Shown: positions 1-29,466 of the stretch, piece by piece
Layout: the number at the start of each line of letters is the position of its first letter
Position numbering within the stretch: position 1 is the first letter of the stretch
Virus record (IMG/VR): IMGVR_UViG_3300006903_000022
Coordinates: 1-29,466 of that record
Reading direction: 5' to 3' (one strand)
Origin: a virus
Length of the DNA stretch: 29,466 nt
Made by a program: the position numbers and the translations under genes
The notes under the pieces: generated by a model
What the model was told of the DNA's origin: nothing
The model's input: the letters and a program-made list of their open reading frames with translations, nothing else
Databases searched by the model: none

Positions 1-881
1 GATTTGTTGTAGAACCGACGGACGCGGTCGATCTCGTTCGCCAGCGCCTGCGGCACCCAATCCATCACGTCCGGCCCGTCGTAGATGCCAGCCTCGGCGG
101 TATTTAGTTCGTCGTTGACTGCGAGCTGCGAGTCAGTGATGATGACCAGCGCCAAGTTCTTGGCGTCCGACGGCACGGTAAACACGGCGCCGAAGTTGAC
201 CCAGGAACCGGTGAGATTGCACGTTACGTAGTTGCCCGAGATCGTGCCGCCGATGGCCGTCCCCGCGACGGGCACGATCGCCGCGATGCTGGCGCCCAGC
301 GTTGGATCCACGCCGTTCGCGCCGTACGCGGAGACGAACGCCGTCGTGGGCGCGTCCACGGTGCCGGCTGCTTGGTTCTGCACGAGCCCAAGCCGGATCG
401 TCATGGCTGCCGCGACGGTGCGCTTCATCTTCACCTGGACGCGAACCTTACGATTGCGCACCGATGCGATCGAGCTGCCTTCGACCCATTGGAAGATGAC
501 GGCCTTCCCCGCGCCTGTGATCTGCTTGAACTTGCCGTACATCCGCGCGCTGAGGTTCGACTCCGTCGCGCCGATCGAGTCGACGCGCTGGTACTGCAGC
601 GACGACGTCTGCACCATCATCGCCCAGCGATCGGCGCCGTACTGTCGATTGGCGCTCGTGGCGTACGACGTCAGCGTGCCCGGCACCTGCCGCTGCGCGA
701 AGTCGAAGCCGCCGTTGATCAGCAGGTTCTTGTCGAACTCGGCCGCCTGTAGCGTATATGTCTGCCCTGTGTCGCCATCGATCAGCTCGAGCCGCTGGGT
801 CGTCGAGTTGAAGTAGATACTGACCTTGTTCACCGCCGGCGCCGAAGGCGCTGCGCTCTTGACCAGCGTATGTCTGCTCAC
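1..881 (-). CDS. Tail fibre/appendage-like virion protein (3' end cut by window)
   Basis: A GTG at 881 opens a frame that stays open to position 1, giving 293 codons with no stop, so the C-terminus is missing. After a short start the protein reads TYTLQAAEFDKNLLINGGFD followed by FAQRQ and YGADRW. The NGGFDFAQR...ADRW signature is typical of the carbohydrate-binding-like beta-sandwich module at the tips of phage fibres and other virion appendages. The rest is beta-rich and Thr/Ala/Gly-rich. GTG overlaps the upstream TGA as GTGA. A GGAGGT stands only 3 nt before GTG, a tight spacing that leaves the exact start slightly open. It follows three other virion-type genes, so a host-adsorption structure is likely. 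Receptor specificity cannot be read from the sequence. Confidence 0.82.
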   Translation of the reverse strand, partial: MSRHTLVKSAAPSAPAVNKVSIYFNSTTQRLELIDGDTGQTYTLQAAEFDKNLLINGGFDFAQRQVPGTLTSYATSANRQYGADRWAMMVQTSSLQYQRVDSIGATESNLSARMYGKFKQITGAGKAVIFQWVEGSSIASVRNRKVRVQVKMKRTVAAAMTIRLGLVQNQAAGTVDAPTTAFVSAYGANGVDPTLGASIAAIVPVAGTAIGGTISGNYVTCNLTGSWVNFGAVFTVPSDAKNLALVIITDSQLAVNDELNTAEAGIYDGPDVMDWVPQALANEIDRVRRFYNK

Positions 882-1321
882 GTGACCTCCATGACCGCGC
901 CGGCGGCGAGTTCCAGCTCCTTGCCAGAGGCGACCTCGTACGACTCAGCGACCACCATAGACGTCTCTGGCGGCACGTAGCGATCCTCAGTCTGCACGTT
1001 CCGTCGTGGGTGACCAAGCGTCAGGTCACCGACAAAGTCGATGAACACGTCCTTCGTGCCAGCCGAGAAGTTCACCAGCGCGCCCGCGTTCGAGGATGCC
1101 TTGACCCGCGTCCGCGTCAGCGTGTTCCCGGTGTGCCAGACGCCCTCGCCAACCTCCCACTCCGTCCCGCTCTGGCCCACGATGACGTACGGCACCTCGT
1201 CCAGATCAGCGCAGACGGCAGAGAAGGCGCGGAACTGCGTGACCGCACCCGCCAGGGTGATGTCGCCCGTCCCAGTGGTCGTCGATGTTTCCTTAACGCG
1301 GTCTGCCAGGATCCAGGTCAT
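878..1321 (-). CDS. Small conserved virion-associated protein
   Basis: 147 aa starting with ATG directly after the TAG of the upstream gene. It has the very common phage pattern ADRVKETSTTTGTG, then LAGA, then EWEVGEGVW, then LTRTRVKASSNAGA and FSAGTKDVFIDF. This family is found among tail and appendage genes of many siphoviruses and podoviruses, usually next to fibre genes. Its exact position in the particle is mostly unknown. The protein is beta-rich with no signal peptide or membrane segment. The product is confidently a virion-module protein by family; a role as adaptor or decoration of the adhesion apparatus is inference. Confidence 0.85.
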   Translation of the reverse strand: MTWILADRVKETSTTTGTGDITLAGAVTQFRAFSAVCADLDEVPYVIVGQSGTEWEVGEGVWHTGNTLTRTRVKASSNAGALVNFSAGTKDVFIDFVGDLTLGHPRRNVQTEDRYVPPETSMVVAESYEVASGKELELAAGAVMEVT

Positions 1322-1981
1322 CTAGTCGTCCGTCAGGGCGAGCTTGTTCGCCGCGAACGTCGGCGCATCGTTCTGGTTCGTGATGACCGCGACGACCTTG
1401 TGCACCAGCGCCCTGCCCGCGGCGGTGATGTCCAGTGCCGCGCCGCCCTGCGTCGTGCTGATCTCGAACACGTCCGCCGTGAGCCCCGTCGCGATCACGA
1501 AGTACGTCGTGTTCTCCGAGATGCCTGCCGGAACCGGCGTGTCGCCTGGGAACTGCTCGAACCGGATCTGATCGTTCGTCGTCAGTCCGTGCGCCGGGCT
1601 CTGGATCGTGTTGCCAGCCACGTCGCTGTTGTTGACCATCGCCGCGAGCGGCGAGCCATCGAACAGCATGATCACGTCCAGCAGGTTGCCGCCGCTCACC
1701 GCGTCGTAGATGCCGACGGCGATGATCGTGACCGAGCCCGCATCCGTCTTCGCTGGGAACGTGAGCGCGCTGGCGAGGATCTGTCTGCCGCCCAGGTTCG
1801 CAGCTGGGGCGCCGAACGTGATTGCCTGCCGCGCGTAGCCGCCGTATGTCGTCTCGGTGACCGTCCCGGCCTCGGCATCCGTGACCGCCGTCAGCAGCCC
1901 AGCGTAGACCGTCGCCGGTGCTGTGAAGTTCGTGGCGCGGTATAGGTTGAGGATCTTGTCGCTCGTGTAGGTCGTGCGCAT
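1322..1981 (-). CDS. Phage tail fibre-family protein with C-terminal beta domain
   Basis: 219 aa. Residues 1 to about 105 match the widespread phage fibre domain: DKILNLYRATNFTAPATVYA, then YGGYARQAITFG, then a TFPA...VGIYDA.SGGNLL block. Residues about 120-200 form a second module, SPAHGLTTNDQIRFEQFPG with NTTYFVIATGL and VFEISTTQGGAALDI. That module also recurs as a repeated beta unit in unrelated phage virion proteins. The gene therefore looks like two recombining virion modules joined. ATG lies one base from the upstream stop, and the gene abuts the next virion gene. No enzymatic motif is visible. Confidence 0.85.
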   Translation of the reverse strand: MRTTYTSDKILNLYRATNFTAPATVYAGLLTAVTDAEAGTVTETTYGGYARQAITFGAPAANLGGRQILASALTFPAKTDAGSVTIIAVGIYDAVSGGNLLDVIMLFDGSPLAAMVNNSDVAGNTIQSPAHGLTTNDQIRFEQFPGDTPVPAGISENTTYFVIATGLTADVFEISTTQGGAALDITAAGRALVHKVVAVITNQNDAPTFAANKLALTDD

Positions 1982-1982
1982 C

Positions 1983-2636
1983 TCAGCTCCCCGACCGCTT
2001 GTAGCGATCGTACGTCGCCCAGCGCACGCAGACTAACGTGGCGTTCGACGTGCAGATGCCCGGCTGAGGTGGACCAGCGGGAAACACAGCCGGCAGCGCG
2101 CCGTATCCTGCGCCGACCTTTTGCCATCCCTGCTGCGCGTTGAAGTTCGCATTCCGACCAAACATGTGCCAGCCTGACGTGAACCCCGTTACCTGCCCAG
2201 CGCCGATCGCGGTGCAGATGAACGCCAGCCAGTACAGCTCGCGAGGCCTGAGACGAATCACAGGCGACAGCGTCGACATCTTCGCGCCCGACGTGGAGCA
2301 GTCTTGCTCACCGCCGTCCACGACCAGATTGCCTGGGATCAACATCTTGTCGGACGCGTCCTTGACGCCTTGGTCGGACTCATAGAGCCCGCAGCGCGCC
2401 AAGAAACCCGCCGCCAACGTCGCCACGTTGAAGCCAATCTGGTCGATCGTCCCGCCGTACCCCGACTCGAACGGGAACGCGTACAGATCACCGACGGACG
2501 GCGCGGCCGTCGCGATCGAAACGATATCGGCTCCCGATGGCCCATAGAGGGCGTTGGGCGGCGTGAACCCGTCGGCCTGCGAGTACCGCCACGCCATCGA
2601 GCCGGGAATGACACGATCGAGATCGAACTTGCCCAT
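1983..2636 (-). CDS. Putative virion structural protein
   Basis: 217 aa, ATG at 2636 with a GGAGGTTGCG stretch just upstream. The central region has GGTIDQIGFNV, then RCGLYESDQG, then a C-terminal half with RPRELYWLAFICTA. This Gly/Phe-rich layout resembles jelly-roll-like proteins often found in phage fibre clusters. I recognise the general family look but not a named domain. It is soluble and beta-rich, with five cysteines. It lies between a small membrane protein and three other virion genes on the same strand. Function as an appendage or baseplate component is inferred from context. Confidence 0.7.
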   Translation of the reverse strand: MGKFDLDRVIPGSMAWRYSQADGFTPPNALYGPSGADIVSIATAAPSVGDLYAFPFESGYGGTIDQIGFNVATLAAGFLARCGLYESDQGVKDASDKMLIPGNLVVDGGEQDCSTSGAKMSTLSPVIRLRPRELYWLAFICTAIGAGQVTGFTSGWHMFGRNANFNAQQGWQKVGAGYGALPAVFPAGPPQPGICTSNATLVCVRWATYDRYKRSGS

Positions 2637-2645
2637 CGCAACCTC

Positions 2646-2942
2646 CTAGAGCAGTGCCACGAGCCACGCCGCGAACAGACTCCCCGCGGCACGTTGGCCG
2701 ATGTCGTCGATTGGGTAATGCCCAGGTGCGTCCGCGTGAGGATCCAGCCACCGCTCGTAGGCGTAGCTCGCCGCGTTGAACACCACGACGGCGAAGAAGC
2801 TCCCGCCGAGCCGCCACGCGAGCAGCGCCGTCAGCGCGAAGCCCGCGATGCCCTCGTTGACCCAGCTATTCTTGCGGAACCAGTCGGGCTCCTTCGTCTG
2901 GAGCCACTCGATCGCCTTCTTGACGTCCTGGAGCACGCTCAC
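2646..2942 (-). CDS. Small membrane protein, holin-like by layout only
   Basis: 98 aa with a GTG start overlapping the previous stop as GTGA. Residues about 31-56 (IAGFALTALLAWRLGGSFFA and on) form one or two hydrophobic helices. The last 14 residues (AGSLFAAWLVALL) form another. A polar loop between them contains YERWLDPHADAPGHYPIDD. Small size, two or three membrane segments and a site beside the fibre genes are compatible with a holin or another inner-membrane phage protein. The acidic, His-rich loop is unusual for a holin, and there is no neighbouring endolysin. I would annotate it as a membrane protein of unknown function. Confidence 0.7.
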   Translation of the reverse strand: MSVLQDVKKAIEWLQTKEPDWFRKNSWVNEGIAGFALTALLAWRLGGSFFAVVVFNAASYAYERWLDPHADAPGHYPIDDIGQRAAGSLFAAWLVALL

Positions 2943-3226
2943 TTGGCCACCTTGCCAAGCGACGGCGTCTTCGCCCTCGGCTTCGGTTGCTCAACCGGTT
3001 GCTCCGCCGGCGCGGCGTTGACCTTTGTCCTGACGTCCTCCGCGGCCTCGCTCAGCGTCTTGCCCGTCCCGACGAACGTGCCCAGTCGAGACTTGAACGT
3101 GACGCGCACCTCGGTGTCGAGCGCGCCATCGATGACGTAGCTCGCCGGGTGCTCCACCGTCGAGTAGTGCTCGACCAGGTGCGGCAGGATGCCGAGTTGA
3201 TCTGTTACCGCCAACGTTGCCGTCAT
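2939..3226 (-). CDS. Hypothetical protein, 95 aa
   Basis: ATG at 3226 is preceded by a strong purine-rich site (GAGGGGGGAAG) after a 31-nt gap, one of the few real gaps here. The fold looks alpha/beta: VRVTFKSRLGTFVGTGKTLS followed by EAAEDVRTKV, then a Pro/Lys-rich tail (PAEQPVEQPKPRAKTPS). There is no signal peptide, membrane segment or known catalytic motif. It is coupled by GTGA to the membrane protein downstream. Function is not recognised. Confidence 0.6.
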   Translation of the reverse strand: MTATLAVTDQLGILPHLVEHYSTVEHPASYVIDGALDTEVRVTFKSRLGTFVGTGKTLSEAAEDVRTKVNAAPAEQPVEQPKPRAKTPSLGKVAK

Positions 3227-3257
3227 GCTTCCCCCCTCTTGTGTGCGTTGAATCTAA

Positions 3258-3581
3258 CTAACGCCCCTGCCACTGTCTCCACGGAAAACACGACCAGTAT
3301 TCTTGCGCGCGGGCAACAGCCTGTAACTCAAAGCTGGCTACGCAGCCTTGTCGGTCCGCCGTGACCAGCACGATGATGGGCGTCTGCGGCAGATCGCCGA
3401 TTCGGAACCAGCCCGTCCGCGCCCACTCTTGCGTGTCCGCGACGCGGACGATGTCCGACACGTACCTGCAGTTGACGTCGGACCCAGCCGACCAGCATGC
3501 CGTCGGCCATACTTTCCTCCCAGCGCCGTTCCCGGCGCAGGCCGCGAGCGCGACCGCGAGCATCCACCAGTGCCGCCTCAT
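3258..3581 (-). CDS. Putative small lipoprotein
   Basis: The real gene is 107 aa from ATG at 3581; the same frame stays open upstream, but the ATGA overlap with the preceding stop fixes this start. The N-terminus MRRHWWMLAVALAAC is a signal peptide with a LAAC lipobox. The mature part has five further cysteines (TACWSAGSDVNC, QGC, WSC), suggesting disulphides outside the cytoplasm. The middle (IVVLVTADRQGC-like strand pattern) looks beta. This is one of several small exported proteins in this genome. No family is recognised, and a surface role such as superinfection exclusion is only a guess. Confidence 0.68.
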   Translation of the reverse strand: MRRHWWMLAVALAACAGNGAGRKVWPTACWSAGSDVNCRYVSDIVRVADTQEWARTGWFRIGDLPQTPIIVLVTADRQGCVASFELQAVARAQEYWSCFPWRQWQGR

Positions 3582-3787
3582 CCGATTGCTTCCTTGATCG
3601 TCGAGCCGTCCTCGCGCTGCACCCACTCGACGAGTCGGATGCCGCCGCCCTTCCCCACGGTGATGCGAATCTCGCCCTCGTACCCGTCCGCGATCTTCCG
3701 CGCGACGCGGACCAGCGTCGCTTTCGCCGAGTCCGTGAGCCGTCCGTTCAGCTCGTCGAAGGTGCTCGCTGCTGGCTTGTGACTCAC
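3578..3787 (-). CDS. Hypothetical protein, 69 aa
   Basis: GTG start coupled as GTGA to the head morphogenesis gene, with its stop coupled as ATGA to the lipoprotein gene. Sequence: a helix (FDELNGRLTDSAKATLVRVA) followed by strands (GEIRITVGKGGGIRLVEWV). There is no membrane segment or cysteine. The tight coupling on both sides supports translation. The position just after the Mu F-like gene hints at a structural or accessory role, which is inference only. Confidence 0.55.
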   Translation of the reverse strand: MSHKPAASTFDELNGRLTDSAKATLVRVARKIADGYEGEIRITVGKGGGIRLVEWVQREDGSTIKEAIG

Positions 3788-4875
3788 GCGGTTGCCTCCT
3801 CAAGAGTCTGATTCTCTTCGAACGGCGCCCCTGCCTCGGTCGCGCCTGGCAGCACCAGCCCAATGCTGCACCGACAGTTCGGGTGCGGCGACGGTGGGCC
3901 ATCGACTGGCCCCTCCGGCGTGTCGAACGGCTCGTCCAGCCCGACGCCGTCTGGGTTCATCCCTGGAATCTCGACGCAGATCGGGCAGAGCCGATCGTCC
4001 GGCGTAACGATCCAGAACTGCTTGGAGTCCTGCGGCAGATCACCCGCCGCGGCCGCCTGCCGCCACGAGTCTTGCACGCCGAAGTTGGTGGCCGCGAGGG
4101 TCTCGGTGCGCGCGATGGTCTCGGCCCTGAGGCTGATCAGCCGCTGCGCGTAGATCGACTCCATCTCGTTGATGAAGTCGGGCGTCAGGTTGCCCGACTC
4201 CACGCGCGAGCGGATTTGCGCCATGTCGGCCCCCGAGAAGCGCCGCTCGATCGCCCCCAGCGTCCTATTGCCCGTCAGCATCTTCTCCCTAAGCTCGTCG
4301 CCGAACCTGAGCGGCGCGAGGGCCCAGTTGCGCGGCAGGCCGATGATCTCCTTGATCATCCGCGCCTGCTGGCCGACGTCTGCTCGTCCCGAGGCGCCAA
4401 TCGCCACGATGAGGCGGATCGTCGTCCGCACGTCCTCCGGCACCGACGTGACCAGCCGCGCCGCCCTGGTCTGGGCGTAGCGGATCACGTTCGCGCGCAC
4501 GGCGTTGAACGACGCGTTGATGCCGCGCGCCTGCAGCGCGGCGATGCTGCCCTGCGCGCCGGCCTGGATCGCGCGGAAGAGCGGATCCTGCATGGCCCGC
4601 TCCAGCTGGCTCTGCAAGCCCCTCACGTTGATGAGCTGCTCCAGCTGCCGCGTGCTGCCCGAGGAGATGGCCGCGATGAGCTGATGCTCGTTGATGCGGC
4701 CCACGTAGCTCGCAAGCGCCTGCGTCCACCGCAGCGCGACTTCCTTGCCGAACCGATCCGCGATTCGCCTGATGATCTCGTGCATGCGGAATGCAAGCCC
4801 GCCCGCCCCAACGTTGTGCACGTCGAGCAGCGTGACGCCGCGCTTGCGCACCGCGTGCATGGAGATCATCAGCAT
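3784..4875 (-). CDS. Phage head morphogenesis protein (Mu gpF-like minor head protein)
   Basis: 363 aa. The C-terminal third carries the family hallmarks: LRAETIARTETL at about 249-260, WIVTPDDRLCPIC ending at 300, and PPSPHPNCRCSIGL at 327-340. CPxC plus HPNCRC looks like a structural metal site and is diagnostic of the Phage_Mu_F family (PF04233), which acts with the portal in procapsid assembly. The N-terminal 240 residues are alpha-helical. ATG at 4875 overlaps the upstream stop by 7 nt; in-frame ATGs at 4869 and 4860 are alternatives. The base composition changes sharply just upstream, so the extreme N-terminus may have been re-formed by an insertion. Confidence 0.93.
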   Translation of the reverse strand: MLMISMHAVRKRGVTLLDVHNVGAGGLAFRMHEIIRRIADRFGKEVALRWTQALASYVGRINEHQLIAAISSGSTRQLEQLINVRGLQSQLERAMQDPLFRAIQAGAQGSIAALQARGINASFNAVRANVIRYAQTRAARLVTSVPEDVRTTIRLIVAIGASGRADVGQQARMIKEIIGLPRNWALAPLRFGDELREKMLTGNRTLGAIERRFSGADMAQIRSRVESGNLTPDFINEMESIYAQRLISLRAETIARTETLAATNFGVQDSWRQAAAAGDLPQDSKQFWIVTPDDRLCPICVEIPGMNPDGVGLDEPFDTPEGPVDGPPSPHPNCRCSIGLVLPGATEAGAPFEENQTLEEATA

Positions 4876-5093
4876 TTATAATAGTAAAGAGTGAACAAAC
4901 CCTCCGCACCCGGCCAACCATTACAAACCGGATGAGCGCGAAATCTACCATGCAGATTTAATAACCGAAGTAATTCCATTGCGTCCTTCTCTTTTTCGAA
5001 AGACTCTTGCTGTACTTTACGACGCCCAACATTCCGCGCGCTCAAACGAATTGCATTATAGCGCTCTTCGGCTAGCGTTAGCGCGTCAGCCAT
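4869..5093 (-). CDS. Hypothetical protein, AT-rich small gene
   Basis: 74 aa. The helical N-terminus reads ADALTLAEERYNAIRLSARN, then a charged middle (QQESFEKEKDAMELLRLLNL), then a short Cys-containing C-terminus ending LFTLYYYKC. The start overlaps the phosphatase stop by 16 nt; a second ATG-like context lies nearby. Codons such as TTA, ATA, AAA and AAT are much more frequent than in neighbours, and the DNA is visibly AT-richer. This suggests recent transfer into the space between portal and head morphogenesis genes. No family is recognised. Confidence 0.55.
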   Translation of the reverse strand: MADALTLAEERYNAIRLSARNVGRRKVQQESFEKEKDAMELLRLLNLHGRFRAHPVCNGWPGAEGLFTLYYYKC

Positions 5094-5569
5094 TCCATCA
5101 CCGATTGTTTGAGGTAAGGATGTGGTTGAATCTGCTCACGCCGCTGTCTCACTAGGAACTCATACTTGTCCCATGCTTCAGAGGCTTCCAAACGTCGCTG
5201 GACCGGATCCGTCGCGTGCTGGACCTGCGACCATCCCGACTCCAGGATCAGCGAGAAGATCGCGAACGTGCTAGCGCGCGAGACGCCGGCGGCGCAGTGC
5301 ACGAGGAGGCGCTTGCCCGCGGCGCGGCACTTCAGGAACCAGTCCGCGTACGCGTCGAGCTTCGCCAGCGGGATCGGCGCACCGTCGTCCTGGTTCATGC
5401 GCAGGTACGGCACGCGGGCCTTCATGTCGGCTGGCCAGTTGTCCGTGGTGGGCGTGGCGTTGAACACCGCCGTGATGCCCTCGTGGTCCAGCGTCTGCCA
5501 GTCGAAGCCTGCGCGCTGGTCGCCGACCCAGAGCCAACTCGTCACCTTGTCCATCGGCGCGGTGCTCAT
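5078..5569 (-). CDS. Dual-specificity protein phosphatase (Cys-based)
   Basis: 163 aa. The active-site P-loop is HCAAGVSRAS at residues 91-100, matching HCxxGxxR with nucleophile C92 and phosphate-binding R98. DDGAP at 61-65 provides the usual general-acid Asp. The N-terminal strand WLWVGDQRA is the start seen in DSP-type phosphatases. The expected reaction is hydrolysis of phospho-Tyr/Ser/Thr, though lipid or RNA phosphates are possible in this superfamily. The start overlaps the upstream stop as ATGA. It sits between two AT-richer small genes, away from any kinase. A phage DSP among head genes is unusual; the target cannot be read from the sequence. Confidence 0.9.
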   Translation of the reverse strand: MSTAPMDKVTSWLWVGDQRAGFDWQTLDHEGITAVFNATPTTDNWPADMKARVPYLRMNQDDGAPIPLAKLDAYADWFLKCRAAGKRLLVHCAAGVSRASTFAIFSLILESGWSQVQHATDPVQRRLEASEAWDKYEFLVRQRREQIQPHPYLKQSVMEWLTR

Positions 5570-5757
5570 TGCCCCAAAAGCCTCCTGACTTCTCGATCAA
5601 GAAGCTGCTTACATTCGCCAACAACTTGCAACGGGTATTGAAAAATGGATCGCATCCCCGCGTTCTCTGGAATGAAATCCTTGACTACTTTTTCCAAGTC
5701 TTTGACGGCCTTCTCGACGACTTTTTGAGCATCTTGCAGATTCTCAAGCTGGGTCAT
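5566..5757 (-). CDS. Small coiled-coil hypothetical protein
   Basis: 63 aa from ATG at 5757, chosen because it overlaps the previous stop as ATGA and has GGGAGAG four bases upstream; an in-frame ATG at 5781 is less likely. The first 35 residues (LENLQDAQKVVEKAVKDLEK) are a charged heptad-like helix. The rest is also helical with one Cys. No membrane segment. The DNA is AT-richer than average, like the 4869-5093 gene, and it lies directly upstream of the phosphatase, with which it is translationally coupled. It might be a partner or regulator of that enzyme, but this is inference. Confidence 0.55.
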   Translation of the reverse strand: MTQLENLQDAQKVVEKAVKDLEKVVKDFIPENAGMRSIFQYPLQVVGECKQLLDREVRRLLGQ

Positions 5758-5951
5758 CGTTCTCTCCCGCAGGTTGGACACGGCTCATGTGGATCAGCGT
5801 AGTCCGGGATGAGGAGGATCAGCGTGGCGGTCAGTCGCGCCTCCTCGCGGGCGCGCTTCTCGGGCACGCCTTGCTGTATCAGGGCCTCGGTCAAATCCAC
5901 GTACCGCTTGGCGAACTGCTGTGCTCTGGACAACGCGGCGTGGGATGCCAC
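5754..5951 (-). CDS. Hypothetical protein with C-terminal CxxC
   Basis: 65 aa from a GTG start three bases after the TAG of the small membrane protein gene. Mostly helical (QQFAKRYVDLTEALIQQGV, then EEARLTATLILLIPDY), ending in EPCPTCGRER. A single CPTCG knuckle could bind metal in a dimer or be redox-active. The ATGA coupling to the following coiled-coil gene supports expression. No known family. Confidence 0.55.
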   Translation of the reverse strand: MASHAALSRAQQFAKRYVDLTEALIQQGVPEKRAREEARLTATLILLIPDYADPHEPCPTCGRER

Positions 5952-5954
5952 ACG

Positions 5955-6098
5955 CTACCGCTTGACTGGAGGCTTGTAGCCACCGCCGGACTCGCCGCCT
6001 GACCCCGTGATGGTGTTGCTCGACTGGCTGCGCCGCCGCGCCAGCCACGCGCCGACGAACACGACCAGCAGCAGCACGGCGATGATGAGACTCTTCAT
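5955..6098 (-). CDS. Small single-pass membrane protein, 47 aa
   Basis: This short frame reads MKSLIIAVLLLVVFVGAWLA, then RRRSQSSN, a Gly/Ser-rich stretch and KPPVKR. It has one N-terminal hydrophobic helix, three arginines on the cytoplasmic side if N-out, and a flexible tail. The ribosome site GGAGG stands 4 nt before ATG, and the frame fills the space between two neighbours exactly. No family recognised. Such tiny membrane proteins in phages include holin-like and exclusion proteins, but nothing here decides. Confidence 0.62.
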   Translation of the reverse strand: MKSLIIAVLLLVVFVGAWLARRRSQSSNTITGSGGESGGGYKPPVKR

Positions 6099-6106
6099 GC
6101 GGCCTC

Positions 6107-6376
6107 CTAGTTGAAGCGGCCGAGGCGCCGCTGCGTGAGCAGGTTATCGACGACGTCGCCCGCGAGCCCATCCGCCCGCAGCTGCGAACCGGGCCAGTGA
6201 TGGATGTATGCTTCCAAGATCGACGATGACGCGGCCTTGAGCCTCGCTACGTACTCTCTGGTGATGCAATCGGTGCAGTTCGGCTCGCCGCACCCGGTGA
6301 TGACGTCACTGCCATTCTTGTCCCGCTGGCACCCGTGGTTGCCGACGGCCGTGATTGCTACTCTGAACGTGCCCAT
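6107..6376 (-). CDS. Hypothetical Cys/His-rich protein
   Basis: 89 aa from ATG at 6376, one base after the portal stop, with GGGAGGG about 7 nt upstream inside the portal end; the longer open frame to 6460 is not used. The N-terminal half contains NHGCQRDKNGSD, then GCGEPNCTDCITREYV: four cysteines in C-x12-C-x4-C-x2-C spacing plus a His, a likely zinc site. The C-terminal half is helical (VARLKAASSSILEAYIHHW). The NHGCQR opening resembles small phage zinc-ribbon proteins I have seen unassigned elsewhere. The role is unknown. Confidence 0.65.
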   Translation of the reverse strand: MGTFRVAITAVGNHGCQRDKNGSDVITGCGEPNCTDCITREYVARLKAASSSILEAYIHHWPGSQLRADGLAGDVVDNLLTQRRLGRFN

Positions 6377-6377
6377 G

Positions 6378-7850
6378 TCAATTCCCTCCCTGTCCTGGTT
6401 GACCTTGCGCCGGCGCGGCCTTCGGTTGGATGGCCGGCTCGGCTCCCGCTGGCGATGCACCAGTGCGCTGCGCGCCTGGGCTCCCCTTGTCCGCCGGGAC
6501 TGGGCTAGGCGGCGTCGGCGTCGGCGTCGGCGGCATAATGTCGTTCGGGTTGCCTGGCTCCTTCGGCACGAGGTAGATGTTCCGCTCGTCGTCCACCTCG
6601 ACCAACTGCGTCGGGTCGCCCCCGATCGGGGTCAGCGCCGCTGCTGCCTGCGCAGTCTTGAGATTCGCCTCAGCCTGCTCCAGCGCGGTCAGCTCGAACA
6701 ACTCCGGCCACACCACCTCGTACTCACCGTCGCCTGCTGGCTGCGGCAGACCGTTGTTGTCGATCATCCTGTCGATGAAGGCCCGCACCAGCTGCGGCTC
6801 CGCGAAGTGCTCCTGACGCTCGTTGATGGCGCCGAAGTACGTCGCCTCGTCGGTGCTCGACGCCAGCTCCCCGGACTCGTTCCCGAAGAGGATGCGGCGC
6901 GGGATGCCGGAGCCAACCGCGATGAGCGCGAAGTAGAACTCGGCGATGTCCTTCACCGGGCTGACGGTGTTCTGCAGCCACGACATCTCGACGCCCTGAC
7001 CGATGAACTGCCGACGCAGGTCGTGGATCATCTCGGCCTGGGCCTCCTTAAGGCCGGCCAGCTGCTCCGGCGTGGTCGTCGCCAGCGGGTCGATCTTGCC
7101 CTGCAGGATCCGCACGACCGCCTGCCAGTAACTCTCGCCGGTGGACGCGGAGATTTTGTCCAGGTCGAAGATACGGTTCAGTGACCGCTCCAGACGAGGC
7201 CGCCCGTAAACGCGATCGTCCGCGTCCTCCGCGACGTGAAGCACGTGCGAGGCGTCGACCAGCAACCCAGGCGCGGTGAAGCCGACCTGGTCCGTCGGCG
7301 TCAGTGAGTACTGTGCTGGCAGGCCGAACCGCTCACTGCTTGCATCGTCCACCAGCGCGACGATCTGCGCGTGCTTCTCGTCGTAGGCGCGCACGTAGAG
7401 AATGTCGTCGGGCCCCGAGAGGCGCCGCATCGGCTGCTTCATCGCGTTGTTGTCCGTGCCGCGCGTCCCGATGAGCAGGACGCCGTACCGCCCGATGCCG
7501 CTGCGGCGATCGACGACCTCGAACTCCGACCACAAGTTGATCCTGTCGGCCAGCTTCGTGAACGCCTTGGTGAACGTCGTGTCCTTCGCCTTGTCCAGCT
7601 CCACGATGTCCGGCGGTGTGCGCCAGGTTGTCTTGGGCTTCGCGTCGACGATCCGGCCCGCGATCTCGTTGCGGATGTAGTAGCTCTCGAAGTCGGCGAA
7701 CTTGGGCAGCCTGACGTAGCCCGCCGTCGCGTACGTGTCGCGCTTGCCACCATACTGGATCCCAGCGCGGGCAAGCATGCGCATGCGGCCCAGGAACGAC
7801 GCCGCCTGCTCAAGCTGGTGCGCGATCGTGGTTTTCTTTTTAGCGGCCAT
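6378..7850 (-). CDS. Portal protein (DUF1073 / anti-CBASS-portal superfamily type)
   Basis: 490 aa, the usual portal size. Features: LPKFADFESYYIRNEIAGRI near residues 48-67, RYGVLLIG at 121-128, VLHVAEDADDRVYGRPRLE around 203-221, and GIPRRILFGNESGELASS at 315-332 with the following Asp/Tyr and Gln. The last set is the hallmark of DUF1073 (PF06381) portals. The dodecameric portal forms the DNA channel at one capsid vertex and docks the terminase. The C-terminus is a low-complexity Pro/Thr/Ala tail (PPTPTPTPPSP) beyond about residue 440. The start overlaps the preceding gene by 11 nt, with no clear ribosome site. It is about 6 kb downstream of terL because accessory genes intervene. Confidence 0.92.
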   Translation of the reverse strand: MAAKKKTTIAHQLEQAASFLGRMRMLARAGIQYGGKRDTYATAGYVRLPKFADFESYYIRNEIAGRIVDAKPKTTWRTPPDIVELDKAKDTTFTKAFTKLADRINLWSEFEVVDRRSGIGRYGVLLIGTRGTDNNAMKQPMRRLSGPDDILYVRAYDEKHAQIVALVDDASSERFGLPAQYSLTPTDQVGFTAPGLLVDASHVLHVAEDADDRVYGRPRLERSLNRIFDLDKISASTGESYWQAVVRILQGKIDPLATTTPEQLAGLKEAQAEMIHDLRRQFIGQGVEMSWLQNTVSPVKDIAEFYFALIAVGSGIPRRILFGNESGELASSTDEATYFGAINERQEHFAEPQLVRAFIDRMIDNNGLPQPAGDGEYEVVWPELFELTALEQAEANLKTAQAAAALTPIGGDPTQLVEVDDERNIYLVPKEPGNPNDIMPPTPTPTPPSPVPADKGSPGAQRTGASPAGAEPAIQPKAAPAQGQPGQGGN

Positions 7851-8085
7851 GGACGCTCAGCGCTGGAAGAGTGACGTGCGCCACCGAGACCCAGTTGCGG
7901 AAGAGCCCCTGGCCCCTGGCGCAGAAGAACGGTTCGCCCTCGAGCGGGCTGTACCAGTGATCACGCTGGCACGTCTCGCAGCTGTTGTAGTGCTCCGCCC
8001 ACGAGCGATAGACGGATCCAACGTCGACGTGGTACCGCGCGTTGACCGACCGCGGAGCGCTTTGCAGCAGCGGCGCGTGGGTCAT
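7840..8085 (-). CDS. Hypothetical protein with CxxC...C motif
   Basis: 81 aa from ATG at 8085, coupled as ATGA to the coiled-coil membrane protein gene and overlapping the portal start by 11 nt. The centre reads SCETCQRDHWYSPLEGEPFF followed by CARGQGLFRNWV: C-x2-C, a His, then a later C, which could bind zinc. No membrane segment. Function unknown. Confidence 0.55.
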   Translation of the reverse strand: MTHAPLLQSAPRSVNARYHVDVGSVYRSWAEHYNSCETCQRDHWYSPLEGEPFFCARGQGLFRNWVSVAHVTLPALSVHGR

Positions 8086-8684
8086 CTATGCGGCGTCGCG
8101 TACCCAGCCACGTACGCCACGGCGACCCAGGGCGCCATGCTCACGAGCTGATGCCCTAGCCCCGGGTTGAGCCGCTTCCTGGCCTCGTCCAGCTGCGAGA
8201 TCAGGTCGACGTTGCTCCGCTGGAAGTCGAGCAGCCTGGCGTGCAGCTGCTTGATCGTCGAGCTGTCGCTCTGGATGACCGAGTCCGCGGCCGCGAGCGC
8301 TTGCTGCAGCGAGAGCACCTGTCGCCCGTGCGCTGCCTCGAGCGAGTCCACGGCTGCCTTGAGCACCGCGTTCGTGTCGACGAGCGAGTGCAGCTGATCG
8401 TGGAAGGCCTCTCTGCCACGATCGGCCGCGATCGCCGCGCTCTTGAACACCTGTTCGCGCTGCCTGAGCCTCGTGGTCGAGTCCTGCCACGCCTTGACGA
8501 TGGAGTCTGCCTGCGCAACACGGACCGAGTCGTCGTGCCGGTGCTGCGCGATGGTGCGCGCCAGCTCAGCCTGCGCGACGGCCGCAACTTCCTTCTGGTG
8601 AACGTACAAGTTGAACACGCCGATGCCCGCCGCGACGGCGAGGATGATGCCAGGTAGACCGTTGAGGAACTTGAGCAGCTTCAT
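8082..8684 (-). CDS. Membrane-anchored periplasmic coiled-coil protein (i-spanin-like)
   Basis: 200 aa. Residues 10-27 (LPGIILAVAAGIGVFNLYV) form an N-terminal membrane anchor. Residues about 30-170 are a long charged helix rich in Ala, Gln, Asp and Ser, with heptad character. The last 25 residues are hydrophobic (SMAPWVAVAYVAGY). This N-anchor plus coiled-coil layout is that of Rz-type inner-membrane spanins, although the second hydrophobic end and the greater length are not typical. No embedded Rz1 lipoprotein frame was found. ATG at 8684 has GAGAGG upstream after a 52-nt gap with a possible promoter. A lysis role is plausible but unproven. Confidence 0.7.
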   Translation of the reverse strand: MKLLKFLNGLPGIILAVAAGIGVFNLYVHQKEVAAVAQAELARTIAQHRHDDSVRVAQADSIVKAWQDSTTRLRQREQVFKSAAIAADRGREAFHDQLHSLVDTNAVLKAAVDSLEAAHGRQVLSLQQALAAADSVIQSDSSTIKQLHARLLDFQRSNVDLISQLDEARKRLNPGLGHQLVSMAPWVAVAYVAGYATPHR

Positions 8685-8736
8685 TTGGGAAGGCCTCTCT
8701 TGGACCAGAACAATCTACTCTGGTGACGGCGAGAGT
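8685..8736 (-). promoter_or_regulatory. Intergenic gap with inverted repeat, possible promoter/operator
   Basis: One of the few true gaps. It contains a perfect 6-bp inverted repeat, ACCAGA (8704-8709) and TCTGGT (8719-8724), with a 9-bp spacer. On the minus strand the spacer holds TAGATT, a possible -10-like box. TCTGGT resembles the ACTGGT that follows the -10 of the two stronger promoters in this window. It could be an operator overlapping a promoter for the coiled-coil gene. The evidence is pattern only. Confidence 0.3.
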
Positions 8737-9027
8737 CTAGCTATCGTCCTCGGCCTGAATCTCGGCAAGCCCCGTGAGGAAGCGTTCGGCCCGAGATGCC
8801 CGTCGTTGCTGGGTTGGCGTCGGCCGCCTGGGCCGCTTCCTAGCAGCGGCGAGCGCGACCATGCGCTGGTCTATGGCGTCCACGCCAGGCACTTCCGCCT
8901 CTGGCGCGTCCAGCACAACCGGGTCGCGCCGCAGCAGCTCCTCGACGGCCCACCTGAGCGCCTTTGTTGGGTGTGGCTGATCCTGGGCCGCGTCGAGCAG
9001 CGCGACCCACAGCGCTCGCCTACTCAT
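8737..9027 (-). CDS. Hypothetical basic protein, 96 aa
   Basis: ATG at 9027 overlaps the DUF6527 stop by 8 nt. The N-terminal helix reads SRRALWVALLDAAQDQ, followed by HPTKALRWAVEELLRRDPVV. The C-terminal half is Arg-rich (AAARKRPRRPTPTQQRRASR) and ends acidic (AEIQAEDDS). It has no cysteine and no membrane segment. The basic tract could contact nucleic acid. No family recognised. Confidence 0.55.
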   Translation of the reverse strand: MSRRALWVALLDAAQDQPHPTKALRWAVEELLRRDPVVLDAPEAEVPGVDAIDQRMVALAAARKRPRRPTPTQQRRASRAERFLTGLAEIQAEDDS

Positions 9028-9436
9028 GCCAGCAACTCGTTGGAACTGGATCGAGCGATACAGTCGAATCCGCGCATAGTTCGATCTTCCCTTGCTTCAG
9101 GAACATGTGGAATACGTATGGTCGATGGGCCTTCGCCAAAAACGACGGTGTCAACGTTGGCGCCGAGACGTTTCCGTCCCAGCCCCAAACGTTCGCCTTG
9201 TCCTCCGCGATCTCCTGCGGCGTTGCGTCGAGACGATGACCAAAGCTTCCAAGCCTGAACGCCTGGCGCTCGTAGTGGTGGACCATGCGCGGGTGCACCT
9301 CGCATACGTGCTGACACGGTTGACCAGGTGGATCACCCGGGCACGGCGACAGGATCAGGTACCACACCGCCCCATCCTCGCCACGCTTCTCTTCGCGTGC
9401 CACGCCGATGTGCAGCAGCTGGACCGTGAAGCTCAC
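9020..9436 (-). CDS. DUF6527-like protein
   Basis: 138 aa from GTG at 9436, set by the GTGA overlap with the zinc-ribbon gene; the frame is open further upstream but that part is a shadow. The signature VWGWDGNVSAPTLTPSF at about 83-99, followed by a HMFLKQGKIELCADST-type end, matches DUF6527. That small family is frequent in phages and often mislabelled. Three His-containing clusters (HVCEVHPRMVHHYE, FGHRLD, YVFHMF) and cysteines suggest a metal site. The molecular function of the family is not established as far as I know. The start with the strand SFTVQLLHIGV fits a compact beta fold. Confidence 0.68.
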   Translation of the reverse strand: MSFTVQLLHIGVAREEKRGEDGAVWYLILSPCPGDPPGQPCQHVCEVHPRMVHHYERQAFRLGSFGHRLDATPQEIAEDKANVWGWDGNVSAPTLTPSFLAKAHRPYVFHMFLKQGKIELCADSTVSLDPVPTSCWHE

Positions 9437-9720
9437 CGCGGGTACACGCGCTCGTGCTCGGTCTCGTCCCCGCACGTCTCGCACCACGCCTTCGTGAGCC
9501 CGCCGGCGTGTTGCTTCGGCGCCGTGTGCCGCGCCTTGCACGTCGTGCACTCCCACTCCACCTCGGCGAAGCCGTCGACCTGCGATCGGATCTGTCCCAT
9601 GCCGTTGTCCCTCCGGTAGCGTTCCAGCTCGGCCAGCTTCTCGACCCGCTTGTCCTCTACCTCGCCGCGGTTCTGGCCAACGAGGATGCCGTCCTTCGTG
9701 ACCCGCCGCGTGCCCTTCAA
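9433..9720 (-). CDS. Zinc-ribbon hypothetical protein (TTG start)
   Basis: 95 aa. The start codon is TTG at 9720, overlapping the upstream TGA as TTGA, with GAGGG three bases before it; an internal ATG (MGQIRSQ) is the alternative. The C-terminal half has ECTTCKARHTAPKQ and WCETCGDETEHERV: two CxxC knuckles about 22 residues apart, a classical zinc ribbon. The N-terminal half is charged helix (VEDKRVEKLAELERYRRDN). It could be a nucleic-acid-binding or adaptor protein. It is coupled to the DUF6527 gene. Confidence 0.6.
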   Translation of the reverse strand: MKGTRRVTKDGILVGQNRGEVEDKRVEKLAELERYRRDNGMGQIRSQVDGFAEVEWECTTCKARHTAPKQHAGGLTKAWCETCGDETEHERVYPR

Positions 9721-10040
9721 GGACCCTCTTCAACTGGATGGACCTCGTACCACCCATGCTCGGGATCGAAGCGCGAGATGCCGCGCACCGTCACGATCTC
9801 GCCGATCCTCGGTCGCCGACATGGCAGCTTGGGGATGCACTCGGCCACGATGAAGCTCGTGTCGCCCATCGTGAGGCTTCGCAGTCTGATGTGTAGGTCG
9901 CCATCGTCCTCGAGCCGCATGTAGTCGACCGCGCCCAGCACCTGCACGTGCGTGTGCTTGTTGTTCCCGTGCGCCATCGTGGTGACCGAGACTGGCCAAT
10001 AGTACCGCGTCAGCAGCCAGAATAACAGGACGAGCCTCAT
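9717..10040 (-). CDS. Exported OB-fold-like protein (HGWYEVHPV family)
   Basis: 107 aa with a hydrophobic N-terminus (MRLVLLFWLLTRYYW) that may be a signal peptide or anchor. The core has DDGDLHIRLRS, then GEIVTVRGISRFDPEHGWYE followed by VHPVEE. The paired DGDxHIxL and HGWxExHPV motifs occur in a family of small bacterial and phage beta-barrel proteins of OB-fold type whose role is not well defined. Coupled as ATGA to dCMP deaminase upstream and as TTGA to the zinc-ribbon gene downstream. Whether it is secreted depends on the N-terminus, which is short for a signal peptide. Confidence 0.6.
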   Translation of the reverse strand: MRLVLLFWLLTRYYWPVSVTTMAHGNNKHTHVQVLGAVDYMRLEDDGDLHIRLRSLTMGDTSFIVAECIPKLPCRRPRIGEIVTVRGISRFDPEHGWYEVHPVEEGP

Positions 10041-10531
10041 ACCGCCTTCTGCTTCGGCGCTTCACCGGCCACGAACCGACACGCGACGCCGGCCTCAACG
10101 AACAGCTGCTTCACATCTCTGAAGTCGTCCGCGAAGGTCGGATCGTTCCAGTCGGGCTCGACAGCGACCACCTCGACGATGCCGGCCTGCACGATGGCCC
10201 GGGCGCAGTCCATGCACGGGTACCACATCAGGTAGATTCGACACCCCTCGGTCGAGACCCCAGACCGCGCCGCGTTGTAGATCGCGTTGCGCTCCGAGTG
10301 CTCCGTCCACCTGTACTTAGCGGGCCGCTGGTGTCTGGCTTCGACGTCGTCAGCGACGCCGCGCGGGAAGCCGTTGTACCCCGTCGCGCGAATCTCGCGG
10401 TTCGGGCCCACGATCACGCAGCCGACCTTCCGGCTGCGGTCCTTGCTCCACGAAGCGACCTCGCGGGCCAACCCCATGAAGCGGTCGTCCCAGTGCTTCG
10501 AGAACGTTGCTGGTTCTGCGAGTACCGTCAT
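10037..10531 (-). CDS. Deoxycytidylate deaminase
   Basis: 164 aa from ATG at 10531, chosen because GGAGG stands 5 nt upstream; the longer open frame is not supported. Zinc and catalytic motifs are complete: TEHSERNAIYNAA with H78 and E80, and PCMDCARAIV with C106 and C109. GCVIVGPNREIRATGYNGFP is the typical substrate-side strand of dCMP/ComE-type deaminases. It converts dCMP to dUMP, the substrate of the ThyX encoded at 15653-16363, so the two form a dTMP supply route. No allosteric-site insertion is obvious. It follows the JAMM gene after a 49-nt gap. Confidence 0.93.
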   Translation of the reverse strand: MTVLAEPATFSKHWDDRFMGLAREVASWSKDRSRKVGCVIVGPNREIRATGYNGFPRGVADDVEARHQRPAKYRWTEHSERNAIYNAARSGVSTEGCRIYLMWYPCMDCARAIVQAGIVEVVAVEPDWNDPTFADDFRDVKQLFVEAGVACRFVAGEAPKQKAV

Positions 10532-10580
10532 TTGAGCCTCCAGTGTCGATAGGCGGTCGAGGAGGGAAGCGAAGCCAAGA

Positions 10581-11138
10581 TTATTGGTGGGTGGATCCAG
10601 CAGGCGCATTGGATCCAGAATCCGGTCGAACATGGGTGCATTCCAACGCGAGGGAACCTGAGTCGCCTTCGGGATCGAACGTGCAGATCGGCGCGCGCTC
10701 CGGCACCGTCCCGCGCGCGAGGACAGCGATCTTGTTCTGACCACACACGATGATGCTGATGCCCAGCTTGCTGTTCACGAACGCCTCAAGGTCACGCCAC
10801 GACTCACCGCACACGCCGCTCGGGTGGCTGTGCGCGTAGCCGATCAGAGAGTCCACCCCCGAGACGTCGACGCAGTAGATCGGTGGTGCGATACTGTCCC
10901 GCGCTGCCTGCGACGGCTTGATCTCCGCGAGGACCACGAACTTCAACTGTAGCACGCCGTCGACGTCGTGGCCATAGGCGCACGTCAAGAACTCCGTCTT
11001 GAACTCCCGGTACATCAGCGACCAGCTCTTGAGCGCCGCCGACCCGATGCGGATCTGTTGCGGCCCCTGCCGTCGCGGCTCCTGGATGGACAGCGCCAGG
11101 CCCATCAGTCCCATGATAACGAAGGCGGCGCGCACCAT
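10581..11138 (-). CDS. Exported JAMM/MPN-domain metallopeptidase
   Basis: 185 aa. The start ATG at 11138 shares one base with the upstream TGA (TGATG). N-terminus: MVRAAFVIMGLMGLALSIQE, a plausible signal peptide. The JAMM motif is intact: E49 in KTEFLTCAYG, H103 and H105 in YAHSHPSGVCGESWRDLEAF with exactly seven residues to S113, then D116. That is the zinc isopeptidase/peptidase signature of JAB/MPN proteins. Phage JAB domains usually sit in cytoplasmic or tail-tip proteins; a stand-alone form with a signal peptide next to other exported proteins is odd. The substrate could be an envelope or conjugated protein. The C-terminal 40 residues are Gly/Ser-rich and probably disordered. Confidence 0.82.
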   Translation of the reverse strand: MVRAAFVIMGLMGLALSIQEPRRQGPQQIRIGSAALKSWSLMYREFKTEFLTCAYGHDVDGVLQLKFVVLAEIKPSQAARDSIAPPIYCVDVSGVDSLIGYAHSHPSGVCGESWRDLEAFVNSKLGISIIVCGQNKIAVLARGTVPERAPICTFDPEGDSGSLALECTHVRPDSGSNAPAGSTHQ

Positions 11139-11770
11139 CAGCAGCTCTTCCCGCCGAACACTGCCCGCAGCAGATACCGCGCCCAGTGCCACCGCAGCCG
11201 CGACCGCACTTCCCTGTTCAGGATAGAGTCGTCCGCGACGCCGGGACGCCCGTCGCGGAGCGCCAGCAAAGCGACGCCGAAGCGATCCGCGAACACCTCT
11301 GGGTCGCCCCGCGCCCACGTCGGCAGCGTGTCGCCGGCCTCGCGCACCAGACCATGCGGCCAGAGGCAGACCTGGAAGCGGTGACCAAACTCATGCGCGA
11401 TCACGCCGTTCGGCACCATCAGCTCGACCGGGTGGCAGAGCCGCGCTGGAGGGCACCACTTCCGCATGCGACGATAGGCGCCTGTGTCTGGGTGAAGGTA
11501 GATCGTGTTCTCGCCATCGTTGTACCACCCGACTTGCACGAAGGGTTGCCCGCCATACATGAACACCTGCTTGCCGAATGGGAGCGTGTCCACCGCCACC
11601 TCGCCCGCGATCGCCCGCAGCGTGTCGATCCACCCGGTCCCGATCTTCGGCAGGTTGGCCACCACCAACTCCGGTCCTGGCCGCGACTGTTTGCAGCCGA
11701 TGACGCCGAGCCCGTACAGGATACAAAGGACGCCAAGGCCGCGCAGGACCCACTTCGCTCGCGTCGTCAT
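11138..11770 (-). CDS. Zinc-metallopeptidase-like lipoprotein (HEFGH)
   Basis: 210 aa from ATG at 11770 (ATGA with the upstream stop). N-terminus: WVLRGLGVLCILYGLGVIGC with lipobox GVIGC and lipid Cys26. HEFGH at 126-130 is the zincin helix with catalytic Glu127, and PEVFADRFG at 157-165 supplies a third ligand (E158) and an Asp, as in the HExxH...E..AD arrangement of IrrE/ImmA-like and related proteins. Four or more extra cysteines (KWCPPARLC, VCLW, KSC) suggest disulphides. It is expected to be membrane-tethered outside the cytoplasm and to cleave peptides. It directly precedes the JAMM gene, so two peptidases are co-translated. Confidence 0.83.
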   Translation of the reverse strand: MTTRAKWVLRGLGVLCILYGLGVIGCKQSRPGPELVVANLPKIGTGWIDTLRAIAGEVAVDTLPFGKQVFMYGGQPFVQVGWYNDGENTIYLHPDTGAYRRMRKWCPPARLCHPVELMVPNGVIAHEFGHRFQVCLWPHGLVREAGDTLPTWARGDPEVFADRFGVALLALRDGRPGVADDSILNREVRSRLRWHWARYLLRAVFGGKSC

Positions 11771-11943
11771 GGCACGGAGTCCGACGGCGCTGAGTCTGAG
11801 ACGCACCTGATGCCGCCCTTGACGTAGACGACATGCGAGCCGGCTGGGCAGAGACCCTTCTGCCCCTGCGGGAGATAGAACGGCTGCTGGCACGCGACCC
11901 ACGCGACCAGCGCGACGCCAACGACGATCACCCAGCGGATCAC
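11767..11943 (-). CDS. Small lipoprotein, 58 aa
   Basis: GTG at 11943 overlaps the upstream TGA as GTGA, and the stop overlaps the next ATG as ATGA. N-terminus: VIRWVIVVGVALVAWVAC with a WVAC lipobox. The mature part is short (about 40 residues) with two further cysteines: GLCPAGSHVVYVKGGIRC, probably one disulphide, then an acidic Ser/Pro tail (SDSAPSDSVP). Its size and o-spanin-like lipoprotein layout are worth noting near a transglycosylase, but no Pro-rich o-spanin pattern is clear. Function unknown. Confidence 0.62.
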   Translation of the reverse strand: MIRWVIVVGVALVAWVACQQPFYLPQGQKGLCPAGSHVVYVKGGIRCVSDSAPSDSVP

Positions 11944-12527
11944 TTGCCCACCGCCTTCCTGATCGCGGCGACCCGCGCCGAGTCGGCGAGCGGCAGAACG
12001 TCGAAGTCGGACTGGAACGCGTCGACGATGTCGTAGTTGCAGTACGAGCCGTTGATGGCCTGGCGCTGCTTGCACTCCTGCAGCCGCTGCACTGGAATCT
12101 TGTGCCACAGGTAGACGCCGCGCTGGCCCTTGTACAGCCCGAACGTGCCGTAGGCGGGCGTGAAGGCGTAGACGATGCGGTCGGTCGAGTCGTTCGCCAG
12201 CTTCAACTGGAACGTTACCGTCCCGTCGCAGCCGTGGCGTAGGATCATGATCAGCCCGCACGGGTCGTCGTACGCCCAGTACTCCTCCATCTCGACGATG
12301 CCGCCGACGAGCGTGCCGTCCGCCTTCTGCGCGTTGAGCGTCGCCGGCCCTGCCCACGCGATCGAGTCCGGCTCCTGCGGCTCCATCGGCACGAGCTTCG
12401 CGGTCGGGCTCTGGATGCACCCGGTGAGGAACACGGACGTGATGAGCGCCACCCAGAAGGCTCCAACTGCGAGCCAGCCCCAGTGGCGCTCCGTGAACAC
12501 CTCGAACTTGATCAATCCCTCACGCAT
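11940..12527 (-). CDS. Putative lipoprotein, 195 aa
   Basis: ATG at 12527 with GGAGAAGG about 6 nt upstream. A polar start (MREGLIKFEVFTERHWG) precedes the hydrophobic segment WLAVGAFWVALITSVFLTGC with lipobox LTGC, so the signal peptide is long but typical. The mature domain is mixed beta (GTVTFQLKLANDSTDRIVYA), with four cysteines. A proline-rich stretch (PTAKLVPMEPQEP) follows the lipobox. It is the first gene after a gap and leads the exported cluster of lipoprotein, HEFGH lipoprotein and JAMM. No family recognised. Confidence 0.68.
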   Translation of the reverse strand: MREGLIKFEVFTERHWGWLAVGAFWVALITSVFLTGCIQSPTAKLVPMEPQEPDSIAWAGPATLNAQKADGTLVGGIVEMEEYWAYDDPCGLIMILRHGCDGTVTFQLKLANDSTDRIVYAFTPAYGTFGLYKGQRGVYLWHKIPVQRLQECKQRQAINGSYCNYDIVDAFQSDFDVLPLADSARVAAIRKAVGK

Positions 12528-12543
12528 GTCGCTACCTTCTCCG

Positions 12544-12578
12544 ATCTATACCGTCGGCTCCAACCCTTTCACCGACGG
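12544..12578 (-). promoter_or_regulatory. Intergenic hairpin and TATAGAT box before exported cluster
   Basis: The 74-nt gap between the transglycosylase stop and the 12527 ATG holds a perfect 7-bp inverted repeat, CCGTCGG (12551-12557) and CCGACGG (12572-12578), with a 14-bp loop. Immediately downstream on the minus strand is TATAGAT (12544-12550), a good -10-like box. The hairpin could end upstream transcription or be an operator, but no T-tract follows it. Pattern-based only. Confidence 0.35.
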
Positions 12579-12601
12579 CCAAGGCGGCGCCGAACGTCCG
12601 G

Positions 12602-13222
12602 CTATTGCAAGGGTCCCGCCGATGCCACGTCCCGACGCCAGCTTGTGCCGAGCGCCATCTGATCCCGAGCTGGACTCAGATCCGTCCTGTACAGCCGCTG
12701 CATCACCGCCAGCACGTACGCGTCGCCTGCCTTGATCTTCCTGGCGCAGCGCTCGTAGCTGTCGTTCTTGGTGCACCACGCGCCCGCGTACATCCGCAGG
12801 GCGTCGTTCCAGTTCCCACGCTGCTCGAAATACTCGACCGCGATGTGCGCGCCGACGCAGGCGTTGCGTCTCCGCGCCACCAGCGAGTCGAGCCCGCACT
12901 CGATCGGGAACGAATCGCGCCACATGCGAGGCAGGACCTGCATCAGACCGAGCGCGCCCGAGACTGGGTGCCGCGCCGTCGAGTCGCCTGACCAGTTCTC
13001 CACGTGACTGACCGCGATCGCGAGCGCCGTCGGCATCCCTGCTTCTCTGGCCGCCTGCGCGACGATCGAGTCGCGCTCCTGCGACGGGCCCGCGAACAGC
13101 GTGACGGCTGATTGTGTGGTATCGACTGGCCCGACGATCTTCGCCGAGACCGCGCCTGCGAGGAAGATGGCGCCGGCAGCGATAGCCGCCAGCATCGTGG
13201 CCCTCCACGCGGGCCGGCTCAC
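12602..13222 (-). CDS. Exported lytic transglycosylase (SLT/goose-lysozyme-like domain)
   Basis: 206 aa from GTG at 13222 (GTGA overlap). The N-terminal segment TMLAAIAAGAIFLAGAVSA is a signal peptide or signal anchor. The catalytic region reads AIAVSHVENWSG with Glu75, then HPVSGALGLMQVLPRMW with the GLMQ strand-helix of SLT transglycosylases, and a later MYAGAWC near the substrate cleft. It cleaves peptidoglycan glycan chains between MurNAc and GlcNAc. A Sec-type start argues for action from the periplasm during lysis, like signal-arrest endolysins, rather than packaging in the tail. It is the clearest lysis candidate here. Four cysteines suggest disulphides. Confidence 0.86.
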   Translation of the reverse strand: MSRPAWRATMLAAIAAGAIFLAGAVSAKIVGPVDTTQSAVTLFAGPSQERDSIVAQAAREAGMPTALAIAVSHVENWSGDSTARHPVSGALGLMQVLPRMWRDSFPIECGLDSLVARRRNACVGAHIAVEYFEQRGNWNDALRMYAGAWCTKNDSYERCARKIKAGDAYVLAVMQRLYRTDLSPARDQMALGTSWRRDVASAGPLQ

Positions 13223-13605
13223 GCCGTCACCAGGGTGCGCGGCGACGACTTGACGACGTTGAGCTCAAGCCACTCCTCCACGAGCGACTGCATCGCTGGA
13301 CGGCAGTGATCGAACGCCTCCACGACGGCCCAGACCTCTTCCTGCGTCAGCTGGATCCCGTGGGCCATGCGGAAGAGACTCGCGACGTTGTACTCCTCGT
13401 TGCCGTGGCGCGCCAGCCAGCGGTTCATCTCACCGTACGGCCCGAACGCCATGGCGAAGAAGCAGCTGTTCCAGTCGCCCGCCTTGGAGTGCTCCAGCGC
13501 GACGTGCGCGCGCAGCACGCGCTCCCGTCCCAGCTGCTCCAGGACGCGCGCGACCAGGTGCGTGTTGATCGTCTTGCCCTCGTTGTCCCCGTATGCGATG
13601 TTCAT
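13219..13605 (-). CDS. Conserved-looking hypothetical protein, 128 aa
   Basis: The start is placed at ATG 13605, because GGAGGG lies 7 nt upstream; ATG 13611 is only one base from it and the longer frame to 13659 overlaps the promoter. The protein is helical and soluble: INTHLVARVLEQLGRERVLR, then ALEHSKAGDWNSCFFAMAFG with two adjacent Phe and one Cys, then HGIQLTQEEVWAVVEAFDHC. No known catalytic motif. It has its own promoter of the same type as terS and is coupled as GTGA to the transglycosylase, so it may head a lysis or envelope operon. Confidence 0.66.
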   Translation of the reverse strand: MNIAYGDNEGKTINTHLVARVLEQLGRERVLRAHVALEHSKAGDWNSCFFAMAFGPYGEMNRWLARHGNEEYNVASLFRMAHGIQLTQEEVWAVVEAFDHCRPAMQSLVEEWLELNVVKSSPRTLVTA

Positions 13606-13649
13606 TGCCATACCCTCCAACGGTGGAAGAGACACAACCATTAGGTACC

Positions 13650-13678
13650 AGTCTAACACCTTGTCCGAAGCAAGCTAC
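13650..13678 (-). promoter_or_regulatory. Promoter P13650 (GTAGCT-N17-TAGACT)
   Basis: On the minus strand GTAGCT (13673-13678) and TAGACT (13650-13655) are separated by 17 bp. The -10 is preceded by GTGT, giving an extended TGnTAGACT, and followed by GGTACC. The same layout occurs before terS. It lies just after the terL stop and upstream of the 13605 start, in a gap with no gene. Expression would cover the 128-aa gene, transglycosylase and exported cluster. Confidence 0.55.
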
Positions 13679-13680
13679 TG

Positions 13681-15252
13681 CTACCCAAACATGATCTTCC
13701 GCGCCGGCTGCTGGTGGATGCCGAGATGGCGATGCAACGCTTGGACGAAAGCATCGTTGACGTCCAAGCCCGCGCCGCCCATCTGCAGCTGCTCGGCCGT
13801 CACGCGGAGGAGCCCCTGCTGCTCTGCCAAGAGCAGCCGCTCGTAGACCGTGCTCCTGATCCAGACGCGGCCCGCCGAGACGTGCGGCTGCACGCCGCTC
13901 GCCCTGGCCAGCTTGTCGCCCTTGACTGGCACCTCTTTCGCCGTGATCCCGTAGGCCTTCAGCTGCTGCACGGCACTCTTGCCCGACGCCTTCTCCTCCA
14001 CGTAGTGCGGCCCTGGGAGGCTCCGCAGCCACTCCACCAACTTCGGGAACTCGACCCACCTGAAGTCGACGTCGTCCACGTACACGTCGAAGTCGTCTGG
14101 CTTATTCGGCTTGCTCGGACCGCGGAAGCTCCGCACCCTGGCGCTCGCGCTGTTCCGCTCGTCCGCCGTCAGCGCCGTGTCCCAGTCGTCCCCGCCATTG
14201 TACGCGTCGGCTGGCAGCTCGTCGTATGTGCGGTTCTTGAACCAGTCGGCCTGCCAGAAGTCGCCGCTCGCCCGCATCGGCCGCTGCTGCCTCTGCGCCG
14301 CGACGACGTAGGGCGTGGACTGCTGCTGGCGCTCCTTGACCTCGGCCTCCGAGAACCGCGACGGCGCGAGAATCTGCCCGACCTTGCGCCAGTCCGGCTC
14401 GAGCGTGCACGTCGGCGGTAGACCCTTCGGCCCCGTCCATCTGCCCAACGGCTCCTCGGAGTGGATCTCGTCCAGGCAGACAACGTGCCAGTGCAGCGCG
14501 TGCTCGGTCAGCTCTTGCCGCAGCAGGTAGTCGATCGGATCATCCATCCCCAGCCGCTGCATCACGAAGAACATCTTGGCGCCGGGCTCGCGCGCGCGCA
14601 GCCAGTCGTTCTCCCACCACGTCTCGAACTTCTGTCTCCAAGCGTAGCTGAACGCGTGGGCCGGATCGATCGGGTCGTCCACGCCGCCGAGATGGAAGCC
14701 CTTGCCGATCGCGCTCCCTCCCATACCCGTCGCCCACATCTCGCCCTGGCGTCCAGTCCCGTCGGTGTGCACCGTCTGCCACCTGGCGCGCGCTTGCGCC
14801 TCAGGTGCCAGCACGCCGCCTGACCGCACGTAGTTCTCGCGCGCCGCCTCCGACAACTGCCATGCCAGATTCGCCGCGTGCGACGCCAGCGCGAACGTCT
14901 TGGCTGGGTTATGATGCAGGAAATAGCCGGGCAGCAGCCGCGAGAACACCTCCGACTTCAGGTAGCGCGGAGGCGCCAGGATCATGACGTACTTGAGTTT
15001 GCCAGCGAGCAGACGATCCACCACGTCGAGCAGCTTCGGCACGTGCTCGAACTGCAGCATGTCGGGCTTCATGTGGGAGACGTAGTCGCGGAACGTCTTG
15101 TAGACCTTGGCGCCGATGCCTCGATGCGCCATCTCCTGCGCGATCTTGTCCGCCCTGACGCTCGCGGGTGGCGGCAGCCCGCGGCGCTTCAGCTCGGCCG
15201 CGAGCATGTTGAGGCGGCGCTGCTCTGGACTCTCTGGTTCTCTGGCTGGCAT
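13681..15252 (-). CDS. terL: Terminase large subunit
   Basis: 523 aa with both halves of a TerL. ATPase: a deviant Walker A, ILAPPRYLKSEVFSRLLPG around 91-109, where the P-loop ends K99-S100; Walker B at HLGGVDDPIDP (187-197). Nuclease: YVDDVDFRW gives the first metal-binding Asp set, PHYVEEKASGKSAVQQLKAY the middle Glu, and GLDVNDAFVQAL the last Asp. The APPRxxKSE motif fits the PBSX/TIGR01630-like group. It packages DNA into the procapsid through the portal. No clear ribosome site precedes ATG 15252; a 12-nt gap follows the upstream gene. About 5 kb of small genes separate it from terS. Confidence 0.95.
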   Translation of the reverse strand: MPAREPESPEQRRLNMLAAELKRRGLPPPASVRADKIAQEMAHRGIGAKVYKTFRDYVSHMKPDMLQFEHVPKLLDVVDRLLAGKLKYVMILAPPRYLKSEVFSRLLPGYFLHHNPAKTFALASHAANLAWQLSEAARENYVRSGGVLAPEAQARARWQTVHTDGTGRQGEMWATGMGGSAIGKGFHLGGVDDPIDPAHAFSYAWRQKFETWWENDWLRAREPGAKMFFVMQRLGMDDPIDYLLRQELTEHALHWHVVCLDEIHSEEPLGRWTGPKGLPPTCTLEPDWRKVGQILAPSRFSEAEVKERQQQSTPYVVAAQRQQRPMRASGDFWQADWFKNRTYDELPADAYNGGDDWDTALTADERNSASARVRSFRGPSKPNKPDDFDVYVDDVDFRWVEFPKLVEWLRSLPGPHYVEEKASGKSAVQQLKAYGITAKEVPVKGDKLARASGVQPHVSAGRVWIRSTVYERLLLAEQQGLLRVTAEQLQMGGAGLDVNDAFVQALHRHLGIHQQPARKIMFG

Positions 15253-15264
15253 GCTGCTGGAAAC

Positions 15265-15474
15265 TTAACGCGGAGGGGCGAGCGCGGCTACCAACTCGAC
15301 GAGGTGATGATACGTGACCATGTGACCGAAGCCGTCGCTGCGATAGAGGCACCAGAAGCGCCCGCTGTGCGACACCTTGAGCCCATGTTCCTTGGCCATC
15401 GCCTTCGCGCTCGCCAGGCTCACCGAGATGCCTCGCCGACGAAGCTTGGCGGCCATCTTCTGCAGCTCGGTCAC
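15265..15474 (-). CDS. Hypothetical basic protein, 69 aa
   Basis: GTG at 15474 overlaps the upstream TGA as GTGA. The N-terminal helix ELQKMAAKLRRRGISVSLAS is strongly basic, followed by a strand segment (KVSHSGRFWCLYRSDGFG) and a helical end (YHHLVELVAALAPPR). It could bind DNA or terminase given its site just before terL, but this is only positional. No known domain. Confidence 0.52.
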   Translation of the reverse strand: MTELQKMAAKLRRRGISVSLASAKAMAKEHGLKVSHSGRFWCLYRSDGFGHMVTYHHLVELVAALAPPR

Positions 15475-15656
15475 CGAGTCGTGTCCAAGTTGACGATATG
15501 GCGCGTCCAGAACTGAAAGCAGTCCAGGTTGCAGAAGTCGAACTTGCGGTGACCAACACGCGGGCCGCGAAGCGTGACGAAGACGGCCGTCGGGTGCATC
15601 GCCGGGATCACGTCGCGGCACCGATCACACCTGACCTCGGACGTCGACGTCTTCAC
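15471..15656 (-). CDS. Small zinc-finger protein, 61 aa
   Basis: GTG at 15656 overlaps the thyX stop as GTGA. Motif: VRCDRCRDVIPAMHP, then KFDFCNLDCFQFWTRHI. Two Cys pairs (CxxC and CxxxC) about 30 residues apart plus an aromatic C-terminal helix resemble the treble-clef or TRASH/MYM-type zinc fingers. These often bind metal or nucleic acid. Too short for the usual gene caller but bounded on both sides by coupled junctions. Confidence 0.58.
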   Translation of the reverse strand: MKTSTSEVRCDRCRDVIPAMHPTAVFVTLRGPRVGHRKFDFCNLDCFQFWTRHIVNLDTTR

Positions 15657-16363
15657 GCGGCGCCCACGAACAGCTGCCACGTCCTGGGGAACTGATGGGC
15701 AATGAGCTTCCCCATGGCCCCGGCGTATTGCCTGACCTCCCACTGCGCCCCCTGGTCCATCCTGAGCGTCAGGAACGCGAGCCAGTTGCGCAGATTCGCT
15801 GATGCCCGCATCCGACTGTACTGCGCGACCGGGATCACGAGCCGCGCCAGCTCGCGCGCCAAGCCCATCTGCAGCAGCTCGACGTACGCGTCGCGCGACG
15901 TCTGCAAGCCCTGCTCCAGCAGGCCCTGGATCAGCGACGCCTTGCTCCCGTCGATGCCCTCGGCCGAGCCCTGCTTGTTCACCGTGGACTGCGCGCCCGC
16001 CATAATGCGCTCCAGGCTCGGGATGTAGACCAGGTCGGGCAGCGCCGTGTACCGCGCGCTGAGCTCGTTGTACGACTGCGTCCTGTGCCGGTGCCACTCG
16101 CGGAACACGAAGATCGGCGCCTGCACCTCGACGATCATCCCAGCCATCTCGAACGGCGTCAGGTGCTTGTGCTCATACAGGAACCGCAGCAGGCGCTCGT
16201 CGCCAGGCTGCTCCGCGGTGCCCCAGCCCTGGAACCCCTTGGCCGTGGACATCCGCGCGGCCTCGATGATTCGCTCGTCGCTGCCCCAGGCCTCCACGAG
16301 CCTGACGTAGCCGTGATCGAGGATCGGCTCTGCGATACGGTACGGCGACGCGTCAGTCTCCAC
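15653..16363 (-). CDS. thyX: Flavin-dependent thymidylate synthase
   Basis: 236 aa, GTG at 16363 overlapping the upstream gene by 11 nt. The ThyX signature RHRTQSYNELSARY stands at residues 92-105, matching RHRxxSxNExSxRY, preceded by HKHLTPFEMAG and FVFREW. The C-terminal region has SRMRASANLRNWLAFLTLRM with the substrate Arg. It makes dTMP from dUMP using methylene-tetrahydrofolate and FAD/NADPH and works as a homotetramer. Together with dCMP deaminase (10037-10531) it gives the phage its own dTMP route. No ThyA is present. No oddities except a short polar N-terminal extension (METDASPY). Confidence 0.96.
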   Translation of the reverse strand: METDASPYRIAEPILDHGYVRLVEAWGSDERIIEAARMSTAKGFQGWGTAEQPGDERLLRFLYEHKHLTPFEMAGMIVEVQAPIFVFREWHRHRTQSYNELSARYTALPDLVYIPSLERIMAGAQSTVNKQGSAEGIDGSKASLIQGLLEQGLQTSRDAYVELLQMGLARELARLVIPVAQYSRMRASANLRNWLAFLTLRMDQGAQWEVRQYAGAMGKLIAHQFPRTWQLFVGAA

Positions 16364-16637
16364 GCTGCCCCGTCGCGGCGACGTAGTCCTGCACGCTGGT
16401 GTAGCACCCAGACAGGTGAACGATGTCGCCCACCCTGATGTCCGGCAGCGGCGTCTTGAGGCAGAAGTACGTCCACGTGCAGCGCGTGTTGTCGAACGCG
16501 GACGCCGAGCAGAAGTCCTCGCGCTCGATCATGATGGCGCCGTTCGGCCGCGTCTCGACGTAGCGCCCGATCTGCGTGCTGCTCCACGGCTGATCGCATG
16601 CCGCCACGAGCAACAGTGCCGCGATGATGTACCTCAT
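16353..16637 (-). CDS. Small Cys-rich lipoprotein
   Basis: 94 aa from ATG at 16637 (ATGA overlap). N-terminus MRYIIAALLLVAAC is a short signal peptide with a VAAC lipobox. The mature domain has four more cysteines (EDFCSASAFDNTRC, WTYFC, LSGC), consistent with two disulphides, and a strand GDIVHLSGCY. It lies between the MazG-like and thyX genes, among nucleotide enzymes, which is odd for an exported protein. Function unknown. Confidence 0.63.
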   Translation of the reverse strand: MRYIIAALLLVAACDQPWSSTQIGRYVETRPNGAIMIEREDFCSASAFDNTRCTWTYFCLKTPLPDIRVGDIVHLSGCYTSVQDYVAATGQRGD

Positions 16638-17119
16638 GCTCGCTTCCCTCCGTGTCTGAACTCACGCGTCTCGTTGTACGCCATCTTGTCCAGCACCGCC
16701 TGTTGCAGGTCGATGTCGTGCTTCGCGGCGAAGCTCAGGATCCGAATGACGCAGTCGGCCAGCTCGATCGGGATACCCTCCGGCTTACCCGCGTGCACGT
16801 AGATTTCCGTTGGACTGTGCCACTTCCGATGCTCCTCGTACGCCTCGGCGATCTCGCAGACCATGAGCATGAGCAGATCGCCCGTCGTGCGACCCATCGC
16901 CTCGTCGTCGGCCCAGCCCTTCGCCTTCGTCCACTCCCAGATGTCCTTCTGGAGCTGCGCGAGCGTGGGCGGGTTGGCTATCCGCGCGTAGATCGCAGCC
17001 GCGGCCTCCAACTCTTCCGTGCTGGCAGACTCGACGTCCGCCTTCAAGCCGCCCAGCACGGTACCGGGCGAGTCGTCCGCGAGCGACGATGGATCCTGGT
17101 TTGGTTCGCCCTGGTTCAT
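16634..17119 (-). CDS. MazG-like nucleotide pyrophosphohydrolase
   Basis: 161 aa. The all-alpha NTP-PPase pattern is clear: VCEIAEAYEEHRKW with metal-binding Glu residues at 89-96, IELADCVIRILSFAAKH at 118-134 with Glu119 and Asp122, and the phage-family end KMAYNETREFRHGGKR. It is expected to hydrolyse NTPs or dNTPs to monophosphates; in phages such proteins may also lower (p)ppGpp or dUTP. The first 50 residues are acidic and likely flexible. ATG 17119 is coupled as ATGA. It sits beside Nudix and ThyX genes, a nucleotide-pool group. Confidence 0.85.
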   Translation of the reverse strand: MNQGEPNQDPSSLADDSPGTVLGGLKADVESASTEELEAAAAIYARIANPPTLAQLQKDIWEWTKAKGWADDEAMGRTTGDLLMLMVCEIAEAYEEHRKWHSPTEIYVHAGKPEGIPIELADCVIRILSFAAKHDIDLQQAVLDKMAYNETREFRHGGKRA

Positions 17120-17289
17120 TGCAACCTCCCTGTCCCAAGTATGTACGCGTGCGTCTGCTTAGCGGCCTCCTGGCGCTGGATCAGGTGCAGGCGCCAGCAT
17201 GCCCAGGCGCCCAGCGCCGTGCGTCTGATCTTGTGGCACGTCACGCATGGGTAGTTGCCGATGTGGACCGGACCTGTCGGCTTCATCAT
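17116..17289 (-). CDS. Small CxxC protein, 57 aa
   Basis: A frame too short for usual gene callers: MMKPTGPVHIGNYPCVTCHK, then RRTALGAWACWRLHLIQ and a polar end. ATG at 17289 overlaps the upstream TGA (ATGA), and its TGA overlaps the next ATG (ATGA), so it fills the junction exactly. GGGAGG for the next gene lies at its end. C-x2-C-H and a later Cys suggest a small metal site. No family. Confidence 0.58.
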   Translation of the reverse strand: MMKPTGPVHIGNYPCVTCHKIRRTALGAWACWRLHLIQRQEAAKQTHAYILGTGRLQ

Positions 17290-17681
17290 CGCAGTAATCT
17301 CGGTCCGGTGTTGTCGATCACGACGTCGCCCAGCTTGATGGCCACCAGACGATTCTCGCTGTCGCGTACGCGGTGCCCGGTCTGGAGTAAATCGCTGTTA
17401 CGAATCTTCTCGATCACCTGTGGCTCGAACTCCGTGTCGCTGCGCAGGACGATTGGGTATCGCTCCATCTCCGGCAGGATCGCCACGTCGAGCGATCCCA
17501 GCAACCGCGCCGCGATGAAGGCGGCCCACTGCGTCGGCGCATGCACGCGCATCCAGGTCCGACCCGCCGTGACCACGCGATCCCGATCTCTGATGGAGGG
17601 CGCCGCGTAGTCGTCCTCGTCCCACTCGAACTTGAACCCAGCAGGGTCGATCTGCCCCGCGCCCATGCGATACGTGGTCAT
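17286..17681 (-). CDS. Hypothetical protein, 131 aa
   Basis: ATG at 17681 (ATGA overlap). The N-terminus is acidic and aromatic (FKFEWDEDDYAAPSIRDRDR). The core looks alpha/beta: VVTAGRTWMRVHAPTQWAAF, then RLLGSLDVAILPE, and an end IKLGDVVIDNTGPRLLR. No cysteine, membrane segment or catalytic motif. Function not recognised. Confidence 0.55.
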   Translation of the reverse strand: MTTYRMGAGQIDPAGFKFEWDEDDYAAPSIRDRDRVVTAGRTWMRVHAPTQWAAFIAARLLGSLDVAILPEMERYPIVLRSDTEFEPQVIEKIRNSDLLQTGHRVRDSENRLVAIKLGDVVIDNTGPRLLR

Positions 17682-17866
17682 CCTGCCCAGATCCGACGTG
17701 CCTGCTGCTGCGTGAACGATCTGCCGCGGATCACGGCAACCGGCACCGTTGTGGCGTCCTCGACGTCCTTGACGACGCCGTCACCGTCACGATACTTGAT
17801 CCGCCCGCGCCCTGGCCCCATCTTGAACCTGGATCGCGCCTTCTTGCGCAGTTTCGAGAGCTTCAC
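17678..17866 (-). CDS. Hypothetical basic protein, 62 aa
   Basis: GTG at 17866 is coupled as GTGA to the Nudix gene. The N-terminus is very basic (KLSKLRKKARSRFKMGPGRG), then a small beta-like stretch (VPVAVIRGRSF) and a C-terminal QQQARRIWAG. Nucleic-acid binding is plausible from charge only. Confidence 0.48.
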   Translation of the reverse strand: MKLSKLRKKARSRFKMGPGRGRIKYRDGDGVVKDVEDATTVPVAVIRGRSFTQQQARRIWAG

Positions 17867-18429
17867 GGCGTCCCCGTCGCGTCGGCGATCGGCGTGTTGT
17901 CCTGCGGGTTCGGCGCGCCCTCGATCAGCGTGTACGGCCATGCCTCGCGCATCGGGTACATCGCCATCGGAACCAGGAACCTGAGGTTGGGCAGCACGGC
18001 GTCGGGCAACGGGTCCGTCCTGACCCACATCGGCGGCTCGTCGTAGTCCAGGTACGGGTGGATGATGTGCGGTGCCTCGACAGCTTCGATCTCGGCTCTG
18101 AAGAACGCCACCGCATAGACGTCCCCATCGTGCTCCGAACCTCTCAGCGTCGCGAAGTGCTCCCACGCGTCGATGCCGACGTACTCGATCTCCTCCGCGA
18201 ACTCGCGCACCATCGCTTGCAGGAACGACTCGCCCGGCTCCACCTTCCCACCGGGACCGTTCAAGCGTCCGGCTTGCCACGCTGGGTGCCTCTTGAGGAT
18301 CAACAGCACCGTGTTGACGCCCTTGACGAGCAAGAAGCCGACGACGTAGCGGCGCGGCTCCTTGATGCGCGTGGGCGGACAGTCGCCCTTGCAGACGGGC
18401 TTGGTCGGGCTCGTGTCGAGGCCGCTCAC
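17863..18429 (-). CDS. Nudix hydrolase
   Basis: 188 aa from GTG at 18429 (GTGA). The Nudix box is complete at residues 61-80: G61, E67, R75-E76, E79 and E80, in GKVEPGESFLQAMVREFAEE. Upstream is the usual strand LKRHPAWQAGRLNGPG, and downstream DVYAVAFFRAEIE. The enzyme should cleave a nucleoside diphosphate linked to X with Mg2+; the NGPGGK(V)EPGE start is like (8-oxo-)dGTP/MutT-type and related proteins, but the substrate cannot be fixed. The N-terminal 25 residues contain KPVCKGDCPP, a CxxxC not usual in Nudix. Confidence 0.93.
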   Translation of the reverse strand: MSGLDTSPTKPVCKGDCPPTRIKEPRRYVVGFLLVKGVNTVLLILKRHPAWQAGRLNGPGGKVEPGESFLQAMVREFAEEIEYVGIDAWEHFATLRGSEHDGDVYAVAFFRAEIEAVEAPHIIHPYLDYDEPPMWVRTDPLPDAVLPNLRFLVPMAMYPMREAWPYTLIEGAPNPQDNTPIADATGTP

Positions 18430-18656
18430 CTCTGCACCCTGTGTCTGCCCAGCGTGTGCGCCTGCCACTGCTGCGGCGTGAACACAATGCCGTGCTCCGC
18501 CTTGAGCCACGCGAGCACGGTCTCTAGCTTGACCCGCGCGCTTCGCTGCGCCGTGCTGATCTGCTGCTGCAGCTCCGGCGTGAGCTTCGCGCAGACCACG
18601 CACTTGCGCTGGCGCTGGAGACGAATGAAGTCTTGGATGCTGCGGGGCTTCGTCAC
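18426..18656 (-). CDS. Hypothetical CxxC protein, 76 aa
   Basis: GTG at 18656 (GTGA). N-terminal basic helix SIQDFIRLQRQRKCVVCAKL with one CxxC, then a long helix ELQQQISTAQRSARVKLETV followed by AWLKAEHGIVFTPQQWQAHT. The last part looks like a small helical DNA-binding end. A possible nucleic-acid-binding protein; no family identified. Coupled to the Nudix gene. Confidence 0.55.
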   Translation of the reverse strand: MTKPRSIQDFIRLQRQRKCVVCAKLTPELQQQISTAQRSARVKLETVLAWLKAEHGIVFTPQQWQAHTLGRHRVQR

Positions 18657-18907
18657 GCCGCCTCCCTGTACCCGGCCGCGACGCCTGCCTGGATGTAGTC
18701 TTGCTCGGTGATGATCGTGCAGAGGCAGTCGCCCGCGAGCCCCTGGTAGACCTGGTAGCAGATGTTGCAGCGGGAGCCCTGGCACGCGCAGTGTCCAGCC
18801 TTGAGCGGCTGGTACCCGATGACCTCGAAGCCCAACATCACGGCGCCCACGATCACGGCCGCGAACGAGTGCCCGACGGGCTTGTTGCAGAGGAGACACG
18901 TCTTCAT
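18653..18907 (-). CDS. Cys-rich protein, 84 aa
   Basis: ATG at 18907 (ATGA). It starts KTCLLCNKPVGHS, has a hydrophobic middle (FAAVIVGAVMLGFEVIGY), then CACQGSRCNICYQV and DCLC. Nine cysteines in 84 residues with three CxxC or CxC groups point to zinc clusters; the hydrophobic stretch could be a core strand pair or a membrane helix. Looks like a small metal-binding phage protein without a named family. Confidence 0.6.
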   Translation of the reverse strand: MKTCLLCNKPVGHSFAAVIVGAVMLGFEVIGYQPLKAGHCACQGSRCNICYQVYQGLAGDCLCTIITEQDYIQAGVAAGYREAA

Positions 18908-19197
18908 TCGAACCCCATTCTCACGGTCTCGTCGGCCGTGCAGTTCTTGAGGAACTCGTCCAGCTCACGTTGGGCATCTTCCAGGATCGCCATCTCGTGC
19001 GCGCATCCGGGACACACGATCGACGTCTGCGTCTGGATCCACCCGAGCACGATGTTGCGGTAGTCGTCGCCGGAACTGTTCGGGTACTCGCGCTTGAACT
19101 TGTCGAAGCAGGACTGACACAACTCGGTCCCGAGACCGCAGACCCAGATGTTGCCCTTGCGGTCCGGGTGGACTCTGCACTTCGTCTCGTTGACCAT
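18904..19197 (-). CDS. Cys-rich hypothetical protein behind the repeated leader
   Basis: 97 aa from ATG at 19197. Pattern: KCRVHPDRKGNIWVCGLGTE, then LCQSCFDKF, and VCPGCAHEM: four Cys groups with C-x2-C knuckles. The last part is an acidic helix (ILEDAQRELDEFLKNC). The start has no Shine-Dalgarno; instead it follows a conserved 25-nt leader shared with the AAA+ ATPase gene. An in-frame upstream extension is not preferred. Likely a zinc-binding protein of unknown role. Confidence 0.6.
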   Translation of the reverse strand: MVNETKCRVHPDRKGNIWVCGLGTELCQSCFDKFKREYPNSSGDDYRNIVLGWIQTQTSIVCPGCAHEMAILEDAQRELDEFLKNCTADETVRMGFE

Positions 19198-19226
19198 ATT
19201 GATGAGGTACCAGCGGAGCGGCTTAC
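19195..19226 (-). promoter_or_regulatory. Repeated leader element, copy A
   Basis: On the minus strand it reads GTAAGCCGC, CCG, GGTACCTCATCA then ATG, and matches the copy at 23897-23928 at 27 of 32 positions. It includes the upstream stop codon (TAA) and ends at the start codon of the 97-aa gene. No purine-rich ribosome site is present. Likely a regulatory or alternative translation-initiation signal. Confidence 0.55.
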
Positions 19227-19468
19227 CGAACGGCCTGCTTCTTGGATGGTGCACTCCGCCATTCACCCGCGGAGCACCAGATCGTCTTGACGCCACACGT
19301 CTCGCACGGCTTCTCGACCTTGCTCTCGTACCGCGTACGGATCGGCCACGCCTCGCCGATGACCACGCGCGCCTCGCGGGTCGCGAAGTAACACGTCGGG
19401 CACTCGTGCATCGCCGCCTCCTCCACCACCCTCGGATCCGCCAACGCGAGCGTCTGGGCACCTGTCAT
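19223..19468 (-). CDS. Zinc-ribbon hypothetical protein
   Basis: 81 aa from ATG at 19468 (ATGA overlap with the 59-aa gene upstream). CPTCYFATREARVVIGEAWP then KPCETCGVKTIWCSAGEW: two CxxC knuckles about 30 residues apart plus one further Cys, a zinc ribbon. The middle is beta-like and the end basic (SKKQAVR). Possible nucleic-acid binding. The stop is inside the repeated leader copy A. Confidence 0.6.
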   Translation of the reverse strand: MTGAQTLALADPRVVEEAAMHECPTCYFATREARVVIGEAWPIRTRYESKVEKPCETCGVKTIWCSAGEWRSAPSKKQAVR

Positions 19469-19644
19469 GAATCTAACTCCAGTGGATCGGGAATGATCAC
19501 GAGCACCTGGCCGAGCCACGCGCCATCCGCGTGCGGCGCGAACTCGATACTGTCCAGGACGCCGGCGCGCGACGCGAGCCACTCCACCATCGCCTTGATC
19601 GAGCCTCTGAGGTGCGCCGGGGGCCTAGCCCTTATGCCGTCCAT
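19465..19644 (-). CDS. Hypothetical protein, 59 aa
   Basis: The frame from ATG 19644 reads MDGIRARPPAHLRGSIKAMV, then EWLASRAGVLDSIEF and GQVLVIIPDPLELDS. The stop couples as ATGA to the zinc-ribbon gene. The start overlaps the upstream small membrane gene by 20 nt; ATG at 19590 (MVEWLASR) is an alternative. Alpha-beta, soluble, no motif known. Confidence 0.42.
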   Translation of the reverse strand: MDGIRARPPAHLRGSIKAMVEWLASRAGVLDSIEFAPHADGAWLGQVLVIIPDPLELDS

Positions 19645-19741
19645 GCAGCCGCCCCATCGCGTACGTCACGCCGAAGCCGATCATCCAGAACACCGCCATC
19701 GCGAACCGCTCCACGCCGGTCATGCACAAGTGCTCGCTCAC
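19625..19741 (-). CDS. Tiny membrane protein, 38 aa
   Basis: GTG at 19741 overlaps the upstream TGA as GTGA. One hydrophobic helix (FAMAVFWMIGFGVTYAMG) between a polar N-terminus (VSEHLCMTGVER) and a basic end (RLHGRHKG). The size and topology suit a small inner-membrane phage protein. No other evidence. Confidence 0.45.
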   Translation of the reverse strand: MSEHLCMTGVERFAMAVFWMIGFGVTYAMGRLHGRHKG

Positions 19742-20019
19742 GCGACGCCGACCTCGACCTCGTGCCCTGGCACGTAGACGTAGCCGAAGAGCTTCGCCAG
19801 GATGAAGCGGTCCACCTCGTACTCGTTGTGCCTGAACGCCCCTGGCCCGAGCCCGCACATGTCGCAGCCGCGGTACGGCTCCGTCGGCACGTAGTAGTGC
19901 GGCTGCCGCTGCTGCTCGGTGTGGTGATCGAACCAGGCCACCAGATCCATCCTTCCCCAGAACGGGGCGGCGGCTGTGCTCCATGGCGTCCGCCTTTGAG
20001 CCGCGCCCACGAGCGGCAC
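19738..20019 (-). CDS. Hypothetical protein with CxxC, 93 aa
   Basis: GTG at 20019 lies two bases after the terS stop and is preceded by TAAGG; ATG 19950 (MDLVAWFD), next to GGGGAAGG, is an alternative start. Core: DLVAWFDHHTEQQRQPHYYV, then YRGCDMCGLGPGAFRHNEYE, then a helix and strand end (RFILAKLFGYVYVPGHEVEV). One CxxC plus several His could bind zinc. No family. It follows terS directly. Confidence 0.55.
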   Translation of the reverse strand: MPLVGAAQRRTPWSTAAAPFWGRMDLVAWFDHHTEQQRQPHYYVPTEPYRGCDMCGLGPGAFRHNEYEVDRFILAKLFGYVYVPGHEVEVGVA

Positions 20020-20021
20020 CC

Positions 20022-20693
20022 TTAGTTCATCCGCAGCGCGGAGACGCCGAGTCCTGCCTCCTTCACGGCGGTCTCGTACTCCTTGAGCAGATCGTCGTCG
20101 GAGAGGCTCTGCAGGTACATGAACAGGTTGACCTGCGGCGCGTCGGAGTACAGTTTCAGTATCTTAGCCATCAGATCCAAGGCGCGCAGGCGATCGTGCA
20201 CCTGCAACTCGATGACCCGACCGGTGTTAGGATCACACTTGACGGACTTGATCCACGGCGCGTGCTTGCTCCAACTCTCGTCCGTCTGCTCCCGCAGCTT
20301 GATCCCGCCACCCTCGGTGACGGTGACGCGCTTCTTGCCCCTGCCCTTCTTGACCTGCCTGATCGGCTCGACGGTCAGGAACGGCTCCAGGCTTGCCTGC
20401 GCCATGTCGGCGATGCCCGCCGTGACCTCGGCTGCTCCTAAGGCGTAGGTCGTCATCCAAGCGTCGATGGCCTGGCGCACCTCGTCGACCCTGAGGAACT
20501 GACTGGCCTGGCTTGCCCTGGTGCCGTAGTCGGCCGTGCTGCCCGCGATCTTCATCGCGAGCTGGCCGTTTCTTGCCGCCCTGCCGCAGTAGGCCATCAC
20601 GAACCGACGCTGCTGCGGGGTGCACCTGAGCAGAGACTCCCGCACGACTGGCGGGAGTGCGTTCAGGCTGGTCCCGTCTTGCTTCTTGGCCAC
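20022..20693 (-). CDS. terS: Terminase small subunit
   Basis: 223 aa from GTG at 20693, chosen over the longer frame to 20738 because that start falls inside the promoter -10, and because AGGAG stands 8 nt before GTG 20693. Residues about 15-90 read LLRCTPQQRRFVMAYCGRAA, then NGQLAMKIAGSTADYGTRAS and QFLRVDEVRQAIDAWM, the helix-turn-helix layout of Terminase_2-type small subunits. A basic KKGRGKKRVTV patch follows, and a C-terminal helix ends LGVSALRMN. It recognises pac/cos DNA and loads TerL. terL lies about 5 kb further on, so this pair is split. Confidence 0.85.
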   Translation of the reverse strand: MAKKQDGTSLNALPPVVRESLLRCTPQQRRFVMAYCGRAARNGQLAMKIAGSTADYGTRASQASQFLRVDEVRQAIDAWMTTYALGAAEVTAGIADMAQASLEPFLTVEPIRQVKKGRGKKRVTVTEGGGIKLREQTDESWSKHAPWIKSVKCDPNTGRVIELQVHDRLRALDLMAKILKLYSDAPQVNLFMYLQSLSDDDLLKEYETAVKEAGLGVSALRMN

Positions 20694-20708
20694 TTGAGTT
20701 GCTCCTGT

Positions 20709-20729
20709 TGGTGGGTCATCTGCCCACCA
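20709..20729 (-). promoter_or_regulatory. Inverted repeat overlapping terS transcription start
   Basis: A perfect 7-bp inverted repeat, TGGTGGG (20709-20715) and CCCACCA (20723-20729), with a 7-bp spacer, starts at the 3' edge of the -10 box and covers the expected +1. This is a classical operator position; in RNA only part of the hairpin would be made. Suggests repressor or activator control of terS. Confidence 0.4.
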
Positions 20730-20757
20730 GTATAACACCTGCCTCGCCGAATGCTAC
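20729..20757 (-). promoter_or_regulatory. Promoter before terS (GTAGCA-N17-TATACT)
   Basis: On the minus strand GTAGCA (20752-20757) and TATACT (20729-20734) with a 17-bp spacer, an extended TGnTATACT -10, and GGTG after it. It shares the -35, spacing and TGTTAkACTGGT core with the promoter at 13650-13678. It overlaps the end of the 20754-21131 gene and lies upstream of GTG 20693. Confidence 0.6.
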
Positions 20758-21131
20758 GCGCCATCGTCGTCGAAGACCTCGGCGCCGCTTATGGGCAGCG
20801 GAGTTGACCCAGTTGGACCGCGCGTGGTCTGCGCCACCTTGCTCTCGCTGAGTGCAAGCAGCTCCTCCTGCGTCATCTTGCGCGGGCTCCGACTTGCCCA
20901 CGCCGTGCCGTCGTCCAGCCCGATGCCGACCCAGCTGAGCCCCCACGGCAGCTCCTTCTTGCCGGTCACCAGTCCTGGTCTACCCTTGCTGCAAACCGCT
21001 ACGAGCCCGGTAAGGTCCTCGTTGTGGACCGTGCACGCGTGGAGCAGCGTCTCGCCGTCGGTTCCCCAGGTGATGCTCACGATGCAGCCGCAGCTGCGCC
21101 GCTCCAGACTTGATGGTTGACTCATGGTCAT
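20754..21131 (-). CDS. Hypothetical protein, 125 aa
   Basis: ATG at 21131 overlaps the upstream TGA (ATGA). N-terminal part: SCGCIVSITWGTDGETLLHA then CTVHNEDL, a Cys/His cluster (C14, C16, H31, C33, H36) that could bind a metal. The middle is GIGLDDGTAWASRSPRKM, with a charged helix and a Ser/Asp tail (VFDDDGA). The end overlaps the terS promoter -35. No known family. Confidence 0.58.
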   Translation of the reverse strand: MTMSQPSSLERRSCGCIVSITWGTDGETLLHACTVHNEDLTGLVAVCSKGRPGLVTGKKELPWGLSWVGIGLDDGTAWASRSPRKMTQEELLALSESKVAQTTRGPTGSTPLPISGAEVFDDDGA

Positions 21132-21388
21132 TTGCCCTCCACCTTGACGGCCTCGATGTCTGCCACGAACGGGTAGTCGACGGTCGGTAACTGCGCCTGC
21201 AGCGGCTTGCCGAGGTTTCGCTGCTGGAACCACAGCGTGCCAGTCCAGAGGATCTTGACGCGCTCGCGCCAGCTCAGCCGCCACTTCGTGACCGTCATCG
21301 TCTTGTCGCTGTAGGCGGGCAGCGGCAGCAGCGGCGGCTGGTTCTTTGCCCACACGACGTTCTGCTCGTCGAACTCGATCGGCGTCAT
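21128..21388 (-). CDS. Conserved small phage protein (QPxxxPLP / WRLSWRERVK family)
   Basis: 86 aa from ATG at 21388 (ATGA). The layout NVVWAKNQPPLLPLPAY, then VTKWRLSWRERVKILWTGTL followed by WFQQRNLGKPLQAQLP is one I know from many phages and prophages as a small conserved unknown: QP..xPLP, a W+L+S+RER motif, then W and PLQPQ. Its function is not known. The widespread occurrence supports the call; it is useful as a marker that this is phage DNA. Confidence 0.78.
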   Translation of the reverse strand: MTPIEFDEQNVVWAKNQPPLLPLPAYSDKTMTVTKWRLSWRERVKILWTGTLWFQQRNLGKPLQAQLPTVDYPFVADIEAVKVEGK

Positions 21389-21843
21389 GCCTGCATCCTC
21401 CTGTAGACTGCTCGCCAGAACCGCCCAGCCTCGCGCGTGTTCGCCGGGTCGTTCCACCATCGACTCTTGCCGCTCGGGTGCGGCGCGACGACCAGCACGA
21501 CGTTGCCGTTGTAGAACGCCTTGAACCACGGGACACTACCGAACCCAAACGCCCTCGCAACGTTCCGCCCGAGCAGGATCACGACGCGGCCCTTCCGCGC
21601 GAACAAGCCGCGATTCTCCATTCGTCGTGCTGCCAACCGCGCCCGCCGTGGCACCCACGGCTTACCCTTCCTGAGGAGATTACACCGCGTCGTGTTCCCG
21701 CGATAGACCACGACCGTCGTGCCCATCAGACCAGCGAGTCGCTTGCCGATGCGACCGAGCAGCGCCCCGTCTGATCCTGGCATCGTGCTCTGCTTCCCTG
21801 GCGCCTCGCCGATCAGGACGACCTGCGTCACCGCGTCGCTCAC
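21385..21843 (-). CDS. Uracil-DNA-glycosylase-superfamily protein
   Basis: 152 aa, GTG at 21843 (GTGA). Motif 1: VVLIGEAPGKQSTMPGSDG with GEAPG at 12-16. Motif 3: VVAPHPSGKSRWWNDPANTR with HPSGKSRWWN at 122-131. These two loops are those of the UDG fold. The four Fe-S cysteines of family 4/5 UDGs are missing; only one Cys is present, so it is not a family-4 enzyme. It may remove or recognise uracil or another modified base, or be a non-catalytic relative. It is interesting beside the dCMP deaminase and ThyX. The frame and motifs are sound; the precise activity is uncertain. Confidence 0.78.
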   Translation of the reverse strand: MSDAVTQVVLIGEAPGKQSTMPGSDGALLGRIGKRLAGLMGTTVVVYRGNTTRCNLLRKGKPWVPRRARLAARRMENRGLFARKGRVVILLGRNVARAFGFGSVPWFKAFYNGNVVLVVAPHPSGKSRWWNDPANTREAGRFWRAVYRRMQA

Positions 21844-22073
21844 TTGTAGAACGTCTCGGGGCCGGTGCGCCAGTGGCTGCGCTTGGTCGGCTGCGCCATC
21901 CCCATCGCGCCCATCTGCTCCTGCGTCATCGGCTTATTGCCCCACTCCACCATGGCGCCCTGGATCCCGCCGCGCTCGCACTTACACTCCCAGGAGATGC
22001 GCCTGACCTCGCCCGGCAGCGGCTGCTCGACGCGGCGGATGATCGGCTTCCGGCATGACGTGCACGCGCTCAT
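21840..22073 (-). CDS. Small zinc-binding protein, 77 aa
   Basis: ATG at 22073 (ATGA). Motif MSACTSCRKPIIRRVEQPLP, then SWECKCERGG: CxxC followed by CxC, a small zinc-ribbon-like knuckle. Then a Met/Gly-rich end (MTQEQMGAMGMAQPTK). Coupled to the UDG-like gene, so a helper role for DNA binding is possible but unproven. Confidence 0.58.
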   Translation of the reverse strand: MSACTSCRKPIIRRVEQPLPGEVRRISWECKCERGGIQGAMVEWGNKPMTQEQMGAMGMAQPTKRSHWRTGPETFYK

Positions 22074-23899
22074 CGGCTGGTGCTCCCGGAGTATTCGGTT
22101 GGACTCGTCGTCGGCTTGAAGCGCTTCACGAAGTTGATGATCTGCGGCATCGGCATCTTCTTGTCGCCGTCGCGGATGAGCTGCGCCAGCTTCAGCAGGT
22201 TCTTGATGTCGCGGCCCGTGCAGTCGGGGTGCATCTGCGTGATCTCGCGGATGTCAACGTCGGTGATCGCGATGCCCGCCGTGTCGGCCAGGACACGCCA
22301 GATCAGCTTCTGGTGCTCGATCGACGGCGTCTCGTACTTGATCTTCGCCACGCAGCGGCTCGCAATCGCGTCGTCCACCAGATCGGCGCGGTTCGTCGTC
22401 AGGAACAGGACGCCCTTGTAGTATTCAAGCACGCGCAGGAACACGCCGACGATGGCGTTCTGCTGCAGATCCGTCCCGCGCTCGGCGACGTAGACGTCGG
22501 CCTCGTCCAGAAGCAAGATCGCGTTCCAGCGCTGCGACCTGGCAAATACCTTGAGCAGCGCCTTCTCTAGCGACTCGGCGTGGAGCCCCAGCTGACTGCA
22601 CTGGACGGAGTACAGCGGGCGCTGTGCCACTTCGCAGTACACTTCGGCCGTCAGCGTCTTGCCCGTACCAGGCGGACCCGCGCACAGGATAATCGCGCCG
22701 AGACCCTTGCCCTTAATGATGTCCTTGAAGCCGCCCTTGTGCGCGAGCAGCATCTCGACGAGCCGCCGCTCCTCGCTCGGCAGCACCAGCTTGTCCCCGA
22801 GACTCTCGTCGTACTGGTACCGCTCCAGCTGGCCGAGGTGGACGCGGAGCCTGAGCTGCCGCCGCAGGTCGAAGATGGCGAGCATGGGGTGGAGCGGTAT
22901 CTCGATCGTCGGCTCCTTGTCGTACACGTCCTCCATCTCGGTGTCGTCGATCTCGTCGTCCTCGGGCTTGGAACGATAGCCAGTCGCCTCCTTCTTCGGC
23001 TTCTTGATCAGCTTCTCGCGCCGCTCTTGCTCCGCCTTGCGCTTCGCCAACCGGATCTCGTGCCGTCGCCAGAACCACTTGTCGTAGTGCCCGCCGCGGT
23101 CGTCGGATTTGTCCTTCGTCTCGTAGAACACGTCGATGACCACGCGCGCCGGCTCACCATCGCGGTCCAGCGTGACGTCGTTGTGCGTGTAACGCGACCA
23201 ACGATCACCATCGCCATTCCCATCACAGTTATCGATACCAGCACCACGCGCGAGATACTGATGCCCGATCAGCCCGACTGTGGCGTTGAAGCCTTCCACG
23301 TCGGCGAGGTACTTCTCGCGCAACTCATCCGTCTCAAGAACGTACCCCTTCCGCGCCAACGCCTCGACGACTGGGACGCCGATACAGTCCTCGTCGTGGA
23401 ACACAATGTCGCGGGACTCACGTCCGCCGAACTCAATCCAGAACAGACTGATATCCGTGTGCGCCGGGATGGTGCGCTCGCCGCGCTCCTTGTACTTCGG
23501 ATGGTACTTGACTTCCTCGACCCAATAGGCGTACCAGACGTCCGACGCCGGATCGCGCCAATAGAGGCGATGTCCAGGTACGTGCGCGATCACCTCGGTC
23601 ACCATCGCGCAGAAATGCTGGCACGTCCGACTCCGCACCGCGTCCGGGTTGTCGAAGGCCTTCAACCACGATACGATGTCGTCGCGGAGCGTCTGCGCGC
23701 CGCGATACCGCGAGCCCTTCGTCGCGAACGGCTTGATCAGCTCCAGCAACGACTCGACCTCGTCCCGCTCTAGGCGGACCAGGTCCAGCTCGATGTACCG
23801 TTGCCAGGTGAACTTCTGGAAGTCGACGTCGTCCGAGAAGCGATGCAGCTCTGCCTCGCCGATGGCGCGGGCCAGCTCTTCGTATATGCGGATTTCCAT
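22070..23899 (-). CDS. AAA+ ATPase with large N-terminal domain
   Basis: 609 aa. The C-terminal half is a clear AAA+ module: Walker A GPPGTGKT at 408-415, Walker B ILLLDEAD at 461-468, sensor-1 TTNRADL at 501-507, arginine finger region DDAIASRC at 509-516, and a helical lid (CTGRDIKNLLKLAQLI). The N-terminal 330 residues are large: helical start, then a beta-rich part (HVPGHRLYWRDPASDVWYAY and FWIEFGGRESRDIVF), then a basic Lys/Arg helix (RLAKRKAEQERREKLIKKPK) before an acidic linker. This resembles the DUF7025-type AAA proteins by layout. It may be a remodelling ATPase for DNA or virion protein. Its start carries the repeated leader copy B and no Shine-Dalgarno. Confidence 0.88.
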   Translation of the reverse strand: MEIRIYEELARAIGEAELHRFSDDVDFQKFTWQRYIELDLVRLERDEVESLLELIKPFATKGSRYRGAQTLRDDIVSWLKAFDNPDAVRSRTCQHFCAMVTEVIAHVPGHRLYWRDPASDVWYAYWVEEVKYHPKYKERGERTIPAHTDISLFWIEFGGRESRDIVFHDEDCIGVPVVEALARKGYVLETDELREKYLADVEGFNATVGLIGHQYLARGAGIDNCDGNGDGDRWSRYTHNDVTLDRDGEPARVVIDVFYETKDKSDDRGGHYDKWFWRRHEIRLAKRKAEQERREKLIKKPKKEATGYRSKPEDDEIDDTEMEDVYDKEPTIEIPLHPMLAIFDLRRQLRLRVHLGQLERYQYDESLGDKLVLPSEERRLVEMLLAHKGGFKDIIKGKGLGAIILCAGPPGTGKTLTAEVYCEVAQRPLYSVQCSQLGLHAESLEKALLKVFARSQRWNAILLLDEADVYVAERGTDLQQNAIVGVFLRVLEYYKGVLFLTTNRADLVDDAIASRCVAKIKYETPSIEHQKLIWRVLADTAGIAITDVDIREITQMHPDCTGRDIKNLLKLAQLIRDGDKKMPMPQIINFVKRFKPTTSPTEYSGSTSR

Positions 23900-23928
23900 G
23901 CTGATGAGGTACCGACGGCGCGGCTTAC
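23897..23928 (-). promoter_or_regulatory. Repeated leader element, copy B
   Basis: The second copy of the leader at 19195-19226. It fills nearly all of the 33-nt gap before the AAA+ ATPase ATG, after the stop of the endonuclease VII gene. Conserved blocks: GTAAGCCGC, CCG and GGTACCTCATCA. No Shine-Dalgarno. A regulatory or initiation function is inferred from the conservation. Confidence 0.55.
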
Positions 23929-23932
23929 TGTC

Positions 23933-24265
23933 TCAAATGATGAACCCGAGGTAGCGGCACGCCCGCGTTGCGCGGATCAACCCAGCGCGCTCGATCTGCC
24001 CCAGCACCTTCCAGTTACAGTAGACGCAGACGAGACCACGCACGAACTTGCGTTTCTGCTCCGGCGGGAGTTTCTTGAAGTTCGGAACATGCTTGTGATC
24101 TACCACCCATTTCTTCTCGTGCAGCTGGCTCGGACAACACGCGCACTCGCCGTTCTGCTCCGCGTACAACCGCGCGACGTCGTCCGCCGTGAGCCCGTAC
24201 GTCCGCCAGATGTGCTTGGCCCACCGCTCGCCAGCGGCGCGGCGCGAGAGCTTCTTGGCTATCAC
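23933..24265 (-). CDS. Recombination endonuclease VII homologue (HNH/His-Me finger)
   Basis: 110 aa from GTG at 24265 (GTGA overlap). Layout: TYGLTADDVARLYAEQNGEC, then CCPSQL, WVVDHKHVPNF and VRGLVCVYCNWKVLG. The zinc Cys pairs (CxxC at 41-44 and 80-83), the catalytic VDHxH, and RGLxCxxCN-x3-G are the Endonuclease_7 (PF02945) signature. T4 endonuclease VII resolves four-way and branched DNA before packaging. Compared with T4 gp49 (157 aa) it lacks the C-terminal dimer domain, as in many phage homologues. Here it lies between the SbcDC fusion and the AAA+ ATPase. Confidence 0.92.
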   Translation of the reverse strand: MIAKKLSRRAAGERWAKHIWRTYGLTADDVARLYAEQNGECACCPSQLHEKKWVVDHKHVPNFKKLPPEQKRKFVRGLVCVYCNWKVLGQIERAGLIRATRACRYLGFII

Positions 24266-24624
24266 GGCCTGACCACATACTCGCGCGGGGCGATCTGTGT
24301 CAGCTGGAACACCAACCGCGTCCGCGCGAACGACGTCAGCTGCTGCTTCCACGCCTGCACAGCCTCGGCCGTCTCTGGCAATTGGCCATGCTCGTCGAGC
24401 CACTTGGCCACCGCCACCGCCTTGTCAAACTCGCGCACGTGCCACACCGCCAACCCAGCAGCGCGGTGCGTGACGGTGTACCCGGGCCCGACTGGCGTGT
24501 GGTGACTGATCGCCAGGTGCACGGCGTAGTGGCCAATCACGGCCTCGGGCTCCACGGCGACTTGATCCTCGCCGCAGCGACAGATCGTCGTCCAGTCCTT
24601 GTCCACCAGCATCTCCGTCGTCAT
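24262..24624 (-). CDS. Hypothetical protein with N-terminal Cys/His cluster
   Basis: 120 aa from ATG at 24624 (ATGA with the SbcDC stop). TTICRCGEDQVAVEPEAVIG followed by HYAVHLAISHH gives a C-x-C...H-x3-H pattern resembling a short zinc finger. The rest is helical: EFDKAVAVAKWLDEHGQLPE and AVQAWKQQLTSFART. Coupled to endonuclease VII downstream. It could be a DNA-binding accessory of the recombination set; no family recognised. Confidence 0.6.
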   Translation of the reverse strand: MTTEMLVDKDWTTICRCGEDQVAVEPEAVIGHYAVHLAISHHTPVGPGYTVTHRAAGLAVWHVREFDKAVAVAKWLDEHGQLPETAEAVQAWKQQLTSFARTRLVFQLTQIAPREYVVRP

Positions 24625-27600
24625 TGGTTTGCCTCTACGGTTGCCATCTCTGATGGATCCAGCCCACCATTGCGCTCACCACCAGTAACAATCCGCGACA
24701 CACCGAAGTCGTCCTGCTCGATCATCACCGTCCCAGAGAACAGCGCCTGCAGCTGCGGGTCGTGCGAGATGGCGTAGATCGTTGGCACCACGGCCTGCAC
24801 GTCGCGCAGTGCCTCCATCAGGCCCTCTGCCCCACTCGCGTCCAGGAACCCGAACACCTCGTCCAGCACCAGGACGCCCAGCGCGCCTGGCACGTGCATC
24901 CACGTCGAGATTGCCTTCACGAGCGTCAGCATCACGCCGACGTCGATCCGTCTACGCTGGCCACCCGAGAGGGCTTCGTACGGGACCAGCAGCCCGTGCT
25001 CGTAGACCTTGAACTCCGTCCGCTCGCGCTGGTCGCCACCCTTGGTCCTGGATAGTGTGCTGAACTGCACGTCGTACACGCCCTGCGTCAGCGCGGGGAA
25101 GATGGCCCCACGCGCCGCGTTGAACGCGCCAGCGACTTCATCCATCAGTAGCGACTGGATCCCTTGCTTCGAGAACCCGACTCGCCAGTAGTCGTGCAGC
25201 GCCGCCTGCAGTGCCATAGACAGCTGTTCCTGCTTGCGCTTCTCCAGCCTCGCCTCTGCCTCCTTCACGCTCCCAACCGCGACCGCCTCGGACTGCCGAT
25301 GTGGGTTGGTCTCGCGGTCGACGAGCGCGATCGCGCGCTTGAGCTCAGCGCGCTTGTCGTCGAGCACCTTGGTGACGTGCTGCTTGGCCACCTCGCTGAT
25401 CCGCGCTGCTTCCTCCTCGAGCTGTTGAAGCCCATCCTTCGCGGCTTGCCGCTGGTCGGACCACCGCGCGATTGCCTCCGCCGCGGCGACGCCATGCTCG
25501 CACGAGTCGGCCGTGAGCTTCCACGCCGCCGCCGTCTCGACCGCGTCCGCCTTCGACTGCTGCAGCTTCGCAGCCAGATCGTTCAAGACTTGGATCTCGT
25601 TCCGGATCGGCGCCTCGCAGCGCTCGCGATGCTCCGGCTGAATCTGCTGTCCACAGCTGGGACACGTACCGTCGCGCGTCAGCTTCACGATCTCGTCGAG
25701 TTTCCGATGTGCCGTTTCCAGTTGCCGCGTCGTCTCGGCGATCTGCGTCGTGAACCGGATGACCGCCATGCGCGCCTCTTCTGCGTCCTTCCGCGCCGAG
25801 CGCAGATCGGCCGCGCTGGCTACGGGCGGGTATGGCTTTGACAGCTCGATCTCTGCCTGCGCCAGATGCTCTCGCATGACCCGCGTGTTCTGCTCGTTCG
25901 TCTGACTCAGCTGCTTCACCGCCTCCGCGGCGAGTTGCTCGAACGTATGCTGCACACTCGCATCGAACGTGTCGAGCGCGGCGAGCGCGGCCAACCGACG
26001 CTGCTCGTGCTCCTCGTTCCATTGTAGAAACCGCTGCTGCATCTGCTCCATCGTCACGCGCGCCGCGATCAGATGCTCCTCGGTCCCGCGCTGCAACCCA
26101 TCGTTCGCGGCCAAGTCTACCTTCAGCTGCTCGATACGCTTCTGCGCCGCGGCCGACGCGGACTGGTACGCCGAGAGCCCGATCAGATCCGCCAGCATCT
26201 CCTTCCGCTCGCCGTCCGTGGCCGACGCGAAGAGCAGCACGCGCTCCTGCGAAAAGTATCCCAGCGCCTGGAACAGCTCCGGCGTGACGCCGAGGTGGCG
26301 ATTCAGCTTCTCGGTCATCTCGTTCACCGACGTGGCTTCCCAGGGGATCGAGTCGTCGCCCTCGTAGACCTCCAGCCGCGACGCCTCACCACGAGTTCGC
26401 TTGACCTCCAGGACGCCGCCGTAACTATTCTCGAAGATCGCGTGGACGCTGCAGTCCTTCGCGCCCCAGCGTATCACCTCGTCGCCAGTGAGCCCCTTCG
26501 TCGTCCGCCCGAACAGGAGCCAGAAGAGGGACTCGAACAGCGTCGACTTGCCTGCGCCGTTGCTCGGGTAGTCGCGGCCCTTCCCCAACACCAGCCACGT
26601 ACCATCCAGCACGGGGAAGTCGGCCTCGGCGTACGAACAGAAGTTTCGCAAACCCAGCCACGTCAGCCGCACGTTGCTGAGCTGGCCAACGTCGTCGAGC
26701 GAGAGCAGCTGCCGTCCCAGCGCAAGCAGCTCCGCCTTCATCGCGGCCGCGCCCTCCGTGGTCAGGATGACATCGGATGGCGGGTTCGCCGCGATCCACC
26801 CCGCGAGGATCTGCTCACCAGTCAACCCGCGCAGCGCGGTGCGGTTCTCGATCGTCGTCGGCGTCGGCGCCACGACGGTGGCGTTCTCTGGCAGCTGTTC
26901 ACCGACTGAGCGCGTCAGCACGCGGTAGAAGTTCCCATCCGCGTGCACGTCCGCCGCTGTTTCGACGGTGCGGAACTCCGGTGAGCCTGACGGAGTGATT
27001 GCGGCGGCTGGCGGATCCACGTTGACGATCCACCAACCATGCATCAGCGCATCGCCGAAGTTATGATGCTCCGGTGAGCCGGGCACGAGCAAGATATGAG
27101 CGCCGAACTCCGCGCGACTGATGCACTGCGGATGGTGCAGATCGCCTGCGATCGATACCTTGTGCCGGCTCAACAGATCATCTGCTTCGATGCCGTACGG
27201 GAAGATGTACCCGTTCGGTCCATGACTGCCGCGCACAGTTGCATGGTACACGCCAACGTCAGACTGTAGAGGGGCTCGCAAGAGATCGGGTCGGGGCTGG
27301 GCACCCACGCCAGAGAACGTGATGCCTCCGCGTTCCACGATCGGCTGCGACAGAGAAGGATCCAACACCATGAGGTTCGACACCGACCGCGACAAGGCAG
27401 CCCAGATAGTCTGTTCTAAGACAATCTTACCGCCGACGCCGCGCGCATCGTGGTTGCCCCAGACCGCGAGCTTGGCCACGTCTGGGAATCGCCCAAACTC
27501 CTCCGCGAGCGCGGACAGCACGACGTTCAACGCGTAGCCCGCCGTGTGCACGAGATCGCCGCCAAACACCCACGGGCAGTCCAACTCCTGCGCGCGCTGC

Positions 27601-27725
27601 AGTGACGCGCGCAGCACGCCCAGCGTGCGTCGCAGGCGATCGTTCTCGAGACCGTCACCGTGCGCGAACGCCGCCCACGGGTGCGCATGCAGATCCGAGA
27701 TGACTACGACGCGACGAAAGCTCAC
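24621..27725 (-). CDS. SbcD-SbcC fusion: Mre11-type nuclease joined to Rad50-type ATPase
   Basis: 1034 aa from GTG at 27725 (GTGA with recA). N-terminal metallophosphoesterase: ISDLHAH (D11, H13), GGDLVH (D57), GNHD (N91-H92), GDLHH (H197), and VPGSPEHHNF; this is the SbcD/Mre11/T4 gp47 nuclease. After about residue 300 comes an SMC-type ATPase: Walker A SNGAGKST ending at 395, with an inserted RDYPS before it, a coiled-coil arm, zinc hook CPSCG at 688-692, the arm back, signature LSGGQ at 919-923, Walker B VLVLDE at 951-956, and ISHDPQ near the end. Normally SbcC (gp46) and SbcD (gp47) are separate genes. One open frame covers both, with no stop or internal start needed. It processes double-strand ends and hairpins, probably with RecA next door. 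Coupled both ways. Confidence 0.93.
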   Translation of the reverse strand: MSFRRVVVISDLHAHPWAAFAHGDGLENDRLRRTLGVLRASLQRAQELDCPWVFGGDLVHTAGYALNVVLSALAEEFGRFPDVAKLAVWGNHDARGVGGKIVLEQTIWAALSRSVSNLMVLDPSLSQPIVERGGITFSGVGAQPRPDLLRAPLQSDVGVYHATVRGSHGPNGYIFPYGIEADDLLSRHKVSIAGDLHHPQCISRAEFGAHILLVPGSPEHHNFGDALMHGWWIVNVDPPAAAITPSGSPEFRTVETAADVHADGNFYRVLTRSVGEQLPENATVVAPTPTTIENRTALRGLTGEQILAGWIAANPPSDVILTTEGAAAMKAELLALGRQLLSLDDVGQLSNVRLTWLGLRNFCSYAEADFPVLDGTWLVLGKGRDYPSNGAGKSTLFESLFWLLFGRTTKGLTGDEVIRWGAKDCSVHAIFENSYGGVLEVKRTRGEASRLEVYEGDDSIPWEATSVNEMTEKLNRHLGVTPELFQALGYFSQERVLLFASATDGERKEMLADLIGLSAYQSASAAAQKRIEQLKVDLAANDGLQRGTEEHLIAARVTMEQMQQRFLQWNEEHEQRRLAALAALDTFDASVQHTFEQLAAEAVKQLSQTNEQNTRVMREHLAQAEIELSKPYPPVASAADLRSARKDAEEARMAVIRFTTQIAETTRQLETAHRKLDEIVKLTRDGTCPSCGQQIQPEHRERCEAPIRNEIQVLNDLAAKLQQSKADAVETAAAWKLTADSCEHGVAAAEAIARWSDQRQAAKDGLQQLEEEAARISEVAKQHVTKVLDDKRAELKRAIALVDRETNPHRQSEAVAVGSVKEAEARLEKRKQEQLSMALQAALHDYWRVGFSKQGIQSLLMDEVAGAFNAARGAIFPALTQGVYDVQFSTLSRTKGGDQRERTEFKVYEHGLLVPYEALSGGQRRRIDVGVMLTLVKAISTWMHVPGALGVLVLDEVFGFLDASGAEGLMEALRDVQAVVPTIYAISHDPQLQALFSGTVMIEQDDFGVSRIVTGGERNGGLDPSEMATVEANQ

Positions 27726-28777
27726 GCTGTCTCCTTCTCTGGCACTTCGACCTCTGCGCTCGGCTTGCTCCCGCCCAACTTGCCTTCCTGGAGCAGAGCG
27801 TCCGTCTCCTCGAGCAGCTTCGGGAACGTAGCCAGGATCCCTCCGCCCACGTCGTCCTGATCCAGGAATCGCGCCTTGTTGTCGGCGTAGGAGCGTCCCA
27901 CCTTCTTGCCGTTGCAGAAGAGGAACTGCCCCTTCTCGTGTAGCACGCCCAGATCGGTCAGCACCGGGATGAGCCCGCTGTGCCGCTCGATCGGCTTGTC
28001 GAACGGGATCGACATCTGGACGCGCTTCCACGGCGGCGCGATGCGGTTCTTGTCCACGAACACCGTCACGATGACGCCGATGTACTCCTCGCCGCTCTTG
28101 ATCTTGCTCACGGTCCGCATGTCCAGGCGCTGCGTCGCGGAATACTTCGCCCCGCCGCCGCCCGGCGTGGTCCGCGGCTGCCACGCGTTGCCGATGGCCG
28201 CGATGATGTGGTTCGTCGCGAGATGGATGGCGTTAAGATTCAGCAACGTGCCGCCGACGAGCCGATAGAACGCCTTGAGCTCGCCAGCCTTGCTCATGTC
28301 GCGCTTCTCCAGCTGCTGCTCCATCTCGTGCTCCGTCGACAGCTGCGCCAGCGAGTCGCAGGCCAAGATACCTGGACCTTTCCGCTTCAGCGTCGGAAAC
28401 GCGGCCAGGAACGACTGCGCGGCCTTCAGGTGCTCCTTCACCGTGAGGCTGTTCACCACGGCCAGCTCGTTCACGTCGATGCCCAGACGCGCCGAGTGCT
28501 CCGCGTTGTACGCGCCCTCGGTGTCATCGAGCAGCGCGACGCCGCCCGCGCTCTGCGCAGCGGCGATGGCACGCGCCACCAAGAAACTCTTGCCTGTGCC
28601 CGGATCGCCGAAGATTTCGGCTGTGTGGCCGAGCGGGTACCCACGCAGGAAGCGGCCCGAGAGGGCCCAGTTCAGCGCGTAGTTGCCCGTGTCCAGCCAG
28701 CCACGCACCTGCAGCGCGTCGCGGGCGCTCTTGACGTCGAGCTTCTGGTCCTTCAACGCCTTCATCCACGATGTCAT
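27722..28777 (-). CDS. recA: RecA-like recombinase
   Basis: 351 aa from ATG at 28777 (ATGA overlap). Walker A GDPGTGKS at 57-64, catalytic Glu in LLDDTEGAY (E87), Walker B GILACD at 136-141, loop-2 region PGGGGAKYSATQRLDMR and the KNRIAPPWKRVQMSIPFD strand. This core is that of phage RecA/UvsX-type proteins with a short N-terminal region and no long C-terminal acidic tail. It forms filaments on ssDNA for strand exchange. It is translated just before the SbcDC fusion, a logical pairing for recombination-dependent replication. I use recA for the family, not for close orthology to the host gene. Confidence 0.92.
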   Translation of the reverse strand: MTSWMKALKDQKLDVKSARDALQVRGWLDTGNYALNWALSGRFLRGYPLGHTAEIFGDPGTGKSFLVARAIAAAQSAGGVALLDDTEGAYNAEHSARLGIDVNELAVVNSLTVKEHLKAAQSFLAAFPTLKRKGPGILACDSLAQLSTEHEMEQQLEKRDMSKAGELKAFYRLVGGTLLNLNAIHLATNHIIAAIGNAWQPRTTPGGGGAKYSATQRLDMRTVSKIKSGEEYIGVIVTVFVDKNRIAPPWKRVQMSIPFDKPIERHSGLIPVLTDLGVLHEKGQFLFCNGKKVGRSYADNKARFLDQDDVGGGILATFPKLLEETDALLQEGKLGGSKPSAEVEVPEKETA

Positions 28778-29004
28778 GGAATCACCGCCTCGCTTGCCTT
28801 CTCCTGGATGGTCGTGGCGTAGACGTGGACGCGCCGCCACGCGTGGATCCACTTCGAGTCGTTCAATGCTCCCGACCTGTCGACGTAGTCCTGCAGCTCG
28901 TTTGCCGCCTTCTGCAGCTCACCGACCGCGCTGTCACGTACGACGATGCAGTCCGTTCCCCTCGTCAGCAGTCTCGCGATTCCCACCCTCAGTCTCTTCC
29001 ACAT
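28774..29004 (-). CDS. Hypothetical protein, 76 aa
   Basis: ATG at 29004 has AGGAG five bases upstream and follows a gap with a strong hairpin. Basic start MWKRLRVGIARLLTRGTD, then mixed helix: GELQKAANELQDYVDRSGAL and WIHAWRRVHVYATTIQEKAS. The stop couples as ATGA to recA. Possibly a recombination accessory, from position only. Confidence 0.55.
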   Translation of the reverse strand: MWKRLRVGIARLLTRGTDCIVVRDSAVGELQKAANELQDYVDRSGALNDSKWIHAWRRVHVYATTIQEKASEAVIP

Positions 29005-29025
29005 GGTTGGCTCCTGGTAAGGTCC

Positions 29026-29082
29026 GCCGAGGGAGCTGGGGGCGATCCGACTACGGCCCCCAGCATGTGCTGTCCCCTCGGC
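29026..29082 (-). terminator. Large hairpin in the recA upstream gap
   Basis: Inner arms GCTGGGGGC (29035-29043) and GCCCCCAGC (29056-29064), perfect over 9 bp with a 12-nt loop. Outer arms GCCGAGGG (29026-29033) and CCCTCGGC (29075-29082), perfect over 8 bp, extend it as a bulged long stem. No T-run follows, so it may be a weak or factor-dependent terminator, an mRNA processing or stability element, or a regulatory leader for the downstream recA operon. Confidence 0.45.
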
Positions 29083-29161
29083 CAACTCCTCCGCGTGCGT
29101 CGGGCTTACGGAGGTACTCCGCCCCGTTATCTGGCACTGCCACGGGACCAGGGCAGATCAA
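29051..29161 (-). CDS. Possible tiny coupled gene, 36 aa
   Basis: A TTG at 29161 overlaps the upstream TGA as TTGA, the same coupling seen at 9720. It reads ICPGPVAVPDNGAEYLRKPD, then ARGGVGRGDSTCWGP, with a stop at the loop of the hairpin. No known domain. The overlap geometry is the only good argument; the alternative is a non-coding leader. Confidence 0.35.
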   Translation of the reverse strand: MICPGPVAVPDNGAEYLRKPDARGGVGRGDSTCWGP

Positions 29162-29466
29162 GCGATACCGAGCATCTTCATCTGACACGATCCACGCACC
29201 GGGCACGGACTGTTGCACTTGTGCACGGCTGGGTTGTAGTCGCCGAAGCAACGCGGAGCGCCGACCGGACGCGACGCGTCGGGAACCTTCGTTACGTACG
29301 CTGGCCCTGGATCGTAGTGCACCGTGACGTTACTGGCCGCCGGCGCGGCCGTCTGAAAACCCGCCGGTGCCGCGGCGGTTGGCGCGGCAGCTGGCACGGC
29401 AACTGGCGCCGCTGCCGCTACTGGAACTGGCGCAGCAGCTGCAACCGGCGCCGGTGCTGCTACCGG
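29158..29466 (-). CDS. Ala/Pro-rich protein with Cys-rich tail (5' end outside window)
   Basis: An open frame enters from the right edge, so the N-terminus is missing; 102 codons are seen. The first 40 are an Ala/Pro/Val linker (PVAAPAPVAAAAPVPVAAAA and on), followed by NVTVHYDPGPAYVTKVPD and the tail RCFGDYNPAVHKCNSPCPVR plus GSCQMKMLGIA. A Cys-rich CFGxY...CxxxC....C end after a flexible linker is seen in some phage ssDNA-binding and other proteins. Upstream of recA an SSB-like role would fit, but the main domain lies outside. No assignment beyond that. Confidence 0.6.
   Translation of the reverse strand, partial: PVAAPAPVAAAAPVPVAAAAPVAVPAAAPTAAAPAGFQTAAPAASNVTVHYDPGPAYVTKVPDASRPVGAPRCFGDYNPAVHKCNSPCPVRGSCQMKMLGIA

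What the first reader, a model, noticed from the sequence alone, without database searches (positions are those of the whole stretch)
10581..12527. Run of four exported proteins with two metallopeptidases
Consecutive coupled genes encode a lipoprotein, a tiny lipoprotein, a HEFGH zinc-peptidase lipoprotein and a JAMM peptidase with a signal peptide. The next gene upstream is an exported lytic transglycosylase. JAMM enzymes normally work in the cytoplasm or at the tail tip; an exported pair of different zinc peptidase classes in a phage, between terminase and portal, is unusual. It could be an envelope-degrading lysis set, a superinfection or competitor-exclusion system, or virion-borne entry proteases.
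Basis: partly seen in the sequence, partly recalled or inferred. Interest (0 to 1): 0.72.

Follow-up and report, generated by a model that had tools for sequence, protein, structure and literature searches.

The report
Phage operon with two exported zinc peptidases
A soil-type bacterial virus carries, right after its cell-wall-cutting enzyme, a tightly coupled run of genes for exported proteins that includes two different zinc-peptidase-like enzymes; they most likely help it attack or remodel the host's cell envelope, but this has not been tested and neither enzyme could be placed in a known family.

Summary
On the minus strand, 12527-10581, four genes overlap by 1-4 nt: a lipoprotein (195 aa), a 58-aa lipoprotein with an atypical lipobox, a HEFGH...EVFAD zincin-like lipoprotein (210 aa) and a JAMM-motif protein with a signal peptide (185 aa). 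They follow an exported SLT-type lytic transglycosylase, between terminase and portal. Export is supported by signal sequences, a 2.5-3.8-fold cysteine excess with even cysteine counts in all seven exported proteins, and a lipoprotein excess (3/55 genes against 1/1079 in 85 related phage loci). No relative of either peptidase was found in IMG/VR, INPHARED or PLSDB beyond one near-identical contig. Another environmental phage encodes a small exported HEFGH protein beside its tail gene and small membrane proteins. A phage-derived exported metalloprotease-lipoprotein pair that boosts lysis is published in Listeria. Best reading: an accessory envelope-disruption (lysis) module, about 40%; exclusion is the main rival. 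Structure prediction was uninformative.

The parts
12602..13222 (-). Exported lytic transglycosylase (SLT/lysozyme-like), probable endolysin; A/G-rich N-terminal hydrophobic segment (cleavable signal or signal-arrest-release type), HVEN...GALGLMQ active-site region, 4 cysteines in the mature part
   Evidence: only recognised murein hydrolase in the readable 46 kb
11940..12527 (-). Lipoprotein LP195 (lipobox LTGC, 4 further cysteines), function unknown; very weak Rz-like spanin PHROG (E 0.08)
11767..11943 (-). 58-aa probable lipoprotein (WVAC, atypical lipobox), GTG start overlapping the previous stop by 4 nt; size fits an o-spanin but no family match
11138..11770 (-). Lipoprotein with zincin motif HEFGH...27 aa...EVFAD (gluzincin-like), 4 cysteines besides the lipid cysteine
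10581..11138 (-). JAMM/JAB-motif protein with signal peptide (E48, H103-S-H105-P, S113xxD116), 6 cysteines in the mature part; start codon overlaps the previous stop (TGATG)

Best explanation
An accessory envelope-disruption module of the phage's late operon. The exported transglycosylase (probable endolysin) cuts the glycan strands. The coupled lipoproteins sit in the outer or inner membrane facing the periplasm. The lipid-anchored HEFGH peptidase and the soluble periplasmic JAMM peptidase cut protein or peptide links of the envelope (periplasmic or outer-membrane proteins, or murein peptide cross-links), so that the cell bursts more completely or sooner. Shown here: gene order, coupling, motifs, signal sequences, cysteine and lipoprotein statistics, SLT identity. 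Inferred: zinc binding, catalysis, substrates, timing, and that the effect is lysis.
For: Four-gene overlap series directly after the only recognised murein hydrolase, same strand, no terminator-like site of that strand between 12602 and 10581. All products exported: cysteines 3.1% in the mature exported proteins against 1.2% in the rest (P 4e-5; 0.8% and P 8e-8 when CxxC proteins are left out), even number in 7 of 7. Lipoproteins 3/55 genes against 1/1079 in 85 relatives. JAMM and HExxH...E motifs beyond chance. Another phage (L203/L204) has a small exported HEFGH...E.FAD protein between its tail gene and small membrane proteins. Published analogue: phage-derived secreted metzincin Mtz plus lipoprotein Tim, also found in listerial prophages downstream of holin and lysin, raises sensitivity to phage lysis and virion release about 5-fold (PMC8235301).
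Against: No holin or confirmed spanin is adjacent, and the rest of the tail/late region lies outside the available contigs, so the true lysis cassette could be elsewhere. No homologue gives context for the JAMM protein. In the relatives L005, L020 and L021 this same terminase-portal interval holds glycosyl- and methyltransferase-type cargo, so the genes may be cargo unrelated to lysis. Structure models were too poor to test the active sites.
Confidence: 0.4

Rival explanations
1. Superinfection or competitor exclusion: the exported lipoproteins and peptidases alter or shave envelope proteins, including receptors, so that other phages cannot inject.
For: Phage-encoded lipoproteins are an established exclusion class (Ltp-type, PMC3952083). 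The operon sits in an interval that holds variable cargo in relatives. The phage has further lipoproteins at 16353-16637 and 3258-3581.
Against: Known exclusion lipoproteins are not peptidases (general knowledge); two peptidases coupled to an endolysin-like gene fits a late lytic role better. No prophage or lysogeny genes were recognised in the window.
Confidence: 0.25
2. Exported JAB toxin or virulence-type factor with lipoprotein partner(s), comparable to secreted Tox-JAB-2 of phages or Tox-JAB-1 with lipobox-bearing Imm65; the zincin or lipoproteins would be partner or antidote.
For: Zhang et al. 2012 (PMC3482391) describe secreted phage JAB proteins and a lipoprotein immunity family next to a JAB toxin. 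DUF4329 proteins fetched here are exported and cysteine-paired.
Against: The JAMM protein does not match the DUF4329 profile (rank 703 among decoys; no Pfam hit), has no RHS or other delivery domain, and no immunity-family match was found for the lipoproteins.
Confidence: 0.1
3. Ordinary periplasmic housekeeping or host-physiology cargo (protein quality control or nutrient-type function) without a role in lysis or exclusion.
For: Periplasmic M48-type metallopeptidases and cargo genes are common in bacteria and phages in general; the interval is a cargo slot in relatives.
Against: Four coupled exported genes directly behind an exported murein hydrolase is a more specific arrangement than random cargo.
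Confidence: 0.15
4. Virion-borne entry proteases or tail-associated peptidases.
For: JAMM domains occur at siphophage tail tips (general knowledge), and the transglycosylase resembles 'lytic tail proteins' of Wifcevirus.
Against: Signal peptides, lipoboxes and cysteine pairing point to Sec export in the producing cell, and the genes lie away from the tail genes (tape measure and tail genes are in L013).
Confidence: 0.05

Closest known systems
Mtz-Tim pair of Listeria phage origin (PMC8235301)
   Same: Exported zinc metalloprotease encoded with a lipoprotein; in prophages downstream of holin and lysin; enhances phage lysis.
   Different: Mtz is a metzincin in a Gram-positive host; here HEFGHRFQVCL lacks the HExxHxxGxxH metzincin signature, there is a second peptidase of the JAMM class, and the host is probably diderm. 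No sequence relation was tested or claimed.
Tox-JAB-2 / DUF4329 (PF14220), including secreted forms in Xanthomonas phage OP1 (PMC3482391)
   Same: Exported JAB-motif protein with H[ST]H...S..D and several cysteines; can be phage-borne.
   Different: No profile match; different spacing around the histidines (HxHP, exact x7); no toxin architecture.
Prok-JAB (PF14464) / MEROPS M67 JAMM peptidases
   Same: HSHP...S..D motif with exact spacing, possible catalytic Glu at the right distance; ranked first by a local JAB profile.
   Different: Exported; outside the motif no recognisable similarity; below detection in Pfam.
Small exported HEFGH...E.FAD protein of another environmental phage (L203/L204; G211/G212)
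   Same: Signal peptide, single small zincin-motif domain, 37% identity over 52 aa around the motif; the two phages share two other genes.
   Different: Found by a motif search, so the similarity is weak proof of homology; no lipobox, no JAMM neighbour, encoded on the opposite strand to its neighbours.
Phage lysis cassettes with exported endolysin and spanins
   Same: Exported muralytic enzyme followed by small lipoprotein(s).
   Different: No holin next door, no convincing spanin match, plus two peptidases.

Membership tests
JAMM/JAB metallopeptidase (M67) | HxHx7SxxD metal-binding motif | tested here: met
   HSHPSGVCGESWRD, exact spacing; never seen in 300 shuffled proteomes
JAMM/JAB metallopeptidase (M67) | Upstream catalytic Glu | tested here: inconclusive
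   E48 lies seven residues before G55 as in ExCGLLxG, read from sequence; no structure to confirm
JAMM/JAB metallopeptidase (M67) | Profile similarity to JAB families | tested here: inconclusive
   Local JAB profile ranks it first among ~1150 sequences (10.1 bits), but no match to Pfam, PHROGs or NCBIfam and none to PF14464
JAMM/JAB metallopeptidase (M67) | JAB fold | tested here: inconclusive
   Single-sequence AlphaFold2 model, pLDDT 49; Foldseek hits meaningless
Tox-JAB-2 / DUF4329 (PF14220) | Match to the family profile | tested here: not met
   No Pfam hit; rank 703 among decoys with a profile of four family members
HExxH zincin (gluzincin type) | HExxH plus downstream third-ligand Glu | tested here: met
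   HEFGH, then EVFAD 27 residues later; 0.03 expected per shuffled proteome for the general pattern
HExxH zincin (gluzincin type) | Membership of M48 or M78 (ImmA/IrrE) | tested here: not met
   Local M48 and M78 profiles score it no better than motif-keeping shuffles; no Pfam hit over cut-off
Metzincin (as Mtz) | HExxHxxGxxH | tested here: not met
   HEFGHRFQVCL: Q and L in place of G and H
SLT-type lytic transglycosylase (12602-13222) | SLT/lysozyme-like domain with catalytic Glu | tested here: met
   PHROG transglycosylase E 5e-6, tblastn E 1e-7, HVEN...GALGLMQ; Pfam SLT E 0.008, below its cut-off
Phage lysis cassette | Adjacent holin and spanins | tested here: not met
   No holin match nearby; LP195 only E 0.08 to a spanin PHROG; i-spanin-like coiled coil at 8082-8684 is 2 kb away
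Sec-exported / lipoprotein | Signal peptide or lipobox by a dedicated predictor | not tested
   SignalP unavailable; hydropathy, lipobox, cysteine parity and enrichment used instead

The most novel reading that the evidence does not exclude
A new phage lysis strategy in diderm hosts in which a periplasmic JAMM enzyme and a lipid-anchored zincin, working with an exported transglycosylase, cut murein cross-links or outer-membrane tethers by proteolysis, in place of or in addition to spanins; it would be the first JAMM enzyme shown to act on the bacterial envelope.
Probability: 0.12. Interest if true: 0.75.

Novelty: new variant of a known kind. Interest (0 to 1): 0.45.

Why it matters
How phages of little-studied diderm soil bacteria breach the outer membrane is poorly known. 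A compact, translationally coupled set of an exported murein hydrolase, two lipoproteins and two unrelated zinc peptidases gives five small proteins that can be expressed and mutated one by one. It would test whether proteolysis of the envelope is part of phage lysis or exclusion, and extend JAMM enzymes to a periplasmic role.

Tried and rejected
Single-sequence AlphaFold2 for both peptidases gave pLDDT 49 and 41 and meaningless Foldseek matches for the JAMM model. Searches for relatives of the peptidases in phages, plasmids and viral contigs found none besides G001; the HEFGH protein had none in GTDB contigs; the marginal JAMM hits among 398 Pseudomonadota genomes that were inspected carry no JAMM motif. 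The first HEFGH DNA scan began with CAC and so missed the window's own CAT codon; repeated. PF14464 and PF14220 gave no membership. M48 and M78 were rejected as families for the HEFGH protein. Gemmatimonadota host: only a weak dipeptide hint (DS observed/expected 1.14 in the phage, 1.06 in Gemmatirosa, 0.69 in Pseudomonadota); a phylum-wide search there was not possible. In one search I made randomised rows of the two proteins to serve as masks for a pattern search; I dropped the idea and did not use them. Accessions tried for Xanthomonas phages OP1, Xp10 and Xop411 are not in the collection, so a direct comparison with the OP1 protein was not made.

Full report
What was checked. The window is a whole 29,466-bp linear IMG/VR virus record, 65% GC. 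A second record, G001 (IMGVR_UViG_3300050514_000091, 34.7 kb), is 99.98% identical over 15.5 kb and extends the phage towards its tail genes, so about 46 kb of it can be read. All genes called lie on the minus strand.

From 12527 down to 10581 four genes overlap by 4, 4 and 1 nt: LP195 (LTGC lipobox), a 58-aa protein (WVAC, atypical lipobox), a 210-aa lipoprotein with HEFGH and EVFAD, and a 185-aa protein with a signal peptide and HSHPSGVCGESWRD. Upstream, after a 74-nt gap, is an exported SLT transglycosylase with its HVEN...GALGLMQ region; it is the only murein hydrolase recognised by Pfam or PHROGs in the readable genome. Terminase (13681-15252) and portal (6378-7850) flank the stretch. No sigma-70-like promoter was found in 8000-16000, and no terminator-like site of the minus strand falls between 12602 and 10581.

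Export. SignalP was not available. Three signs agree. First, the N-terminal hydrophobic segments and lipoboxes. Second, the mature parts of the seven exported proteins hold 3.1% cysteine against 1.2% in the remaining phage proteins (P 4e-5; against 0.8% and P 8e-8 when CxxC proteins are left out), and in all seven the number of cysteines, not counting the lipid cysteine, is even, as expected of disulphide-bonded periplasmic proteins. Third, a strict lipoprotein rule finds 3 of 55 genes here and 1 of 1,079 in 85 phage loci with related terminases.

The peptidase motifs. HxHx7SxxD never arose in 300 shuffled proteomes, and HExxH...ExxAD arose 0.03 times per proteome. A profile of 19 Prok-JAB sequences fetched from Pseudomonadota ranks the JAMM protein first among about 1,150 sequences including 1,000 shuffles (10.1 bits, next 4.3), although only the motif region aligns and no Pfam, PHROG or NCBIfam model matches. 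The HEFGH protein could not be assigned to M48 or M78: local profiles score it like motif-keeping shuffles. Single-sequence AlphaFold2 models had pLDDT 49 and 41 and decide nothing. So the zinc sites are predicted from motifs, not shown.

Relatives. Neither peptidase, nor LP195, has a relative other than G001 found in IMG/VR, and none has one in INPHARED; the peptidases have none in PLSDB, and the HEFGH protein none in GTDB contigs. These collection scans mostly see close relatives, so distant ones may exist. The nearest terminase relatives (48-54% identity) share the terminase, and L005, L020 and L021 also the portal; in those three the interval between terminase and portal carries glycosyl- and methyltransferase-type genes, with no exported peptidases. 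The stretch is therefore a variable cargo slot. A motif scan found one informative case: two contigs of another 65%-GC phage (L203/L204) encode a 166-aa exported protein with HEFGH...E.FAD next to a 1,274-aa tail-type protein, a DUF5675 gene and small membrane proteins. It is 37% identical over 52 residues to the window's HEFGH protein, and that phage shares two other genes with this one. Because it was picked by motif, homology is only suggested.

Known comparisons. Zhang et al. 2012 (PMC3482391) describe two JAB clades in polymorphic toxins and state that Tox-JAB-2 versions in Xanthomonas phages are secreted; four DUF4329 proteins fetched here are indeed exported-looking and cysteine-rich. 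Exported phage JAMM proteins are therefore not unheard of, though the window protein is not a DUF4329 member by the test made. Boichis et al. 2021 (PMC8235301) show that a phage-derived secreted metzincin with a lipoprotein makes Listeria more sensitive to phage lysis and raises virion release about five-fold, and that such pairs lie downstream of holin and lysin in prophages. This is the nearest functional parallel; the window protein lacks the metzincin signature, so it is a parallel of kind and not of family.

Judgement. The most likely role is an accessory envelope-disruption module acting with the exported transglycosylase (0.40), ahead of exclusion (0.25), neutral cargo (0.15), a JAB-type toxin with partner (0.10) and virion entry (0.05). 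Shown: anatomy, coupling, motifs, export signs, absence of close relatives. Inferred: metal binding, catalysis, substrates, timing, and the diderm host (a Gemmatimonadota-like host is only hinted at). The missing tail end of the genome means a classical lysis cassette elsewhere cannot be excluded.

Noticed in passing
window 16353-16637 (-) and 3258-3581 (-): Two further small lipoproteins with canonical lipoboxes (VAAC, LAAC), each with four other cysteines; lipoproteins are unusually frequent in this phage.
   Followed up: partly
window 8082-8684 (-): 200-aa protein with N-terminal membrane segment and long coiled-coil-like body, topologically like an i-spanin; no family match.
   Followed up: no
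window 5078-5569 (-): Dual-specificity (tyrosine) phosphatase (Pfam DSPc E 1.5e-12) encoded among phage head genes.
   Followed up: no
window 24621-27725 (-): SbcD-like metallophosphoesterase and SbcC-like subunit read as one 1034-aa protein.
   Followed up: no
L005, L020, L021, between terminase and portal: In relatives this interval holds glycosyltransferases, methyltransferases and other cargo, so it is a variable slot; in this phage glycan-type genes sit elsewhere (L013 9.0-14.6 kb).
   Followed up: partly
L203 2484-2984 (+) / L204 8954-9454 (-): Another environmental phage with a small exported HEFGH...E.FAD protein beside a tail-type gene, a DUF5675 gene and small membrane proteins.
   Followed up: partly
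window, gene not mapped individually (probably 9020-9436, -): One window or L013 protein matches DUF6527 (PF20137, E 9e-6), a family that I recall also occurs beside bacterial ubiquitin-like systems; possibly coincidental.
   Followed up: no

Follow-up and report, generated by a model that had tools for sequence, protein, structure and literature searches.

The window analysed here spans an entire virus record from IMG/VR (29,466 bases), whose host group is bacteria. On its minus strand, 1034 codons run from 27725 to 24621 in a single uninterrupted frame with a GTG start, encoding a fused SbcD-SbcC (Mre11-Rad50) protein of 1034 aa. The preliminary description had correctly reported one 1034-aa frame at 24621-27725 but had omitted the strand, and the plus strand across the same interval contains stops throughout the frame. 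A Shine-Dalgarno sequence, AAGGAG, lies 5 nt 5' of the GTG start, and GC content at codon position 3 is high nearly throughout the gene, the junction between the two halves included, with the exception of the last 34 codons. Directly upstream is a gene for a UvsX/RecA-like recombinase (27722..28852, minus; phrog_97, E=7e-51; Pfam RecA). Downstream are a small ORF of unassigned function (24262..24624, minus) and a gene for Endonuclease VII, a T4 gp49-like Holliday-junction resolvase (23933..24403, minus; Pfam Endonuclease_7, E=2e-12; phrog_307/2914/2633), the true start of which is probably inside the listed ORF. The fusion gene overlaps the upstream UvsX gene by 4 nt and, at its stop, the small ORF by 4 nt, a gene layout typical of operons with translational coupling.

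Downstream of these recombination genes, a 609-aa AAA ATPase is encoded at 22070-23899 (minus), which matched phrog_29662 'ATP-dependent protease' with E=6e-73 and also clamp-loader families. The window further carries a gene for a uracil-DNA-glycosylase-superfamily protein at 21385-21843 (minus; Pfam UDG, phrog_12275) and a thymidylate synthase family gene at 15653-16363 (minus; phrog_85). Positions 1-18113 were 99.98-100% identical to a contig from another sample, IMGVR_UViG_3300050514_000091 (L046/L047). That contig stops short of the SbcDC gene and extends 16.5 kb past window base 1, and the phage is therefore larger than the window.

The N-terminal half of the protein (residues 5-291; 26853..27713, minus) was assigned to the Mre11/SbcD nuclease and capping domain by a Pfam Metallophos match at residues 5-148 and by model alignment. 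A structural model of residues 1-348 (mean pLDDT 74, pTM 0.73) matched P. furiosus Mre11 (1ii7_A) over residues 4-290 with a Z score of 23.8 (rmsd 3.8, 266 aligned residues) and E. coli SbcD (4lty) with a Z score of 21.7, whereas other phosphoesterases scored 15-18. These higher scores over residues 4-290 indicate that both the metallophosphoesterase fold and the Mre11-type capping domain are present in the model of the fusion protein. The nuclease motifs read D11-x-H13, G56-D57...H60, GNHD at 90-93, H161 and GDLH at 194-197. The claim that all metallophosphoesterase motifs were there thus held for D-x-H, GD, GNHD and H, but the GHxH motif reads GDLH, so that Asp195 stands for P. furiosus His206. 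An Asp at the equivalent position was also found in most fused phage proteins and in Mimivirus R555, and four of the six members of the window's own family have His there. Because Asp195 replaces a metal-binding His, the activity could be altered.

Residues 303-342 (26700..26819, minus) were predicted as a helix-loop-helix and form a candidate Rad50-binding domain. The helices lie at 303-313 and 326-342 in the whole-protein model, with low to moderate confidence and a strand from residue 352, and at 303-313 and 323-347 in the N-half model, with pLDDT of about 54-66; the helix-loop-helix reading is our inference from these models. The whole-protein model, at moderate confidence, joins the second helix to the ATPase lobe by about 9 residues (343-351). 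What had been described as a linker at residues 240-345 therefore consists mostly of the capping domain (to ~291) and the predicted helix-loop-helix, which would leave some 9 residues as the actual linker. For the T. maritima complex, Yoshida, Claverie and Ogata (2011; PMC3175470) gave a gap of about 28 A and estimated that 9 to 12 linker residues would suffice.

The C-terminal half matched the PHROG family phrog_77 (SbcC) at residues 350-1013 with E=6e-76. Its N-lobe with Walker A (residues 352-535; 26121..26672, minus) was recognized by a Pfam AAA_23 match at 359-535, by the strand from residue 352 and by matches to Rad50 in the PDB. The C-lobe, which carries LSGGQ, Walker B and H988 (residues ~904-1014; 24684..25014, minus), was recognized by SbcC_Walker_B (915-974) and by PDB matches to the Rad50 C-lobe. 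The individual motifs are Walker A NGAGKST (389-395), CPSCG (688-692), LSGGQ (919-923), LVLDEVF with D955 and E956, and H988. Between the lobes, long helices were predicted at 517-628, 638-683, 697-774 and 776-850, so that Walker A, LSGG and Walker B are distributed over two lobes parted by a coiled coil, as in a split ABC ATPase. The CPSCG motif (25650..25664, minus) sits at the coiled-coil tip as a CxxC zinc hook, with matches to the zinc-hook crystals 1l8d (by family profile) and 6zff, and all four family members whose sequence extends this far retain CPxC. Motif reading and Pfam together bear out the earlier statement that Rad50-like motifs, the CPSCG hook and LSGGQ follow the nuclease motifs. 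A nuclease and then an ATPase in one continuous frame is the arrangement that defines Mre11/Rad50 (SbcDC) fusion proteins. The top PDB matches of the whole-protein model (mean pLDDT 65) include Rad50 complexes, with Mre11-Rad50-Nbs1 first, and the model, folded from shallow alignments of 6-7 sequences, is too weak to fix the placement of the nuclease half relative to the ATPase half.

Five further IMG/VR contigs, with 41-48% identity to the window protein, carry a continuous frame across the junction. The fused gene reaches its natural end in IMGVR_UViG_3300027987_000213 and 3300005253_000487 and is cut by the contig end in 3300050515_000079, 3300032053_014860 and 3300027987_000047. Searches with the adjacent UvsX gene and with an alignment of the family led to these relatives; a search of viral contigs with the window fusion protein alone returned no relatives, and an alignment of ten proteins was too divergent for searching. 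In the relatives, the fused gene comes after genes for SSB and UvsX (SSB was tested in all but 3300050515_000079), and in the window the SSB gene would fall past the edge. Two peptide patterns found no relative in a collection of genome contigs, and the family therefore looks phage-borne. The fused SbcD-SbcC gene is real, intact and conserved, and the view that it is a natural fusion in one polypeptide is upheld by the intact frame, both sets of domains and the orthologous fusions. In 3300005253_000487, the gene immediately after the fused one is QueC-like (L017:10978-11823; phrog_1550, E=2e-35), which suggests deazaguanine chemistry, perhaps DNA modification, in that phage.

The RDYPS insertion before NGAGKST, described at first as unusual, has a counterpart of like length in all six family members. 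In five of them the stretch reads G-[KRE]-G-R-D-[YF]-x-SNGAGK, and in the sixth it reads GRGSIYPSNGAGK. A longer insertion occurs at the same place in the split SbcC of Herelleviridae, a T5-like Klebsiella phage, Mardecavirus and a split relative (L044, 3300010047_000156), and none is found in the other fused phages, KVP40, C48C1 or Thalassa. Being family-wide and also present in split phage SbcC, the insertion is a mark of lineage and no oddity.

Fusions of this kind were described by Yoshida et al. (PMC3175470) in Mimivirus (R555), Bacillus phage 0305phi8-36, a Clostridium kluyveri plasmid and a Deferribacter megaplasmid, as well as in other bacteria and eukaryotes, with viruses argued to be their main home. 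The same authors remarked that Asp replaces His206 in fusions and that the GDxxH variant occurs in them. By that published description, the known fusions resemble the window protein in having the nuclease N-terminal and the ATPase C-terminal in one chain and probably in a short linker after the capping and helix-loop-helix parts, and R555 additionally combines motif II GDxxH with Asp for His206, as the window protein does. Unlike the published fusions, the window gene belongs to a small operon that also includes UvsX and Endonuclease VII. Phrase searches of the available library of papers found no later work on natural SbcCD fusions, and we came upon no biochemical assay of any member.

Nine isolated phages also carry a fused SbcDC: Cobetia Carin-5 (995 aa), Rhizobium RHph_TM30 (959), Vibrio 1.031.O (1054), Xanthomonas phiXF1 (951), Acinetobacter Ab1-TPeters (935) and AbaM_3098 (938), Thermus phiLo (866), Vibrio Va2 (1082) and Escherichia IME392 (921). 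Seven of these proteins have Metallophos and ATPase Pfam matches at E<0.01, and in the alignment the invariant nuclease residues are retained by the remaining two. They share with the window protein the domain order, a single gene (866-1082 codons) and the invariant nuclease and ATPase residues, but are only 16-22% identical to it and have a canonical Walker A with no insertion. Most of the records are labelled just 'SbcC-like', 'SbcD-like', 'coil containing' or 'hypothetical', and with annotations that name one half or none an SbcDC fusion is easily overlooked. The idea that the fusion was new does not survive the 2011 report and these nine phages, since many phages with the same fusion were what the preliminary description had named as counting against it; the window protein is a new example of an already described type.

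Among split systems, the two-gene SbcD/SbcC (gp47/gp46-like) of Herelleviridae and T5-like phages stands close to the window protein in its best PHROG match, phrog_77, and in the Walker A loop insertion. It differs in being encoded by two genes, with a gap or a small ORF between them in most loci examined. T4 gp46/gp47 is alike in its presumed action in recombination-dependent replication, together with UvsX and Endonuclease VII functions, but consists of two genes, and the T4-type relatives tested (KVP40, C48C1) formed a clade apart from the window family. Yersinia phage YerA41 (L009:2905-5942) encodes the nuclease and the N-terminal ATPase half in one gene, and a second gene that overlaps it supplies the C-terminal part of the ATPase; either the split point differs there or a frameshift is present. 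In the related vB_Yru_GN1, the alignment to Carin-5 runs through in a single piece. Rhizobium phage RHph_TM21B has a fused-SbcDC match without an annotated gene (L014:3001-5480), which may be broken or missed. Single-piece tblastn matches in SPG24 and BSP18 that resembled fusions were two genes read through a stop.

The likeliest role of the fused protein, judged from the analysis as a whole, would be to resect phage DNA ends, supplying UvsX and Endonuclease VII during recombination-dependent replication of the T4 type. We consider it highly probable that it is a single-chain phage SbcCD in a recombination operon, acting as a 2:2 complex that resects ends for UvsX with Endonuclease VII as resolvase. 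The intactness, domain order, motifs, folds (by model comparison) and gene order provide the basis of this account, from which we infer activity, dimer geometry and the role in replication. Two chains would pair through their nuclease halves, ATP-bound ATPase heads and zinc hooks to give the usual 2:2 complex, in which each helix-loop-helix would rest on a coiled-coil root, its own or the partner chain's, joined by the ~9 residues. ATP-gated endo/exonuclease action at DNA ends would leave 3' single strands, on which UvsX would load for strand invasion, as with T4 gp46/gp47 in recombination-dependent replication, and Endonuclease VII would resolve the resulting junctions. The canonical Mre11-Rad50 head complex consists of two Mre11 and two Rad50 subunits (e.g., PDB 6S6V). 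With two nucleases and two ATPases already there, the fusion fixes the 1:1 ratio and should not, as had been proposed, change the stoichiometry; it may simplify co-expression and assembly. It is improbable that the protein is chiefly a host-DNA-degrading or counter-defence nuclease that is incidentally fused: an annotation note for KVP40 assigns T4-type gp46/47 a part in breaking down host DNA as well, but recombination is favoured by the location of the gene, which has UvsX on one side and Endonuclease VII on the other and follows SSB and UvsX throughout the family, and degradation and recombination are not mutually exclusive.

Alongside the fusion, the gene might yield a separate SbcC polypeptide (residues 329-1034) if translation also began at the internal ATG of codon 329, just ahead of the ATPase half, where GGAGG lies 11 nt before the ATG. 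This spacing is long, internal codon 976 scores equally, and ATG 329 and its surroundings are unconserved in the other five family members; we rejected this start, which appears very unlikely, on the lack of conservation. Least credible, at a practically negligible probability, is an assembly or sequencing artefact that joined adjacent genes through a missed stop or frameshift, as the preliminary description had allowed, for although two adjacent genes are the usual layout and the split relative L044 has the same gene order, this reading is already refuted by the orthologous fusions, with five independent contigs at 41-48% identity sharing the same continuous frame and two reaching a natural end, and the codon-position composition unbroken over the junction and the good Shine-Dalgarno sequence at the gene start also stand against it.

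In a tree of the nuclease and ATPase N-lobe, the six window-family fusions formed a clade with 100/100 support, and eight other fusions formed a separate clade with 99/98 support. Constraining all fusions together gave a p-AU of 0.338, by which a single origin is neither shown nor rejected. In a first tree of the ATPase lobes alone, the fusions grouped at 68/67, with some C-lobe anchors (e.g., EFDG1) doubtful and SPG24 dropped out. We lean slightly towards a separate origin of the fusion in the window clade, in which a split pair of the Herelleviridae/T5 type was joined independently of the remaining phage SbcDC fusions, because the Walker A insertion is shared with split phages and absent from other fusions, and because L044 keeps the order SSB-UvsX-SbcD-SbcC, with SbcD and SbcC as separate genes in different frames. 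Between its SbcD and SbcC, L044 has a stretch (L044:5017-5492) encoding a possible small HNH-endonuclease-like protein, and a homing-type insertion is possible there.

The window fusion leaves the picture of the Mre11-Rad50 system unchanged. At 1034 aa and with short coiled coils, the protein could serve as a single-chain construct for Mre11-Rad50 head structures, and L044, whose genes are split but follow the same operon order, provides a before/after pair for the study of gene fusion. With this family, a well-supported clade of environmental phages joins the known single-chain Mre11-Rad50 proteins.
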